From Eubacteriales bacterium (GTDB taxonomy: Bacteria > Bacillota > Clostridia > Oscillospirales > Acutalibacteraceae), in the NCBI GenBank assembly GCA_030533225.1, contig JAUNJO010000009.1, positions 1 through 41,893 of the forward strand: a stretch of DNA of 41,893 nt, in the 5' to 3' direction. Both the position numbers and the translations under genes were made by a program. Shown in pieces: positions 1 to 41,893 of this stretch. The notes beneath the pieces are model-generated. The model had not been told where the DNA came from. It searched no databases and saw only the letters and a list, made by a program, of their open reading frames with translations. Positions within the stretch are counted from its first letter, which is position 1; every line of letters begins with the position of its first letter.

Positions 1-623
1 TGAGTGGAATAAGCGGGATAAACTTCAACAACATCTCCCCTAACCCGAAATTTGTTGCGAGTCAGGGAAATATCGTTTCTTTCATATTGCAGGGTGACAA
101 GCTTTTTGAGGAGATAGTCGCGCTCCATATTCATACCGGGACGAAGTGAAATTACCATTGCACGGTAATCAATCGGGTCACCGAGGGTATATATGCAGGA
201 AACTGACGCAACGATGATTACATCCCGTCTCTCGGAAAGCGCCAAGGTTGCGCTGTGGCGAAGCTTATCTATCTCATCGTTGATAGAAGAATCCTTTTCA
301 ATATAGGTATCGGTACCGGGGATGTACGCCTCCGGCTGATAGTAATCATAATATGATACAAAATACTCAACCGCATTTTCGGGGAAAAATTCTTTAAACT
401 CCGAACATAGTTGGGCAGCAAGCGTTTTGTTGTGCGCCAAGACCAGCGTCGGGCGGTTCATTTGTGCAATGATATTCGCCATCGTAAAAGTTTTTCCCGA
501 ACCCGTCACGCCGAGTAAGGTTTGCTCCATATAGCCTTTTTTAAGCCCCTCGACCAGCGTTGCAATCGCCTCAGGCTGGTCGCCCATCGGTTTATAGGGT
601 GAATGTAAAATAAACTTGTCCAC
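1..623 (-). CDS. uvrB: UvrABC system protein B, N-terminal part (runs off left edge)
   Basis: UvrB is the damage-verifying helicase-like subunit of nucleotide excision repair; it works with UvrA and UvrC. About 207 residues are present. The GTG start at 623 has an AAGGAG site about 10 bases upstream. Visible features are the N-terminal GDQPEAI motif, Walker A ([13 protein letters not shown], near residues 35-47), and the [16 protein letters not shown] beta-hairpin region that clamps DNA. The gene continues beyond position 1. A second, truncated copy of its first 90 codons lies at 1804-2076, so the 5' end seen here may have been exchanged or newly acquired. No strong promoter is evident directly upstream. 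Identification is certain; whether this is the resident or the incoming copy is inference. Confidence 0.95.
352..386. repeat. 35-bp direct repeat shared by the two uvrB copies (left copy)
   Basis: Partner of 1805-1839, inside the longer uvrB. The interval between the two copies (about 1.45 kb) contains the alternative uvrB 5' end and the LRR gene. Confidence 0.75.
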
Positions 624-717
624 TATGTTCTCACTCCTTCCTTTTTGATTAATTTCTATCTTTTTATTGTCTTAAATTCACTCGAATTTTCCTCAAAAAG
701 TTGGCTTATAGTAAATA

Positions 718-740
718 ACACGAATTTAGGTCACAAATTT
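718..740. repeat. 23-bp direct repeat, left copy
   Basis: An exact 23-bp match to 1690-1712, reading ACACGAATTTAGG at its left end. The two copies bracket the LRR gene, about 0.97 kb apart. On the minus strand each copy also lies upstream of a gene start (uvrB and the LRR gene), so it could be part of a regulatory region rather than a cassette boundary. Confidence 0.75.
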
Positions 741-782
741 GTAGTCGTATTCAGTACAAAGTATTCAGCCGAGTATTCAACA

Positions 783-1652
783 TCAAAAAATCTCACAATA
801 TTTTTTGCCCTTATATTTCTCTACTAACGCCTCAAATTTCAACTCGTAATTTTTAATTCGTTGTTCATTCCCCTCAATTTTGAGTGACGGCTTTCTTTTA
901 CCAACAATAATTGTTGCAGGAACTTTTTTCAAATCTTCATTGCTTTTAAACAGTTCACAATCGTGTTTTGCCTTTAAAGCAAAACCTTTCAAGTGTGGGA
1001 AATTAGCAACAATCCAAGCAACCTGTTCGGTTGTCAAAAAGTGTAATGAAAAATCAAACTCTTTTAATTGCAACATATCAGACAAAAACGAAAAATCATT
1101 GTCTGTAATCTTTTTGCCCGTAAAGGACAAATATTCAATTTTAGTGTTCGCAAGAGGCATAAAACTTTCAATTTCTGCAGTATCCCAAATTGCGTTGCCG
1201 ATTGTAAAATATTTTAGGTTGGGTGCAGTTTCAATGCCAACTATGGATTTGAGCTTTGAAAAATCCTCAATGCAAACTCCTGTTAAAGAAGTATTATTCG
1301 ACATATCCCAAAGCTGTGTTACTTTTTGATTTGCGAAAAAATAAAGATATTCTAATTGTGGAAGTGTGCCTAAAAGAGACAAATCCTCAATTTGCTTATT
1401 CTTGAAAAATCGAATTGCTTTTAGTTGTTTACCATAGTTAAGTATAAAATATTCAAAGGTTTCTTGATTAAGCCCCGAAACAGTAACGGTGTCAATATCG
1501 GGATAATCTCTAAGTACATCTATATCTGAAAAATTAATTTTTCCGCCGCTAATGTCGGCTTTTTCTTCACGAAGATACAACCCCGTATGTGTTTCCGTTT
1601 TCTTATCGTAATCAAAACTGCCATCAGCAAAAGATTTAAAAGAAAATTTCAA
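783..1652 (-). CDS. Leucine-rich-repeat protein of unknown function
   Basis: The 289-residue protein has irregular leucine-rich repeats through most of its length (for example LPQLEYLYFF, APNLKYFTIG, MLQLKEFDFS, FPHLKGFALK), spaced about 20-25 residues apart. It has no signal peptide, membrane segment or enzymatic motif. Proteins of this shape are often protein-binding scaffolds, sometimes immunity or accessory proteins, but nothing here fixes a role. The start is supported by an AGAGGTG site upstream. It sits between two copies of the uvrB 5' end, and a 23-bp exact direct repeat lies just outside the gene at both ends (718-740 and 1690-1712). This suggests it arrived as a cassette. It is more AT-rich than its neighbours. 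The LRR nature is fairly sure; the function is unknown. Confidence 0.7.
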   Translation of the reverse strand: MKFSFKSFADGSFDYDKKTETHTGLYLREEKADISGGKINFSDIDVLRDYPDIDTVTVSGLNQETFEYFILNYGKQLKAIRFFKNKQIEDLSLLGTLPQLEYLYFFANQKVTQLWDMSNNTSLTGVCIEDFSKLKSIVGIETAPNLKYFTIGNAIWDTAEIESFMPLANTKIEYLSFTGKKITDNDFSFLSDMLQLKEFDFSLHFLTTEQVAWIVANFPHLKGFALKAKHDCELFKSNEDLKKVPATIIVGKRKPSLKIEGNEQRIKNYELKFEALVEKYKGKKYCEIF

Positions 1653-1689
1653 AATGGTTTCACCTCTTAAAAGTAATCATTTTCTCATT

Positions 1690-1712
1690 ACACGAATTTA
1701 GGTCACAAATTT
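1690..1712. repeat. 23-bp direct repeat, right copy
   Basis: Exact partner of 718-740. It lies about 40 bases upstream of the LRR start codon on the minus strand. Confidence 0.75.
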
Positions 1713-1803
1713 ATTTGGTTTATATAGTGTTATTACGTATTATCTTGTGTTAAAAGGTCCCTAAAAACGTAATTTTGTTGCAGTTTTTAGTGTAAATCTT
1801 GTA

Positions 1804-2076
1804 TTATGATACAAAATACTCAACCGCATTTTCGGGGAAGAATTCCTTGAACTCGGTGCAGAGCTGTGCGGCAAGTGTTTTGTTGTGGGCAAGCACCAAG
1901 GTGGGTCTGTTGAGTTTTGCAATAACATTTGCCATAGTGAAGGTTTTACCCGAACCGGTAACACCCAAAAGTGTCTGCTCACGGTTGCCCGCCTCAATAC
2001 TTCTCACAAGAGTATCAATAGCTTGAGGCTGGTCGCCCGTGGGTTTGTATTCAGAAACAAGCTTAAACTTATCCAT
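1804..2076 (-). pseudogene. uvrB: Truncated 5' copy of uvrB (90 codons)
   Basis: The ORF encodes the first 90 residues of UvrB, including Walker A ([13 protein letters not shown]) and [13 protein letters not shown], and stops right after EYFVS. The next codon is TAA where the longer copy has TAT (Tyr). The last 35 bases before the break (1805-1839) are identical to 352-386 of the longer copy. Elsewhere the copies differ by silent changes and some residues (SIEAGNREQ versus GLKKGYMEQ), so this is not a recent tandem duplication. It keeps a GGAGGCTGATATC ribosome site and a good promoter at 2169-2196. It looks like the displaced original 5' end of the chromosomal gene. It cannot be functional alone because the helicase motifs beyond Walker A are missing. 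Confidence 0.85.
1805..1839. repeat. 35-bp direct repeat shared by the two uvrB copies (right copy)
   Basis: Identical to 352-386 in the longer uvrB. Homology stops abruptly on the left side of this stretch, which marks the recombination junction. Conserved coding sequence ([12 protein letters not shown]) contributes to the identity, but the perfect match, with no silent change, contrasts with the rest of the alignment. Confidence 0.75.
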
Positions 2077-2168
2077 GATATCAGCCTCCGTAAAGATAAA
2101 ATGTTAATAATAATTCGAAATAAGAATAATAATGAGAAAAATCACAGATTTAGTCATTTTATCTAACA

Positions 2169-2196
2169 ATTATACCATATATTGTGGAAAAATCAA
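2169..2196 (-). promoter_or_regulatory. Sigma-A type promoter upstream of the truncated uvrB
   Basis: On the minus strand, -35 TTGATT (2191-2196), a 16-bp spacer and -10 TATAAT (2169-2174). It lies about 95 bases upstream of the truncated uvrB start and is probably the original uvrB promoter. Confidence 0.65.
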
Positions 2197-2325
2197 AGGT
2201 TTTTTATGACACGATAAATACTAATCGGTAATCCGATTTTTCTGCTTTGTCAATATGAGTATTAGCAGTCAGTCGGCAGAATTTTCACTAATATATCTTT
2301 TGACGAAAATCAAAAGACAAGAAAA

Positions 2326-2348
2326 AATCCCTCTATCAAATAGAGGGA
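2326..2348 (-). terminator. Rho-independent terminator of radC
   Basis: A 10-bp perfect stem (ATCCCTCTAT / ATAGAGGGAT) with a 3-base loop, flanked by A/T tracts, immediately downstream of the radC stop on the minus strand. Confidence 0.7.
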
Positions 2349-2354
2349 TAATAA

Positions 2355-3026
2355 TTACAGCGCGCCTGACTCCCTAAAGGAAACGTAGTCGTTATCGGCA
2401 ATAATTATATGGTCATACAGATTTATACTGACTACACTCAAAGTTTCAGCCAAAACTTCGGTGGCTCTGTAGTCATTCTGACTGGGGAGTGCCATACCGC
2501 TTGGGTGATTGTGAGCTATTACCGCTGTGCGAGCATTGTACCTCATTGCAAGGTCAACTATCTTTCTCATATTCACATCCGAAGACACATTTGAGCCTAC
2601 CGAAACAACACCGCAATAAAGCTCGCGACACTTTGCGTCCAACAAAAGAAGAATCAGGTGCTCATTCACTCTACCCACAAATTTATTGAGGAAATAGTCT
2701 CCCAAGTTATTGATGTCTATGATTTTGTTCTTATTGTTGTATTTATCGTCAAGATAAACTCTCGCCACATCGGGAAGCATCTTCAGGAAAGTTGCAGAGT
2801 TTTCGGTGAGTCCCGATTCAACAAGCACATCAACAGGTGCATCAAGCACAGCACTTATTGAGCCGAAGTTCTCTAAAAGCCTGTGAGCAATTGGGTTAGT
2901 GTCCTTTTGCGGATAGCAGTAATAGAGCAACATTTCCAAAATCTCATGCTCCTCAAAATTATCGAAGCCATTTTGCAAATATCGGTTTTTCATTCTGCTT
3001 CGATGACCCTTGTGCTCATTAGACAC
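2355..3026 (-). CDS. radC: RadC-family JAB/MPN domain protein
   Basis: The 223-residue protein matches the RadC (UPF0758) family in length. The N-terminal half has a helix-hairpin-helix-like region. The C-terminal half is a JAB1/MPN metal-binding domain with the signature AHNHPSG followed by S and D residues (SQND). The family is historically called a DNA repair protein, but its catalytic role is not settled; the metal-binding residues are intact here. The start is GTG at 3026 (SNEHKGHRSRM follows), with AAGGAGG seven bases upstream; the nearby ATG at 3019 is out of frame. It is a single gene with its own terminator, in the same orientation as the esterase upstream. Confidence 0.93.
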   Translation of the reverse strand: MSNEHKGHRSRMKNRYLQNGFDNFEEHEILEMLLYYCYPQKDTNPIAHRLLENFGSISAVLDAPVDVLVESGLTENSATFLKMLPDVARVYLDDKYNNKNKIIDINNLGDYFLNKFVGRVNEHLILLLLDAKCRELYCGVVSVGSNVSSDVNMRKIVDLAMRYNARTAVIAHNHPSGMALPSQNDYRATEVLAETLSVVSINLYDHIIIADNDYVSFRESGAL

Positions 3027-3130
3027 ACCAATCCCTCCTTAATCTCTGATGTAATTATTATACAGTATATAAAACATTATTTCAATGACAATATAAAACT
3101 TATGCCAAATAAGCCCTGCTAAATCAAAAA

Positions 3131-3155
3131 ATCCGCACAACTCGATTGTGCGGAT
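3131..3155 (-). terminator. Rho-independent terminator
   Basis: A 10-bp perfect stem (ATCCGCACAA / TTGTGCGGAT) with a 5-base loop, just downstream of the esterase stop codon on the minus strand. Confidence 0.7.
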
Positions 3156-3164
3156 CCATTGCTT

Positions 3165-4130
3165 CTATGAAATTTCGCCTTTATATACTTTGGCTATAAA
3201 GTCTGCTACACGCTCAAAAGACTCCTTGCCCTCAGGCACGATTTTCCTAAACATTGGATAGGCATGGAACATCCCATCGCCTACCTCAACTTCAGAATAT
3301 ATATTGAGTGCTTTGAGTTTTTCCGATACTGCAAGGGTATCACTCAAGAGGATTTCATCTTCTCCAACTGTAAAAAACATTGGCGGAAAACCGCTAAAAT
3401 CTGCGAACACAGGCGAAATATAGGGGTCTTTTCTGTCGGCATCACCGAACCAGGAGAAAACCGGGCAGTTGAGGAGGGATTCTTTTTCGGCATCAATCTG
3501 CTCTTTAGTAAACACACCTTTTCTTCCAAACAGAACATCCCGTGAATAATTTTCAGTATAACTGTCTCCGCTGCAGGTCATGTCACCCCACAAAGACATA
3601 CAGACTCCGGCTTTCGGTAGTTCTCTGCCCATATCACGAAGTTTGAGCATTAACGCAAGTGTAAGATTGGCACCTGCCGAGTCACCTGCAATAACTATGT
3701 TTTCAGGTTTATAGCCCTGATTGTCCACAATATCGCACCAAAGGTCATAAGCCTCATTAAGCTGTGAAGGGTAAACATTCTCAGGGGCAAGCTCGTAGTC
3801 AAGCATAATAAGCTCGCATCCGCCGGTTGCCTCATAGTAATCCCCTGCAAATTCACGGTAAGTGGAGAGAAGTCCCGCCACATAGGCACCCCCGTGAAGA
3901 TATAGAATAACTCTGTCTTTTCTTTTGTCGCCGACTTTCAGCACCCTGTCGTACTTGGTGCCCTTTGGAGTTTTTTCCTTCGCAAGAGTAAATCCCTCGG
4001 GCACGCTATCGTTGATTGCAGGATTTGAAGCAGTCCTCAAACGCGTAATAGGGTCTTTTGTCTTGTATGGATTTAGGCTGAAAGTTAAACGCAGAACATT
4101 TCTGAAAATTCTGCCGCGTTGAGAAACCAT
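3165..4130 (-). CDS. Alpha/beta hydrolase, hormone-sensitive-lipase-type esterase
   Basis: This is an HSL-family (acetyl esterase/lipase) carboxylesterase, probably cytosolic. Visible are the oxyanion-hole motif LYLHGGAYVAG, the nucleophile elbow GDSAGANL, the catalytic acid in VGEDEILLSD and the catalytic histidine in GMFHAYPMF, all in the usual order. It probably hydrolyses short acyl esters; the substrate is unknown. The ATG at 4130 is preferred because GGAGGTG lies seven bases upstream; an upstream in-frame ATG at 4148 would put that site inside the gene. The protein has about 321 residues, usual for the family. It has its own terminator at 3131-3155. Confidence 0.9.
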   Translation of the reverse strand: MVSQRGRIFRNVLRLTFSLNPYKTKDPITRLRTASNPAINDSVPEGFTLAKEKTPKGTKYDRVLKVGDKRKDRVILYLHGGAYVAGLLSTYREFAGDYYEATGGCELIMLDYELAPENVYPSQLNEAYDLWCDIVDNQGYKPENIVIAGDSAGANLTLALMLKLRDMGRELPKAGVCMSLWGDMTCSGDSYTENYSRDVLFGRKGVFTKEQIDAEKESLLNCPVFSWFGDADRKDPYISPVFADFSGFPPMFFTVGEDEILLSDTLAVSEKLKALNIYSEVEVGDGMFHAYPMFRKIVPEGKESFERVADFIAKVYKGEIS

Positions 4131-4218
4131 CTCAGCACCTCCGAACATAGTTTATTTTGTAATGATAGCACAAACATCTTCTTTTGGCAATAATAACAAA
4201 ATCGCAGACCGTATGAAA

Positions 4219-4707
4219 TCAGTATGGCTCATAGCCATTTTGAACAAGTATTTCTTGGAAGATTTCTTCAATTTCATTTGTAGCATCGGTGTAATTCTCG
4301 GGATAAGAATTTGCACCGTATGCACTGATGAGCGTATCCTCTCCGGATTTTACCGTTAAACTAAAACTTTCCCCATCAAGCACATGGTGATTTGATTCAT
4401 TGAATCCGTCCCAGCTTGGTATTTCATATTTATTAATGACCTCACCTAATCTATTCATGACTGTTCCGTCTGTTTCAACTTCTGTTACCTCATCCGGGGA
4501 CGCACCTGCGTACTTAACCGATATTCTTACTTTGTCCCCTGATTTTTCACAGGTGTATATTTGGTCATAGTTTATCACAAAGCAGGAAGTACTGTAACAA
4601 AAGTATGTAAGACTATCGGTGTCAATTTCTGTTTTCCGCTCGCCGAAACATCCGGAAAACGGAAAAACTGCAGTAAGCAGTAAAGCGAAAATCAAGACTT
4701 TTCTCAT
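4219..4707 (-). CDS. Small predicted lipoprotein, unknown function
   Basis: About 162 residues. The N-terminus is MRKVLIFALLLTAVFPFSGC, a lipoprotein signal peptide with a lipobox ending in Cys20, so the mature protein should be anchored on the outer face of the membrane. The rest is soluble, acidic and without a recognised domain; it contains one repeated style of beta-rich segment (DGESFSLTVKSGEDTLISAY). The ATG at 4707 has GGGGGA upstream and gives a proper signal peptide; the upstream ATG at 4722 would add five residues. It stands alone between the esterase and the integrative-element region. The lipoprotein call is firm; the function is unknown. Confidence 0.75.
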   Translation of the reverse strand: MRKVLIFALLLTAVFPFSGCFGERKTEIDTDSLTYFCYSTSCFVINYDQIYTCEKSGDKVRISVKYAGASPDEVTEVETDGTVMNRLGEVINKYEIPSWDGFNESNHHVLDGESFSLTVKSGEDTLISAYGANSYPENYTDATNEIEEIFQEILVQNGYEPY

Positions 4708-4981
4708 ATTACAATCCCCCATTAAATTGTTTTGTTGCTTTTTTTCATTTCTCTAATCCTTTTCCATACAACAGGTATGTACATCCGGAAAATTTTCAGT
4801 ATTTCTTTTCAATGTCTGCAACTACAATATAGCATAACATTTCACAAATTTCAATACGAAGGTTACATCACGCTTTCGCAAAATACTGATATAGTTTTTC
4901 TGGGGGTTGGTACTGTTGACAAGAAGTCTGTAGTGTGCAAACACAAAGTAAGTGATGCGGTAGCAGGGTGATAGCGAATAA

Positions 4982-4999
4982 TGGTACGAATGTGGTACG
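4982..4999. repeat. Paired TGGTACG direct repeats, integrase-arm-like
   Basis: Two copies of TGGTACG with an 11-bp period, 68 bases left of the core at 5067. The right end of the guaA element has GTTGTCA twice with the same 11-bp period, 61 bases from its core. The sequence differs, so a different integrase specificity would be implied. Confidence 0.45.
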
Positions 5000-5066
5000 C
5001 CAAGAAAAAGGGAATGCCCGAAAACCGTTGCAGTACAAGGCTTTCGGGCGTTATTCATTTTATTCC

Positions 5067-5079
5067 TATTCGCTCCCGA
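5067..5079. mobile_element. Degenerate attachment core
   Basis: Matches 10 of 13 positions of the guaA core repeat (8968-8980 and 17869-17881). The similarity continues in the flank: TAAACAATTTTGT here versus TAAACAATTCTGT at 8988-9000, and paired repeats follow about 91-100 bases further in both cases. Confidence 0.5.
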
Positions 5080-5169
5080 TAACTGTGACTTAAACAATTT
5101 TGTATGGTTATTTTTACTCGCATTATCAAGAGTATTCAGATTATCCATAAAATATGGACTGTCAAGTTT

Positions 5170-5190
5170 TTGTTGTCACTTTGTTGTCAC
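5170..5190. repeat. Paired TTGTTGTCAC direct repeats, integrase-arm-like
   Basis: Two copies of TTGTTGTCAC (5170-5179 and 5181-5190) with an 11-bp period. They match the GTTGTCA pair at 17791-17808 and the GTTATC pair at 9080-9097. They sit just beyond the stop codon of the HxlR gene. Confidence 0.6.
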
Positions 5191-5199
5191 GCAAGGGGT

Positions 5200-5535
5200 T
5201 TACTTGCCTGATATACTGCTTTTATATCCTTCGCCCCAATTCCACATAGCGTCGAGGATAGGCTTCAAGCTCTGTCCCAATTCTGTCAAGGAATATTCTA
5301 CTCTTGGCGGAACTTCAGCATATACTTTTCGATTAACGAGTCCGTTTTCTTCCATATCACGAAGCTGAGCAGTCAAAACTTTTTGAGATACGCTGCCGAT
5401 AGATTTTTTGAGTTCGCCAAAACGCTTTGTTCCCGGCAACAAATCTCTTAGTATTAAAACTTTCCACTTATCACCGATTAAGGTAAGCGTTGTTTCAACC
5501 GGGCAAGCCGGCAGTTCTTTTAATTTATCGCTCAT
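5200..5535 (-). CDS. HxlR-family transcriptional regulator
   Basis: The 111-residue protein is a winged helix-turn-helix regulator of the HxlR/YodB/HypR type: CPVETTLTLIGDKWKVLILRDLL, then FGELKKSIGSVSQKVLTAQLRDMEENGLVNRK and the wing RVEYSLTELG. Members sense electrophiles or oxidants through an N-terminal Cys; Cys11 sits in the expected place (PACPVE). It is transcribed divergently from the 5842-8896 operon. Two 18-bp dyads in the shared intergenic region (5684-5701 and 5709-5726) are plausible operators. It probably controls the SnoaL, flavoprotein, macrodomain and sirtuin genes, and itself. Confidence 0.92.
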   Translation of the reverse strand: MSDKLKELPACPVETTLTLIGDKWKVLILRDLLPGTKRFGELKKSIGSVSQKVLTAQLRDMEENGLVNRKVYAEVPPRVEYSLTELGQSLKPILDAMWNWGEGYKSSISGK

Positions 5536-5841
5536 AATAAAACCTCACAATAGTTTCAAATTGTCTCTAACACTCATATTATACTATACTACCATATAGG
5601 AAATCAAGTGTACCCCGAAAAATAAAAAAATCAAAAATTTTTTCTCGGCTTAAAAGCGACTGTTATCCCTTTGTTTACACATTAGTTTCCTCCCGGTAAC
5701 TATCCATTAGTTTCCTTTTGGTAACTACGCCACAATATTGTGCTTACTTTACAATGGGTACTGTCACAAATATAATATAGTCAAGAGCTACACAGAACGG
5801 CCGATGCGAAGCTCGAAGCAAATCCAAAGGAGGAAACTAAA
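5536..5841. promoter_or_regulatory. Divergent control region with twin dyad operators and a promoter
   Basis: This 306-base gap between the HxlR gene and the SnoaL gene has no ORF of interest. It holds two copies of AGTTTCC-N4-GGTAACT (5684-5701 and 5709-5726; imperfect dyads 25 bases apart) and a good rightward promoter, TTTACA (5748-5753), 17 bp, TATAAT (5771-5776). The dyads lie just upstream of the -35. That position suits an activator or a repressor acting on both genes; HxlR is the obvious candidate. Confidence 0.6.
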
Positions 5842-6615
5842 ATGACAAACACACAGAAAGCACTTGAACTTATAGGCACTTTCGCAACCGGCAATACCGA
5901 GAAAGCAACCGAACTGCTTGCAGAAGGCTACATTCAGCACAACCTTGCTTACTCAACAGGGCGTGACGCCTTTGTCGGTTCAGTTGCATACCTCGCATCT
6001 GCACCCGTAAAAACCACTGTAAACAATATCCGTGCCTTTGAGGACGGTGACAAGGTTTTCTTGCAGACCGTTTACAATTTTGCAGGTGCGGGTGAACAGG
6101 TTGCTTTTGACATCTTCCGCTTTGATGAAAACGGCAAGATTGCAGAGCATTGGGATAACCTTGCCGCAAAAGCAGAACCCAATCCGTCCGGCAGAACACA
6201 AATTGACGGAACTTTGGTAATCAAAGACCTTGACAAAACCGAAGCAAACCGTGAGGTAGTAAAGAACTTCCTTTACGATGTTATGCAGGGCAATCGTCCT
6301 GAGAAAACACCTGATTATTTTGACGGTGATACTTACCTTCAGCATAACACAGGAATCGCAGACGGTTTATCCGGTTTAGGTACTGCACTCGCCGCTCTTG
6401 CAGAGCAAAACATTCAGATGATTTACACTACCGTACATCAGGTACTTGCACAAGGAAACTTTGTTCTCGCAGTCAGCGAAGGAACCTTTGGCGGTGCTCC
6501 TACCTCTTACTATGACCTTTGGAGAGTTGAGGACGGTAAGATTGCCGAGCATTGGGATGTAATGGAAACCATTGCGGATAAATCCACTTGGCAAAATCAG
6601 AACGGCAAGTTCTAA
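5842..6615 (+). CDS. Tandem SnoaL/NTF2-like domain protein
   Basis: The 257-residue protein contains two SnoaL/nuclear-transport-factor-2-like folds in tandem. Each half has an H-N pair (EGYIQHNLAY near residue 30; DTYLQHNTGI near 165) and the closing motif GKIAEHWD (near residues 101 and 234). Single-domain relatives are common in stress operons; substrates are mostly unknown. AAAGGAGGAAAC precedes the ATG. It is the first gene of a plus-strand operon with the flavin/ferredoxin, macrodomain and sirtuin genes, controlled from 5748-5776. A hairpin at 6627-6662 after its stop may lower expression of the downstream genes. Confidence 0.85.
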   Translation: MTNTQKALELIGTFATGNTEKATELLAEGYIQHNLAYSTGRDAFVGSVAYLASAPVKTTVNNIRAFEDGDKVFLQTVYNFAGAGEQVAFDIFRFDENGKIAEHWDNLAAKAEPNPSGRTQIDGTLVIKDLDKTEANREVVKNFLYDVMQGNRPEKTPDYFDGDTYLQHNTGIADGLSGLGTALAALAEQNIQMIYTTVHQVLAQGNFVLAVSEGTFGGAPTSYYDLWRVEDGKIAEHWDVMETIADKSTWQNQNGKF

Positions 6616-6626
6616 CTATAACAACC

Positions 6627-6662
6627 GAAAGCCACGCAGGCGGTTTCTTTTGCGTGGCTTTC
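6627..6662 (+). terminator. Hairpin between SnoaL and flavoprotein genes
   Basis: A perfect 12-bp stem (GAAAGCCACGCA / TGCGTGGCTTTC) with a 12-base loop. The downstream T-tract is weak, so it may be a partial terminator or an mRNA-stability element within the operon. Confidence 0.55.
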
Positions 6663-6686
6663 CCTACCGTAACGAGGAGGTATGCA

Positions 6687-7301
6687 ATGAACTATCTGAA
6701 ATATCTTGTTGAAGAAATCCATACTACCGTAATGGCAACAGTAGATAACAACGGACTGCCGGTAACCTGTGCTATTGATATAATGGACTATGACGATAGC
6801 GGACTGTATTTCCTGACGGCAAAGGGTAAGAACCTCTACGAGCGATTAAAACAAAAAGGGTATGTTGCTTTAACCGGAATGAAAGGAAGCGACACATTAT
6901 CCTGCGTTGCTGTTTCTGTAAGCGGTAAGGCTCAGGAAATCGGCAGCGAACCGCTGGAAAAGTTGTTTGAGAAAAACAGCTATATGAAAGAAATCTATAC
7001 GACAAAAGAGTCCCGCAAGGCTCTTACCGTATTTCGTATTTACGAGGGAAACGGCGAATGGTTCGACCTTTCCAAAAAACCTATTGAGCGAGCTGTTTTC
7101 ACTTTTGGGGACGGGCAAGAAATAAATGAGGGATATGAGATTAGCGATAACTGCGTCGGCTGCAAAGCGTGTGAAGCAGTTTGTCCGCAGGGCTGTATTG
7201 ATTTTGGAGCCGTTCCTGCTATAATTATTCAAAAGAACTGTCTGCATTGCGGAAACTGTATGACTGTCTGCCCCTATAATGCAGTTATCAAAAGAGGATA
7301 A
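6687..7301 (+). CDS. Pyridoxamine-phosphate-oxidase-like flavin protein fused to 2[4Fe-4S] ferredoxin domain
   Basis: The N-terminal ~135 residues resemble the split-barrel FMN-binding PNPOx family (HTTVMATVDNNGLPVTCAIDIM, LYFLTAKGKNLYERL). The C-terminal ~60 residues are a bacterial ferredoxin with two CxxCxxCxxxCP clusters (CVGCKACEAVCPQGC and CLHCGNCMTVCPYNA). The expected role is a small flavin/iron-sulfur oxidoreductase in the cytosol; the substrate is unknown. The ATG at 6687 follows GAGGAGGTATGCA. An upstream in-frame ATG at 6588 lies inside the SnoaL gene and has no ribosome site. It is in an operon with SnoaL upstream and the macrodomain gene four bases downstream. Confidence 0.9.
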   Translation: MNYLKYLVEEIHTTVMATVDNNGLPVTCAIDIMDYDDSGLYFLTAKGKNLYERLKQKGYVALTGMKGSDTLSCVAVSVSGKAQEIGSEPLEKLFEKNSYMKEIYTTKESRKALTVFRIYEGNGEWFDLSKKPIERAVFTFGDGQEINEGYEISDNCVGCKACEAVCPQGCIDFGAVPAIIIQKNCLHCGNCMTVCPYNAVIKRG

Positions 7302-7305
7302 AACT

Positions 7306-8079
7306 ATGACACAAGCCGAGAAAAGAGAATATTTAATCACAGAGTTATTGAAAGAACTGCCGGAATACGAAAGCATTAAAATCCCGACAAACGAAATGGA
7401 GCAGAAAAAGCTCCTTCGCTCTCTGTTTAATATCCGTATGCCTTTGCCTGTTAGCGATGATTTCCTTGCCATACAGGACGAGTATCTTCGTGAGGAAACA
7501 AGGCAAAAAGGTATTATAAGTCTTGATAATTTACAATCAATCAAACCGGACATTTATTTATGGCAGGGAGATATTACAACCCTTGCCTGTGACGCTATCG
7601 TAAACGCCGCCAATGCCGAAATGCTGGGTTGTTTCTGCCCCTGTCACGGTTGTATTGACAATGCGATTCATACCTTCGCAGGCGTTCAGCTTCGACTCAA
7701 ATGTGCAGAGATTATGAAAAAGCAGGGACACAAAGAAGAAACGGGCAGGGCAAAAATAACACCGGCGTACAATTTGCCCTGCAAATATGTACTCCACACA
7801 GTAGGCCCGATTGTCAGAAAAAGTTTGACCCAGCAGGACTGTGATTTACTCGCTTCCTGCTACCGCTCATGTCTGGAGCTTGCAGAACAAAACGACATAA
7901 AAAGCATTGCGTTTTGCTGTATATCAACGGGAGAATTTCATTTTCCCAATGACAAAGCCGCAGAAATCGCAATTAAAACCGTAAAAGACTTTAAGCGTCA
8001 TACAAACAGCAAAATTAAGGTGATATTCAATGTTTTCAAAGAGTTGGACTACGAAATCTACCGAGAACTTCTCGGATAA
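7306..8079 (+). CDS. Zinc-type macrodomain protein, probable protein-ADP-ribose hydrolase
   Basis: The 257-residue protein has a ~75-residue helical N-terminal extension and then a macrodomain: WQGDITTLACDAIVNAANAEMLG (residues ~86-108) and a Cys/His-rich loop CFCPCHGCIDNAIHTFAG (residues ~109-126). This loop is typical of the zinc-containing macrodomains that travel with class-M sirtuins. A diphosphate-binding segment STGEFHFPN lies near the C-terminus. Members remove ADP-ribose from proteins modified by the partner sirtuin. The ATG at 7306 has AGAGGAT upstream. It overlaps the sirtuin gene by 50 bases, so the two are probably translated together. The GcvH-like and lipoate-ligase-like genes found with it in streptococci and staphylococci are absent. 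Confidence 0.93.
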   Translation: MTQAEKREYLITELLKELPEYESIKIPTNEMEQKKLLRSLFNIRMPLPVSDDFLAIQDEYLREETRQKGIISLDNLQSIKPDIYLWQGDITTLACDAIVNAANAEMLGCFCPCHGCIDNAIHTFAGVQLRLKCAEIMKKQGHKEETGRAKITPAYNLPCKYVLHTVGPIVRKSLTQQDCDLLASCYRSCLELAEQNDIKSIAFCCISTGEFHFPNDKAAEIAIKTVKDFKRHTNSKIKVIFNVFKELDYEIYRELLG

Positions 8080-8896
8080 TATAAATAGACTGAAAAATGA
8101 AATTGACACGGCAGACGCCATTGTGATAGGGGCGGGAGCGGGGCTTTCTGCTTCGGCAGGCTTTGATTACAGCGGCGAGCGATTCGAGATGTATTTTTCG
8201 GACTTTCATAAAAAGTACGGTATCACCGATATGTATTCAGGCGGTTTTTATCCTTATGAAACACTCGAAGAATATTGGGCGTGGTGGTCAAGGCACATTC
8301 TTGTGAACCGATATGATTGCCCTGTCGGCAAACCGTACAGAGATTTACTTAAACTTGTAAAAGATAAGGATTATTTTGTCTTGACAACCAACGTTGACCA
8401 CCAGTTTCAGCGAGCGGGCTTTGACAAAAAACGTCTTTTCTACACACAGGGCGATTACGGCTTATGGCAATGCTCCAACCCTTGTCACGATAAAACCTAT
8501 GACAACGAAGAAGCTGTCAGAGCAATGACAGAACAGCAAAAGGATATGAAAGTACCTACGGAACTGATACCGAAATGCCCCGTCTGCGGCGCACCTATGA
8601 CAATGAATCTGCGATGTGATAACTCTTTTGTGCAGGACGCAGGCTGGTATGCGGCGGCAAGCCGTTATGAGGATTTTTTTCGTCGCCACAGTTATTCCCA
8701 TATCCTGTTTTTAGAGCTCGGCGTCGGGATGAATACACCTGTTATTATAAAATATCCGTTTTGGCAAATGACGAAAAATAACCCAAATGCCGTCTATACC
8801 TGCATTAATCAGGGACAGGCATTTTGTCCGCAAGACATCTGGCAGCAAGCAATTTGTATCAATGCGGATATTGGTGATACGCTATCTTCAATATAG
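8030..8896 (+). CDS. Class-M sirtuin (SirTM), probable protein ADP-ribosyltransferase
   Basis: The 288-residue sirtuin carries the NAD-binding motif GAGAGLSASAGFDYSG (residues ~34-49), the catalytic-loop motif TTNVDHQFQRAGF, and zinc-binding cysteines (CSNPCH and CPVCGAP). Class-M sirtuins studied so far ADP-ribosylate a lipoylated carrier protein rather than deacetylate. The target here is unknown because the usual carrier gene is not next door. The ATG at 8030 has AAGGTG nine bases upstream and lies inside the macrodomain gene. It is the last gene of the operon, followed by a strong terminator at 8905-8932. Confidence 0.92.
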   Translation: MFSKSWTTKSTENFSDNINRLKNEIDTADAIVIGAGAGLSASAGFDYSGERFEMYFSDFHKKYGITDMYSGGFYPYETLEEYWAWWSRHILVNRYDCPVGKPYRDLLKLVKDKDYFVLTTNVDHQFQRAGFDKKRLFYTQGDYGLWQCSNPCHDKTYDNEEAVRAMTEQQKDMKVPTELIPKCPVCGAPMTMNLRCDNSFVQDAGWYAAASRYEDFFRRHSYSHILFLELGVGMNTPVIIKYPFWQMTKNNPNAVYTCINQGQAFCPQDIWQQAICINADIGDTLSSI

Positions 8897-8904
8897 AGAA
8901 AACC

Positions 8905-8932
8905 GGCGGCAGAGATTACTCCCTGCCGCCGT
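8905..8932 (+). terminator. Rho-independent terminator of the sirtuin operon
   Basis: A 9-bp GC-rich stem (CGGCGGCAG / CTGCCGCCG) with a 10-base loop followed by TTT. Confidence 0.75.
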
Positions 8933-8967
8933 TTAACTGTTTTATTCACTTGAAAACCGCTTGATTT

Positions 8968-8980
8968 TATTCCCACTCGA
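8968..8980. mobile_element. Left attachment site (13-bp core) of the guaA element
   Basis: Exact 13-bp copy (TATTCCCACTCGA) of 17869-17881, which is the complement of the last guaA codons. Direct repeats at the two ends of a unit with an integrase are the hallmark of site-specific integration into the guaA 3' end, a known hot spot. Confidence 0.85.
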
Positions 8981-9079
8981 CGAGAACTAAACAATTCTGT
9001 TTATGCGATTTTGCTTTTCGTTAGTCTCTCTATTTTGATTTTACGATGTATCTGTATTATCCTGTGCTAAAATGCCCTT

Positions 9080-9108
9080 GTTATCATTTTGTTATCGTGG
9101 TTGATAAC
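9080..9108. repeat. Integrase-arm-like repeats, left end
   Basis: GTTATCA (9080-9086) and GTTATCG (9091-9097), 11 bases apart, followed by inverted GATAAC (9103-9108). Spacing and sequence parallel 5170-5190 and 17791-17808. Confidence 0.6.
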
Positions 9109-9203
9109 AAGAATAATTTCACCGTGGATAATATGGAAGTGGTATGTGTGTATTATAAACTATTTTGCTTGTAAATTCAATAGAATTTTGGAATTTGAAA
9201 ACT

Positions 9204-9230
9204 AAAGGCAGCGCACGGAGCGCTGCCTTT
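9204..9230 (-). terminator. Rho-independent terminator of the M56 peptidase gene
   Basis: Stem AAAGGCAGCGC / GCGCTGCCTTT (11 bp) with a 5-base loop and flanking A/T bases. It lies 66 bases downstream of the stop at 9297 on the minus strand. Confidence 0.7.
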
Positions 9231-9296
9231 ACAGTTAAGAAAATAATTTGTGCCCTACGATTACTTTGTCCGGAGGATCAAAGCAGTCAGCAGTAT

Positions 9297-11036
9297 TTAC
9301 TCAGATTCCATATCTTTCCAAAACAATTCTTGGATTCTTGCTCGATATGCATCATCTATCTTGTAATAATAGCTTGACAAGGGATTATAGACGGGAGCGA
9401 TAACAATGTCCTTTTTGTCAATGTCATAGGTGGTTAAAATAGCACGCATTTCTGCAATGGTTGCACCAACGTCGTAATCAAAGGTGGTATCTGATACCGC
9501 TTCCAAATTAGAGTTTGCAAGATAGCATTTATAACTATTCTCGGCCATTTGCCAAATATAGACTATCAAACCGCCATCTGTTGAAACATTAAAAAATTGA
9601 GGATATTTGGCTTTGAGTTGAGCTATATTAGCAGTAGTGATAACCTCAGATGGACCATCTGCACCGCCGACATTTGAAACGGAAGAAAAATACTCTTGAG
9701 CTTTCTTGTCGCAATTTGCTTGTTGTTCTTTTATATTATGTTCAGGATCAAGAGCTTTTCCGTGTAAATACCAAGGAAACTTTGCACGAATGTCCTCAGC
9801 ATAGTATGAGCCATCTCTCGGTTCCCAATATTCAACAAGTTCATATTGTACGTTTGAGTCTGCTTTCTTAACAGTTATTACTGTTGGTATATGAGCTCCG
9901 CTGACATCTTCAATTTCGCCGTTTATATCATCATATTCCGAATAAAGAACCCACATATACACAGTTGTGCTTCCTTTATCTTTTCTTGTCCCTAACACTT
10001 TGAAGTCGGTACAATAGAACTCTCCGCTTTTATATTTTCCGTGATGATGCTCTATTATTTGTTCTTCAATAAACAATGACATTTTTTCATTTAGGTTTGT
10101 TGTTGTAGGACTTGTAAGAAAACAAACCGCAAAAACTGCACTCGCAATAACAGCAACTATAATAATCCAAAAAGCAGTTTTCTTGTAATTCAGTACCGAT
10201 TTCACTCTATCTTTTACGCCTACCTCTCCAAAAGCAAGTGGACAAGCTGCAATCATACGGCGATTTACACTTAAGTTCAACAGTGCTTGAGAATAGTCGG
10301 CCTTTTCCTCGGTATTCAGTTCTTTGATAACTTTTTCATCACAAGCAAACTCGATATCTTTACAAAGCAATGCATAACCGAGCCACATTAAAGGATTGAA
10401 CCAATGGAGTGCTAAAAGCAGAAATCCAAACGGCTTCCACCAATGGTCTTTACGGCGGATATGTGCCTGCTCGTGAGCGATAACATGTTCCATATCCTTA
10501 TCATTCACCTTAAATGGCAGGTATATCTTTGGCTTTATAATGCCGAGTACGAACGGAGAAACAACGCTTTCGCTTTGGAAGATGTTATCATGAAGCAGGA
10601 CAGCTGTACCGATTTTTCTATTTACGCGGAAGTAACTGATAGTAGTATATAAAAGCATTCCGGCAATGCCCACAATCCACACAAACGATAAAATGGGGAT
10701 CCATATTTGCAAGGGATTTGCACTTGTAGCAGGATCAGGAGCAAATGATTCACCGATAACGGGGTTTACAATATTATTGATAATAGGAATACCGGAATTA
10801 ATTTTTGGGGTTCTATCCATCATTATTTCCGGACTAATTGTTTCTGCGCTCGGTATAAGACTCATTACACTCTCAATAGAGAATGGGCAAATCATTCTGA
10901 TAGCCACAATTCCCCACAGAAGAACGGTAATCCATTTTGGAGCTTTTTTGAGTAATAACCTTAAAAGCAATACTGCAAGTACAACCCAGCTTGCTGATAT
11001 GCTCATATTCACTATGTTTAAGAAGAACTCTGTCAT
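9297..11036 (-). CDS. M56-family (BlaR1/MecR1-like) membrane sensor metallopeptidase
   Basis: The 579-residue protein starts with several membrane helices (residues ~10-30, 35-55, 110-130), followed by a cytosolic zinc protease domain with HEQAHIRRKDH, and a further helix (~residue 290, FWIIIVAVIASAVFAVCFL). An extracellular C-terminal domain of ~260 residues is unlike a beta-lactam sensor. It should cleave the partner BlaI-type repressor when triggered. Its ATG overlaps the regulator's stop (ATGA), with GGAG in place. It is cargo of the guaA element. No beta-lactamase or other effector gene is next to the pair, so the regulated target is unclear. Confidence 0.88.
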   Translation of the reverse strand: MTEFFLNIVNMSISASWVVLAVLLLRLLLKKAPKWITVLLWGIVAIRMICPFSIESVMSLIPSAETISPEIMMDRTPKINSGIPIINNIVNPVIGESFAPDPATSANPLQIWIPILSFVWIVGIAGMLLYTTISYFRVNRKIGTAVLLHDNIFQSESVVSPFVLGIIKPKIYLPFKVNDKDMEHVIAHEQAHIRRKDHWWKPFGFLLLALHWFNPLMWLGYALLCKDIEFACDEKVIKELNTEEKADYSQALLNLSVNRRMIAACPLAFGEVGVKDRVKSVLNYKKTAFWIIIVAVIASAVFAVCFLTSPTTTNLNEKMSLFIEEQIIEHHHGKYKSGEFYCTDFKVLGTRKDKGSTTVYMWVLYSEYDDINGEIEDVSGAHIPTVITVKKADSNVQYELVEYWEPRDGSYYAEDIRAKFPWYLHGKALDPEHNIKEQQANCDKKAQEYFSSVSNVGGADGPSEVITTANIAQLKAKYPQFFNVSTDGGLIVYIWQMAENSYKCYLANSNLEAVSDTTFDYDVGATIAEMRAILTTYDIDKKDIVIAPVYNPLSSYYYKIDDAYRARIQELFWKDMESE

Positions 11037-11404
11037 TTTGATTCTCCTTTCCTATAGCGGTCTATCATCTGCTGAACCGCATCAATCTCAGCATCGGAGA
11101 TTTTCTGATGCTTGGTGAACGCAGCGATAAACGCCGGCAAAGAACCCTCAAAGGTCTTTTCCACCATTTCATTCAGTTCGGCTGCCTGCACCTGATCTTT
11201 GCTGACAAGCGAAGTCACCACAGTATTCTCGTTCTTTAATACGCCTCGCTCTGACAGACGCTTAATAACAGTGTAAGTAGTAGTGGGTTTCCAACCAAGC
11301 TGCTCTTTGCAGAGATCCACAAGTTTGCTGCTTTTAACCGGCTCGTTCTCCCACAAAATCAAGCAAAAGCGATATTCACTTTCAAATACCTTTGGTGTAT
11401 CCAT
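11033..11404 (-). CDS. BlaI/MecI/CopY-family transcriptional repressor
   Basis: About 123 residues. The N-terminal winged helix matches BlaI/MecI (ESEYRFCLILWENEPVKSSKLVDLC, then TTTYTVIKRLSERGVLKNEN). The C-terminal half is the dimerisation and cleavage region (FEGSLPAFIAAFTKHQKISDAEIDAV). It represses its own operon until cleaved by the membrane protease encoded just downstream. The ATG at 11404 has AAAGGAGCG upstream; an upstream in-frame ATG at 11440 would begin inside the operator. Two perfect 16-bp operators lie immediately upstream (11420-11435 and 11446-11461). Confidence 0.93.
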   Translation of the reverse strand: MDTPKVFESEYRFCLILWENEPVKSSKLVDLCKEQLGWKPTTTYTVIKRLSERGVLKNENTVVTSLVSKDQVQAAELNEMVEKTFEGSLPAFIAAFTKHQKISDAEIDAVQQMIDRYRKGESK

Positions 11405-11419
11405 AATTGACGCTCCTTT

Positions 11420-11473
11420 CTCTAACCCATTAGAGTTCATATATACTCTAACATATTAGAGTTGAAATGTCAA
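11420..11473 (-). promoter_or_regulatory. Promoter with twin BlaI-type operators
   Basis: Two inverted repeats CTCTAA-N4-TTAGAG (11420-11435 and 11446-11461) are 26 bases apart. The distal one overlaps a promoter with -35 TTGACA (11468-11473) and -10 TAGAGT (11445-11450), 17-bp spacer, on the minus strand. The layout suits autorepression of the regulator and peptidase genes. Confidence 0.75.
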
Positions 11474-11513
11474 GATGTTCGCAAAAAAATTAACAGATAA
11501 GCAAAAAGAAATA

Positions 11514-11543
11514 GTGGCAGAGAGGTGTAAAACTCCCTGCCAC
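11514..11543 (-). terminator. Hairpin downstream of tnpV
   Basis: Stem GTGGCAG / CTGCCAC with a 16-base loop containing a second short pairing (AGG/CCT), 10 bases after the tnpV stop. It is a probable terminator of the mobilization operon. Confidence 0.5.
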
Positions 11544-11553
11544 CATACTTCGA

Positions 11554-11931
11554 TTAGTAGTAAATAGTATCGTGGTTTACGATTTCTGTGGCTCTATTAC
11601 GGATATTATTCATCTTTTGCACCCATTCCATTTGATTATCCGCTTTGAGTTGCTCAGTTAGACCCTCACGCTCTGCCATCTGTTTCACCAGCCGAGAAAA
11701 CATTTCTTCCGCCTGTCGATTAATATCAGCGAGGTAACTGTTTAACTTGCCGCTTGTCAGCAAATTGGTGTATAGCACCCTTCGATTTTGCTTGATGTGT
11801 CGCAAATGTCGTTGTCCCCATATGCCGATTGGCTGTTGTTCTTCAGCGGGTAATGCAAGGTCGGGCAAATAATAATCTCCCTGCAAGGTGTATCGGATCC
11901 CCGTTTTTTCGTCTGTAAAATGCTGTTTCAT
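11554..11931 (-). CDS. TnpV-family transposon-encoded protein
   Basis: The 125-residue protein resembles TnpV proteins of clostridial mobilizable elements: IRYTLQGDYYLPDLALP, then GIWGQRHLRHIKQNRRVLYTNLL and a helical C-terminus. The family is common on integrative elements of gut Firmicutes; its role is not established. AAAGGTAGGA precedes the ATG. It is the last gene of the xis-int-mobC-repA-mobV series, 10 bases after mobV, and is followed by the hairpin at 11514-11543. Confidence 0.82.
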   Translation of the reverse strand: MKQHFTDEKTGIRYTLQGDYYLPDLALPAEEQQPIGIWGQRHLRHIKQNRRVLYTNLLTSGKLNSYLADINRQAEEMFSRLVKQMAEREGLTEQLKADNQMEWVQKMNNIRNRATEIVNHDTIYY

Positions 11932-11940
11932 TGTGTTGTC

Positions 11941-13122
11941 CTACCTTTCATCTTTATAATTTCTAAAGCATTTTTCACGCTGTTTAGACTGTTTTTCCAA
12001 CTTTGCTCTATCAAGCAAGTCATCAATTTGTTTATGACCGAACACTTTTCGGAGAAGTTTGTAATCCCTGTTTTCCGCACGCAGATTTTCATTCTCTCGT
12101 GATAATTTTTCATTATCTTTCGATAGCTTTTCGTTTTCACGATATAGGTTTCCGTTTGTGATGTTCAACCTGTGGTAACTGTCCAACGCTTTGAAATATC
12201 GTGCAAATAAGGTGCTGATTAAAGACTTAAATCGGGCTACAAGAGGCTCAACAAACTTTGCCTTATAACTTCTTGCCGACATCATTGCAGGCGGCTCAGG
12301 CAGTTGATATTCAGGCTCATTCATTATGCTTTCATCAAGATTTTGTAACGCTCTTTCACCGTTCTCAAAGTTTTCAATGCGGTCAGCCATAACACGAAAC
12401 TCATCTTTTTTCTCGGCAAGTTGATTGTCCAATACAGCGATGTCCTTTTCTCGTTCCTGCTTTTTGTAATCCAAAACAGACAGATGTTTTTCGTGCGTAC
12501 CCTTGTGTTCCCACTCAATTCCGTGGCGTTCCATAATGGCGGCGAGTTGTTCTTTTTCGGCTTGTATCCACCTTGCCCACTCGCTGTCCTTCTTGTGAAC
12601 GCCGACAAATCCTTGTGCCTTTAACGCTTGCTTGAGGGAGACTCTTGTTTCAAGTCCACGCTTTCCGTCGGTCTCGATGAAGGGCACAAAGTCAATGTGC
12701 AAGTGGGGTGTTGCTTCATCCAAATGCAGGTGCGCCGAGAACACTCTGAGGTTGGGATTGCGCTCGGCAAAGCCTTTCATATACTCATCAAGTATATCGG
12801 TGGCGAGCTTTCCGGTGTCGCTATCGACAGCAGTATTCTCCCAATCGCCAATCTGCATTATGATTTCGTGGAACGGTTTTTCCTGCTTTCCGAAGCGTAT
12901 TTTTTCGTAATAATCATCTATCATACGGTCGGTTCTCGTTTGCTTTGCGTTGTATTTTTCGAGGGCTTCGTCAAACAATTCGTGGTACACATCACGGATA
13001 TTTTCATCACAGTAGGCAATGTTTTGGTGCGACCTTTCGGGGTCAACATTACCTGCGTGAAAGGTGCGATTGTTGTGCCTGAGCGAGCCTTTTCCGACCA
13101 TTCCGCTTATCGTTCTTTTCAA
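11941..13122 (-). CDS. MobV/Pre-family relaxase (plasmid recombination enzyme)
   Basis: About 393 residues. The N-terminal Mob_Pre domain shows GKGSLRHNNR near the start and the metal-binding motif AHLHLDEATPHLHIDFVP. The C-terminal third is a long coiled coil (repeated NEKLSKDNEKLSRENENL). It would nick the element at oriT and lead the strand during mobilization. The start chosen is TTG at 13122 because GGAAGTGATTAT lies directly upstream and family members begin with this sequence; the frame stays open further upstream. The 13123-13405 gap upstream is rich in inverted repeats and is the likely oriT. Confidence 0.9.
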   Translation of the reverse strand: MKRTISGMVGKGSLRHNNRTFHAGNVDPERSHQNIAYCDENIRDVYHELFDEALEKYNAKQTRTDRMIDDYYEKIRFGKQEKPFHEIIMQIGDWENTAVDSDTGKLATDILDEYMKGFAERNPNLRVFSAHLHLDEATPHLHIDFVPFIETDGKRGLETRVSLKQALKAQGFVGVHKKDSEWARWIQAEKEQLAAIMERHGIEWEHKGTHEKHLSVLDYKKQEREKDIAVLDNQLAEKKDEFRVMADRIENFENGERALQNLDESIMNEPEYQLPEPPAMMSARSYKAKFVEPLVARFKSLISTLFARYFKALDSYHRLNITNGNLYRENEKLSKDNEKLSRENENLRAENRDYKLLRKVFGHKQIDDLLDRAKLEKQSKQREKCFRNYKDER

Positions 13123-13405
13123 ATAATCACTTCCTTTTTCTTTCGCCGCCGTGCGGCGGGTTTTGTTACTTTTGTCAAAAGTAACGTAAAAGCACTTTCG
13201 ACAGCCTTCGTCTATCAAAAGGTGCCATTGCGCTCTCCGAGGGGATTATGGGGCGTTGCCCCGTTGTCTGCGGACAACACCCCAGCAGAGCCGCCCTTTG
13301 TAAAGGGCACCCTGCACCCCGCCTAAACTTTCCCGTGTCGGTCTGTGACGATGGTGACGATGTTTTTGCTACCACCAATAACACCGTCACGACCGACACG
13401 CATCG
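13123..13405. other. Candidate oriT region, rich in inverted repeats
   Basis: This 283-base gap between mobV and the repA-like gene has no supported gene. It holds CGCCGC/GCGGCG (13144-13158), GTTACTTTT/AAAAGTAAC (13165-13185), GGGGC/GCCCC, GTTGTC/GACAAC and GCCCTTT/AAAGGGC stems, and a long inverted repeat with CGTGTCGGTC (13334-13350) pairing with GACCGACACG (13385-13400). MobV relaxases usually act at an inverted repeat just upstream of their own gene, so 13165-13185 is the best nick-region candidate. No nick sequence can be assigned by eye. Confidence 0.5.
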
Positions 13406-14539
13406 TCACGCTTGCTCAAGATACAGCCGTACCTTGCGGCCATCGTGACAGCGTTTGTTTTCGTAGCAGATACCGTACTCATTGAATAAACGCCCTGCAT
13501 TGATATTCAGCTTCATCGACAGAGCGTTGGCTTTCATATCAATGCCAAGAACCACGACAAGCTCCGTTGGTGAACCGCACCACTCAGCATTGTCTGCGGT
13601 AATGAACGCCGCCACTTTTTCAAGTAAGGGTTCGGGTGGTTCTTTCCAAAGTTCCGTTTCCACTCGCTCCAATTCCCATAAGAGAGTTTCGGTGTTACGA
13701 ACAAGGTGTAGCTTTTGGTCGGGTTGATCTCTGCCCGATACCTCAAGGGTGGCATTGTTGCTTGTACGCTTTTCCTTTTGCAAAATGAAGCCGCCATCTG
13801 CTGCACCAAGCAAAGCCGTCGTGCCGGAGATCATATCGAACTTATCATCGGCATTTTGCTTTCGGGTGTGGTGAACGATTAAAACGCAAATGCTGTAGCG
13901 GTCAGTAAATTTCTTGATACGGTTAATAATTTCATAATCGTTAGCGTAACTGTAATTATCACCGCCGACCTCACGCACCTTTTGAAGCGTGTCTATGATT
14001 ATAAGTTTGGTGTCGGGGTGTTCGGTAACGAAACCCTGCAACTGTTCATCAAGTCCTTTGCCAATCTGACTTGCCGAAACAGAGAAGTGCAGATTGTCTG
14101 CACTCTCCGTTCCAAACATTCGATACAAGCGTTCCTGCAGGCGACGGTAATCATCTTCAAGAGCGAGATATAATGCCGTTCCTTTCCGGACGGTATAGTT
14201 CCATAGCGGCGTTCCCGTGCTGACGTGATATGCCAACTGCGCCATCAGAAAACTTTTGCCGAGTTTGGGTGCGCCTGCAAAGATATACGTTCCCGGATAG
14301 AGCAAGCCGTCAATCAGCGGCGGCTTGCTTTGGTAAACGGTGTCGTACAGTTCGGTCATTGAAACTGTTTTGAGGTAGGACGGGTCCATCATCCTAATCA
14401 TTTCACGCTGAATTTCCTCAAAACTCTTGAAATTTTCATCTTCGGTGGTTATAATATTTGCAGTAGATTTTTGAGAAGGCTGCTCCGTATCTGCGCCAAC
14501 AGATACATTCGGGGCAGTCTTTTCCGTTATATTGGTCAT
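13406..14539 (-). CDS. RepA-like hexameric helicase/AAA ATPase
   Basis: The 377-residue protein is a RecA-fold ATPase of the RSF1010 RepA/KaiC type. Walker A is FAGAPKLGKSFLMAQLAYHVS (near residue 90) and Walker B LIIIDTLQ (near residue 180), followed by VLIVHHTRK. The C-terminal ~90 residues may be a DNA-binding winged-helix segment. On integrative elements such proteins probably support transient replication or DNA processing after excision. Its ATG overlaps the mobC stop (ATGA), so the two are translationally coupled. Confidence in the fold is high; the replication role is inference. Confidence 0.85.
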   Translation of the reverse strand: MTNITEKTAPNVSVGADTEQPSQKSTANIITTEDENFKSFEEIQREMIRMMDPSYLKTVSMTELYDTVYQSKPPLIDGLLYPGTYIFAGAPKLGKSFLMAQLAYHVSTGTPLWNYTVRKGTALYLALEDDYRRLQERLYRMFGTESADNLHFSVSASQIGKGLDEQLQGFVTEHPDTKLIIIDTLQKVREVGGDNYSYANDYEIINRIKKFTDRYSICVLIVHHTRKQNADDKFDMISGTTALLGAADGGFILQKEKRTSNNATLEVSGRDQPDQKLHLVRNTETLLWELERVETELWKEPPEPLLEKVAAFITADNAEWCGSPTELVVVLGIDMKANALSMKLNINAGRLFNEYGICYENKRCHDGRKVRLYLEQA

Positions 14540-14862
14540 TCAGATTCCCCCTTTAATCCATATAAGGTTTTGTTGATCTGGTCGATAACTTCAAGCAAGT
14601 CACCGCTGACGTTGCCGCCACTTTCGATTCGCTTCAGTTCATCAAGCACGGTGGCAAGTTCCACTTTGAGTGCCTTATACACTCTCGGATTACCCTCCAC
14701 GATAATTTCACGGTCGGTACACTTGCGGTAGCAGTATTCCTGCTTTGTAAGTCCCGACAGCGCCACGATACGGTTTATCGTTTCGTGTTCTTCGGGTGAT
14801 ACCCGAAACCCTACGGTGATACATCTGAAGCGATCGTGTTTGTCTAAATTCTTAGCTGACAT
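14536..14862 (-). CDS. MobC-like relaxosome accessory protein
   Basis: The 108-residue protein has an N-terminal ribbon-helix-helix (ITVGFRVSPEEHETINRIVALSGLTKQEYCYRKC) followed by a helical tail. That is the pattern of MobC-type plasmid mobilization proteins, which open oriT for the relaxase. GGAG lies 11 bases before the ATG. The gene overlaps the end of the integrase gene and the start of the repA-like gene, so all are in one transcript. Confidence 0.8.
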   Translation of the reverse strand: MSAKNLDKHDRFRCITVGFRVSPEEHETINRIVALSGLTKQEYCYRKCTDREIIVEGNPRVYKALKVELATVLDELKRIESGGNVSGDLLEVIDQINKTLYGLKGESE

Positions 14863-15943
14863 TTTGTGTTGGCTCCTTTCGGAAATTATTGAGCTTGTCT
14901 GCCATATCCGTCTGTGTTGACGGGAACAGATGAGCGTAGTTATAAGTGATATTGATACTTTCGTGTCCTACACGGTCGGCAATCGCCACCGCCGAATATC
15001 CCATTTCAATTAAAAGAGAAATGTGGCTGTGTCGCAGATCGTGGATACGGATACGTTTAACCCCTGCTTCATCTGCGCCCCTTGTCATTTCACGGTGCAG
15101 ATAATTCTTTGTGATATTAAACACTCGGTCGTTCTTTTGCAAACCGTAGATCTTAGCAAGGTACTCTTTGATTTCCTCGACAAGAAAATCAGGCATCTTT
15201 ATCACACGGTTGCTTTTCGGTGTTTTCGGCTCGGTAATCACATCCCTGCCGTCAATACGCTGATAGGACTTATTGATCGTGACCGTACCACGCTCAAAAT
15301 CGAAGTCGCCGGCGGTCAAGGCTAACAACTCGCCCTCACGGATACCGCACCAATAAAGCATTTCAAATGCGTAATATGATACGGGTTTGTCCATCACTGC
15401 AAAGGCAAATTTCTGATATTCTTCTTGTGTCCAAAAGAGCATTTCACGGCTTCTCGCTTTACCCATATTACCGACCTTAGCGGCAGGATTCTCCTTCAAA
15501 CCATAGAACTTAACGGCGTGATTGAAAATGGCACTGAGCTGATTGTGGAGCGTTTTAAGGTACACGGGTGAGTATTTCTTGCCGTTCTTATCGCAACCTT
15601 TAATCATTTCATTCTGCCAAGCGATAATATCTCTCGGCTGAATATCGCTGATTTTGCGCTTACCGAAGTACGGCAGGATTTTCGTGCGGATAATATGCTC
15701 TTTGGTCTGCCAAGTGTTTTCTTTAATGCGGTTCTTCATATCCACCGTATAGGTTTCAATAAAGCTCGCAAAGGTCATACTCAGGTCTGCCTGAGTTTTG
15801 TTCAAAAACTCACGTTCCCACGCAAGTGCTTCTCGCTTGGTTGGGAAACCTCGTTTTGTGCTTTGCTTGCGGTCTCCCTTCCAATCGGTTACTCGGTAGT
15901 AGACCATCCAAGTATTAGTTTTTTCATCTTTATAAACAGCCAT
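14852..15943 (-). CDS. int: Tyrosine recombinase (integrase) of the guaA element
   Basis: About 363 residues. An N-terminal arm-binding domain (MAVYKDEKTNTWMVYYRVTD) is followed by a SAM-like core-binding domain and the catalytic domain. The catalytic residues are visible: R in GIREGEL, HDLRHSH with H-x-x-R-H, GH in VGHES and the nucleophile Y in NYAHLFP. The arm-binding domain should bind the 11-bp-spaced GTTGTCA/GTTATC repeats at the element ends; the core site is the 13-bp guaA repeat. The ATG at 15943 is chosen (AAGGAAG upstream); an overlapping ATG at 15949 is also possible. It is directly downstream of xis. Confidence 0.95.
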   Translation of the reverse strand: MAVYKDEKTNTWMVYYRVTDWKGDRKQSTKRGFPTKREALAWEREFLNKTQADLSMTFASFIETYTVDMKNRIKENTWQTKEHIIRTKILPYFGKRKISDIQPRDIIAWQNEMIKGCDKNGKKYSPVYLKTLHNQLSAIFNHAVKFYGLKENPAAKVGNMGKARSREMLFWTQEEYQKFAFAVMDKPVSYYAFEMLYWCGIREGELLALTAGDFDFERGTVTINKSYQRIDGRDVITEPKTPKSNRVIKMPDFLVEEIKEYLAKIYGLQKNDRVFNITKNYLHREMTRGADEAGVKRIRIHDLRHSHISLLIEMGYSAVAIADRVGHESINITYNYAHLFPSTQTDMADKLNNFRKEPTQNVS

Positions 15944-15948
15944 TTTCA

Positions 15949-16149
15949 TCACTTCCTTTCCTTAACTTTGGCTGCATCATAGCAAGTCTTGTCTAAAAAG
16001 AATTGTTTGTTGACTTTCCCCGCCATTGTGAAAAATCCTTGTTCTTGCAGTTCGGCATTCATTTTCCGAATCACCTTATAGGCGAATGATTTGGAAATCT
16101 TGAGCGCCTTTGCAACGTCGTCTGCGGTCATATAATAATCTTCAAACAT
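15949..16149 (-). CDS. xis: Excisionase-like small DNA-binding protein
   Basis: The 66-residue protein begins MFEDYYMTADDVAKALKISKSFAYKVIRKMN, a MerR-like helix-turn-helix as found in AlpA/Xis proteins. The C-terminus is basic. It should direct the integrase toward excision. AAAGGAGGTACTGCA fixes the ATG at 16149, although the frame is open upstream to 16206. Its stop lies within the integrase ribosome-binding region. The promoter at 16337-16365 drives the xis-int-mob operon and faces the XRE regulator gene. Confidence 0.88.
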   Translation of the reverse strand: MFEDYYMTADDVAKALKISKSFAYKVIRKMNAELQEQGFFTMAGKVNKQFFLDKTCYDAAKVKERK

Positions 16150-16336
16150 TGCAGTACCTCCTTTCTTTGTTTTTAGTGCTGTGTTTGGATTTGCCGTTCT
16201 CCCCAAGTGCCGTTCCTGCCCCTGCCTTTTTCAGCGGCGTTTTCTCGCTCGTTCCTTTTGGAAGTCTTGGCGGAGTATCCCACTTGGACGGTCATTCAGT
16301 TGTAGTAACTTAACTGTATTTGTTTAAGTTATCCTC

Positions 16337-16365
16337 ATTATACTAAACATATTCCGTTAAGTCAA
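16337..16365 (-). promoter_or_regulatory. Promoter of the xis-int-mob operon
   Basis: -35 TTGACT (16360-16365), 17-bp spacer, -10 TATAAT (16337-16342), minus strand. An AACTTAA/TTAAGTT dyad lies just downstream (about 16307-16330), and several further TTAAGT/ACTTAA half-sites occur up to 16425. These are plausible binding sites for the divergent XRE regulator. Confidence 0.65.
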
Positions 16366-16407
16366 GTGGTTTTTGAGAAAATATTAAACTTTTTTGTTTA
16401 TATTATC

Positions 16408-16436
16408 TTGACAGAACTTAAACATTTGTGTTATAC
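16408..16436 (+). promoter_or_regulatory. Promoter of the XRE regulator gene
   Basis: -35 TTGACA (16408-16413), 17-bp spacer, -10 TTATAC (16431-16436). The spacer contains ACTTAAAC, which resembles the half-sites near the xis promoter and suggests autoregulation. Confidence 0.65.
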
Positions 16437-16472
16437 TTAATGCAAAGCACATAAGTAAGGAGTGAAATTACT

Positions 16473-16976
16473 ATGGCAATTGGTGAAAGAATTAGATTTT
16501 TTCGTAACCTAAAAGGTATGACACAAAAGTTTCTTGGTGTAAAAGTCGGTTTTCCGGAGAAAACTGCCGACATCCGCTTGGCTCAGTATGAGTCCGGCAC
16601 AAGAACACCCAAATCAGATTTAACCGAAGCGCTTGCCGATGCTTTGGGCGTTTCTACTATGGCACTGAATGTTCCTGATATTGATACGGATCTCGGCTTT
16701 ATGCATACCCTCTTTGCATTAGAGGATATTTACGGTTTAAAGATTGACAAGCTCGATGACGAGGTTTGTATCCGTCTTGATAAAAACAGAGGAACCTCTT
16801 ACATTTCTTTGCTTGAGCGTTTTACCGCTTGGCAGAAAGAAGCAGAGAAGTATCGCAACGGCGAAATCAGCAAAGAGGAATATGATCGTTGGCGTTATAC
16901 ATATCCCGAAGTAGAGGCACAGCGCACAAGGGATGCTCTCGACGAAATGCGTGAACAACGTAGGAATGAGCAGTAA
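16473..16976 (+). CDS. XRE-family regulator of the element
   Basis: The 167-residue protein has an N-terminal helix-turn-helix of the Cro/C1 type (MAIGERIRFFRNLKGMTQKFLG, then LAQYESGTRTPKSDLTEALADALGVS) and a C-terminal helical region of unknown function (EKYRNGEISKEEYDRWRYTYPE). It is transcribed divergently from xis-int and is the likely master repressor of excision. TAAGGAGTG precedes the ATG. The next gene, a membrane protein, follows in the same direction. Confidence 0.9.
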   Translation: MAIGERIRFFRNLKGMTQKFLGVKVGFPEKTADIRLAQYESGTRTPKSDLTEALADALGVSTMALNVPDIDTDLGFMHTLFALEDIYGLKIDKLDDEVCIRLDKNRGTSYISLLERFTAWQKEAEKYRNGEISKEEYDRWRYTYPEVEAQRTRDALDEMREQRRNEQ

Positions 16977-17000
16977 TTTCCTCGGTTAGGAGTTAAAAGT

Positions 17001-17723
17001 ATGGAAGAAATAAAAGAATTCCTAAAAGCAATTTGGGGGTTAGATACCGATCAAATTGCAATCATATCATTAGCTGTTACGTTCTTGCTTTTTGTTCTCG
17101 GTAAAAGAGCCGAAAACAGGATCAAAATTTACGAAACTCGCAAGGAGGAATATCAGAAACTAATTGATTTCTTCCTAGAGATATTCGCTAATGCTGGAAA
17201 GGACATTTCCAAACTAACAAAGGACGATAAGACAAAAAAGCGTTTTTTGGATATGGGTGCTTCCTTGGCGATTTACGGTTCTAAAAAACTTTACAAAACA
17301 TATTGTTTCTATCGTTGGATTTCTCTTGATGAAAAAGTACAGTCAAATAGATGGTACTCAAATGATATGGGAATGTATTGTTTAGGCGAAATGTTTCAGA
17401 TTATGCGAAAGGAAATCGGGCTAAACAACGAATTACTTCAAGTTGATGTTCCTGATGTTCTTTCTTTTTACATAACTGACTTTACAAAGCCGGAATTCAA
17501 GAAGAATTTCTATAAATATCATTTTAGGAAATTCTTATTGAAGTCAGCAATCTTTTGGGGTAAAGTTGAAGATTTCCTACCACTCGTTTGGATTTCAAAC
17601 TACATAATAAAACCGCTATTTCTAACATTGTTTTGTGTTATCAGATTTCCGATTAAGTTACTAATCGTAACGCCTATAAAGCAGATCAAAAAGGCGTGCG
17701 AAAACAAAGATAAAAGGGCATAA
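17001..17723 (+). CDS. Predicted membrane protein, unknown function
   Basis: The 240-residue protein has an N-terminal membrane helix (residues ~19-33, IAIISLAVTFLLFVLGK), a basic, mostly helical middle portion, and a second hydrophobic stretch near the C-terminus (residues ~208-228, PLFLTLFCVIRFPIKLLIV). I do not recognise a family. TTAGGAG precedes the ATG. It lies 24 bases after the XRE gene, at the guaA-proximal edge of the element, where accessory or defence genes are often placed. It is very AT-rich. It ends in a strong terminator at 17729-17771. Confidence 0.7.
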   Translation: MEEIKEFLKAIWGLDTDQIAIISLAVTFLLFVLGKRAENRIKIYETRKEEYQKLIDFFLEIFANAGKDISKLTKDDKTKKRFLDMGASLAIYGSKKLYKTYCFYRWISLDEKVQSNRWYSNDMGMYCLGEMFQIMRKEIGLNNELLQVDVPDVLSFYITDFTKPEFKKNFYKYHFRKFLLKSAIFWGKVEDFLPLVWISNYIIKPLFLTLFCVIRFPIKLLIVTPIKQIKKACENKDKRA

Positions 17724-17728
17724 ACAAA

Positions 17729-17771
17729 AAGAGCTAACAGACTTTGTAACAAAAATCTGTTAGCTCTTTAT
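17729..17771 (+). terminator. Rho-independent terminator
   Basis: A stem of about 14 bp (AGAGCTAACAGA / TCTGTTAGCTCT core) followed by TTTATTT, directly after the 17001 gene. Confidence 0.75.
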
Positions 17772-17790
17772 TTATGAATAATCTGAAATT

Positions 17791-17808
17791 GTTGTCAAAA
17801 CGTTGTCA
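17791..17808. repeat. Integrase-arm-like repeats, right end
   Basis: GTTGTCA twice (17791-17797 and 17802-17808), 11 bases apart, 61 bases from the core at 17869. Confidence 0.6.
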
Positions 17809-17867
17809 CGAGGCTTTTTGAAACCTCAAAAACCCAGTGTTTATGCGGGTTTTCAGCGTTTTTGGTA

Positions 17868-18848
17868 TTATTCCCACTCGATAGTGCCCACGGGCTTGGG
17901 AGTGAGGTCGTAAAGGACGCGGTTGATACCGTCTACCTCGCCGGTGATTCTGTCTGTGATTTTGTGGAGGAGGCTGTAGGGAATCTCCTCGATTGTGGCG
18001 GACATTGCATCGGTTGTGTTGACTGCACGGATGATTGCAGGCCAACCCTCGTAGCGCTTGCAATCCTTAACGCCTACGGATTTAACATCGGGAACGGCAA
18101 TGAAATACTGCCAAACCTTGCCTGCGAGACCTGCGTTATCAAATTCCTCGCGGAGAATTGCATCTGCCTCACGGAGTGCATGAAGTCTGTCGCGGGTAAT
18201 TGCACCTAAACAGCGGACACCTAAGCCGGGGCCGGGGAAAGGCTGACGGTAAACCATCTCGTCGGGAAGACCGAGAGCAGAACCTACTACTCTTACTTCA
18301 TCCTTAAAGAGAAGCTTTACAGGCTCAACAAGCTCAAGCTTCATGTCCTCCGGAAGTCCGCCTACATTGTGGTGTGCTTTTACACCGTCACTCTCAAGAA
18401 TGTCGGGATAGATTGTACCCTGTGCAAGGAATGAGATACCGTCAAGTTTCTTTGCTTCTTCATTGAACACTTCAATAAATTCGCCGCCGATGATTTTTCT
18501 CTTTCTTTCGGGGTCTGCTACATTTGCGAGCTTATCAAGGAAACGGTCGGTTGCGTCGATGTAGATAAGGTTAGCGTCAAGACGGTTCTTAAACACTTCG
18601 ATTACCTGTTCACTTTCGCCCTTACGCATTAAGCCGTGGTTTACATGAACGCAAACAAGCTGTTTGCCGATTGCCTTGATTAAAAGTGCTGCAACAACCG
18701 AGGAATCAACACCGCCTGAGAGTGCAAGAAGAACTTTCCTGTCCCCTACCATTGCTCTAACTTTTGCAACCTGCTCTTCGATGAACTTGTCCGCAAGTGC
18801 TTTGGTAGTGATTCTTTCCATTGTCTCGGGTCTTACATTTCCTGACAT
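17868..18848 (-). CDS. guaA: GMP synthetase, ATP-pyrophosphatase subunit only (GuaA without glutaminase domain)
   Basis: Converts XMP to GMP using ATP and ammonia. The ~326-residue protein has the PP-loop SGGVDS (residues ~44-49), the synthetase core and the C-terminal dimerisation domain ending KPVGTIEWE. The usual ~190-residue N-terminal class-I glutamine amidotransferase domain is missing. The frame upstream (18855-19077) contains only non-coding sequence and the terminator at 18987-19013, so this is a free-standing subunit as in archaeal two-subunit enzymes. The partner is not in the window. The ATG at 18848 has better spacing to GAGG than the one at 18854. The last codons form the attachment site of the integrated element. 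Confidence 0.92.
   Translation of the reverse strand: MSGNVRPETMERITTKALADKFIEEQVAKVRAMVGDRKVLLALSGGVDSSVVAALLIKAIGKQLVCVHVNHGLMRKGESEQVIEVFKNRLDANLIYIDATDRFLDKLANVADPERKRKIIGGEFIEVFNEEAKKLDGISFLAQGTIYPDILESDGVKAHHNVGGLPEDMKLELVEPVKLLFKDEVRVVGSALGLPDEMVYRQPFPGPGLGVRCLGAITRDRLHALREADAILREEFDNAGLAGKVWQYFIAVPDVKSVGVKDCKRYEGWPAIIRAVNTTDAMSATIEEIPYSLLHKITDRITGEVDGINRVLYDLTPKPVGTIEWE
17869..17881. mobile_element. Right attachment site (13-bp core) in the guaA 3' end
   Basis: Exact match to 8968-8980. It overlaps the guaA stop codon and the Ile-Glu-Trp-Glu codons. Confidence 0.85.
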
Positions 18849-18986
18849 ACTCATACACCTCTTATTAAAAAATATAGACTAATTATATTCCAAACACAAT
18901 ATATTTTCAAGAGTTTTACCTATAAAATAACAATTATTTTCAGAAATAATTATGTGAAAATTATGCAATTCTTACTCTTATAATCA

Positions 18987-19013
18987 CAAAAAGTCCTGCC
19001 GCTTGACAGGACT
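18987..19013 (-). terminator. Rho-independent terminator of the fakA-GNAT operon
   Basis: Stem AAAGTCCTG / CAGGACTTT with a 9-base loop, about 65 bases downstream of the GNAT gene stop on the minus strand. Confidence 0.6.
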
Positions 19014-19077
19014 TTGAGTTATAAAGGTTATGAATGCAAAGGCGACTCGCTCTACTTTATCATCCGGATTTGTTTAG

Positions 19078-20202
19078 TTACTCGATTGTCTTAACATATG
19101 AGCGTCTGCGCTTGTGCTGAACCTGTTTGAAGCGTTTCCACTGATTAAGAATGTTATAGTTTGTTTCCAGATTGAGATTGGTTTCTGCGTACTCAATTCC
19201 TTCATCACGAAGCATCCTCATAACATTGGCAATGATTGCGCTGCCTATTCCCTTGTTTGCATAAGCAGGGTCAACACCTACAAGTGCCAAATCAATTACC
19301 TTTGGATGCTTTATAGCATACAAAAGGCGAATAAGAGAAATAGGATTTAGCTTGCCGTTGCATTTTTGCACAGCCTTTGCAAGTGATGGGAAGCAGATGC
19401 CGAAACATACAACCTCATTATCCTCATTCAGCACCACACCCACATGCTTATTGTCTACTATAAGCATAAAGCTTTCTATGAGCATTTTCTTTGTTTTATC
19501 AGTGAGTGGGACTGTGCCGTATAGATGCTGATAGCTTCGGTCAAGAAGCGAGAACATATCGTCAGCATATTTATTGATAAAATCGCGGATGTTTTTAGAC
19601 TCTCCAAAGTGCAGCTTATTTCTCTTTAAGATAAAATCAGTGGTTTTTATGAGTTTATCTGCATCCTCTAAGTCAGGCAAATACAGCTTGCTTTCAAGCC
19701 AATCCACCTCTTTCTCATAGCCACAAGCTTCAATGAGTTTACCGTAGTATTCGAAATTATACTGCTCCTCGAAAGTTGAAAGCTCGTCGAAGCCTTCAAC
19801 AAGGAGTCCCTCTCGCTCTAAGTCTGAAAAACCTAAAGGCCCGCAGACAGTGTCCATACCTATGCTCTTTGCCCACTGCTCAACCGCTGTGAAAAGTGCT
19901 TTTGCAACTTCTATACTGTCTATACTGTCAAAACGCGTAAAGCGTACACGCTTGGCATTTTCAAGCTCATTTGCGGTTTTTTGAAGTATGCCGCTGATTC
20001 TGCCAACCATCTTGCCGTTTTCATAAGCGTTGAAATAAACAGCCTCGCAGCAGTCATAATACGGGTAATCACTTCTGAAAAGTTTTAACTCATCGCCATA
20101 AAGAGGCGGAACAAAATAAGGATTGCCCTTATAAAGTTTCAGTGGAAAATCCACAAATTCTCTCTGTTCCCTTTTTGTTTTAACTTCTCTTATCTCAACC
20201 AT
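19078..20202 (-). CDS. GNAT-fold acyltransferase-like protein
   Basis: The 374-residue protein has two GNAT-like segments. The C-terminal one shows the acetyl-CoA-binding pattern VDPAYANKGIGSAIIANVMRML and TNLNLETNYNILNQWKRF, as in the YghO-like group of long GNAT proteins. It should transfer an acyl group, but donor and acceptor are unknown. GAGGGG precedes the ATG. It follows the broken fakB gene by 24 bases and shares a terminator, so it is in an operon with fakA. A role in lipid or acyl metabolism is suggested by context only. Confidence 0.8.
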   Translation of the reverse strand: MVEIREVKTKREQREFVDFPLKLYKGNPYFVPPLYGDELKLFRSDYPYYDCCEAVYFNAYENGKMVGRISGILQKTANELENAKRVRFTRFDSIDSIEVAKALFTAVEQWAKSIGMDTVCGPLGFSDLEREGLLVEGFDELSTFEEQYNFEYYGKLIEACGYEKEVDWLESKLYLPDLEDADKLIKTTDFILKRNKLHFGESKNIRDFINKYADDMFSLLDRSYQHLYGTVPLTDKTKKMLIESFMLIVDNKHVGVVLNEDNEVVCFGICFPSLAKAVQKCNGKLNPISLIRLLYAIKHPKVIDLALVGVDPAYANKGIGSAIIANVMRMLRDEGIEYAETNLNLETNYNILNQWKRFKQVQHKRRRSYVKTIE

Positions 20203-20226
20203 AAAACACCCCTCGAATTATCTTGA

Positions 20227-21028
20227 TTACCTGTGTTTGCTATGGAAACATACACCTATGCAATCAGGTCCGCAATGTGCACCTATGGTAGGATTAACAA
20301 TTGAAATTTCAATTGATACATCATCGCCGAATTCCTCAATAATCATAGACTTAAGAGCCTCGGCATTGGAAATTGCATCGGTATGTGCAATAATTATACG
20401 GTGTGACTTTATATCATCGCCAAGTTCTCTGACATATGTCAACATAAATAATGGGACGAATACCGATGAGGTTACCCATGGTGGCAGTAATACCGTTAAC
20501 TCTGCCGCTTTTTTTGAAAAACTTGAGGTCATCAGCAAAGAAGTACACCGCAAATTTATCAACTTCGGTCTCTGCCCATTTTATAATTTCTTCGGCTGAT
20601 TTTCCCTCTTTATACATATCACTGACTTCATAGAGAATATTGAGGCTGAGAATACTGATGCCCTTTGTATCAATTCTGTAGAAGTTTCTTTCGGGATACT
20701 TCTCCTTGAGTGCAGCAATCGCCTTTTCGAGATTCTGAAAAGTCATGGACATGGCACTCGAAAAGTGCACATACAGAATATCCTTGCCCTCTTGAAAAAA
20801 AGGCTCAAAATACGACATGTACTTAGCTTCGCTTATTGCACTTGTTGAAGGAAGCTTTCCTGAGCGAAGGATATCATAATATGCTTTTCCGTCAAACACC
20901 TCGTAATCCTCGTTGGGATATACATCTTTGTCATCAATTGTATACGGCATACTGATGACGTTGTAGTTAAGCTTACGGGCACCTTCTACAGTAATATCGC
21001 AATCAGTATCGGTAAAAAGAACGTACAT
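20227..21028 (-). pseudogene. DegV/FakB-type fatty-acid-binding protein gene, frameshifted with an internal deletion
   Basis: DegV proteins (FakB) bind a fatty acid and present it to the kinase FakA. The first frame (to 20414) covers MYVLFTDTDCDIT through GNLIGIRPIIYVD, then ends in ICQRTWR and a stop. The next ~70 residues (TYVRELGDDIKSHRIIIAHTDA to the Cys-rich tail) are in another frame (shift of one) and stop at 20227. Joined, they give ~266 residues, about 20-25 fewer than usual. The missing part is the KVRGRKKA-type segment after the VD motif. So bases are deleted, not merely shifted, near 20435. The start at 21028 has GAGGTG upstream. An assembly error cannot be excluded. The intact fakA precedes it by 10 bases. 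Confidence 0.8.
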
Positions 21029-21038
21029 AATTAACACC

Positions 21039-22688
21039 TCATTCAATAATTAGCAAATAATCGTAAACCGGCTGTCCGCCATTTACAAGAGCAACCTCAA
21101 TGTTCTGAAGTTTTTTCTCCAATAAGTTACGCAGGGCTTGTGCTTCCTCCTCGGAAACGGATTCTCCGTAGCACAAAAGAATCAAGTCTTTTTCGGGAGT
21201 TAATTTTTCACAAAGCGAAAGCATCGCTTCGTTGATATCTACAGATGCCGATATAATTTCATCATCGCAGATGCCGATATAATCTCCCTCTTTAACATCA
21301 ACACCGCTTATGGATGAATTCCGGATTGCTCTGCATACGGTAGCTGTTTTTACATCTTCCATAGCACAGGCAAAGCTTTCGAGTATTTCATCCACAGAAT
21401 TACACCCGGGGTCGAACATTCCCATTGCAGCGTAACCGTCACCTACAGTTTTGCTTTCAACAACGAAAATTTCGGAGTCCTGATACATCTGCCGGGCTGT
21501 TTTGGCTGTCAATATTACATTGGAATTATTGGGAAGCACGATAATGTTTTCGGCATTAATCTTTTTGAATGCGTCAATTAAATCTCCAACCGAGGGATTC
21601 ATGCATTGACCGCCCTCAACAACCACATCCGCACCGGATTCAATAAACATTTCGGAAATTCCGCTTCCGGCGGCGACAGCAACAATACCAAAAGGCTTTC
21701 GTTTTGTACTCTTGGGTACGACATATCGGTTTTGAATATTTGACTCATTGTGCTGTAGAGTCATATTCTCAATTTTAAGTGTCAAAAATTCTCCGTACTT
21801 CTGTGCTCGGTCAAGGACCATTCCCGGTGTCTTTGTGTGCACATGCACCTTCAGGACAGAACCCTCCATAAAGCAAACTACAGAATCACCTATCAAATTG
21901 AGATACTCTGTAAAGGCTTCTACGTCGAATTTTTTGACATCACATTTACTTACAAGCAACTGTAACAAAAATTCGGTGCAATAGCCATAATCAAGGGTAC
22001 TGTTTTCGTTAAATTTTGAGTAATCGGTTTTAACGGTTACGCTGTTGTCATCGAGACTGTAGTCGGTCACATCACCCTCGAGAGCGTTTATCATGCCCTC
22101 TGTGATATATACAAGACCTGCACCGCCACTGTCCACAACACCTGCTTCACTGAGCACAGGAAGCAGTTTAGGAGTGCGTTCAAGGGAGCGTTTCAGCTCG
22201 TCAAAATAGTCGCTGAAATATGTATCAACGGTACTTTTGTTTGATATACGGCTTTGAGCGTATTCACAAGCTTCGCGATAAACAGTTAGAATGGTTCCCT
22301 CAACGGCAGTGGAAACAGATTCGTATGCTCTGTCCACACCGCAAAGAAAGGCCTTTGAAATATCATTTACATCGGCGACATCCATGTCTGAAAGGCCCTC
22401 GGAAATACCTGCAAAAATTCGGGATAAAATAACTCCTGAGTTTCCTCTGGCTCCCATGAGCATTCCCTTTGCCAAAAAGGAGGAAACATCGCAGATCCCA
22501 ACACTCTCAAAATCGGCAATTTCGGAACAGCCGGATTTGAGCGTCATGTACATATTATCTCCTGTATCACCGTCAGGCACAGGAAAAACATTCAAGTCGT
22601 TGACTATTGTTTTATTTGAGTGAAGGCACTTTGCCCCACAAATAGCCATCTTAGCAAATGTTGTACCGTCAAGAGAATATCTAACCAT
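21039..22688 (-). CDS. fakA: Fatty acid kinase FakA (DAK2 domain, YloV family)
   Basis: The 549-residue protein has an N-terminal DhaL/DAK2 nucleotide-binding domain with NVFPVPDGDTGDNM (residues 33-46) and GARGNSGVILS, then the FakA middle and C-terminal domains (FGIVAVAAGSG, CMNPSVGDLIDAF, IIVLPNNSNVILTA). It phosphorylates exogenous fatty acids bound to FakB, feeding phospholipid synthesis. GAGGTAATTT precedes the ATG. The adjacent fakB-like gene is broken, so a FakB encoded elsewhere would be needed. Length and motifs are normal. Confidence 0.95.
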   Translation of the reverse strand: MVRYSLDGTTFAKMAICGAKCLHSNKTIVNDLNVFPVPDGDTGDNMYMTLKSGCSEIADFESVGICDVSSFLAKGMLMGARGNSGVILSRIFAGISEGLSDMDVADVNDISKAFLCGVDRAYESVSTAVEGTILTVYREACEYAQSRISNKSTVDTYFSDYFDELKRSLERTPKLLPVLSEAGVVDSGGAGLVYITEGMINALEGDVTDYSLDDNSVTVKTDYSKFNENSTLDYGYCTEFLLQLLVSKCDVKKFDVEAFTEYLNLIGDSVVCFMEGSVLKVHVHTKTPGMVLDRAQKYGEFLTLKIENMTLQHNESNIQNRYVVPKSTKRKPFGIVAVAAGSGISEMFIESGADVVVEGGQCMNPSVGDLIDAFKKINAENIIVLPNNSNVILTAKTARQMYQDSEIFVVESKTVGDGYAAMGMFDPGCNSVDEILESFACAMEDVKTATVCRAIRNSSISGVDVKEGDYIGICDDEIISASVDINEAMLSLCEKLTPEKDLILLCYGESVSEEEAQALRNLLEKKLQNIEVALVNGGQPVYDYLLIIE

Positions 22689-22902
22689 AAATTACCTCAA
22701 TATATTGTAAACAAGTTTGTGTATTACCACAATATAACACAAGGTAAGTATATCAAAACAAAAAATACATGTCAACGAAAAAGTGATATTTTTCGCACTA
22801 TTTCGACAATTTTCAATTAATATCGCTTTCACGCAGTTCAAATTACCTTTGCAGGCTATAGTACCGTTTCAGAAAAAGAATTAGATATTAAGTATAAAAA
22901 AC

Positions 22903-22931
22903 TTGATTTTTTGATTTGGGTGTTGTATAAT
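22903..22931 (+). promoter_or_regulatory. Promoter of tRNA-Leu
   Basis: -35 TTGATT (22903-22908), 17-bp spacer, -10 TATAAT (22926-22931), 22 bases upstream of the tRNA. Confidence 0.75.
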
Positions 22932-22953
22932 AACCAATGTTGCAAGTGAATAC

Positions 22954-23039
22954 GCCGGTGTGATGGAATGGCAGACGTGACGGACTCAAAATCCGTTGGT
23001 GGCGACACCGTGCGGGTTCAAGTCCCGCCACCGGCACCA
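22954..23039 (+). tRNA. tRNA-Leu (anticodon CAA)
   Basis: Acceptor stem GCCGGTG/CACCGGC, anticodon stem ACGGA/TCCGT with loop CTCAAAA (anticodon CAA at 22987-22989), long variable arm, T-arm GCGGG-TTCAAGT-CCCGC, discriminator A and encoded CCA. The long variable arm fits Leu. A strong hairpin follows immediately (23040-23084). Confidence 0.96.
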
Positions 23040-23084
23040 CGAAAAAGGTCACATTTGTCTACCTGACAAATGTGACCTTTTTCG
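23040..23084 (+). terminator. 20-bp perfect hairpin after tRNA-Leu (copy 1)
   Basis: A perfect stem of 20 bp (AAAAAGGTCACATTTGTC in the 5' arm) with loop TACCT; a run of T in the 3' arm. It serves as the tRNA terminator and heads module 1. Almost the same sequence recurs at 23640-23684. Confidence 0.85.
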
Positions 23085-23087
23085 AAC

Positions 23088-23240
23088 TAAGTTTGCCTTT
23101 GCAGGCAAGTGAAACTGCTGACGCAGTGAAGTTACTTCGTAGTGAAGTTTGCTTCGCAAGTGTTTACGAGGCAAACTAAACTTCACTTTGTTCCGCAGGA
23201 ACAATACTTCACTATGCCGCAGGCATAACTTCACTTAGCG
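23088..23240. repeat. Nested mini-palindrome array 1
   Basis: About 150 bases made of short palindromes: TTGCC/GGCAA, ACTGC/GCAGT, ACT/AGT, TTGC/GCAA, TTGTTCC/GGAACAA and TATGCC/GGCATA, each with a 3-6 base loop. They are separated by GTGAAGTT-like spacers in the left half and complementary AACTTCAC spacers in the right half, so the spacers can pair across the array. The result would be a multi-branched cruciform or RNA. No coding capacity is evident. Confidence 0.75.
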
Positions 23241-23315
23241 CAGCCAAACCTCATTGAATATCGATAAGGCACACTTTCTATATTGTAATATTGATGAAAT
23301 GAGGAGGTGCTGTTC

Positions 23316-23570
23316 TTGTCACATAGCAAATTCAGAAAAAAGGGGCAATCGCTTTACATTGATAACCGGAATCCTTCCGCCAAAAAGTATATTAATATTT
23401 GTACACTATGTGGCAGAAGATGGTATAGTCCCGCCATCGAAGAGGAAGATTTTATCAGCAATCTGGAACACAAGGCGATATATGACGAACTTACGAAGAT
23501 GCTTCATTCCGCTTTAGCGTTGGACGCTTATGGCAGATGCAGTGATTGTGCAAATAAGCAAGATAAATGA
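23316..23570 (+). CDS. Small zinc-ribbon-like protein, unknown function
   Basis: The 84-residue basic protein carries two CxxC pairs (CTLC near residue 27 and CSDC near residue 77), suggesting one zinc site, and a basic N-terminus (SKFRKKGQSLYIDNR). I do not know a function for this family, although similar small proteins exist in Clostridia. The start is TTG at 23316, eight bases after AGGAGG. The GTG at 23307 would leave no spacing. It lies in module 1, downstream of a hairpin and a palindrome array, and has a weak promoter-like TTGAAT at the array's end. The gene 330 bases downstream has the same upstream layout. Confidence 0.75.
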   Translation: MSHSKFRKKGQSLYIDNRNPSAKKYINICTLCGRRWYSPAIEEEDFISNLEHKAIYDELTKMLHSALALDAYGRCSDCANKQDK

Positions 23571-23639
23571 TATGTTGTGATTGGTATACTTTTGCTTACT
23601 TTTACCCCGGTTCTGCGACCTTTGGTTACTCTTTGGCAC

Positions 23640-23684
23640 GAAAAAAGGTTACATTTGTCTACCTGACAAATGTGACCTTTTTTC
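23640..23684 (+). terminator. Hairpin with 20-bp stem (copy 2)
   Basis: The same stem and loop as 23040-23084 with one G-T wobble and one extra A/T pair. It lies 70 bases after the zinc-ribbon gene and heads module 2. The preceding GGCAC also resembles the tRNA 3' end before copy 1. Confidence 0.8.
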
Positions 23685-23686
23685 AA

Positions 23687-23852
23687 TGATATCCGTTCCT
23701 TGGCACGAACGGGTGATATATCTTCGATATGATATCGCTCTGCGAGCGATGATATACGCTTCGCGTATGAAGGGAACGGATATTATATCATATTTGCGGA
23801 GCAAATATATCATACGGCTTGCCGTATATCATATCGCGTAAGCGATATATCA
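23687..23852. repeat. Nested mini-palindrome array 2
   Basis: About 165 bases with the same design as array 1 but different sequence: CCGTTC/GAACGG, ATATC/GATAT, ATCGCTC/GAGCGAT, ATACGC/GCGTAT, ATTTGC/GCAAAT, ACGGC/GCCGT and ATCGC/GCGAT hairpins. Spacers are ATGAT in the left half and ATATCAT in the right half, complementary to each other. The outer ATATCCGTTCC (from 23689) can also pair with GGAACGGATAT (to about 23782), giving an alternative fold. Confidence 0.75.
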
Positions 23853-23881
23853 TTGAAATTCACGAAAAACTATGGTATGAT
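23853..23881 (+). promoter_or_regulatory. Promoter at the end of array 2
   Basis: -35 TTGAAA (23853-23858), 17-bp spacer, -10 TATGAT (23876-23881). The -35 begins exactly where the array ends (CATTGAA). The same CATTGAA ends array 1 (23252-23258). Confidence 0.7.
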
Positions 23882-23904
23882 TACCGCAAAAGAAGGTGCT
23901 TATT

Positions 23905-24618
23905 ATGGCTATGTGGAATCCTTGGCGCGGTTGTCATAAATGCAGTGACGGATGTCTTCATTGCTATATACATAAAGGCGATGCAAAAAGGCAGGTCAAC
24001 ACAAATGATATTGTGAAAACGAAAGATTTTTATAAGCCAATCGAACAGCTGAAAAACGGCAATTACAAGATGAAATCCGGAACGGTTTATCTTTGTTTTT
24101 CTACGGATTTTTTAATTGAAGAAGCAGATTCGTGGCGGGGTGAATGTTGGTCCATGATAAAGAAGCGTCAGGACTGCACATTTCTCTTTCTCACAAAGCG
24201 TATTGAACGGTTTAATCAGTGTGTTCCAGATGACTGGAATTACGGATATGAAAATGTAGTTGTATGCTGTACTGTTGAAAATCAGAAAAACGCTGACAAA
24301 AAGCTCTCTGTTTTTCGCTCTTTACCCATAAGGCACAAGTGCATCACAGCACAGCCGTTACTTGAAAGAATTGATATTGAACAGTATCTTGATGATATCG
24401 AACTTGTTGTGGTCGGCGGTGAATCCGACCGCAACGCCAGGCCGCTTAACTATGACTGGGTATTGGATATCAGGGAACAATGTGTCAGAAAGAATGTCAG
24501 TTTTGAGTTTCGGCAATGCGGAACCCATTTCATAAAAGACGGAAAACAGTACAAGTTACAAACAAAAGATCTGTGCAGTCAGGCGAAAAAGGCAGGAATA
24601 AATTTCACAGCACTTTGA
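23905..24618 (+). CDS. DUF5131 / phage Gp37-Gp68 family protein
   Basis: The 237-residue protein begins MAMWNPWRGCHKCSDGCLHCYIHKGD, the Cys-rich signature of the Gp37/Gp68 (DUF5131) family, with C10, C13, C17 and C20 probably holding an Fe-S cluster as in radical-SAM-like enzymes. Later family motifs are FLTKRIERF, VVCCTVENQ, QPLLERIDI, VVVGGESDRNARPLNYDWV and FRQCGTHFI. The reaction is not known. AGAAGG precedes the ATG; the GTG at 23896 is less likely. It is the gene of module 2, with a good promoter at 23853-23881 and a terminator at 24637-24668. Such genes are often phage- or element-borne. Confidence 0.88.
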   Translation: MAMWNPWRGCHKCSDGCLHCYIHKGDAKRQVNTNDIVKTKDFYKPIEQLKNGNYKMKSGTVYLCFSTDFLIEEADSWRGECWSMIKKRQDCTFLFLTKRIERFNQCVPDDWNYGYENVVVCCTVENQKNADKKLSVFRSLPIRHKCITAQPLLERIDIEQYLDDIELVVVGGESDRNARPLNYDWVLDIREQCVRKNVSFEFRQCGTHFIKDGKQYKLQTKDLCSQAKKAGINFTAL

Positions 24619-24636
24619 CAGTACTGATAAACGAAA

Positions 24637-24668
24637 ACAGTCGGCATACCCAAAGGTGTGCCGACTGT
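24637..24668 (+). terminator. Rho-independent terminator
   Basis: A 14-bp stem (ACAGTCGGCATACC / GGTGTGCCGACTGT, one wobble) with loop CAAA and a short T-run, just after the DUF5131 gene. Confidence 0.75.
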
Positions 24669-24687
24669 TCTTATGCGGATAAATCAT

Positions 24688-25038
24688 TTATCTAATATTT
24701 GCAAGCACAACGCTTTCTTCTCTGAGGCGGTCAAGCTTCTTGTTTCTGAAGTAAAGTGCTACATCTATGCCGATTTCGATAAAGTTGAGAATATAGAAGA
24801 AGAAACTTAAGTAAAAAATCATACCGCTGCAATCAAGAACTGTAATCTGCATGATTTTTCGGGTTATTCCGAATGCGTAACCTAAAAGCAGGAATACTTC
24901 AAAGAATAGGCTTTTGCCCTGTGCAGTCTTTGAAATCAGCGACTTTCTGATTGAAATCGGCCATGACAGTCCGAAGCAGAAAATTGTAATTGCCTCACAC
25001 AGCTCCATCACCAAACTATAATCCAATGAAAAATCCAT
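24688..25038 (-). CDS. PQ-loop/SemiSWEET-like small membrane protein
   Basis: The 116-residue protein has three membrane segments (about residues 8-25, 40-58, 70-90). It contains the pattern SWPISIRKSLISKTAQGKSL near the first loop, typical of PQ-loop proteins of the SWEET/SemiSWEET kind, which move small solutes. The substrate is unknown. The ATG at 25038 follows GGAGAGG; the frame is open to 25089 without a ribosome site. It is divergent from the LysR gene. Its own promoter (25078-25106) lies in the shared region, so the LysR protein may control it. Confidence 0.72.
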   Translation of the reverse strand: MDFSLDYSLVMELCEAITIFCFGLSWPISIRKSLISKTAQGKSLFFEVFLLLGYAFGITRKIMQITVLDCSGMIFYLSFFFYILNFIEIGIDVALYFRNKKLDRLREESVVLANIR

Positions 25039-25077
25039 TTTAACCTCTCCAAACACTTGATTTTTTGTACTGACAAT

Positions 25078-25106
25078 AATATAATACAAATACAGCTATA
25101 TGTAAA
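25078..25106 (-). promoter_or_regulatory. Promoter of the PQ-loop protein gene
   Basis: -35 TTTACA (25101-25106), 17-bp spacer, -10 TATATT (25078-25083), minus strand, in the LysR divergent region. Confidence 0.55.
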
Positions 25107-25156
25107 ATGTATAGTTTATATTTTTATTATATCATTTTGATATGTAGGAGAATGCT

Positions 25157-26053
25157 ATGTATATAAGCTATGACCACTATAGGATTTTTTACTTTGTTGC
25201 AAAATACGGCAGTTTCACCAAAGCCGCAGATATGTTACTCAGTAATCAGCCAAACCTTACAAGGACTGTCAGAAGTTTAGAAACCTCTTTGGGCTGCACT
25301 CTCTTTGAGCGTTCAAACAAAGGGGTAAAACTGACTGATGACGGGGAAAAACTATATGAACACATTTCCATTGCCTTTGAACACATAGAAGCAGGTGAAC
25401 GGGAGATTTCGCAAAAGAACAGTCTTAAAAAAGGTGTTTTATCTATCGGTGCAAGTGAAATTGCACTGAGGTGTTTCCTGCTGCCTATCCTCAACGAATA
25501 CAGGCATAAATATCCGGGAATACAGATTAAGATTTCAAATGTCTGTACCCCTCAGGCGGTTACAATGCTGAACAACGGCCTGGTTGACCTGGCATTCGTG
25601 ACCACTCCTATAAAATCTGACCCGGAGCTTAAGAAAATCAATCTCAAAAGCCTGAATGAAACAGCAATCTGCGGAGAAGCATTCAGAAATTTGATTAATC
25701 CCGAAAAACCTGTGTCATTTCGCAGAATAACCAAATACCCAATTGTCTCCCTTGGACCGAAAACTTCAACCTTTGAGTTTTATCTTAAACTGTTTTTGGA
25801 ACACGGATGTACTTTCTCATCGGACATTGAAGCCGCAACCGCAGACCAGATAATCCCCTTGGTTAAGCACAACTTAGGAATAGGATTTGTGCCCGAGGAC
25901 TTTATTGAAGCTAACCGTGAAGAAACAGGGATATATGTAATTCCTCTCAAAGAGGAAATACCTAAGAGATATATTTCGCTGATCAAGAGAAAAGGGCGCA
26001 CCCTCTCCCCTCCTGCCAAGGAGCTTGAAAGAATAATAACCGACAATTTGTAA
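25157..26053 (+). CDS. LysR-family transcriptional regulator
   Basis: The 298-residue protein shows the N-terminal LysR helix-turn-helix (FYFVAKYGSFTKAADMLLSNQPNLTRTVRSLETSLGCTLFERSNKGVKLTDDGE, residues ~9-70). The C-terminal effector-binding region is periplasmic-binding-protein-like (from LSIGASEIALRCFLLPILNEY). The ligand is unknown. GGAG lies upstream of the ATG. It is divergent from the PQ-loop gene and convergent with the dicarboxylate operon. It could regulate either, but the divergent gene is the usual LysR target. Confidence 0.93.
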   Translation: MYISYDHYRIFYFVAKYGSFTKAADMLLSNQPNLTRTVRSLETSLGCTLFERSNKGVKLTDDGEKLYEHISIAFEHIEAGEREISQKNSLKKGVLSIGASEIALRCFLLPILNEYRHKYPGIQIKISNVCTPQAVTMLNNGLVDLAFVTTPIKSDPELKKINLKSLNETAICGEAFRNLINPEKPVSFRRITKYPIVSLGPKTSTFEFYLKLFLEHGCTFSSDIEAATADQIIPLVKHNLGIGFVPEDFIEANREETGIYVIPLKEEIPKRYISLIKRKGRTLSPPAKELERIITDNL

Positions 26054-26058
26054 ATAAT

Positions 26059-26095
26059 AAAGGCTATGATGTTTATCTAAAGCACCATAGCCTTT
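26059..26095. terminator. Bidirectional terminator between LysR and the succinate operon
   Basis: Stem AAAGGCTATG / CATAGCCTTT with A/T tracts on both sides, between two convergent genes. Confidence 0.7.
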
Positions 26096-26102
26096 AATCT
26101 AT

Positions 26103-27326
26103 TTAGAATATCATAAACAATAGCTGAGACACCACTACAACAGAGATTAGTGCTATAGGATAGGTTGCGGCATAGGCAGCGGCAACATCCTCGGTACCTG
26201 CTACATTAATGAGCGTTCCCAAGGCAGGGGTACTTGTCATACCGCCTGTGATTGAGCCTAAGTTGTTGAGAAGCGACAGTTTCAGAACATACTTTGCGAA
26301 AATATAACCGATAACCATAGGGATGACAGTCATGAGGAAGCCGTACAGGAAATATATGGGCTTGAACTCGGCAACAAATCTTACACCGCCGGCTACACCT
26401 GCTCCTGCGAGGAAAAGCATCAGACCGAATTCTCTGAACACCTTGAGAGTTCTGTCAGAGGGCATAAGACTGATTTTTCCTATTCTGCCGAAATGTCCCA
26501 TGATAAGAGAAACAAGCAGACAGCCGCCTGTGGTTGTAAGGGAGAAACTGCCTATCTTTAGGAGACCGACAAATATTCCTATGACAGCTGCTAAAGCAAA
26601 CATACCTATACCAAACTCGTCAATATGGATAAGTTTGCCCTCGTACTTTTTCTTAGTGCTTGCCTCCGCAGTTTTCGTGAGTTCTTTGCGCTCTGCATTC
26701 ATGTCAGCCTTTGTGAGCTTAGGCATAAGCTGAACAAAGAGAACAACTCCGATTACACCGAACAGATAAGCTATTCCGTAGCCGGTTACTACCGTTCCCG
26801 ACAAATCACCGGCAGTCTCTCTTGCCGCTGTGAAAGCAGGAGTTGAGGTGAGTGCACCTGAAAGGAGACCTACTACCATAGCAGTAAGGTTATCGTAATT
26901 CTGCTCACCTGTGAGTCTGCCGATACAGATACAGCCTGCGGCTACAAGACCGCCTGTAACAATAATTATAAGACCCAAGAGAACATAAGACTTAAAATTT
27001 TGCTTGAGATTCGAGAAAAACTTAGGGCCTGCGATAAAGCCTACGGAAGTTACAAAGAGTACAAGACCGATGTTATCAACAATCTTTAGAGCCTCGGTTG
27101 CATAGTCAACCTTTACACCGCCCTCTTCCACAACAAGCTGTGCTACCAAGGGGTCATAGAGGAAGCAACCAAAAAGGATTGCGATAACAAACACTCCTGC
27201 TGTACCAAGGGAAATTCCTTTAATTGTTATTCTTCCCAGGGCATAACCTACTGCAGCAATAGCAAAGAGACAGAACATTAAAAATGAAACTTGAGTTATG
27301 GAAATCGCTCCGCCAAATAAATTCAT
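26103..27326 (-). CDS. AspT/YidE/YbjL-type carrier, probable dicarboxylate transporter
   Basis: The 407-residue membrane protein has about 10 helices. Two repeated signatures are GLLSGALTSTPAFTAA and GSITGGMTSTPALGTL, characteristic of the aspartate:alanine exchanger (AspT) family. The two central TrkA-C domains common in AspT and YidE are missing; a short charged linker (KADMNAERKELTKTAEASTKKKYEGK) takes their place. It is the last gene of the malate-fumarate-succinate operon, 15 bases after frdA, so succinate or fumarate/succinate exchange is the likely job. AAGGAGGA precedes the ATG. The substrate is inference from context. Confidence 0.82.
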   Translation of the reverse strand: MNLFGGAISITQVSFLMFCLFAIAAVGYALGRITIKGISLGTAGVFVIAILFGCFLYDPLVAQLVVEEGGVKVDYATEALKIVDNIGLVLFVTSVGFIAGPKFFSNLKQNFKSYVLLGLIIIVTGGLVAAGCICIGRLTGEQNYDNLTAMVVGLLSGALTSTPAFTAARETAGDLSGTVVTGYGIAYLFGVIGVVLFVQLMPKLTKADMNAERKELTKTAEASTKKKYEGKLIHIDEFGIGMFALAAVIGIFVGLLKIGSFSLTTTGGCLLVSLIMGHFGRIGKISLMPSDRTLKVFREFGLMLFLAGAGVAGGVRFVAEFKPIYFLYGFLMTVIPMVIGYIFAKYVLKLSLLNNLGSITGGMTSTPALGTLINVAGTEDVAAAYAATYPIALISVVVVSQLLFMIF

Positions 27327-27341
27327 GAAACTTAGTCCTCC

Positions 27342-28946
27342 TTAAATGCTCTTCTGATTTGTGTAGTTAGGAAGAAGCTTAGGAGAAACTACATCAGTAT
27401 CAATGCCGGCACCCTCGATTTCGCTCTCAAACTTTGCCACATGGTCGAGAGTAAGCTTGCCCACCTGTGTATTTTTAGCAGTTGCGGCGGCGTTTTTGCC
27501 TGCGCTTCTGCCGAATACGATAATATCAAGGAGTGAATTTCCCATAAGACGGTTCTTGCCATGGATACCTCCGACTGCCTCACCTGCAACAAAGAGATTC
27601 TTCACGCAGGTTGACATACAGTTATCACTGATATCAAGACCGCCGTTCTGATAATGGAGTGTGGGATAAACAAGAATAGGCTCTTTGCGAATATCAATGC
27701 CATACTGACCGAACATACGCATCATGGCAGGAATTCTTGCTTCGATTGTGCCCTCGCCGCCGATTGCCTCAATCATAGGTGTATCCAGCCAAACTGCTGT
27801 GCCGTTGCCTGTGTTTACACCGTTCTCACGGGTTGAACACTCGCGAATGATGGAAGCGGCAGTAACATCACGGGTCTCAAGAGGATGCATGAACACCTCG
27901 CCGTTTACATTGACAAGCTTTGCACCGAGAGAGCGCACCTTCTCGGTTACAAGTGCACCGAAAATCTGTACGGGGTAAGCCGTGCCTGTGGGATGATACT
28001 GCAATGTTTCGGCATAGAGAAGCTTTGCGCCTGCTCTGTAGCCGAGCACAAGTCCGTCGGCAGTTGCGCCGTAGTGGTTGGATGTGGGGAATCCCTGATA
28101 GTGCATACGGCCGGCACCGCCTGTCGCGATAATAACAGTCTTTGCCTTAGCGACCATAAGGTCGCCTGTTTCCATATTCATAAGAACAGCACCGGCAGCG
28201 TTTCCGTTATCATCAAGGATAAGTTCGATAGCGGCAGTAAAGTCTATAACCGGGATACCGCGGTTGAGAACTTCGTCACGGAGAGTTCGCATAATCTCGG
28301 CACCGGAATAGTCCTTAGCCGCATGCATACGCTTACGGGATGTACCGCCGCCGTGGGTGGTAATCATTGTGCCGTTTTCATCTTTATCAAACTCAACACC
28401 AAGCTCATTGAGCCACTTAATTGCTTCGGGAGCGTCGCAAACGAGCTTTGAGAGAAGCTCTCTCTTTGCAGCAAAGTGACCGCCGCCGAAAGCATCAACA
28501 AAGTGGATTGCCGGAGAATCGTTGGGCTTATCGGCAGCCTGAATACCGCCCTCAGCCATCATTGTGTTTGCGTCACCCATACGGAGCTTGGTAACAACCA
28601 TAACCTCTGCCCCTGCTTCGTTTGCCTCGATAGCGGCCGAAGCTCCGGCGCCGCCGCCGCCGATAACGAGTACATCTGTCTCATAATCGGGAGCGTCAAG
28701 GTTTACATCCTCGGCAGTAATTCGGCTGTGAGCCTGAAGAATCTCTGCAAGCTCAATGGGAACCATCTCGCCCTTATTCGGACCGATTTTAAGTTCTGCG
28801 AACTGGTCCTTCCTGTAGTCGGGATGATACTGTGCCAAAAGCTCCTCTTTCTGTGAAGCTGTCATACGCTCAGGCTCAAGGGCTATATTCTTGGCTCTTG
28901 CCTGTTCAACTAATTTTAACGAATTCTGAAATTCCTGTGAGTACAT
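27342..28946 (-). CDS. frdA: Soluble fumarate reductase, flavoprotein subunit
   Basis: Reduces fumarate to succinate. The 534-residue protein has the FAD-binding motif VIGGGGAGASA (residues ~94-104), the FAD/substrate segments THGGGTSRKRMHAAKDYSG and LQYHPTG, and active-site residues near RECSTRENG and LHYQNGGLDIS. The ~85-residue N-terminal extension is unlike classic FrdA and is like thiol:fumarate reductase/soluble types. There is no membrane-anchor gene, so the enzyme is expected to be cytosolic and to take electrons from FrdB and the adjacent Flx/Hdr proteins. AAGGAGGG precedes the ATG. Confidence 0.92.
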   Translation of the reverse strand: MYSQEFQNSLKLVEQARAKNIALEPERMTASQKEELLAQYHPDYRKDQFAELKIGPNKGEMVPIELAEILQAHSRITAEDVNLDAPDYETDVLVIGGGGAGASAAIEANEAGAEVMVVTKLRMGDANTMMAEGGIQAADKPNDSPAIHFVDAFGGGHFAAKRELLSKLVCDAPEAIKWLNELGVEFDKDENGTMITTHGGGTSRKRMHAAKDYSGAEIMRTLRDEVLNRGIPVIDFTAAIELILDDNGNAAGAVLMNMETGDLMVAKAKTVIIATGGAGRMHYQGFPTSNHYGATADGLVLGYRAGAKLLYAETLQYHPTGTAYPVQIFGALVTEKVRSLGAKLVNVNGEVFMHPLETRDVTAASIIRECSTRENGVNTGNGTAVWLDTPMIEAIGGEGTIEARIPAMMRMFGQYGIDIRKEPILVYPTLHYQNGGLDISDNCMSTCVKNLFVAGEAVGGIHGKNRLMGNSLLDIIVFGRSAGKNAAATAKNTQVGKLTLDHVAKFESEIEGAGIDTDVVSPKLLPNYTNQKSI

Positions 28947-28960
28947 AATACCGTCCCTCC

Positions 28961-29635
28961 TTACTTCTCGATTTCTCTTGTATTGTAAAGCTCTTTCATC
29001 TCGTCGATGGGTTTATTCATAAGAGCTTCAATAAGTTCATTGAATGTGCCGTCTTTAATCTCCTGTACCCTATTCTCGAGGTGAGCACTCTTGGGAGCTA
29101 AATACTTACCGTTGATACGGCGGGCAAGCATTGCAACCTGAGGATGAGAGATACCGGCAGGGCAACGGGAGGAGCAAACTCCGCACATAACGCAGTCGAA
29201 GGACTCTTCTGCACACTTCTCAAAGTCTCCGCGCTGGGCGTATGCTATGTACTGCATAACATTGAGCTTCTGGGTACATGCCTTTGTGCAGGCATTACAG
29301 CCGATACATGAGTAAATCTCGGGATAAAGCTGCATCATCACTGCCTCGGTGGTGCTGACCTTTTCAATATCGTAAACCTGCTTAACAAGCGGGAAGAACG
29401 GCAGAGTTGCAATATACATATTGTCCTCAACCTTAGTCTGACAAGCAAGGCAAGCCTTCAGCTCCTGCTGGCCTTTGATTCTGTAAATAGTCGCACAGGC
29501 ACCGCAGAAACCGTTTCGGCAGCCACATCCGCGTACAAGCTGATAGCCTGCGTACTCCATTGCAGTCATGATTGTAAGATGGTCCGGCACTTGATATTTT
29601 TTGCCGAACAAGAATATATTTACCGTATTTTCCAT
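28961..29635 (-). CDS. frdB: Fumarate reductase iron-sulfur subunit
   Basis: The ~224-residue protein combines a plant-type [2Fe-2S] domain (CGCRNGFCGAC ... CLAC, residues ~36-65) with two [4Fe-4S] motifs (CIGCNACTKAC and CVMCGVCSSRCPAG). It should pass electrons to FrdA. Unlike methanogen TfrB it has no C-terminal CCG domain; that function is encoded separately as hdrB. The ATG at 29635 has GGAGG upstream; the open frame to 29722 overlaps the next gene and has no ribosome site. It lies 14 bases upstream of frdA and 22 after the flxA-like gene. Confidence 0.9.
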   Translation of the reverse strand: MENTVNIFLFGKKYQVPDHLTIMTAMEYAGYQLVRGCGCRNGFCGACATIYRIKGQQELKACLACQTKVEDNMYIATLPFFPLVKQVYDIEKVSTTEAVMMQLYPEIYSCIGCNACTKACTQKLNVMQYIAYAQRGDFEKCAEESFDCVMCGVCSSRCPAGISHPQVAMLARRINGKYLAPKSAHLENRVQEIKDGTFNELIEALMNKPIDEMKELYNTREIEK

Positions 29636-29657
29636 GTTTATTTCCTCCAAATCCTCA

Positions 29658-30491
29658 TTAGTACTCATCAGGGAGTTCCGAAATCTCGTCCATGCGGAAA
29701 ACGGGACCGTCTTTGCAGACATACTTTGCGCCTACATTACAGCGTCCGCACTTACCTACTCCGCATTTCATTTTAAGCTCCAGGGTTGTGTAAATCTGAG
29801 TTTTCTCGAATCCTAAAGCTACAAGGCCGTCAAGTGTGAACTTGATCATAATGGGAGGTCCACAGATTATGGCGGTCTTATTTGTTTCAAATCCTAACTC
29901 CTTGACGAAGTTGGGAACGAAACCCACATGGCCGTCCCAACCCTCCTGAGGATTGTCGATTGTAAGATGAACATCAACCCCTGTGTCCTTGGTCCACTCC
30001 TCAATGATTTCCTCATAATCGAGAAGGTCATCTTTGGAACGGGAACCGTAAACAATGTCGATTTTACCGTAACGATCCCGGTAATGACGGCAGTAGTTGA
30101 TAACGGAACGCAGGGGAGCAAGACCTACACCGCCTGCAATGAACAGCAGATTCTCTCCGGCAAACTCATCATCAACAGGGAAAGGTTTGCCGTAAGGTCC
30201 TCTGACAGTAAGCTGCTGACCTACCTCTGCGGCATGGAGCCAGTCGGTAACACAACCGCACTTCTTAATCGAAAACTCCATATACTCGGTGTTTGTTGGT
30301 GAAGAAGTGATTGAGAACATCGCTTCGCCCACACCGGGGATTGAAAGCATAGCACACTGACCCGGTCTGTGGTCAAAAGGCTTTTTGCCGTCAGGAGTCA
30401 GAACGCGAAAAGTTTTAATATCGGGGGTGTCAATACGAATATCGGTAATTACGCCCACAACAGGAATTAAGGTATCATTTACATTACGCAT
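29658..30491 (-). CDS. FAD/NAD(P)-binding electron-input subunit (FlxA-like)
   Basis: The ~277-residue protein belongs to the ferredoxin-NADP-reductase/DHODH-PyrK/hydrogenase-gamma family. The FAD site is PGQCAMLSIPG, the nicotinamide/FAD region IAGGVGLAPLRSV, and a C-terminal [2Fe-2S] binding motif is CGVGKCGRC...C. In Flx-Hdr complexes this subunit oxidises NADH and feeds HdrA. The ATG at 30491 follows GGAGGTAATGAAA; the ATG at 30497 is too close to the site. It overlaps the gene upstream by a few bases and precedes frdB. NADH rather than NADPH is assumed from the family. Confidence 0.88.
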   Translation of the reverse strand: MRNVNDTLIPVVGVITDIRIDTPDIKTFRVLTPDGKKPFDHRPGQCAMLSIPGVGEAMFSITSSPTNTEYMEFSIKKCGCVTDWLHAAEVGQQLTVRGPYGKPFPVDDEFAGENLLFIAGGVGLAPLRSVINYCRHYRDRYGKIDIVYGSRSKDDLLDYEEIIEEWTKDTGVDVHLTIDNPQEGWDGHVGFVPNFVKELGFETNKTAIICGPPIMIKFTLDGLVALGFEKTQIYTTLELKMKCGVGKCGRCNVGAKYVCKDGPVFRMDEISELPDEY

Positions 30492-31512
30492 TTTCATTAC
30501 CTCCCAGGGCTTTCATTACTTTTACAATATTCATAGAAATCGGGCATTTTGAAAGGCATCTGCCGCAGCCTACACAACTGAATATGCCGTCGTTATTCTC
30601 TGGATAATACACAAGCTTGTGCATAAATCTCTGGCGGAATCTCTCAACCTGAGAGTTGCGGTTGTTGCCGTGTGCCATTCTTGTAAAATCGGAATACATA
30701 CATGAGTCCCAACAGCGATAGCGGATAACCTCACTGCCGGTGTTGAACTCCTTGATGTCATAGCATTGACAGGTGGGACATACAAAAGTGCATGTACCGC
30801 AGCCGAGGCATGATTCACTGAGGGCGCTCCACAAGGGAGAATCGAAAAATTCCTTTGTCTTACCGCTTCCGAAAGCATCTGTGCCCAAGTCCTTGAGAGG
30901 AAGCTTGCTCAAAATCTTTGCGGTCTTTTCCTTCTGTGCGTCTACCGCTTTAGTATCGCATTCCTCGGAAAATGCTGAAAGCTTCTCAAGAAGAGCATCA
31001 CCCTTTTCGGTGTTTGCCTCCATATAGATTGCATCAGCTTCTCTCCAAAGTGTAACATCACCTGCAGGATTTGTACAGTCAATACCGAAAGAGGAACAGA
31101 AGCAAGTCTCGGCGGGGCGTGAGCAAGCAACGGAAACCACAGTTGCATGTTCTCGGCGGTTCTTATAAAAGCTGTCAACAGGGTCTGCAAGGAAAACTCT
31201 GTCGAGGATATCGAAGCTTCTGACATCGCAGCCGCGAGCACCGAAGATTACAAAATCCTCGTTTTCGTCGCGAATGTCGATTACTTCAATGCTTTTGCCC
31301 TCCATCTTGAACTTCATGAGATTTTCCGATTGGGGGAAGAAGAAGTCCTTAGCGCTTCTCTCTGTATTAAGAGCATCGCTCCAAACATCACCCTCCTGCC
31401 ATTTTTTGAACTCGGCTTTGCCGTCACTGCGGTCTACGGGAAGGTATAATGACATAGATTCATTTATAGCACCGAACATCTGAGGAAATTTATCTGCTGT
31501 AATTTTAAGCAT
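30484..31512 (-). CDS. 4Fe-4S dicluster electron-transfer protein (FlxB/C-like, first of two)
   Basis: The 342-residue protein ends in two 4Fe-4S motifs (CLGCGTCTFVCPTCQC and CVGCGRCLSKCPIS). A further Cys-rich patch lies near the middle (ETCFCSSFGIDC). The N-terminal domain resembles the beta-subunit/AsrA-type fold found with hydrogenases and sulfite reductases. Two such proteins sit side by side here (31505-32503 is the second). They probably relay electrons between the NADH-oxidising subunit and HdrA. AGGAGGGATACAG precedes the ATG. I do not assign FlxB or FlxC individually. Confidence 0.82.
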   Translation of the reverse strand: MLKITADKFPQMFGAINESMSLYLPVDRSDGKAEFKKWQEGDVWSDALNTERSAKDFFFPQSENLMKFKMEGKSIEVIDIRDENEDFVIFGARGCDVRSFDILDRVFLADPVDSFYKNRREHATVVSVACSRPAETCFCSSFGIDCTNPAGDVTLWREADAIYMEANTEKGDALLEKLSAFSEECDTKAVDAQKEKTAKILSKLPLKDLGTDAFGSGKTKEFFDSPLWSALSESCLGCGTCTFVCPTCQCYDIKEFNTGSEVIRYRCWDSCMYSDFTRMAHGNNRNSQVERFRQRFMHKLVYYPENNDGIFSCVGCGRCLSKCPISMNIVKVMKALGGNENA

Positions 31513-32503
31513 CTGTATCCCTCCTGTTCACTGCATCTGAAGGCTCAATATCATCGAGAGTATAGTCAACCAAAGGTGCCCGTGAGCCTTCCTCTGCACC
31601 TGCCTGATAATCACCGTAAAGCTCGTTGATATCCTTGATAAACTTACGGTTGAGAAGGTGAAGGGGAATGTTCTGAGGACATACTCTTGAACACTCACCG
31701 CAGTCGGTGCAACGGCCTGCAACGTGGAATGCGCGAATAATGTGGAACATCTTTTCCTCAAACTCGTTGGTGGGAGCTTTATTCTCCACAGGTGACTGAG
31801 GATTATCAAAAACGCATTTCTCACAGGTACAGGCAGGACATACATCACGGCAAGCATTACAGCGAATGCATTTTGAAAGTTCATTCTGCCAAAACGCAAA
31901 GCGCTCGTCAGGAGTCATAGCCTCAATTTTTGCTACCTCATCGAAGCGGTCTGAGTCGATAACTTCACCGGTCTCGCCTAAAAGCTCGTCGAAAGCGACA
32001 TGCTTTTTACTCTTACAGTTTACGCATCTCTCTGCCAGAACATCAGAGGTCTTAATAACTTTTGCGTCATCATCATAGAGAGTAGTGACAAGGAGGTTTT
32101 CCCCATCAGCATCTATCTTAACGATACCGTCGTTGACTGTTGCCTTGATCTTAGTTATGTCAGCCATACCCTCACAGGGGATACCCACTGCATATACCTT
32201 TTCCCTGTCGAATCTGTGCTCGGTGAGGAGCTGATTGAAGCTGTAGGTATCGCAGGGCTTCAGGAATACAAGAATTTTTCCCTCAGACTTTGAAGTCTTG
32301 GAAATAAGATATTTTGAGAAGTTTGCACCGCAAAAATCGTTCCATACGAAATCTTTGGTGATTTCCTCCACGGTTTCGAAAATCGCAGGAGTGATATCAT
32401 AATCAAACTCACCGCGTTTCCAACCGAGAACGGAAGTTACTGTGCCGTTTGAGATAAGACCTGAGGCTTTTTCTATAAGTGTTTCACGGGTTATTTTTTG
32501 CAT
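31505..32503 (-). CDS. 4Fe-4S dicluster electron-transfer protein (FlxB/C-like, second of two)
   Basis: The 332-residue protein is a paralogue-like companion of the 30484 gene: CVNCKSK near the middle, then CIRCNACRDVCPACTC and CTDCGECSRVCPQNIP. The extra Cys in each motif suggests two or three [4Fe-4S] clusters. GGAGG precedes the ATG. It overlaps mvhD by 13 bases upstream and the next gene by 8 bases, so the subunits are translationally coupled, as expected for a stable complex. Confidence 0.82.
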   Translation of the reverse strand: MQKITRETLIEKASGLISNGTVTSVLGWKRGEFDYDITPAIFETVEEITKDFVWNDFCGANFSKYLISKTSKSEGKILVFLKPCDTYSFNQLLTEHRFDREKVYAVGIPCEGMADITKIKATVNDGIVKIDADGENLLVTTLYDDDAKVIKTSDVLAERCVNCKSKKHVAFDELLGETGEVIDSDRFDEVAKIEAMTPDERFAFWQNELSKCIRCNACRDVCPACTCEKCVFDNPQSPVENKAPTNEFEEKMFHIIRAFHVAGRCTDCGECSRVCPQNIPLHLLNRKFIKDINELYGDYQAGAEEGSRAPLVDYTLDDIEPSDAVNRRDTDA

Positions 32504-32925
32504 CTCAAATCCTCCAATCTCTTATTCTCGCCAAGCTTTGCAACTGTCTCAACAAAATCGTTCATTGTTGCGGCAAATTTTGCACCCTCAGCGGCGGAAA
32601 CCCACTCAACGCGAGTTCTCTCACGCTCAATGCCCAGGTAATCAAGCATTGAAAAGAGGAGTGACATACGGCGGCGAGTGTAGTAGTTGCCCGATGTATA
32701 ATGGCAGTCACCGGGGTGACAGCCGCAGAGAATTACACCGTCTGCACCGCGCTGAAAAGCACGAAGAATAAACATGGGGTTTACTCGGCATGAGCAGGGC
32801 ACACGGATAATTTTAACATCGGCAGGATAGTTCAAACGGTTGTTGCCTGCAAGGTCAGCGCCGGCATAGGAACACCAGTTACAGCAGAATGCAACAATCA
32901 AGGGTTTATATTCGTTCATCGACAT
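32491..32925 (-). CDS. mvhD: MvhD/FlxD-like [2Fe-2S] electron-transfer subunit
   Basis: The 144-residue protein matches the methyl-viologen hydrogenase delta subunit: FCCNWCSYAGADLAG near the start, then RVPCSCRVNP and CGCHPGDCHY, with five or more cysteines for a [2Fe-2S] cluster. It transfers electrons to HdrA. The gene overlaps the hdrA stop, with GGAGGT just upstream of the ATG. It is present in all known Flx-Hdr and Mvh-Hdr sets. Confidence 0.92.
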   Translation of the reverse strand: MSMNEYKPLIVAFCCNWCSYAGADLAGNNRLNYPADVKIIRVPCSCRVNPMFILRAFQRGADGVILCGCHPGDCHYTSGNYYTRRRMSLLFSMLDYLGIERERTRVEWVSAAEGAKFAATMNDFVETVAKLGENKRLEDLRCKK

Positions 32926-34910
32926 ATTGCATCCACCTCCGCGATAATCTGACTTGTTGTGAAGCCTCTAAGGTCCATAGCACCTGAAGGACAAGCTACG
33001 GTACAAGCACCGCAGCCCTGACATACTGCAGGATTAACCTTTGCAACTCGGCGCATCTTAGTGCTTCGGTCGGGCATTCTGAATTCTTTGGTTTCATAAG
33101 TGATTGCTCCGTAAGGACAAACATTTGCACAGGATGAGCATCCGTTACACATAATCTCATCGGAGCTTGCGACACAGGGGTTGCCTGTGAGTTTATCCTT
33201 GGAGAGCAAGCCGATAACCTTTGCCGCAGCGGCGGAAGCCTGAGAAACAGTCTCGGGGATATCCTTCGGTCCCTGACAGGCACCTGAAAGGAAAACGCCT
33301 GCTGTTGGACTTTCTACGGGACGAAGCTTGGGGTGTGCTTCGGTGAAGAAATCGTTGGTATCCATGGAAGCTGTGAGCATTGTCGCAATGCTTCGTGCGG
33401 ACTTGTCGGGCTCGATAGCAGCCGCAAGCACAACCAAATCAGCGTCAATGTGAAGCTGTTTATTATTGAGCATGTCGGAGGCTGTTACTTTGAGTTTCTT
33501 ACCCTCGGGAGAAACCTTGCCAACCATACCCTTTACATATTTAACGCCGTATTCCTCAACTGCTCTGCGGTAGAATTCATCAAAGCTCTTACCGGGAGTT
33601 CGTACATCTATGTAGAACACATAAACCTCGGTGTCGGGATACTTATCTCTTGTGAGCATTGCGTGCTTTGCGGTGTACATACAGCAAATCTTGGAGCAAT
33701 ACTCCTTGCCCTTTTCGGCGCAGTTTTCACATCTTGAGCCCACACACTGTACGAACACGATGGTGTGGGGATGCTCAAGGTCGGAGGGCCTTAAAAGCTT
33801 GCCTGCAGTAGGACCTGCGGCGTTTGTAAGACGCTCAAACTCAAGCGAAGTAATAACATCCTTGGACTGATTGTATGCAAATTCATCGAATTTGTCCATG
33901 CTGATGGGATTAAAGCCTGTTGCGGCAACGATTGCGCCGTACTTCTCTTCGATGATTTCGTCTTTCTGCTTATAGTCAATAGCACCTGCGGTACAAATCT
34001 TCTCACAAAGACCACACTTGCCGTTTTTGAGCATATTGCATGCATTGGGATCAATGGTTGCTACCTTGGGAACAGCCTGTGCAAAAGGAATGTAAATTGC
34101 CGGACGGTTATCCATACCCAGGTTAAACTCATTGGGATTTTTCTTCATGGGACACTTTTCGACACAAGCACCGCAACCTGTGCAGATGTCCTCATTGACA
34201 TAACGGGCTTTTTTCTTAATCTTAACCTCGAAATTACCCACAAAGCCTGAAACATCCTGAACCTCGCTGTATGAGAAGATGCGAATCTTATCGTTTTGAG
34301 CCACATCAACCATCTTGGGAGTTAAGATACAGGCGGCGCAGTCAAGCGTCGGGAAGGTTTTGTCAAGCTGAGCCATTTTGCCGCCGATAGTAGGCTTTGT
34401 CTCAACTATATCTACAGGGAAACCTGCTTCCGCAATATCAAGAGCAGTCTGGATACCTGCGATACCGCCACCGATTACAAGAGCTCTTTTGGTAACATTG
34501 GACTCGCCGGGAGTGAGAGGTGCATTAAGAGCAACCTTGGCGACTGCGGCTTTGCCGAGGATAATAGCTTTCTCAGTACCGGTAGCCATATCCTTATGTA
34601 CCCAAGAGCACTGCTCACGGATATTGGCAATCTCAACCATATAAGGATTGAGACCTGCGGCGGCGGCTGTTTTTCTGAAAGTAGCCTCGTGCATACGGGG
34701 TGAGCAGGAACAAACTACGATACCGTCAAGTTTATGTTCCTTAACAGCATCAATAATCATGTTCTGTCCTGCCTGGGAACACATATATTGATAGTTGGTG
34801 GAGAAGACTACGCCGGGCTCACTCTTGAGAGCCTCGGAAACGGCTTCAACATCAACTGTGCCGGCGATATTACTACCGCACCAGCATACAAATACACCGA
34901 TTCTTAGCAT
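32916..34910 (-). CDS. hdrA: HdrA-like flavin-based electron-bifurcating subunit
   Basis: The 664-residue protein has an N-terminal Cys pair (VCWCGSN), a Rossmann FAD motif VIGGGIAGIQTAL (residues ~145-157), CTGCGACVEKCPM and CGLCEKICTAGAI clusters, CCMYTAKHA, and a C-terminal 2[4Fe-4S] ferredoxin domain (CNGCSSCANVCPYG and CQGCGACTVACPSG). HdrA is the site of flavin-based electron bifurcation, sending electrons to ferredoxin and, via HdrBC, to a disulfide or other acceptor. AAGGAGGAGAC precedes the ATG. The size matches bacterial and methanogen HdrA. Confidence 0.94.
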   Translation of the reverse strand: MLRIGVFVCWCGSNIAGTVDVEAVSEALKSEPGVVFSTNYQYMCSQAGQNMIIDAVKEHKLDGIVVCSCSPRMHEATFRKTAAAAGLNPYMVEIANIREQCSWVHKDMATGTEKAIILGKAAVAKVALNAPLTPGESNVTKRALVIGGGIAGIQTALDIAEAGFPVDIVETKPTIGGKMAQLDKTFPTLDCAACILTPKMVDVAQNDKIRIFSYSEVQDVSGFVGNFEVKIKKKARYVNEDICTGCGACVEKCPMKKNPNEFNLGMDNRPAIYIPFAQAVPKVATIDPNACNMLKNGKCGLCEKICTAGAIDYKQKDEIIEEKYGAIVAATGFNPISMDKFDEFAYNQSKDVITSLEFERLTNAAGPTAGKLLRPSDLEHPHTIVFVQCVGSRCENCAEKGKEYCSKICCMYTAKHAMLTRDKYPDTEVYVFYIDVRTPGKSFDEFYRRAVEEYGVKYVKGMVGKVSPEGKKLKVTASDMLNNKQLHIDADLVVLAAAIEPDKSARSIATMLTASMDTNDFFTEAHPKLRPVESPTAGVFLSGACQGPKDIPETVSQASAAAAKVIGLLSKDKLTGNPCVASSDEIMCNGCSSCANVCPYGAITYETKEFRMPDRSTKMRRVAKVNPAVCQGCGACTVACPSGAMDLRGFTTSQIIAEVDAICR

Positions 34911-34922
34911 TTTGTCTCCTCC

Positions 34923-35309
34923 TTACTTAGTATATTTTCTGAATGCGCTGACAAGAAGCTGCTGGGGAGTTTCTTCGTCAAGCATTTTAGGTACATTATC
35001 AGCCAAAAGGTGATTTGCGCCCTGAGGTCTTGTTTTCATAAGACGGACTGCATCAATGAGCTTAGCAGGCTCAACTCCCCGGGGACATCTCTCCGCACAG
35101 GCAAAGCAAGTAAGGCATCTGTAGACAGACTCGGAATTGAGGAGGGGCTCAATGTTGCCGCCCTTAATCATTGCAACAAACTGATGAGGATGAAACTCCA
35201 TCTCGTCGTATGCAGGGCAAGTGCCCGAGCATTTACCGCAAGCCATACATTTCGCCGGATTGACACCGCTTATGCGGACAATCTCGTCTCTCATATCTAA
35301 ATTAGTCAT
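34923..35309 (-). CDS. hdrC: HdrC-like iron-sulfur subunit
   Basis: The 128-residue protein carries two [4Fe-4S] motifs (CMACGKCSGTCPAYDEM and CLTCFACAERCPRGVEP), as in heterodisulfide reductase subunit C, and the helical tail typical of HdrC. It bridges HdrA and HdrB. AAGGAGGTAGC precedes the ATG; the gene overlaps hdrB by 8 bases. Confidence 0.93.
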   Translation of the reverse strand: MTNLDMRDEIVRISGVNPAKCMACGKCSGTCPAYDEMEFHPHQFVAMIKGGNIEPLLNSESVYRCLTCFACAERCPRGVEPAKLIDAVRLMKTRPQGANHLLADNVPKMLDEETPQQLLVSAFRKYTK

Positions 35310-36087
35310 TTGCTACCTCCTTAACACCCAAAGCCTCGGCAAGAAGCTCTGTGAAGTAAACAACAGGAATGGCAGCGCCGTTTTTAATAAGATTGTAACG
35401 GCACAAAGGACAGGCTGTAACCATAATTTCAGCCTCGTTCATGAGTGCAGACTCCATAACACGCTCACTCTTGCTCTTTGCAAGTGCAGGGCTTTCCAAG
35501 GATATGTAACCGCCGCAGCACTCGTTACGGTAGGAATAGTAAACGGGAGTTGCACCGATCGCCCTAATGAAATCCTCCATAATCTGAGGATTCTCCGGGT
35601 CATCAAATGCCATAACCTTGTTAGGTCTGAGAAGCAAACAACCGTAGTAAGCGGCAATTTTCTTGCCCTTTAAGGGATTAACTACCTTTTCGGCAATTTT
35701 ATCAAAGCCTACTACATCACGGAGCATCTCAAGGTAATGAATAACCTCTGCGCTTCCGTCGTAGGGATCCTCACCCATATAGCGATTGACCTTATTTGCA
35801 AATTCTTCGTCTTTCATAGCGAAGTTTGTCTGCTTAATAACATTGTGACAGGCAGAGCATACGGTGACAAGGGCTCTCTGTTTGCTCTGTGCGTCTTTGA
35901 GTGCACGAACAGAGGAAAGCTTTGTTGCTACCTCATCCTTGGCGGTTGTAAACACACCGCCGCAGCACTGCCAATTTTCAATTTCCTCTAAGGTGACACC
36001 CAAGACTTCGGCACATTTTCTTGCATACATATCAAGATCCTTGGCTTTGTTCTTCAGTGTACAGCCGGGAAAATAACTCAGTATCAT
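35302..36087 (-). CDS. hdrB: HdrB-like catalytic subunit (two CCG domains)
   Basis: The 261-residue protein has two CCG motifs: FPGCTLK...CQCCGGVF and YYGCLLLR...CCGGYISLES followed by CPLC. These hold the unusual non-cubane [4Fe-4S] clusters that reduce disulfides in methanogen HdrB. In bacteria the natural acceptor is unknown or DsrC-like. The CxxC at CPLCRYN is also present. It is the first hdr gene of the operon, 56 bases after fumC, with GGAGGCGAAAAA upstream. Confidence 0.93.
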   Translation of the reverse strand: MILSYFPGCTLKNKAKDLDMYARKCAEVLGVTLEEIENWQCCGGVFTTAKDEVATKLSSVRALKDAQSKQRALVTVCSACHNVIKQTNFAMKDEEFANKVNRYMGEDPYDGSAEVIHYLEMLRDVVGFDKIAEKVVNPLKGKKIAAYYGCLLLRPNKVMAFDDPENPQIMEDFIRAIGATPVYYSYRNECCGGYISLESPALAKSKSERVMESALMNEAEIMVTACPLCRYNLIKNGAAIPVVYFTELLAEALGVKEVAND

Positions 36088-36143
36088 TTTTTCGCCTCCG
36101 ATTAAATAAATGAAATATACTAATTAGGTATGAGGCCTATATA

Positions 36144-37520
36144 TTAAACCATTTCTTCGGGATGGAAAACCTCATCAAATCTCTCGGCAGTTAAGAAACC
36201 AAGCTCAACGCAGGCTTCTTTGAGAGATATGTTATCCTTAAATGCTTTCTTTGCTGTCTTTGCCGCATTTTCATATCCGATGTAAGGATTCAGAGCTGTG
36301 ACCAGCATAAGAGAGTTGTGAAGATTATGGTGCATCTTTTCTTTATTCGCCTTAATTCCCACCGCGCAGTTCTTATTAAATGAAAGAATTGCCTCGGCAA
36401 GGAGTCTTGCAGACTGCAAAAAGTTATAGATAGCAACAGGCATAAACACATTCAGTTCGAAATTGCCCTGTGAAGCCGCCATACCCACAGCCACATCATT
36501 ACCCATAACCTGAACTGCAACCATAGTTACAGCCTCGCACTGTGTAGGATTAACCTTACCGGGCATAATAGAGGAGCCGGGCTCATTCTCTGGAATGAAA
36601 ATCTCACCGAGTCCGTCACGGGGACCTGAGGCAAGCCAGCGTACGTCATTTGCAATTTTCATCATATCCGCGGCAAGCGCCTTAATTGCACCGTGGGCAA
36701 ACACTAACTCGTCCTTTGAAGTAAGTGCATGGAATTTGTTGGTTGCCGTAACGAAAGGCTTTCCGGTGAGGTTAGCCACTTCTGCGGCCACTGCGGTATC
36801 AAAGCCCTTTGGAGTGTTGAGGCCTGTACCGACTGCCGTACCGCCCAGTGCAAGCTCATAGAGAGGCTCTACCGAACGCTCAAGAAGTTCAACATCACGC
36901 TCAAGGCTGCTTCTCCAGCCGCTTATCTCCTGACTGAATTTAATGGGGGTTGCGTCCTGAAGATGAGTTCTGCCACTCTTAACGATGCCCTCATTCTCTG
37001 CTTCCAATCTCTTAAAGGTTTCGATAAGCACCTTTACTGCAGGAATAAGCTTATCCTTGAGGCTCAAAACTGCGGCAATGTGCATTGCTGTGGGGAAAGT
37101 GTCGTTAGAGGACTGGCTCATGTTTGAATCATCGTTGGGATGAATGAGTTTTTTGCCTAAAATCTCATTGGCTCTGTTTGCGATAACCTCATTGGTGTTC
37201 ATGTTGGACTGAGTACCTGAGCCTGTCTGCCAAACCACCAGAGGAAAATGCGCGTTGAGTTTTCCGGCGATAACCTCGTCGCAGGCTGCTTTGATAGCTT
37301 CGAGCTTCTCATCGGTCATCTTTTCGGGTTTCAGTTTATTGTTAGCTATAGCTGCTGCCTTCTTGAGAATACCGAAGGCGTGAATAATCTCACGAGGCAT
37401 GGTCTCTATGCCCACACCGATTTCAAAATTTTCGTGACTGCGCTGAGTCTGAGCAGCCCAAAGTACATCTGCAGGTACTTTGACCTCGCCCATTGAATCG
37501 TGTTCTATACGATAATCCAT
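36144..37520 (-). CDS. fumC: Class II fumarase
   Basis: Interconverts malate and fumarate without a metal cofactor. The 458-residue protein has the class II signature GSSIMPGKVNPTQCE and the catalytic His in GRTHLQDATPIKFSQE, with other conserved patches GSGTQSNMNTNEVI and NDDSNMSQSSNDTFP. GGAG lies about eight bases upstream of the ATG. It is the second gene of the operon, 24 bases after the dehydrogenase gene, and supplies fumarate to FrdAB. Confidence 0.96.
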   Translation of the reverse strand: MDYRIEHDSMGEVKVPADVLWAAQTQRSHENFEIGVGIETMPREIIHAFGILKKAAAIANNKLKPEKMTDEKLEAIKAACDEVIAGKLNAHFPLVVWQTGSGTQSNMNTNEVIANRANEILGKKLIHPNDDSNMSQSSNDTFPTAMHIAAVLSLKDKLIPAVKVLIETFKRLEAENEGIVKSGRTHLQDATPIKFSQEISGWRSSLERDVELLERSVEPLYELALGGTAVGTGLNTPKGFDTAVAAEVANLTGKPFVTATNKFHALTSKDELVFAHGAIKALAADMMKIANDVRWLASGPRDGLGEIFIPENEPGSSIMPGKVNPTQCEAVTMVAVQVMGNDVAVGMAASQGNFELNVFMPVAIYNFLQSARLLAEAILSFNKNCAVGIKANKEKMHHNLHNSLMLVTALNPYIGYENAAKTAKKAFKDNISLKEACVELGFLTAERFDEVFHPEEMV

Positions 37521-37544
37521 TGTAATGCTCCTTATTCACTGAAA

Positions 37545-38489
37545 TCAAATTTTAATCTGACTGATAGTGCCCTTTAAGGTCTCTGCGCTGTGATGTAAAG
37601 CCTTGAGCTCCTCATCATTCAGGGGAAGCATAACCTTGGAATGAGCACCTGTATTGCCTACGATATTGAGAAGGCTTAAGCAAACATCCTCGATGCCGTA
37701 CTCGCCGTGGAGCATTGTGGAAACGGTAAGAGTGGTGTCGATACCTGAAAGGAGACACTTGCAGATGTGAGCAACTGACATTGAAACTGCGTAGAAGGTT
37801 GCACCCTTGCGGGAGATAACCTTTGCACCTGAGCTTCTGACATATTCCTCAACCTGTGCTTTGTCAAAGTTTTCCATTCTTGCTTCCTTGTTGAGTAAGC
37901 AATCAGCATACTGCTCAATGGGAACATTGGAAATGTTGGCAATAGACCAAGGAATAAAGGAACTGTCGCCGTGCTCACCTAAAACATAAGCGTGAACATT
38001 CTGCTGATTTACTGCATAGTACTCGGAAATTCTTGAACGCAGACGGGCGGTATCAAGAATTGTACCGGAACCGATAATCTGTCTGTCGGGAAGACCTGAG
38101 TACTTGGAAAAAGCGTAGGTCAAAATATCTACAGGATTACTTACAATAACATAAGTAGCATTGGGAGCATACTTGAGAATCTGGGGTGCGATAGACTTGA
38201 GAACATCAACATTAGCCTGTGCCAAGTCAAGTCTTGACTGGTCAGCCTTACGAGCCATACCGGAAGTGATAACTACGATATCGCTGTCAACAGCATCGCT
38301 GTAGCTTCCTGCATAAACCTGACAGGGATGACAGAAAGGTGTACCCTGACGGATATCAAGAGCCTCACCTAAAGATTTGCTGTCGTTTACATCAATCATT
38401 ACGATTTCAGAAGCTGTACCTGCAGTTGTGAGAGTGTAAGCAATAGTTGCACCTACATTACCGCTGCCTACGATTGTAATTTTGTTCAT
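37545..38489 (-). CDS. mdh: Malate dehydrogenase of the LDH-like type
   Basis: Reduces oxaloacetate to malate with NADH. The 314-residue protein has the NAD-binding motif GSGNVGATIA and Asp33 (VMIDVN, NAD preference), the active-site SNPVD, Asp146 with Arg149/151 in LDTARLR, and His173 in GEHGDSS. The substrate-specificity loop reads MARKADQSR: Arg80 stands where lactate dehydrogenases have Gln and malate dehydrogenases have Arg. Automatic annotation may call it L-lactate dehydrogenase. The ATG at 38489 follows GCGAGG; the open frame to 38573 has no ribosome site and would precede the promoter-proximal leader. It is the first gene of the operon. Confidence 0.88.
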   Translation of the reverse strand: MNKITIVGSGNVGATIAYTLTTAGTASEIVMIDVNDSKSLGEALDIRQGTPFCHPCQVYAGSYSDAVDSDIVVITSGMARKADQSRLDLAQANVDVLKSIAPQILKYAPNATYVIVSNPVDILTYAFSKYSGLPDRQIIGSGTILDTARLRSRISEYYAVNQQNVHAYVLGEHGDSSFIPWSIANISNVPIEQYADCLLNKEARMENFDKAQVEEYVRSSGAKVISRKGATFYAVSMSVAHICKCLLSGIDTTLTVSTMLHGEYGIEDVCLSLLNIVGNTGAHSKVMLPLNDEELKALHHSAETLKGTISQIKI

Positions 38490-38589
38490 TTTTTGTACCT
38501 CGCTTTTAGTTATTAATATTATTGCTTGCTTAAGAAACAGGGATTTTGAAACACATATTATTATGCATCCCAAATTGCCCCATTTTACA

Positions 38590-38626
38590 TTGTTATTATT
38601 TTAACAAACTTTTTGAAATAATGCAA
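38590..38626 (-). promoter_or_regulatory. Promoter of the malate-to-succinate operon with overlapping Rex-type operator
   Basis: -35 TTGCAT (38621-38626), 17-bp spacer, -10 TAAAAT (38598-38603), minus strand. An 18-bp palindrome TTGTTA-N6-TAACAA covers 38590-38607 and overlaps the -10. It closely matches the Rex consensus (TTGTTAANNNNTTAACAA). Rex leaves DNA when NADH is high, so the operon should be induced when reducing power accumulates. Confidence 0.7.
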
Positions 38627-38730
38627 TGGAAAATATTATTTTTTTTGGAAAAATCAAGATTTTGGCGACTTTCATAAAAAACTCCCATATATTGAAATTA
38701 TATATAATATATTCACAAAGGCATAAAAAG

Positions 38731-38756
38731 AAACGGCATGAAAATGCATGCCGTTT
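38731..38756 (-). terminator. Rho-independent terminator of the fhs-tsaE-tsaB-rpiB operon
   Basis: Stem AAACGGCATG / CATGCCGTTT (10 bp) with a 6-base loop, 18 bases after the rpiB stop on the minus strand. Confidence 0.75.
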
Positions 38757-38773
38757 AGCGTGATAGTAAGAAA

Positions 38774-39214
38774 TTACTCTCTGTTTTCGATTTCTGAAAT
38801 CATATTTACGCGTTTTGTGTGGCGATCGCCGTCGAAGGGAGTTGAAAGGAAAATATCGGCAAGCTTCACCGCTGTGGCTTCGTCAATAACTCTACCGCCC
38901 ATGCACAGTACATTTGCGTCATTGTGACGGCGTGTCATCTCTGCACAAAATTCGTTTGTGACGGTTGCTGCACGCACACCCTTTACCTTATTAGCTACCA
39001 TGCACACACCGATACCCGTACCGCAGCAGATAATGCCCTTCTCACACTCACCAGTTGCTACAGCCTTAGCGGTTTTATAGGCATACTCGGGATAATCTAC
39101 GCTGTCGGGAGTATAGGTACCGAAATCTGTAAACTCTATTCCCTTTTCCTCGAAAGATTTTACTATTGCATTCTTAATATCAAGACCGCCGTGGTCACAT
39201 GAAATTGCTATCAT
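38774..39214 (-). CDS. rpiB: Ribose-5-phosphate isomerase B
   Basis: Interconverts ribulose-5-phosphate and ribose-5-phosphate. The 146-residue protein shows the RpiB/LacAB motifs: SCDHGGLDIK near the start, GIICCGTGIGVCMVANKVKGVRAA with the catalytic Cys, and RRHNDANVLCMGGR. GAGGTAAAAA precedes the ATG. It follows tsaB by 14 bases and ends at the operon terminator. Confidence 0.95.
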   Translation of the reverse strand: MIAISCDHGGLDIKNAIVKSFEEKGIEFTDFGTYTPDSVDYPEYAYKTAKAVATGECEKGIICCGTGIGVCMVANKVKGVRAATVTNEFCAEMTRRHNDANVLCMGGRVIDEATAVKLADIFLSTPFDGDRHTKRVNMISEIENRE

Positions 39215-39228
39215 TTTTTACCTCACAG

Positions 39229-39948
39229 TTAATTATTATTTAGTAGTTTTTCCTGTCTTTCACGCTCTGCCTGAGAAAGTCTCAGGTAAGACGGCAAAAG
39301 CTCTGCTGACTTCTTAGGCTCTTCCCCATTTTTGATTTTATGCTTTGCACACTGTGCAACAGAAGACGCCCTCTGGTAGAGTAAAGGTTCGGGAGCAAGC
39401 TCAATGAAGGAGGTTTTGAGGTCCATAAGCTCACGCATGGTGAGTTTAGCGCCGTCTCCCACAAGGATTATGTGTTCTCCATTGTATTTGCCGGAAATTT
39501 CCGATTTCAAATCAGCAAGAGAAATTGCTCGGTCCTCGCACAGACGCTCAACCTCACCGTACTTTATGCGAAACATTGCGTTATACACCTGATCCCGTCT
39601 TGCGTCCATAGCGGCACATACAACACAGTCGGTCAAAATAAGATTATACGCCATGGACTCCAAGGTTGAAACTCCCATACAGGGCAGATCATCGCCAAAA
39701 GCGATTCCCTTTACGGTTGCAACTCCTATTCGCACTCCGGTAAAAGAACCGGGCCCGGTTGTCACTGCCAAAAGCTCAACATCCGAGGTACTCTTGCCCA
39801 CAATCTCAAGGAGATTGCTTATCATCGGCAAAAGGGTGCGGCTGTGCGTAAAATCAGTATTGATGAAAAATTCACCCAAAAGCTTATTATCCTCGGTTAA
39901 TGCCACGGAAGCCGCAGTTGCCGAGGTATCAATAGATAGAATCAGCAT
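39229..39948 (-). CDS. tsaB: tRNA threonylcarbamoyladenosine biosynthesis protein TsaB
   Basis: Partner of TsaD and TsaE in making t6A at position 37 of ANN-decoding tRNAs. The 239-residue protein has the ASKHA-fold start LILSIDTSATAASVAL and the family signature VTTGPGSFTGVRIGVATVKGIAF. Its ATG shares a base with the tsaE stop codon (TAATG), so the two are coupled. The tsaD gene is not in the window. Confidence 0.95.
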   Translation of the reverse strand: MLILSIDTSATAASVALTEDNKLLGEFFINTDFTHSRTLLPMISNLLEIVGKSTSDVELLAVTTGPGSFTGVRIGVATVKGIAFGDDLPCMGVSTLESMAYNLILTDCVVCAAMDARRDQVYNAMFRIKYGEVERLCEDRAISLADLKSEISGKYNGEHIILVGDGAKLTMRELMDLKTSFIELAPEPLLYQRASSVAQCAKHKIKNGEEPKKSAELLPSYLRLSQAERERQEKLLNNN

Positions 39949-40358
39949 TATTTCTTACCCTTAAAGATTCGTGTGTTTTCTTCTTCTCCGTAGCGAAGCT
40001 CAAGTTTCAGAGCGTCTTTGGGAAGATAATCTTCGATATTTTCGCTCCACTCAATAATTACAAGACCTTTTCCCAAGTAATCGTAATAACCCGTTGAATA
40101 AAGGTCATCCTCATCGGTGATGCGGTACATATCAAAGTGATAAACAGGAAATTTCCCCATGTATTCGTTGACAATGGCAAAAGTAGGACTGTGGACACCG
40201 TTTGTAATACCAAGTGCTTTGCACAGATAACGGACAAAAGTGGTTTTTCCTGCTCCTAAATCGCCAAAAAGGGCTATTGTCTCATTGCCCTTAAGAGTTT
40301 CGGCTAAACGCAAGGCGAACGCCTCGGTATCCGAAAGAGTCTTTGCAATATATTCCAT
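39948..40358 (-). CDS. tsaE: tRNA threonylcarbamoyladenosine biosynthesis ATPase TsaE
   Basis: The ~136-residue P-loop ATPase of the t6A complex has Walker A LFGDLGAGKTTFVRYLCKALG, then SPTFAIVNEY, HFDMYRITDEDDL and VIIEWSENI. The ATG at 40358 lies one base after the fhs stop codon; there is no strong ribosome site, so translation is probably coupled to fhs. The longer open frame to 40400 would overlap fhs and is unlikely. Confidence 0.93.
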   Translation of the reverse strand: MEYIAKTLSDTEAFALRLAETLKGNETIALFGDLGAGKTTFVRYLCKALGITNGVHSPTFAIVNEYMGKFPVYHFDMYRITDEDDLYSTGYYDYLGKGLVIIEWSENIEDYLPKDALKLELRYGEEENTRIFKGKK

Positions 40359-40359
40359 A

Positions 40360-41893
40360 TCAGAAAAGTCCGCTGATGACGCCGTCGGCATCCACATCAA
40401 TGCGCTGTGCCGCAGGAGCTTTAGGAAGTCCCGGCATAGTCATAATGTCGCCTGTGTACACAACTACGAAACCGGCACCGTTTGAAAGCTTCAAGTCGCG
40501 CACAGTGACGGTAAAGCCCTCGGGCGCACCTAAAAGTGTGGGGTCATCGGAAAGGGAATACTGAGTTTTTGCAATACAGATGGGGAGCTTGTTGCCTCCT
40601 AAAGCTTCAATCTCAGAAAGTGCTTTCTCGGCGGACTTGGTGAAAATAACACCGCCTGCGCGGTAAATTTCCCGGGCAACGGTCTCAATCTTCTCACGGA
40701 TAGTCATTTCGTCGGGATAGATGGGTGCAAAGTCAGAGGGCTTCTCACAAGCTTCAACAACTTTGAGGGCTAAATCCTTACCGCCTTCTCCGCCGTTTGC
40801 AAAAACATCGGACAGAGCAAAGTCGGCACCCTTTTCTATGCAGTATTCCTTGATATAATCAAGTTCTGCCTGTGAATCGGTAAGGAAACGGTTGATTGCA
40901 ACAACAACGGGTACACCGTACTTTCTCATATTTTCAATATGAACGCCGAGGTTTACTATTCCCTTCTTAAGAGCGTCAAGATTTTCATTGACAGTTTCGG
41001 CCTTGGGCACACCGCCGTTGTACTTAAGAGCACGGCAGGTGGCAACAACCACAACACATGAAGGCTTGAGGCCTGCAAAACGACACTTGATGTCGAAAAA
41101 CTTTTCTGCGCCTAAATCAGAACCGAAGCCTGCTTCGGTGATGCAGTAATCGGCAAGCTTCAGAGCCAGCTTGGTTGCTCTTACCGAGTTACAGCCGTGA
41201 GCTATATTTGCAAAAGGACCGCCGTGCATAATTGCAGGAGTTGCCTCTACAGTCTGTACAAGGTTGGGCTTCAAGGCATCCTTGAGAAGTGCGGTCATAG
41301 CACCCTCAGCCTGTAAATCCCGGGCATATACAGGTGCACCGTCATAGGTATAAGCAACCAAAATATTGCCGAGTCTTGTTTTGAGGTCCTCCAAATCTTT
41401 AGAGAGACAAAGAATTGCCATAACCTCTGTGGCAACTGTGATTACAAATCCGTCCTCTCGGGGCACACCGTTTACATTTCCCCCAAGACCTACAACCACA
41501 TTACGAAGTGCACGGTCATTCATATCAAGGCAGCGCTTAACAAGGATTTTTCTCTGGTTGATGCCCAGAGCATTGCCCTGCTGCAGATGGTTGTCAAGCA
41601 TTGCGCAAAGGAGATTATTTGCGGAAGTGATTGCGTGCATGTCACCCGTAAAATGAAGGTTAATATCCTCCATGGGCAGCACCTGGCTGTAGCCGCCTCC
41701 TGCTGCACCTCCCTTTACTCCGAAAACAGGACCTAAAGAGGGTTCACGAAGTGCGATAATAGCATTCTTTCCGATTTTTGCCATAGCCTGTCCCAAACCG
41801 CAGGTGGTTGTGGTCTTACCCTCGCCTGCAGGCGTAGGGTTAATTGCAGTTACAAGTATCAGCTTGCCGTCGGGGTTAGAGGAAACTCTCGCG
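40360..41893 (-). CDS. fhs: Formate--tetrahydrofolate ligase, C-terminal part (runs off right edge)
   Basis: Makes 10-formyltetrahydrofolate from formate, THF and ATP, for one-carbon metabolism and, in acetogens, the Wood-Ljungdahl pathway. About 510 residues are present. The ATP-binding loop [12 protein letters not shown] lies near the window edge (about 41820-41855), so only some 50 N-terminal residues are missing. Further motifs are [23 protein letters not shown] and [20 protein letters not shown]. The reading frame is open through to the last base. It is upstream of tsaE with one base between them. Confidence 0.96.

What the first reader, a model, noticed from the sequence alone, without database searches (positions are those of the whole stretch)
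26103..38626. One operon joins malate dehydrogenase, fumarase, Flx/Hdr bifurcation proteins, soluble fumarate reductase and an exporter
Twelve closely packed minus-strand genes encode every step from oxaloacetate to exported succinate, plus a complete HdrABC-MvhD-FAD/NAD reductase set. In known Flx-Hdr complexes NADH oxidation is bifurcated to ferredoxin and a disulfide. Here the set lies directly between fumarase and fumarate reductase, so fumarate (directly through FrdAB, or through a thiol/disulfide carrier) may be the high-potential acceptor. That would be a soluble, electron-bifurcating fumarate respiration: NADH drives both ferredoxin reduction and succinate formation. The assignment of components is from sequence; the coupling is inference.
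Basis: partly seen in the sequence, partly recalled or inferred. Interest (0 to 1): 0.8.

Follow-up and report, generated by a model that had tools for sequence, protein, structure and literature searches.

The report
Gut bacteria's electron-splitting succinate operon
A gut bacterium carries twelve neighbouring genes that together would make and export succinate while, very probably, using the reaction to charge a low-potential electron carrier; the arrangement is real and widespread in gut Clostridia, but a matching operon and the same idea were already in print for another bacterium and the coupling itself is still unproven.

Summary
Observation confirmed: twelve same-strand genes (26103-38489) encode malate dehydrogenase, class II fumarase, HdrBCA, FlxDCBA, FrdB, FrdA and an AspT-family exporter. 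Interpretation partly supported. In 391 genomes of the class, this FrdB is in 54 and MvhD in 59, shared by 53. Of 61 neighbourhoods read, 49 hold all nine flx-hdr-frd genes in this order, 11 are cut by contig ends, one has the set permuted. Against it: four class genomes have a distant Flx-Hdr type without this FrdB, and outside the class 17 of 38 loci with this FrdB show no convincing Hdr gene. FrdA keeps fumarate-site residues, HdrB both cluster motifs; no UbiA or DsrC match in the genome. NADH/ferredoxin bifurcation with direct HdrBC-to-FrdAB wiring is the best reading, but inference. It is not new: the same block order and proposal are published for Pseudoclostridium thermosuccinogenes (PMC7282089), an analogous one for tubeworm symbionts (PMC6315080). 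Added here: class-wide conservation, permuted operons, and HdrBC-FrdAB as a module met with several different neighbours.

The parts
37545..38489 (-). NAD-dependent malate dehydrogenase of the L-lactate dehydrogenase family (Arg at the specificity position)
36144..37520 (-). class II fumarase FumC
   Evidence: TIGR00979 above cut-off
35302..36087 (-). HdrB-like subunit, two CCG domains, all ten ligand cysteines present
34923..35309 (-). HdrC-like subunit, two [4Fe-4S] motifs
32916..34910 (-). HdrA flavin subunit, FAD fold plus ferredoxin domains; best PDB relative 5odc_A
32491..32925 (-). FlxD = MvhD/FlpD subunit
   Evidence: PF02662
31505..32503 (-). FlxC-type iron-sulfur subunit (name by position and cluster motifs)
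   Evidence: conserved cysteines
30484..31512 (-). FlxB-type iron-sulfur subunit, AsrA/sulfhydrogenase-beta-like
29658..30497 (-). FlxA, FAD/NAD(P)-binding reductase (AsrB/HydG-like), presumed NADH entry
28961..29635 (-). FrdB: [2Fe-2S] domain plus two [4Fe-4S] motifs, no CCG domain
27342..28946 (-). FrdA flavoprotein, about 86-aa N-terminal extension, short C-terminus, Asn127 in place of the FAD-binding His
26103..27326 (-). AspT/YidE-family transporter, probable succinate exporter
26050..26096 (-). stem-loop followed by T-rich stretch, possible operon terminator
   Evidence: read by eye; not in the scan
38731..38756 (-). terminator-like hairpin (10 pairs) between rpiB and the operon
   Evidence: where the number of such sites (13) is no more than in shuffles (13.3)
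25157..26053 (+). convergent LysR-family regulator beside the operon

Best explanation
A soluble, quinone-free succinate branch. PEP goes to oxaloacetate by the GTP-dependent PEP carboxykinase elsewhere in the genome, then to malate (MDH), fumarate (FumC), succinate (FrdAB) and out (AspT-type exporter). NADH is oxidised by FlxA; electrons pass through FlxB/C and FlxD to the FAD of HdrA, where they are split: one stream reduces ferredoxin, the other runs HdrC-HdrB-FrdB-FrdA to fumarate. Net: 2 NADH + 2 Fd(ox) + fumarate gives 2 NAD+ + 2 Fd(red) + succinate. Reduced ferredoxin would then serve Rnf and [FeFe] hydrogenases. Shown: gene content, order, conservation, retained residues. Inferred: complex formation, bifurcation, direct HdrBC-FrdB contact, export of succinate, the fate of ferredoxin.
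For: Twelve-gene operon. FrdB and MvhD co-occur in 53 of 391 genomes; the one FrdB genome without MvhD (G128) and one MvhD genome without FrdB (G090) are operons cut by contig ends. 60 of 61 neighbourhoods are the intact or contig-cut operon; in the last (G324) the nine genes are permuted with frdBA before hdrB, at 32-59% identity. Outside the class, 5 of 38 loci have all nine genes, 11 have HdrA-like, MvhD and a different input part (HdrB and HdrC seen in nine, the other two cut), and 5 have hdrC-hdrB-frdB without hdrA seen: HdrB and HdrC were seen in 19 of the 21. HdrB's best family model is SdhE, FrdA's is TfrA, both below the curated cut-offs. Fumarate-site residues are in 139 of 139 FrdA rows and HdrB's ten cysteines in 113 of 113. 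Own genome: GTP-PEPCK, RnfC and four Fe-hydrogenase-domain matches; no UbiA (34), no DsrC (39). With -320 mV (NADH) and +33 mV (fumarate), as, and -420 to -500 mV for ferredoxin (recalled), the net reaction is about -33 to -49 kJ/mol.
Against: No biochemical test. HdrB keeps the complete disulfide-reductase cluster motifs, so a thiol route is open. Four class genomes (G094, G122, G127, G210) have a distant Flx-Hdr type (FlxA 46-50% identity) without this FrdB. FrdB of this type (46-61% identity) shows no convincing Hdr gene in 17 of 38 loci outside the class, among them one beside malic enzyme and ones near cytochromes, so it can take other donors; a few of the 17 lie near contig ends. In the analogous tubeworm cluster tfrAB did not follow the expression pattern of its hdr-flx genes (PMC11636981). 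No structure prediction could be run.
Confidence: 0.6

Rival explanations
1. Thiol relay: HdrB reduces an unknown low-molecular-weight disulfide and FrdAB, as a thiol:fumarate reductase, re-oxidises the thiols with fumarate.
For: HdrB keeps ten of ten cluster cysteines in 113 of 113 rows; FrdA's best model is TfrA; [quoted passage not shown]
Against: FrdB lacks the HdrB-like CCG domain that the TfrB model carries; no DsrC found in the genome; no thiol carrier is known to me for these bacteria, and CoM/CoB synthesis genes were not searched.
Confidence: 0.17
2. Plain NADH:fumarate reductase: the complex passes both electrons to fumarate and ferredoxin is not an obligatory product.
For: The downhill NADH-to-fumarate step needs no second acceptor; nothing in the sequence proves bifurcation.
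Against: HdrA keeps Cys389/405/409/410 and the ferredoxin-domain cysteines in 118 of 118 rows, and the window HdrA aligns over residues 3-662 with the methanogen HdrA 5odc, known as a bifurcating enzyme (recalled).
Confidence: 0.13
3. Two separate enzymes merely co-expressed, Flx-Hdr serving another acceptor.
For: This FrdB type has no convincing Hdr gene nearby in 17 of 38 loci outside the class; a distant Flx-Hdr type stands without it in four class genomes.
Against: In the class survey the window's Flx-Hdr type was not seen whole without frdAB, and the set also stays together in permuted operons.
Confidence: 0.07

Closest known systems
'Succinate operon' of Pseudoclostridium thermosuccinogenes (PMC7282089, passages; preprint 10.20944/preprints201912.0288.v1, seen only as a reference)
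   Same: Fumarase, Flx-Hdr (a locus-tag range that counts seven), fumarate reductase (two tags) and a putative succinate transporter in one row; GTP-PEPCK; same coupling proposed
   Different: Here malate dehydrogenase is the first gene of the operon; the order inside the published Flx-Hdr block was not seen and the sequences were not compared
FlxABCD-HdrABC of Desulfovibrio vulgaris (Ramos 2015, seen only as cited)
   Same: Same seven subunit kinds
   Different: There the acceptor proposed is a disulfide and the role is in ethanol metabolism; here frdAB is attached
rTCA clusters of tubeworm symbionts and Thioflavicoccus (PMC6315080, PMC11636981, passages)
   Same: tfrAB interspersed with flxABCD-hdrABC; direct shuttling to fumarate reductase proposed
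   Different: Autotrophic, with 2-oxoglutarate:ferredoxin oxidoreductase in the cluster
Thiol:fumarate reductase TfrAB of methanogens
   Same: FrdA scores best with the TfrA model; FrdB matches the N-terminal part of TfrB
   Different: The HdrB-like half of TfrB is a separate protein here
8-methylmenaquinol:fumarate reductase SdhABE
   Same: An HdrB-like subunit works with a fumarate reductase
   Different: Quinol linked; no quinone prenyltransferase found here

Membership tests
FlxABCD-HdrABC NADH dehydrogenase/heterodisulfide reductase | Seven subunits FlxA-D and HdrA-C together | tested here: met
   the FlxB/FlxC names rest on family type and position
FlxABCD-HdrABC NADH dehydrogenase/heterodisulfide reductase | HdrA cluster ligands retained | tested here: met
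FlxABCD-HdrABC NADH dehydrogenase/heterodisulfide reductase | NADH oxidation coupled to ferredoxin reduction | not testable with these tools
   needs purified protein
P. thermosuccinogenes-type succinate operon | fumarase, Flx-Hdr, fumarate reductase, transporter in one row | tested here: met
   compared with the published gene list, not with its sequence
Thiol:fumarate reductase TfrAB | TfrB with C-terminal HdrB-like (CCG) domain | tested here: not met
   FrdB is 224 aa without a CCG match
Thiol:fumarate reductase TfrAB | TfrA score above curated cut-off | tested here: not met
   341.7 bits against 718
Quinol:fumarate reductase (FrdABCD) | Covalent-FAD histidine in FrdA | tested here: not met
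   Asn127; Asn in 138 of 139 rows, His in 1
Quinol:fumarate reductase (FrdABCD) | Membrane anchor genes beside frdAB | tested here: not met
   none in the operon; not searched genome-wide
Quinol:fumarate reductase (FrdABCD) | A quinone (UbiA-type prenyltransferase) | tested here: not met
   no PF01040 match in the own genome, found in 14 of 14 control genomes
Fumarate reductase, chemistry | Fumarate-binding and proton-donor residues of E. coli FrdA | tested here: met
   His318, Thr334, Glu335, Arg338, Arg359, His431, Arg466, 139 of 139 rows each; residue roles recalled

The most novel reading that the evidence does not exclude
HdrBC-FrdAB is a portable soluble fumarate-reducing module. In gut Clostridia it is bolted to NADH-oxidising Flx-HdrA-MvhD, giving a widespread quinone-free, electron-bifurcating fumarate respiration; in other lineages of the phylum the same module is joined to other electron inputs (a second HdrA-like protein and an unassigned protein; in single loci checked, beside a 2-oxoacid:ferredoxin oxidoreductase or a succinyl-CoA-synthetase-like gene) or stands alone.
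Probability: 0.45. Interest if true: 0.65.

Novelty: new member of a known kind. Interest (0 to 1): 0.48.

Why it matters
Succinate is an important fermentation product in guts. If fumarate reduction in these apparently quinone-less bacteria charges ferredoxin, it conserves energy, links succinate to hydrogen production and changes redox budgets used in rumen and gut models. The conservation survey turns a proposal made for one cultured species into a testable trait of many gut Clostridia.

Tried and rejected
Lactate dehydrogenase for the first gene: top family score, rejected because Arg occupies the specificity position in 86 of 86 rows. Chance clustering: rejected. Quinone-linked reductase: rejected for this genome on FrdA, operon content and UbiA grounds. 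Horizontal transfer of the operon: its identities are no higher within the window's genus than across families, while formate-THF ligase is 77-82% in five of the seven same-genus genomes with a match and 58-68% in eleven genomes of other families with near full-length matches. The test is weak: of the three same-genus operon carriers one (G013) is at 65% and two gave no match. No tree was built. Structure-based test of FrdA's N-terminal extension: not possible. A paper search for Cth_0345 gave nothing.

Rows dropped: one search kept only hits covering over 85% of the query without an internal stop; one search then left out sequences outside 85-115% of the window length (HdrB 1, HdrC 4, MvhD 5, FlxC 1, FrdB 3, exporter 2). 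Survey and named loci overlap, so rows are not independent.
Full report
WHAT IS THERE. The minus-strand cluster runs from the ATG at 38489 to the stop at 26103: mdh, fumC, hdrB, hdrC, hdrA, mvhD (flxD), flxC, flxB, flxA, frdB, frdA, exporter. Gaps are 24, 56, -8, 12, -10, -13, -8, -14, 22, 14 and 15 nt. A terminator-like hairpin (38756-38731) lies between rpiB and the operon (such sites are no more frequent there than in shuffles); a stem-loop read by eye lies after the last gene, and a LysR-type regulator converges on it. The genome (1.79 Mb, 95 contigs, completeness 100 by the tool) is not named; close homologues are in metagenome-assembled Oscillospiraceae/Clostridia from goat, sheep, deer, cattle, buffalo, yak and horse guts, among others (record titles).

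THE ENZYMES. Malate dehydrogenase: an LDH-family protein with Arg80 where LDH has Gln (LDH position 102, recalled), Arg in 86 of 86 rows. FrdA: aligned to E. coli FrdA (1kf6), the fumarate-site residues are kept, 139 of 139 rows; the histidine that carries FAD covalently is Asn127 (138 of 139; L177 has His). Non-covalent FAD fits a one-way fumarate reductase (recalled for Fcc3 and E. coli mutants; inference). FrdA has an N-terminal extension of about 86 residues, less like its relatives than the core (0.59-0.66 against 0.85-0.87 mean identity), and ends 62 residues after the FAD-domain match; the TfrA model is matched only to position 424 of 546. FrdB has a [2Fe-2S] domain and two four-cysteine [4Fe-4S] motifs; its cysteines are in 134-136 of 136 rows, except Cys66 in 127 (numbering from four residues before the ATG). 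It has no CCG domain. HdrB has two complete CCG motifs (113 of 113 rows). HdrA aligns over residues 3-662 with the methanogen HdrA 5odc.

SURVEY INSIDE THE CLASS. Among 59 near relatives (own included), nine have this FrdB (E below 1e-100): own, three of 35 same-genus genomes, five others. Among 391 genomes of the class (own included), 54 have it, in 36 of 223 genera, and PF02662 (MvhD) is in 59. 53 share both; Fisher p 1.7e-57, which ignores relatedness. The exceptions: G128 has FrdB on a contig cut in flxC; of six genomes with MvhD only, G090 is this operon cut in flxA, G080 has distant HdrA, HdrC and MvhD, and four (G094, G122, G127, G210) carry a distant Flx-Hdr type without this FrdB (FlxA 46-50%, HdrA matches 21-53%). 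I read 61 neighbourhoods (8 relatives, 53 class members): 49 complete and in order, 11 cut by contig ends, one (G324) different. In G324 the order is two class-I-fumarase-like genes, frdB, frdA, hdrB, hdrC, hdrA, mvhD, flxC, flxB, flxA: the complete set, permuted (the fumarase genes recognised by eye). Of the 80 named loci, 63 are complete in order and 17 cut; some are the same contigs as survey loci.

PATHWAY GENES ARE SWAPPED, THE CORE IS NOT. Of 44 survey loci with room upstream, 26 have fumC and 35 mdh; of 51 with room downstream, 35 have the AspT-type exporter. Of eight loci without a fumC hit that I chose and read, five have a class I fumarase pair after frdA, three do not (one is cut there) (checked by Pfam in L069, both subunits, and L202, one). 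L202 has a PF00939-family carrier instead of the AspT type. Replacement by unrelated genes of the same function supports the succinate reading. The AspT family includes a succinate exporter (PMC9527358, abstract in the listing).

OUTSIDE THE CLASS: RESULTS THAT CUT BOTH WAYS. A phylum draw (398 genomes, own included) gave 38 further genomes with FrdB at 46-61% identity; all 38 stretches were scanned. Five have all nine genes: four permuted as in G324, one (L266) as in the window but with hdrC before hdrB. Eleven have HdrA-like sequence in more than one stretch, MvhD and, in ten, a weakly FlxC-like protein (21-25%) before frdBA; hdrC and hdrB are seen in nine of them, in the same cluster but not adjacent to frdBA, and two (L262, L273) are cut by the contig end. 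The unassigned protein of L260 has no Pfam match; L260 is followed by a 2-oxoacid:ferredoxin oxidoreductase gene and L270 by a succinyl-CoA-synthetase-like gene. Five have hdrC-hdrB-frdB(-frdA) without hdrA or flx seen, one of them on a 3.8-kb contig (L252). Seventeen have no convincing Hdr gene: seven with class I fumarase shortly before frdB (in L244 with a malic enzyme between), ten others (L250 has a weak HdrC-like hit of 32%), among which L278 has a ferredoxin-cytochrome b561 protein and L267 a multihaem cytochrome nearby. So frdAB can work with other donors. Where an Hdr part is present, hdrB and hdrC were seen in 19 of 21 loci, the other two being cut, which points to HdrBC as the partner of FrdB (inference). 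tblastn with these queries can miss divergent Hdr genes, and L243, L244, L257 and L277 lie near contig ends.

THE REST OF THE GENOME. Found: GTP-PEPCK, RnfC, four Fe-hydrogenase-domain matches. Not found: ATP-PEPCK (33), UbiA prenyltransferase (34), DsrC (39). Other quinone genes, membrane anchors, ferredoxins and CoM/CoB synthesis were not searched.

MECHANISM. Best: NADH to FlxA, FlxB/C, FlxD, HdrA; split to ferredoxin and to HdrC-HdrB-FrdB-FrdA-fumarate. Supporting logic for direct wiring: in TfrB an HdrB-like part is fused to the FrdB part, in MFR an HdrB-like SdhE serves SdhAB (families recalled; model scores), and here HdrB would be the separate equivalent. HdrB's SdhE score (147.8 bits) is only slightly above its CoB-CoM HdrB score (133.4), and both are below cut-off. 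All steps of coupling are inference.

PRIOR WORK. PMC7282089 (passages read) describes the P. [quoted passage not shown] PMC6315080 and PMC11636981 (passages) propose direct transfer from Hdr-Flx to thiol-fumarate reductase in symbionts. Searches 'bifurcating fumarate reductase' (0 papers) and 'fumarate reductase' with 'Flx-Hdr' (1 paper) showed no biochemical proof. The wider listings were read as listings; passages of six papers in all were opened. The library lacks most subscription journals.

VERDICT. Observation confirmed; interpretation partly supported; a new member of an already proposed kind, with useful new evidence on conservation and modularity.

Noticed in passing
window 11941-16976: Likely integrated mobile element: Mob_Pre relaxase (11941-13218), tyrosine integrase (14852-15952) and an HTH regulator (16473-16976), with ORFs between them that were not searched.
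   Followed up: partly
window 23684-23760 (+): Gut-1 small RNA (RF01706, 60.8 bits) between a tRNA-Leu (22954) and the operon region.
   Followed up: no
L260, L261, L262, L265, L268-L270, L272-L274, L276: frdBA preceded by MvhD, repeated HdrA-like sequence and (in ten) an unassigned weakly FlxC-like protein, with hdrC and hdrB further up in nine; in L260 near a 2-oxoacid:ferredoxin oxidoreductase gene, in L270 near a succinyl-CoA-synthetase-like gene. Possibly a reductive-TCA version with another electron donor.
   Followed up: partly
L247, L252, L263, L264, L271: hdrC-hdrB-frdB(-frdA) without hdrA or flx seen: perhaps a split thiol:fumarate-reductase-like unit; L252 is only a 3.8-kb contig.
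   Followed up: partly
window 26103-38489 against relatives: Operon identity does not follow taxonomy (same genus no closer than other families), which may mean exchange among gut Clostridia; weak test.
   Followed up: partly
window 23896-24618 (+): Protein with a weak match to a radical SAM mobile pair model (39 bits, cut-off 355) next to Gut-1 RNA.
   Followed up: no
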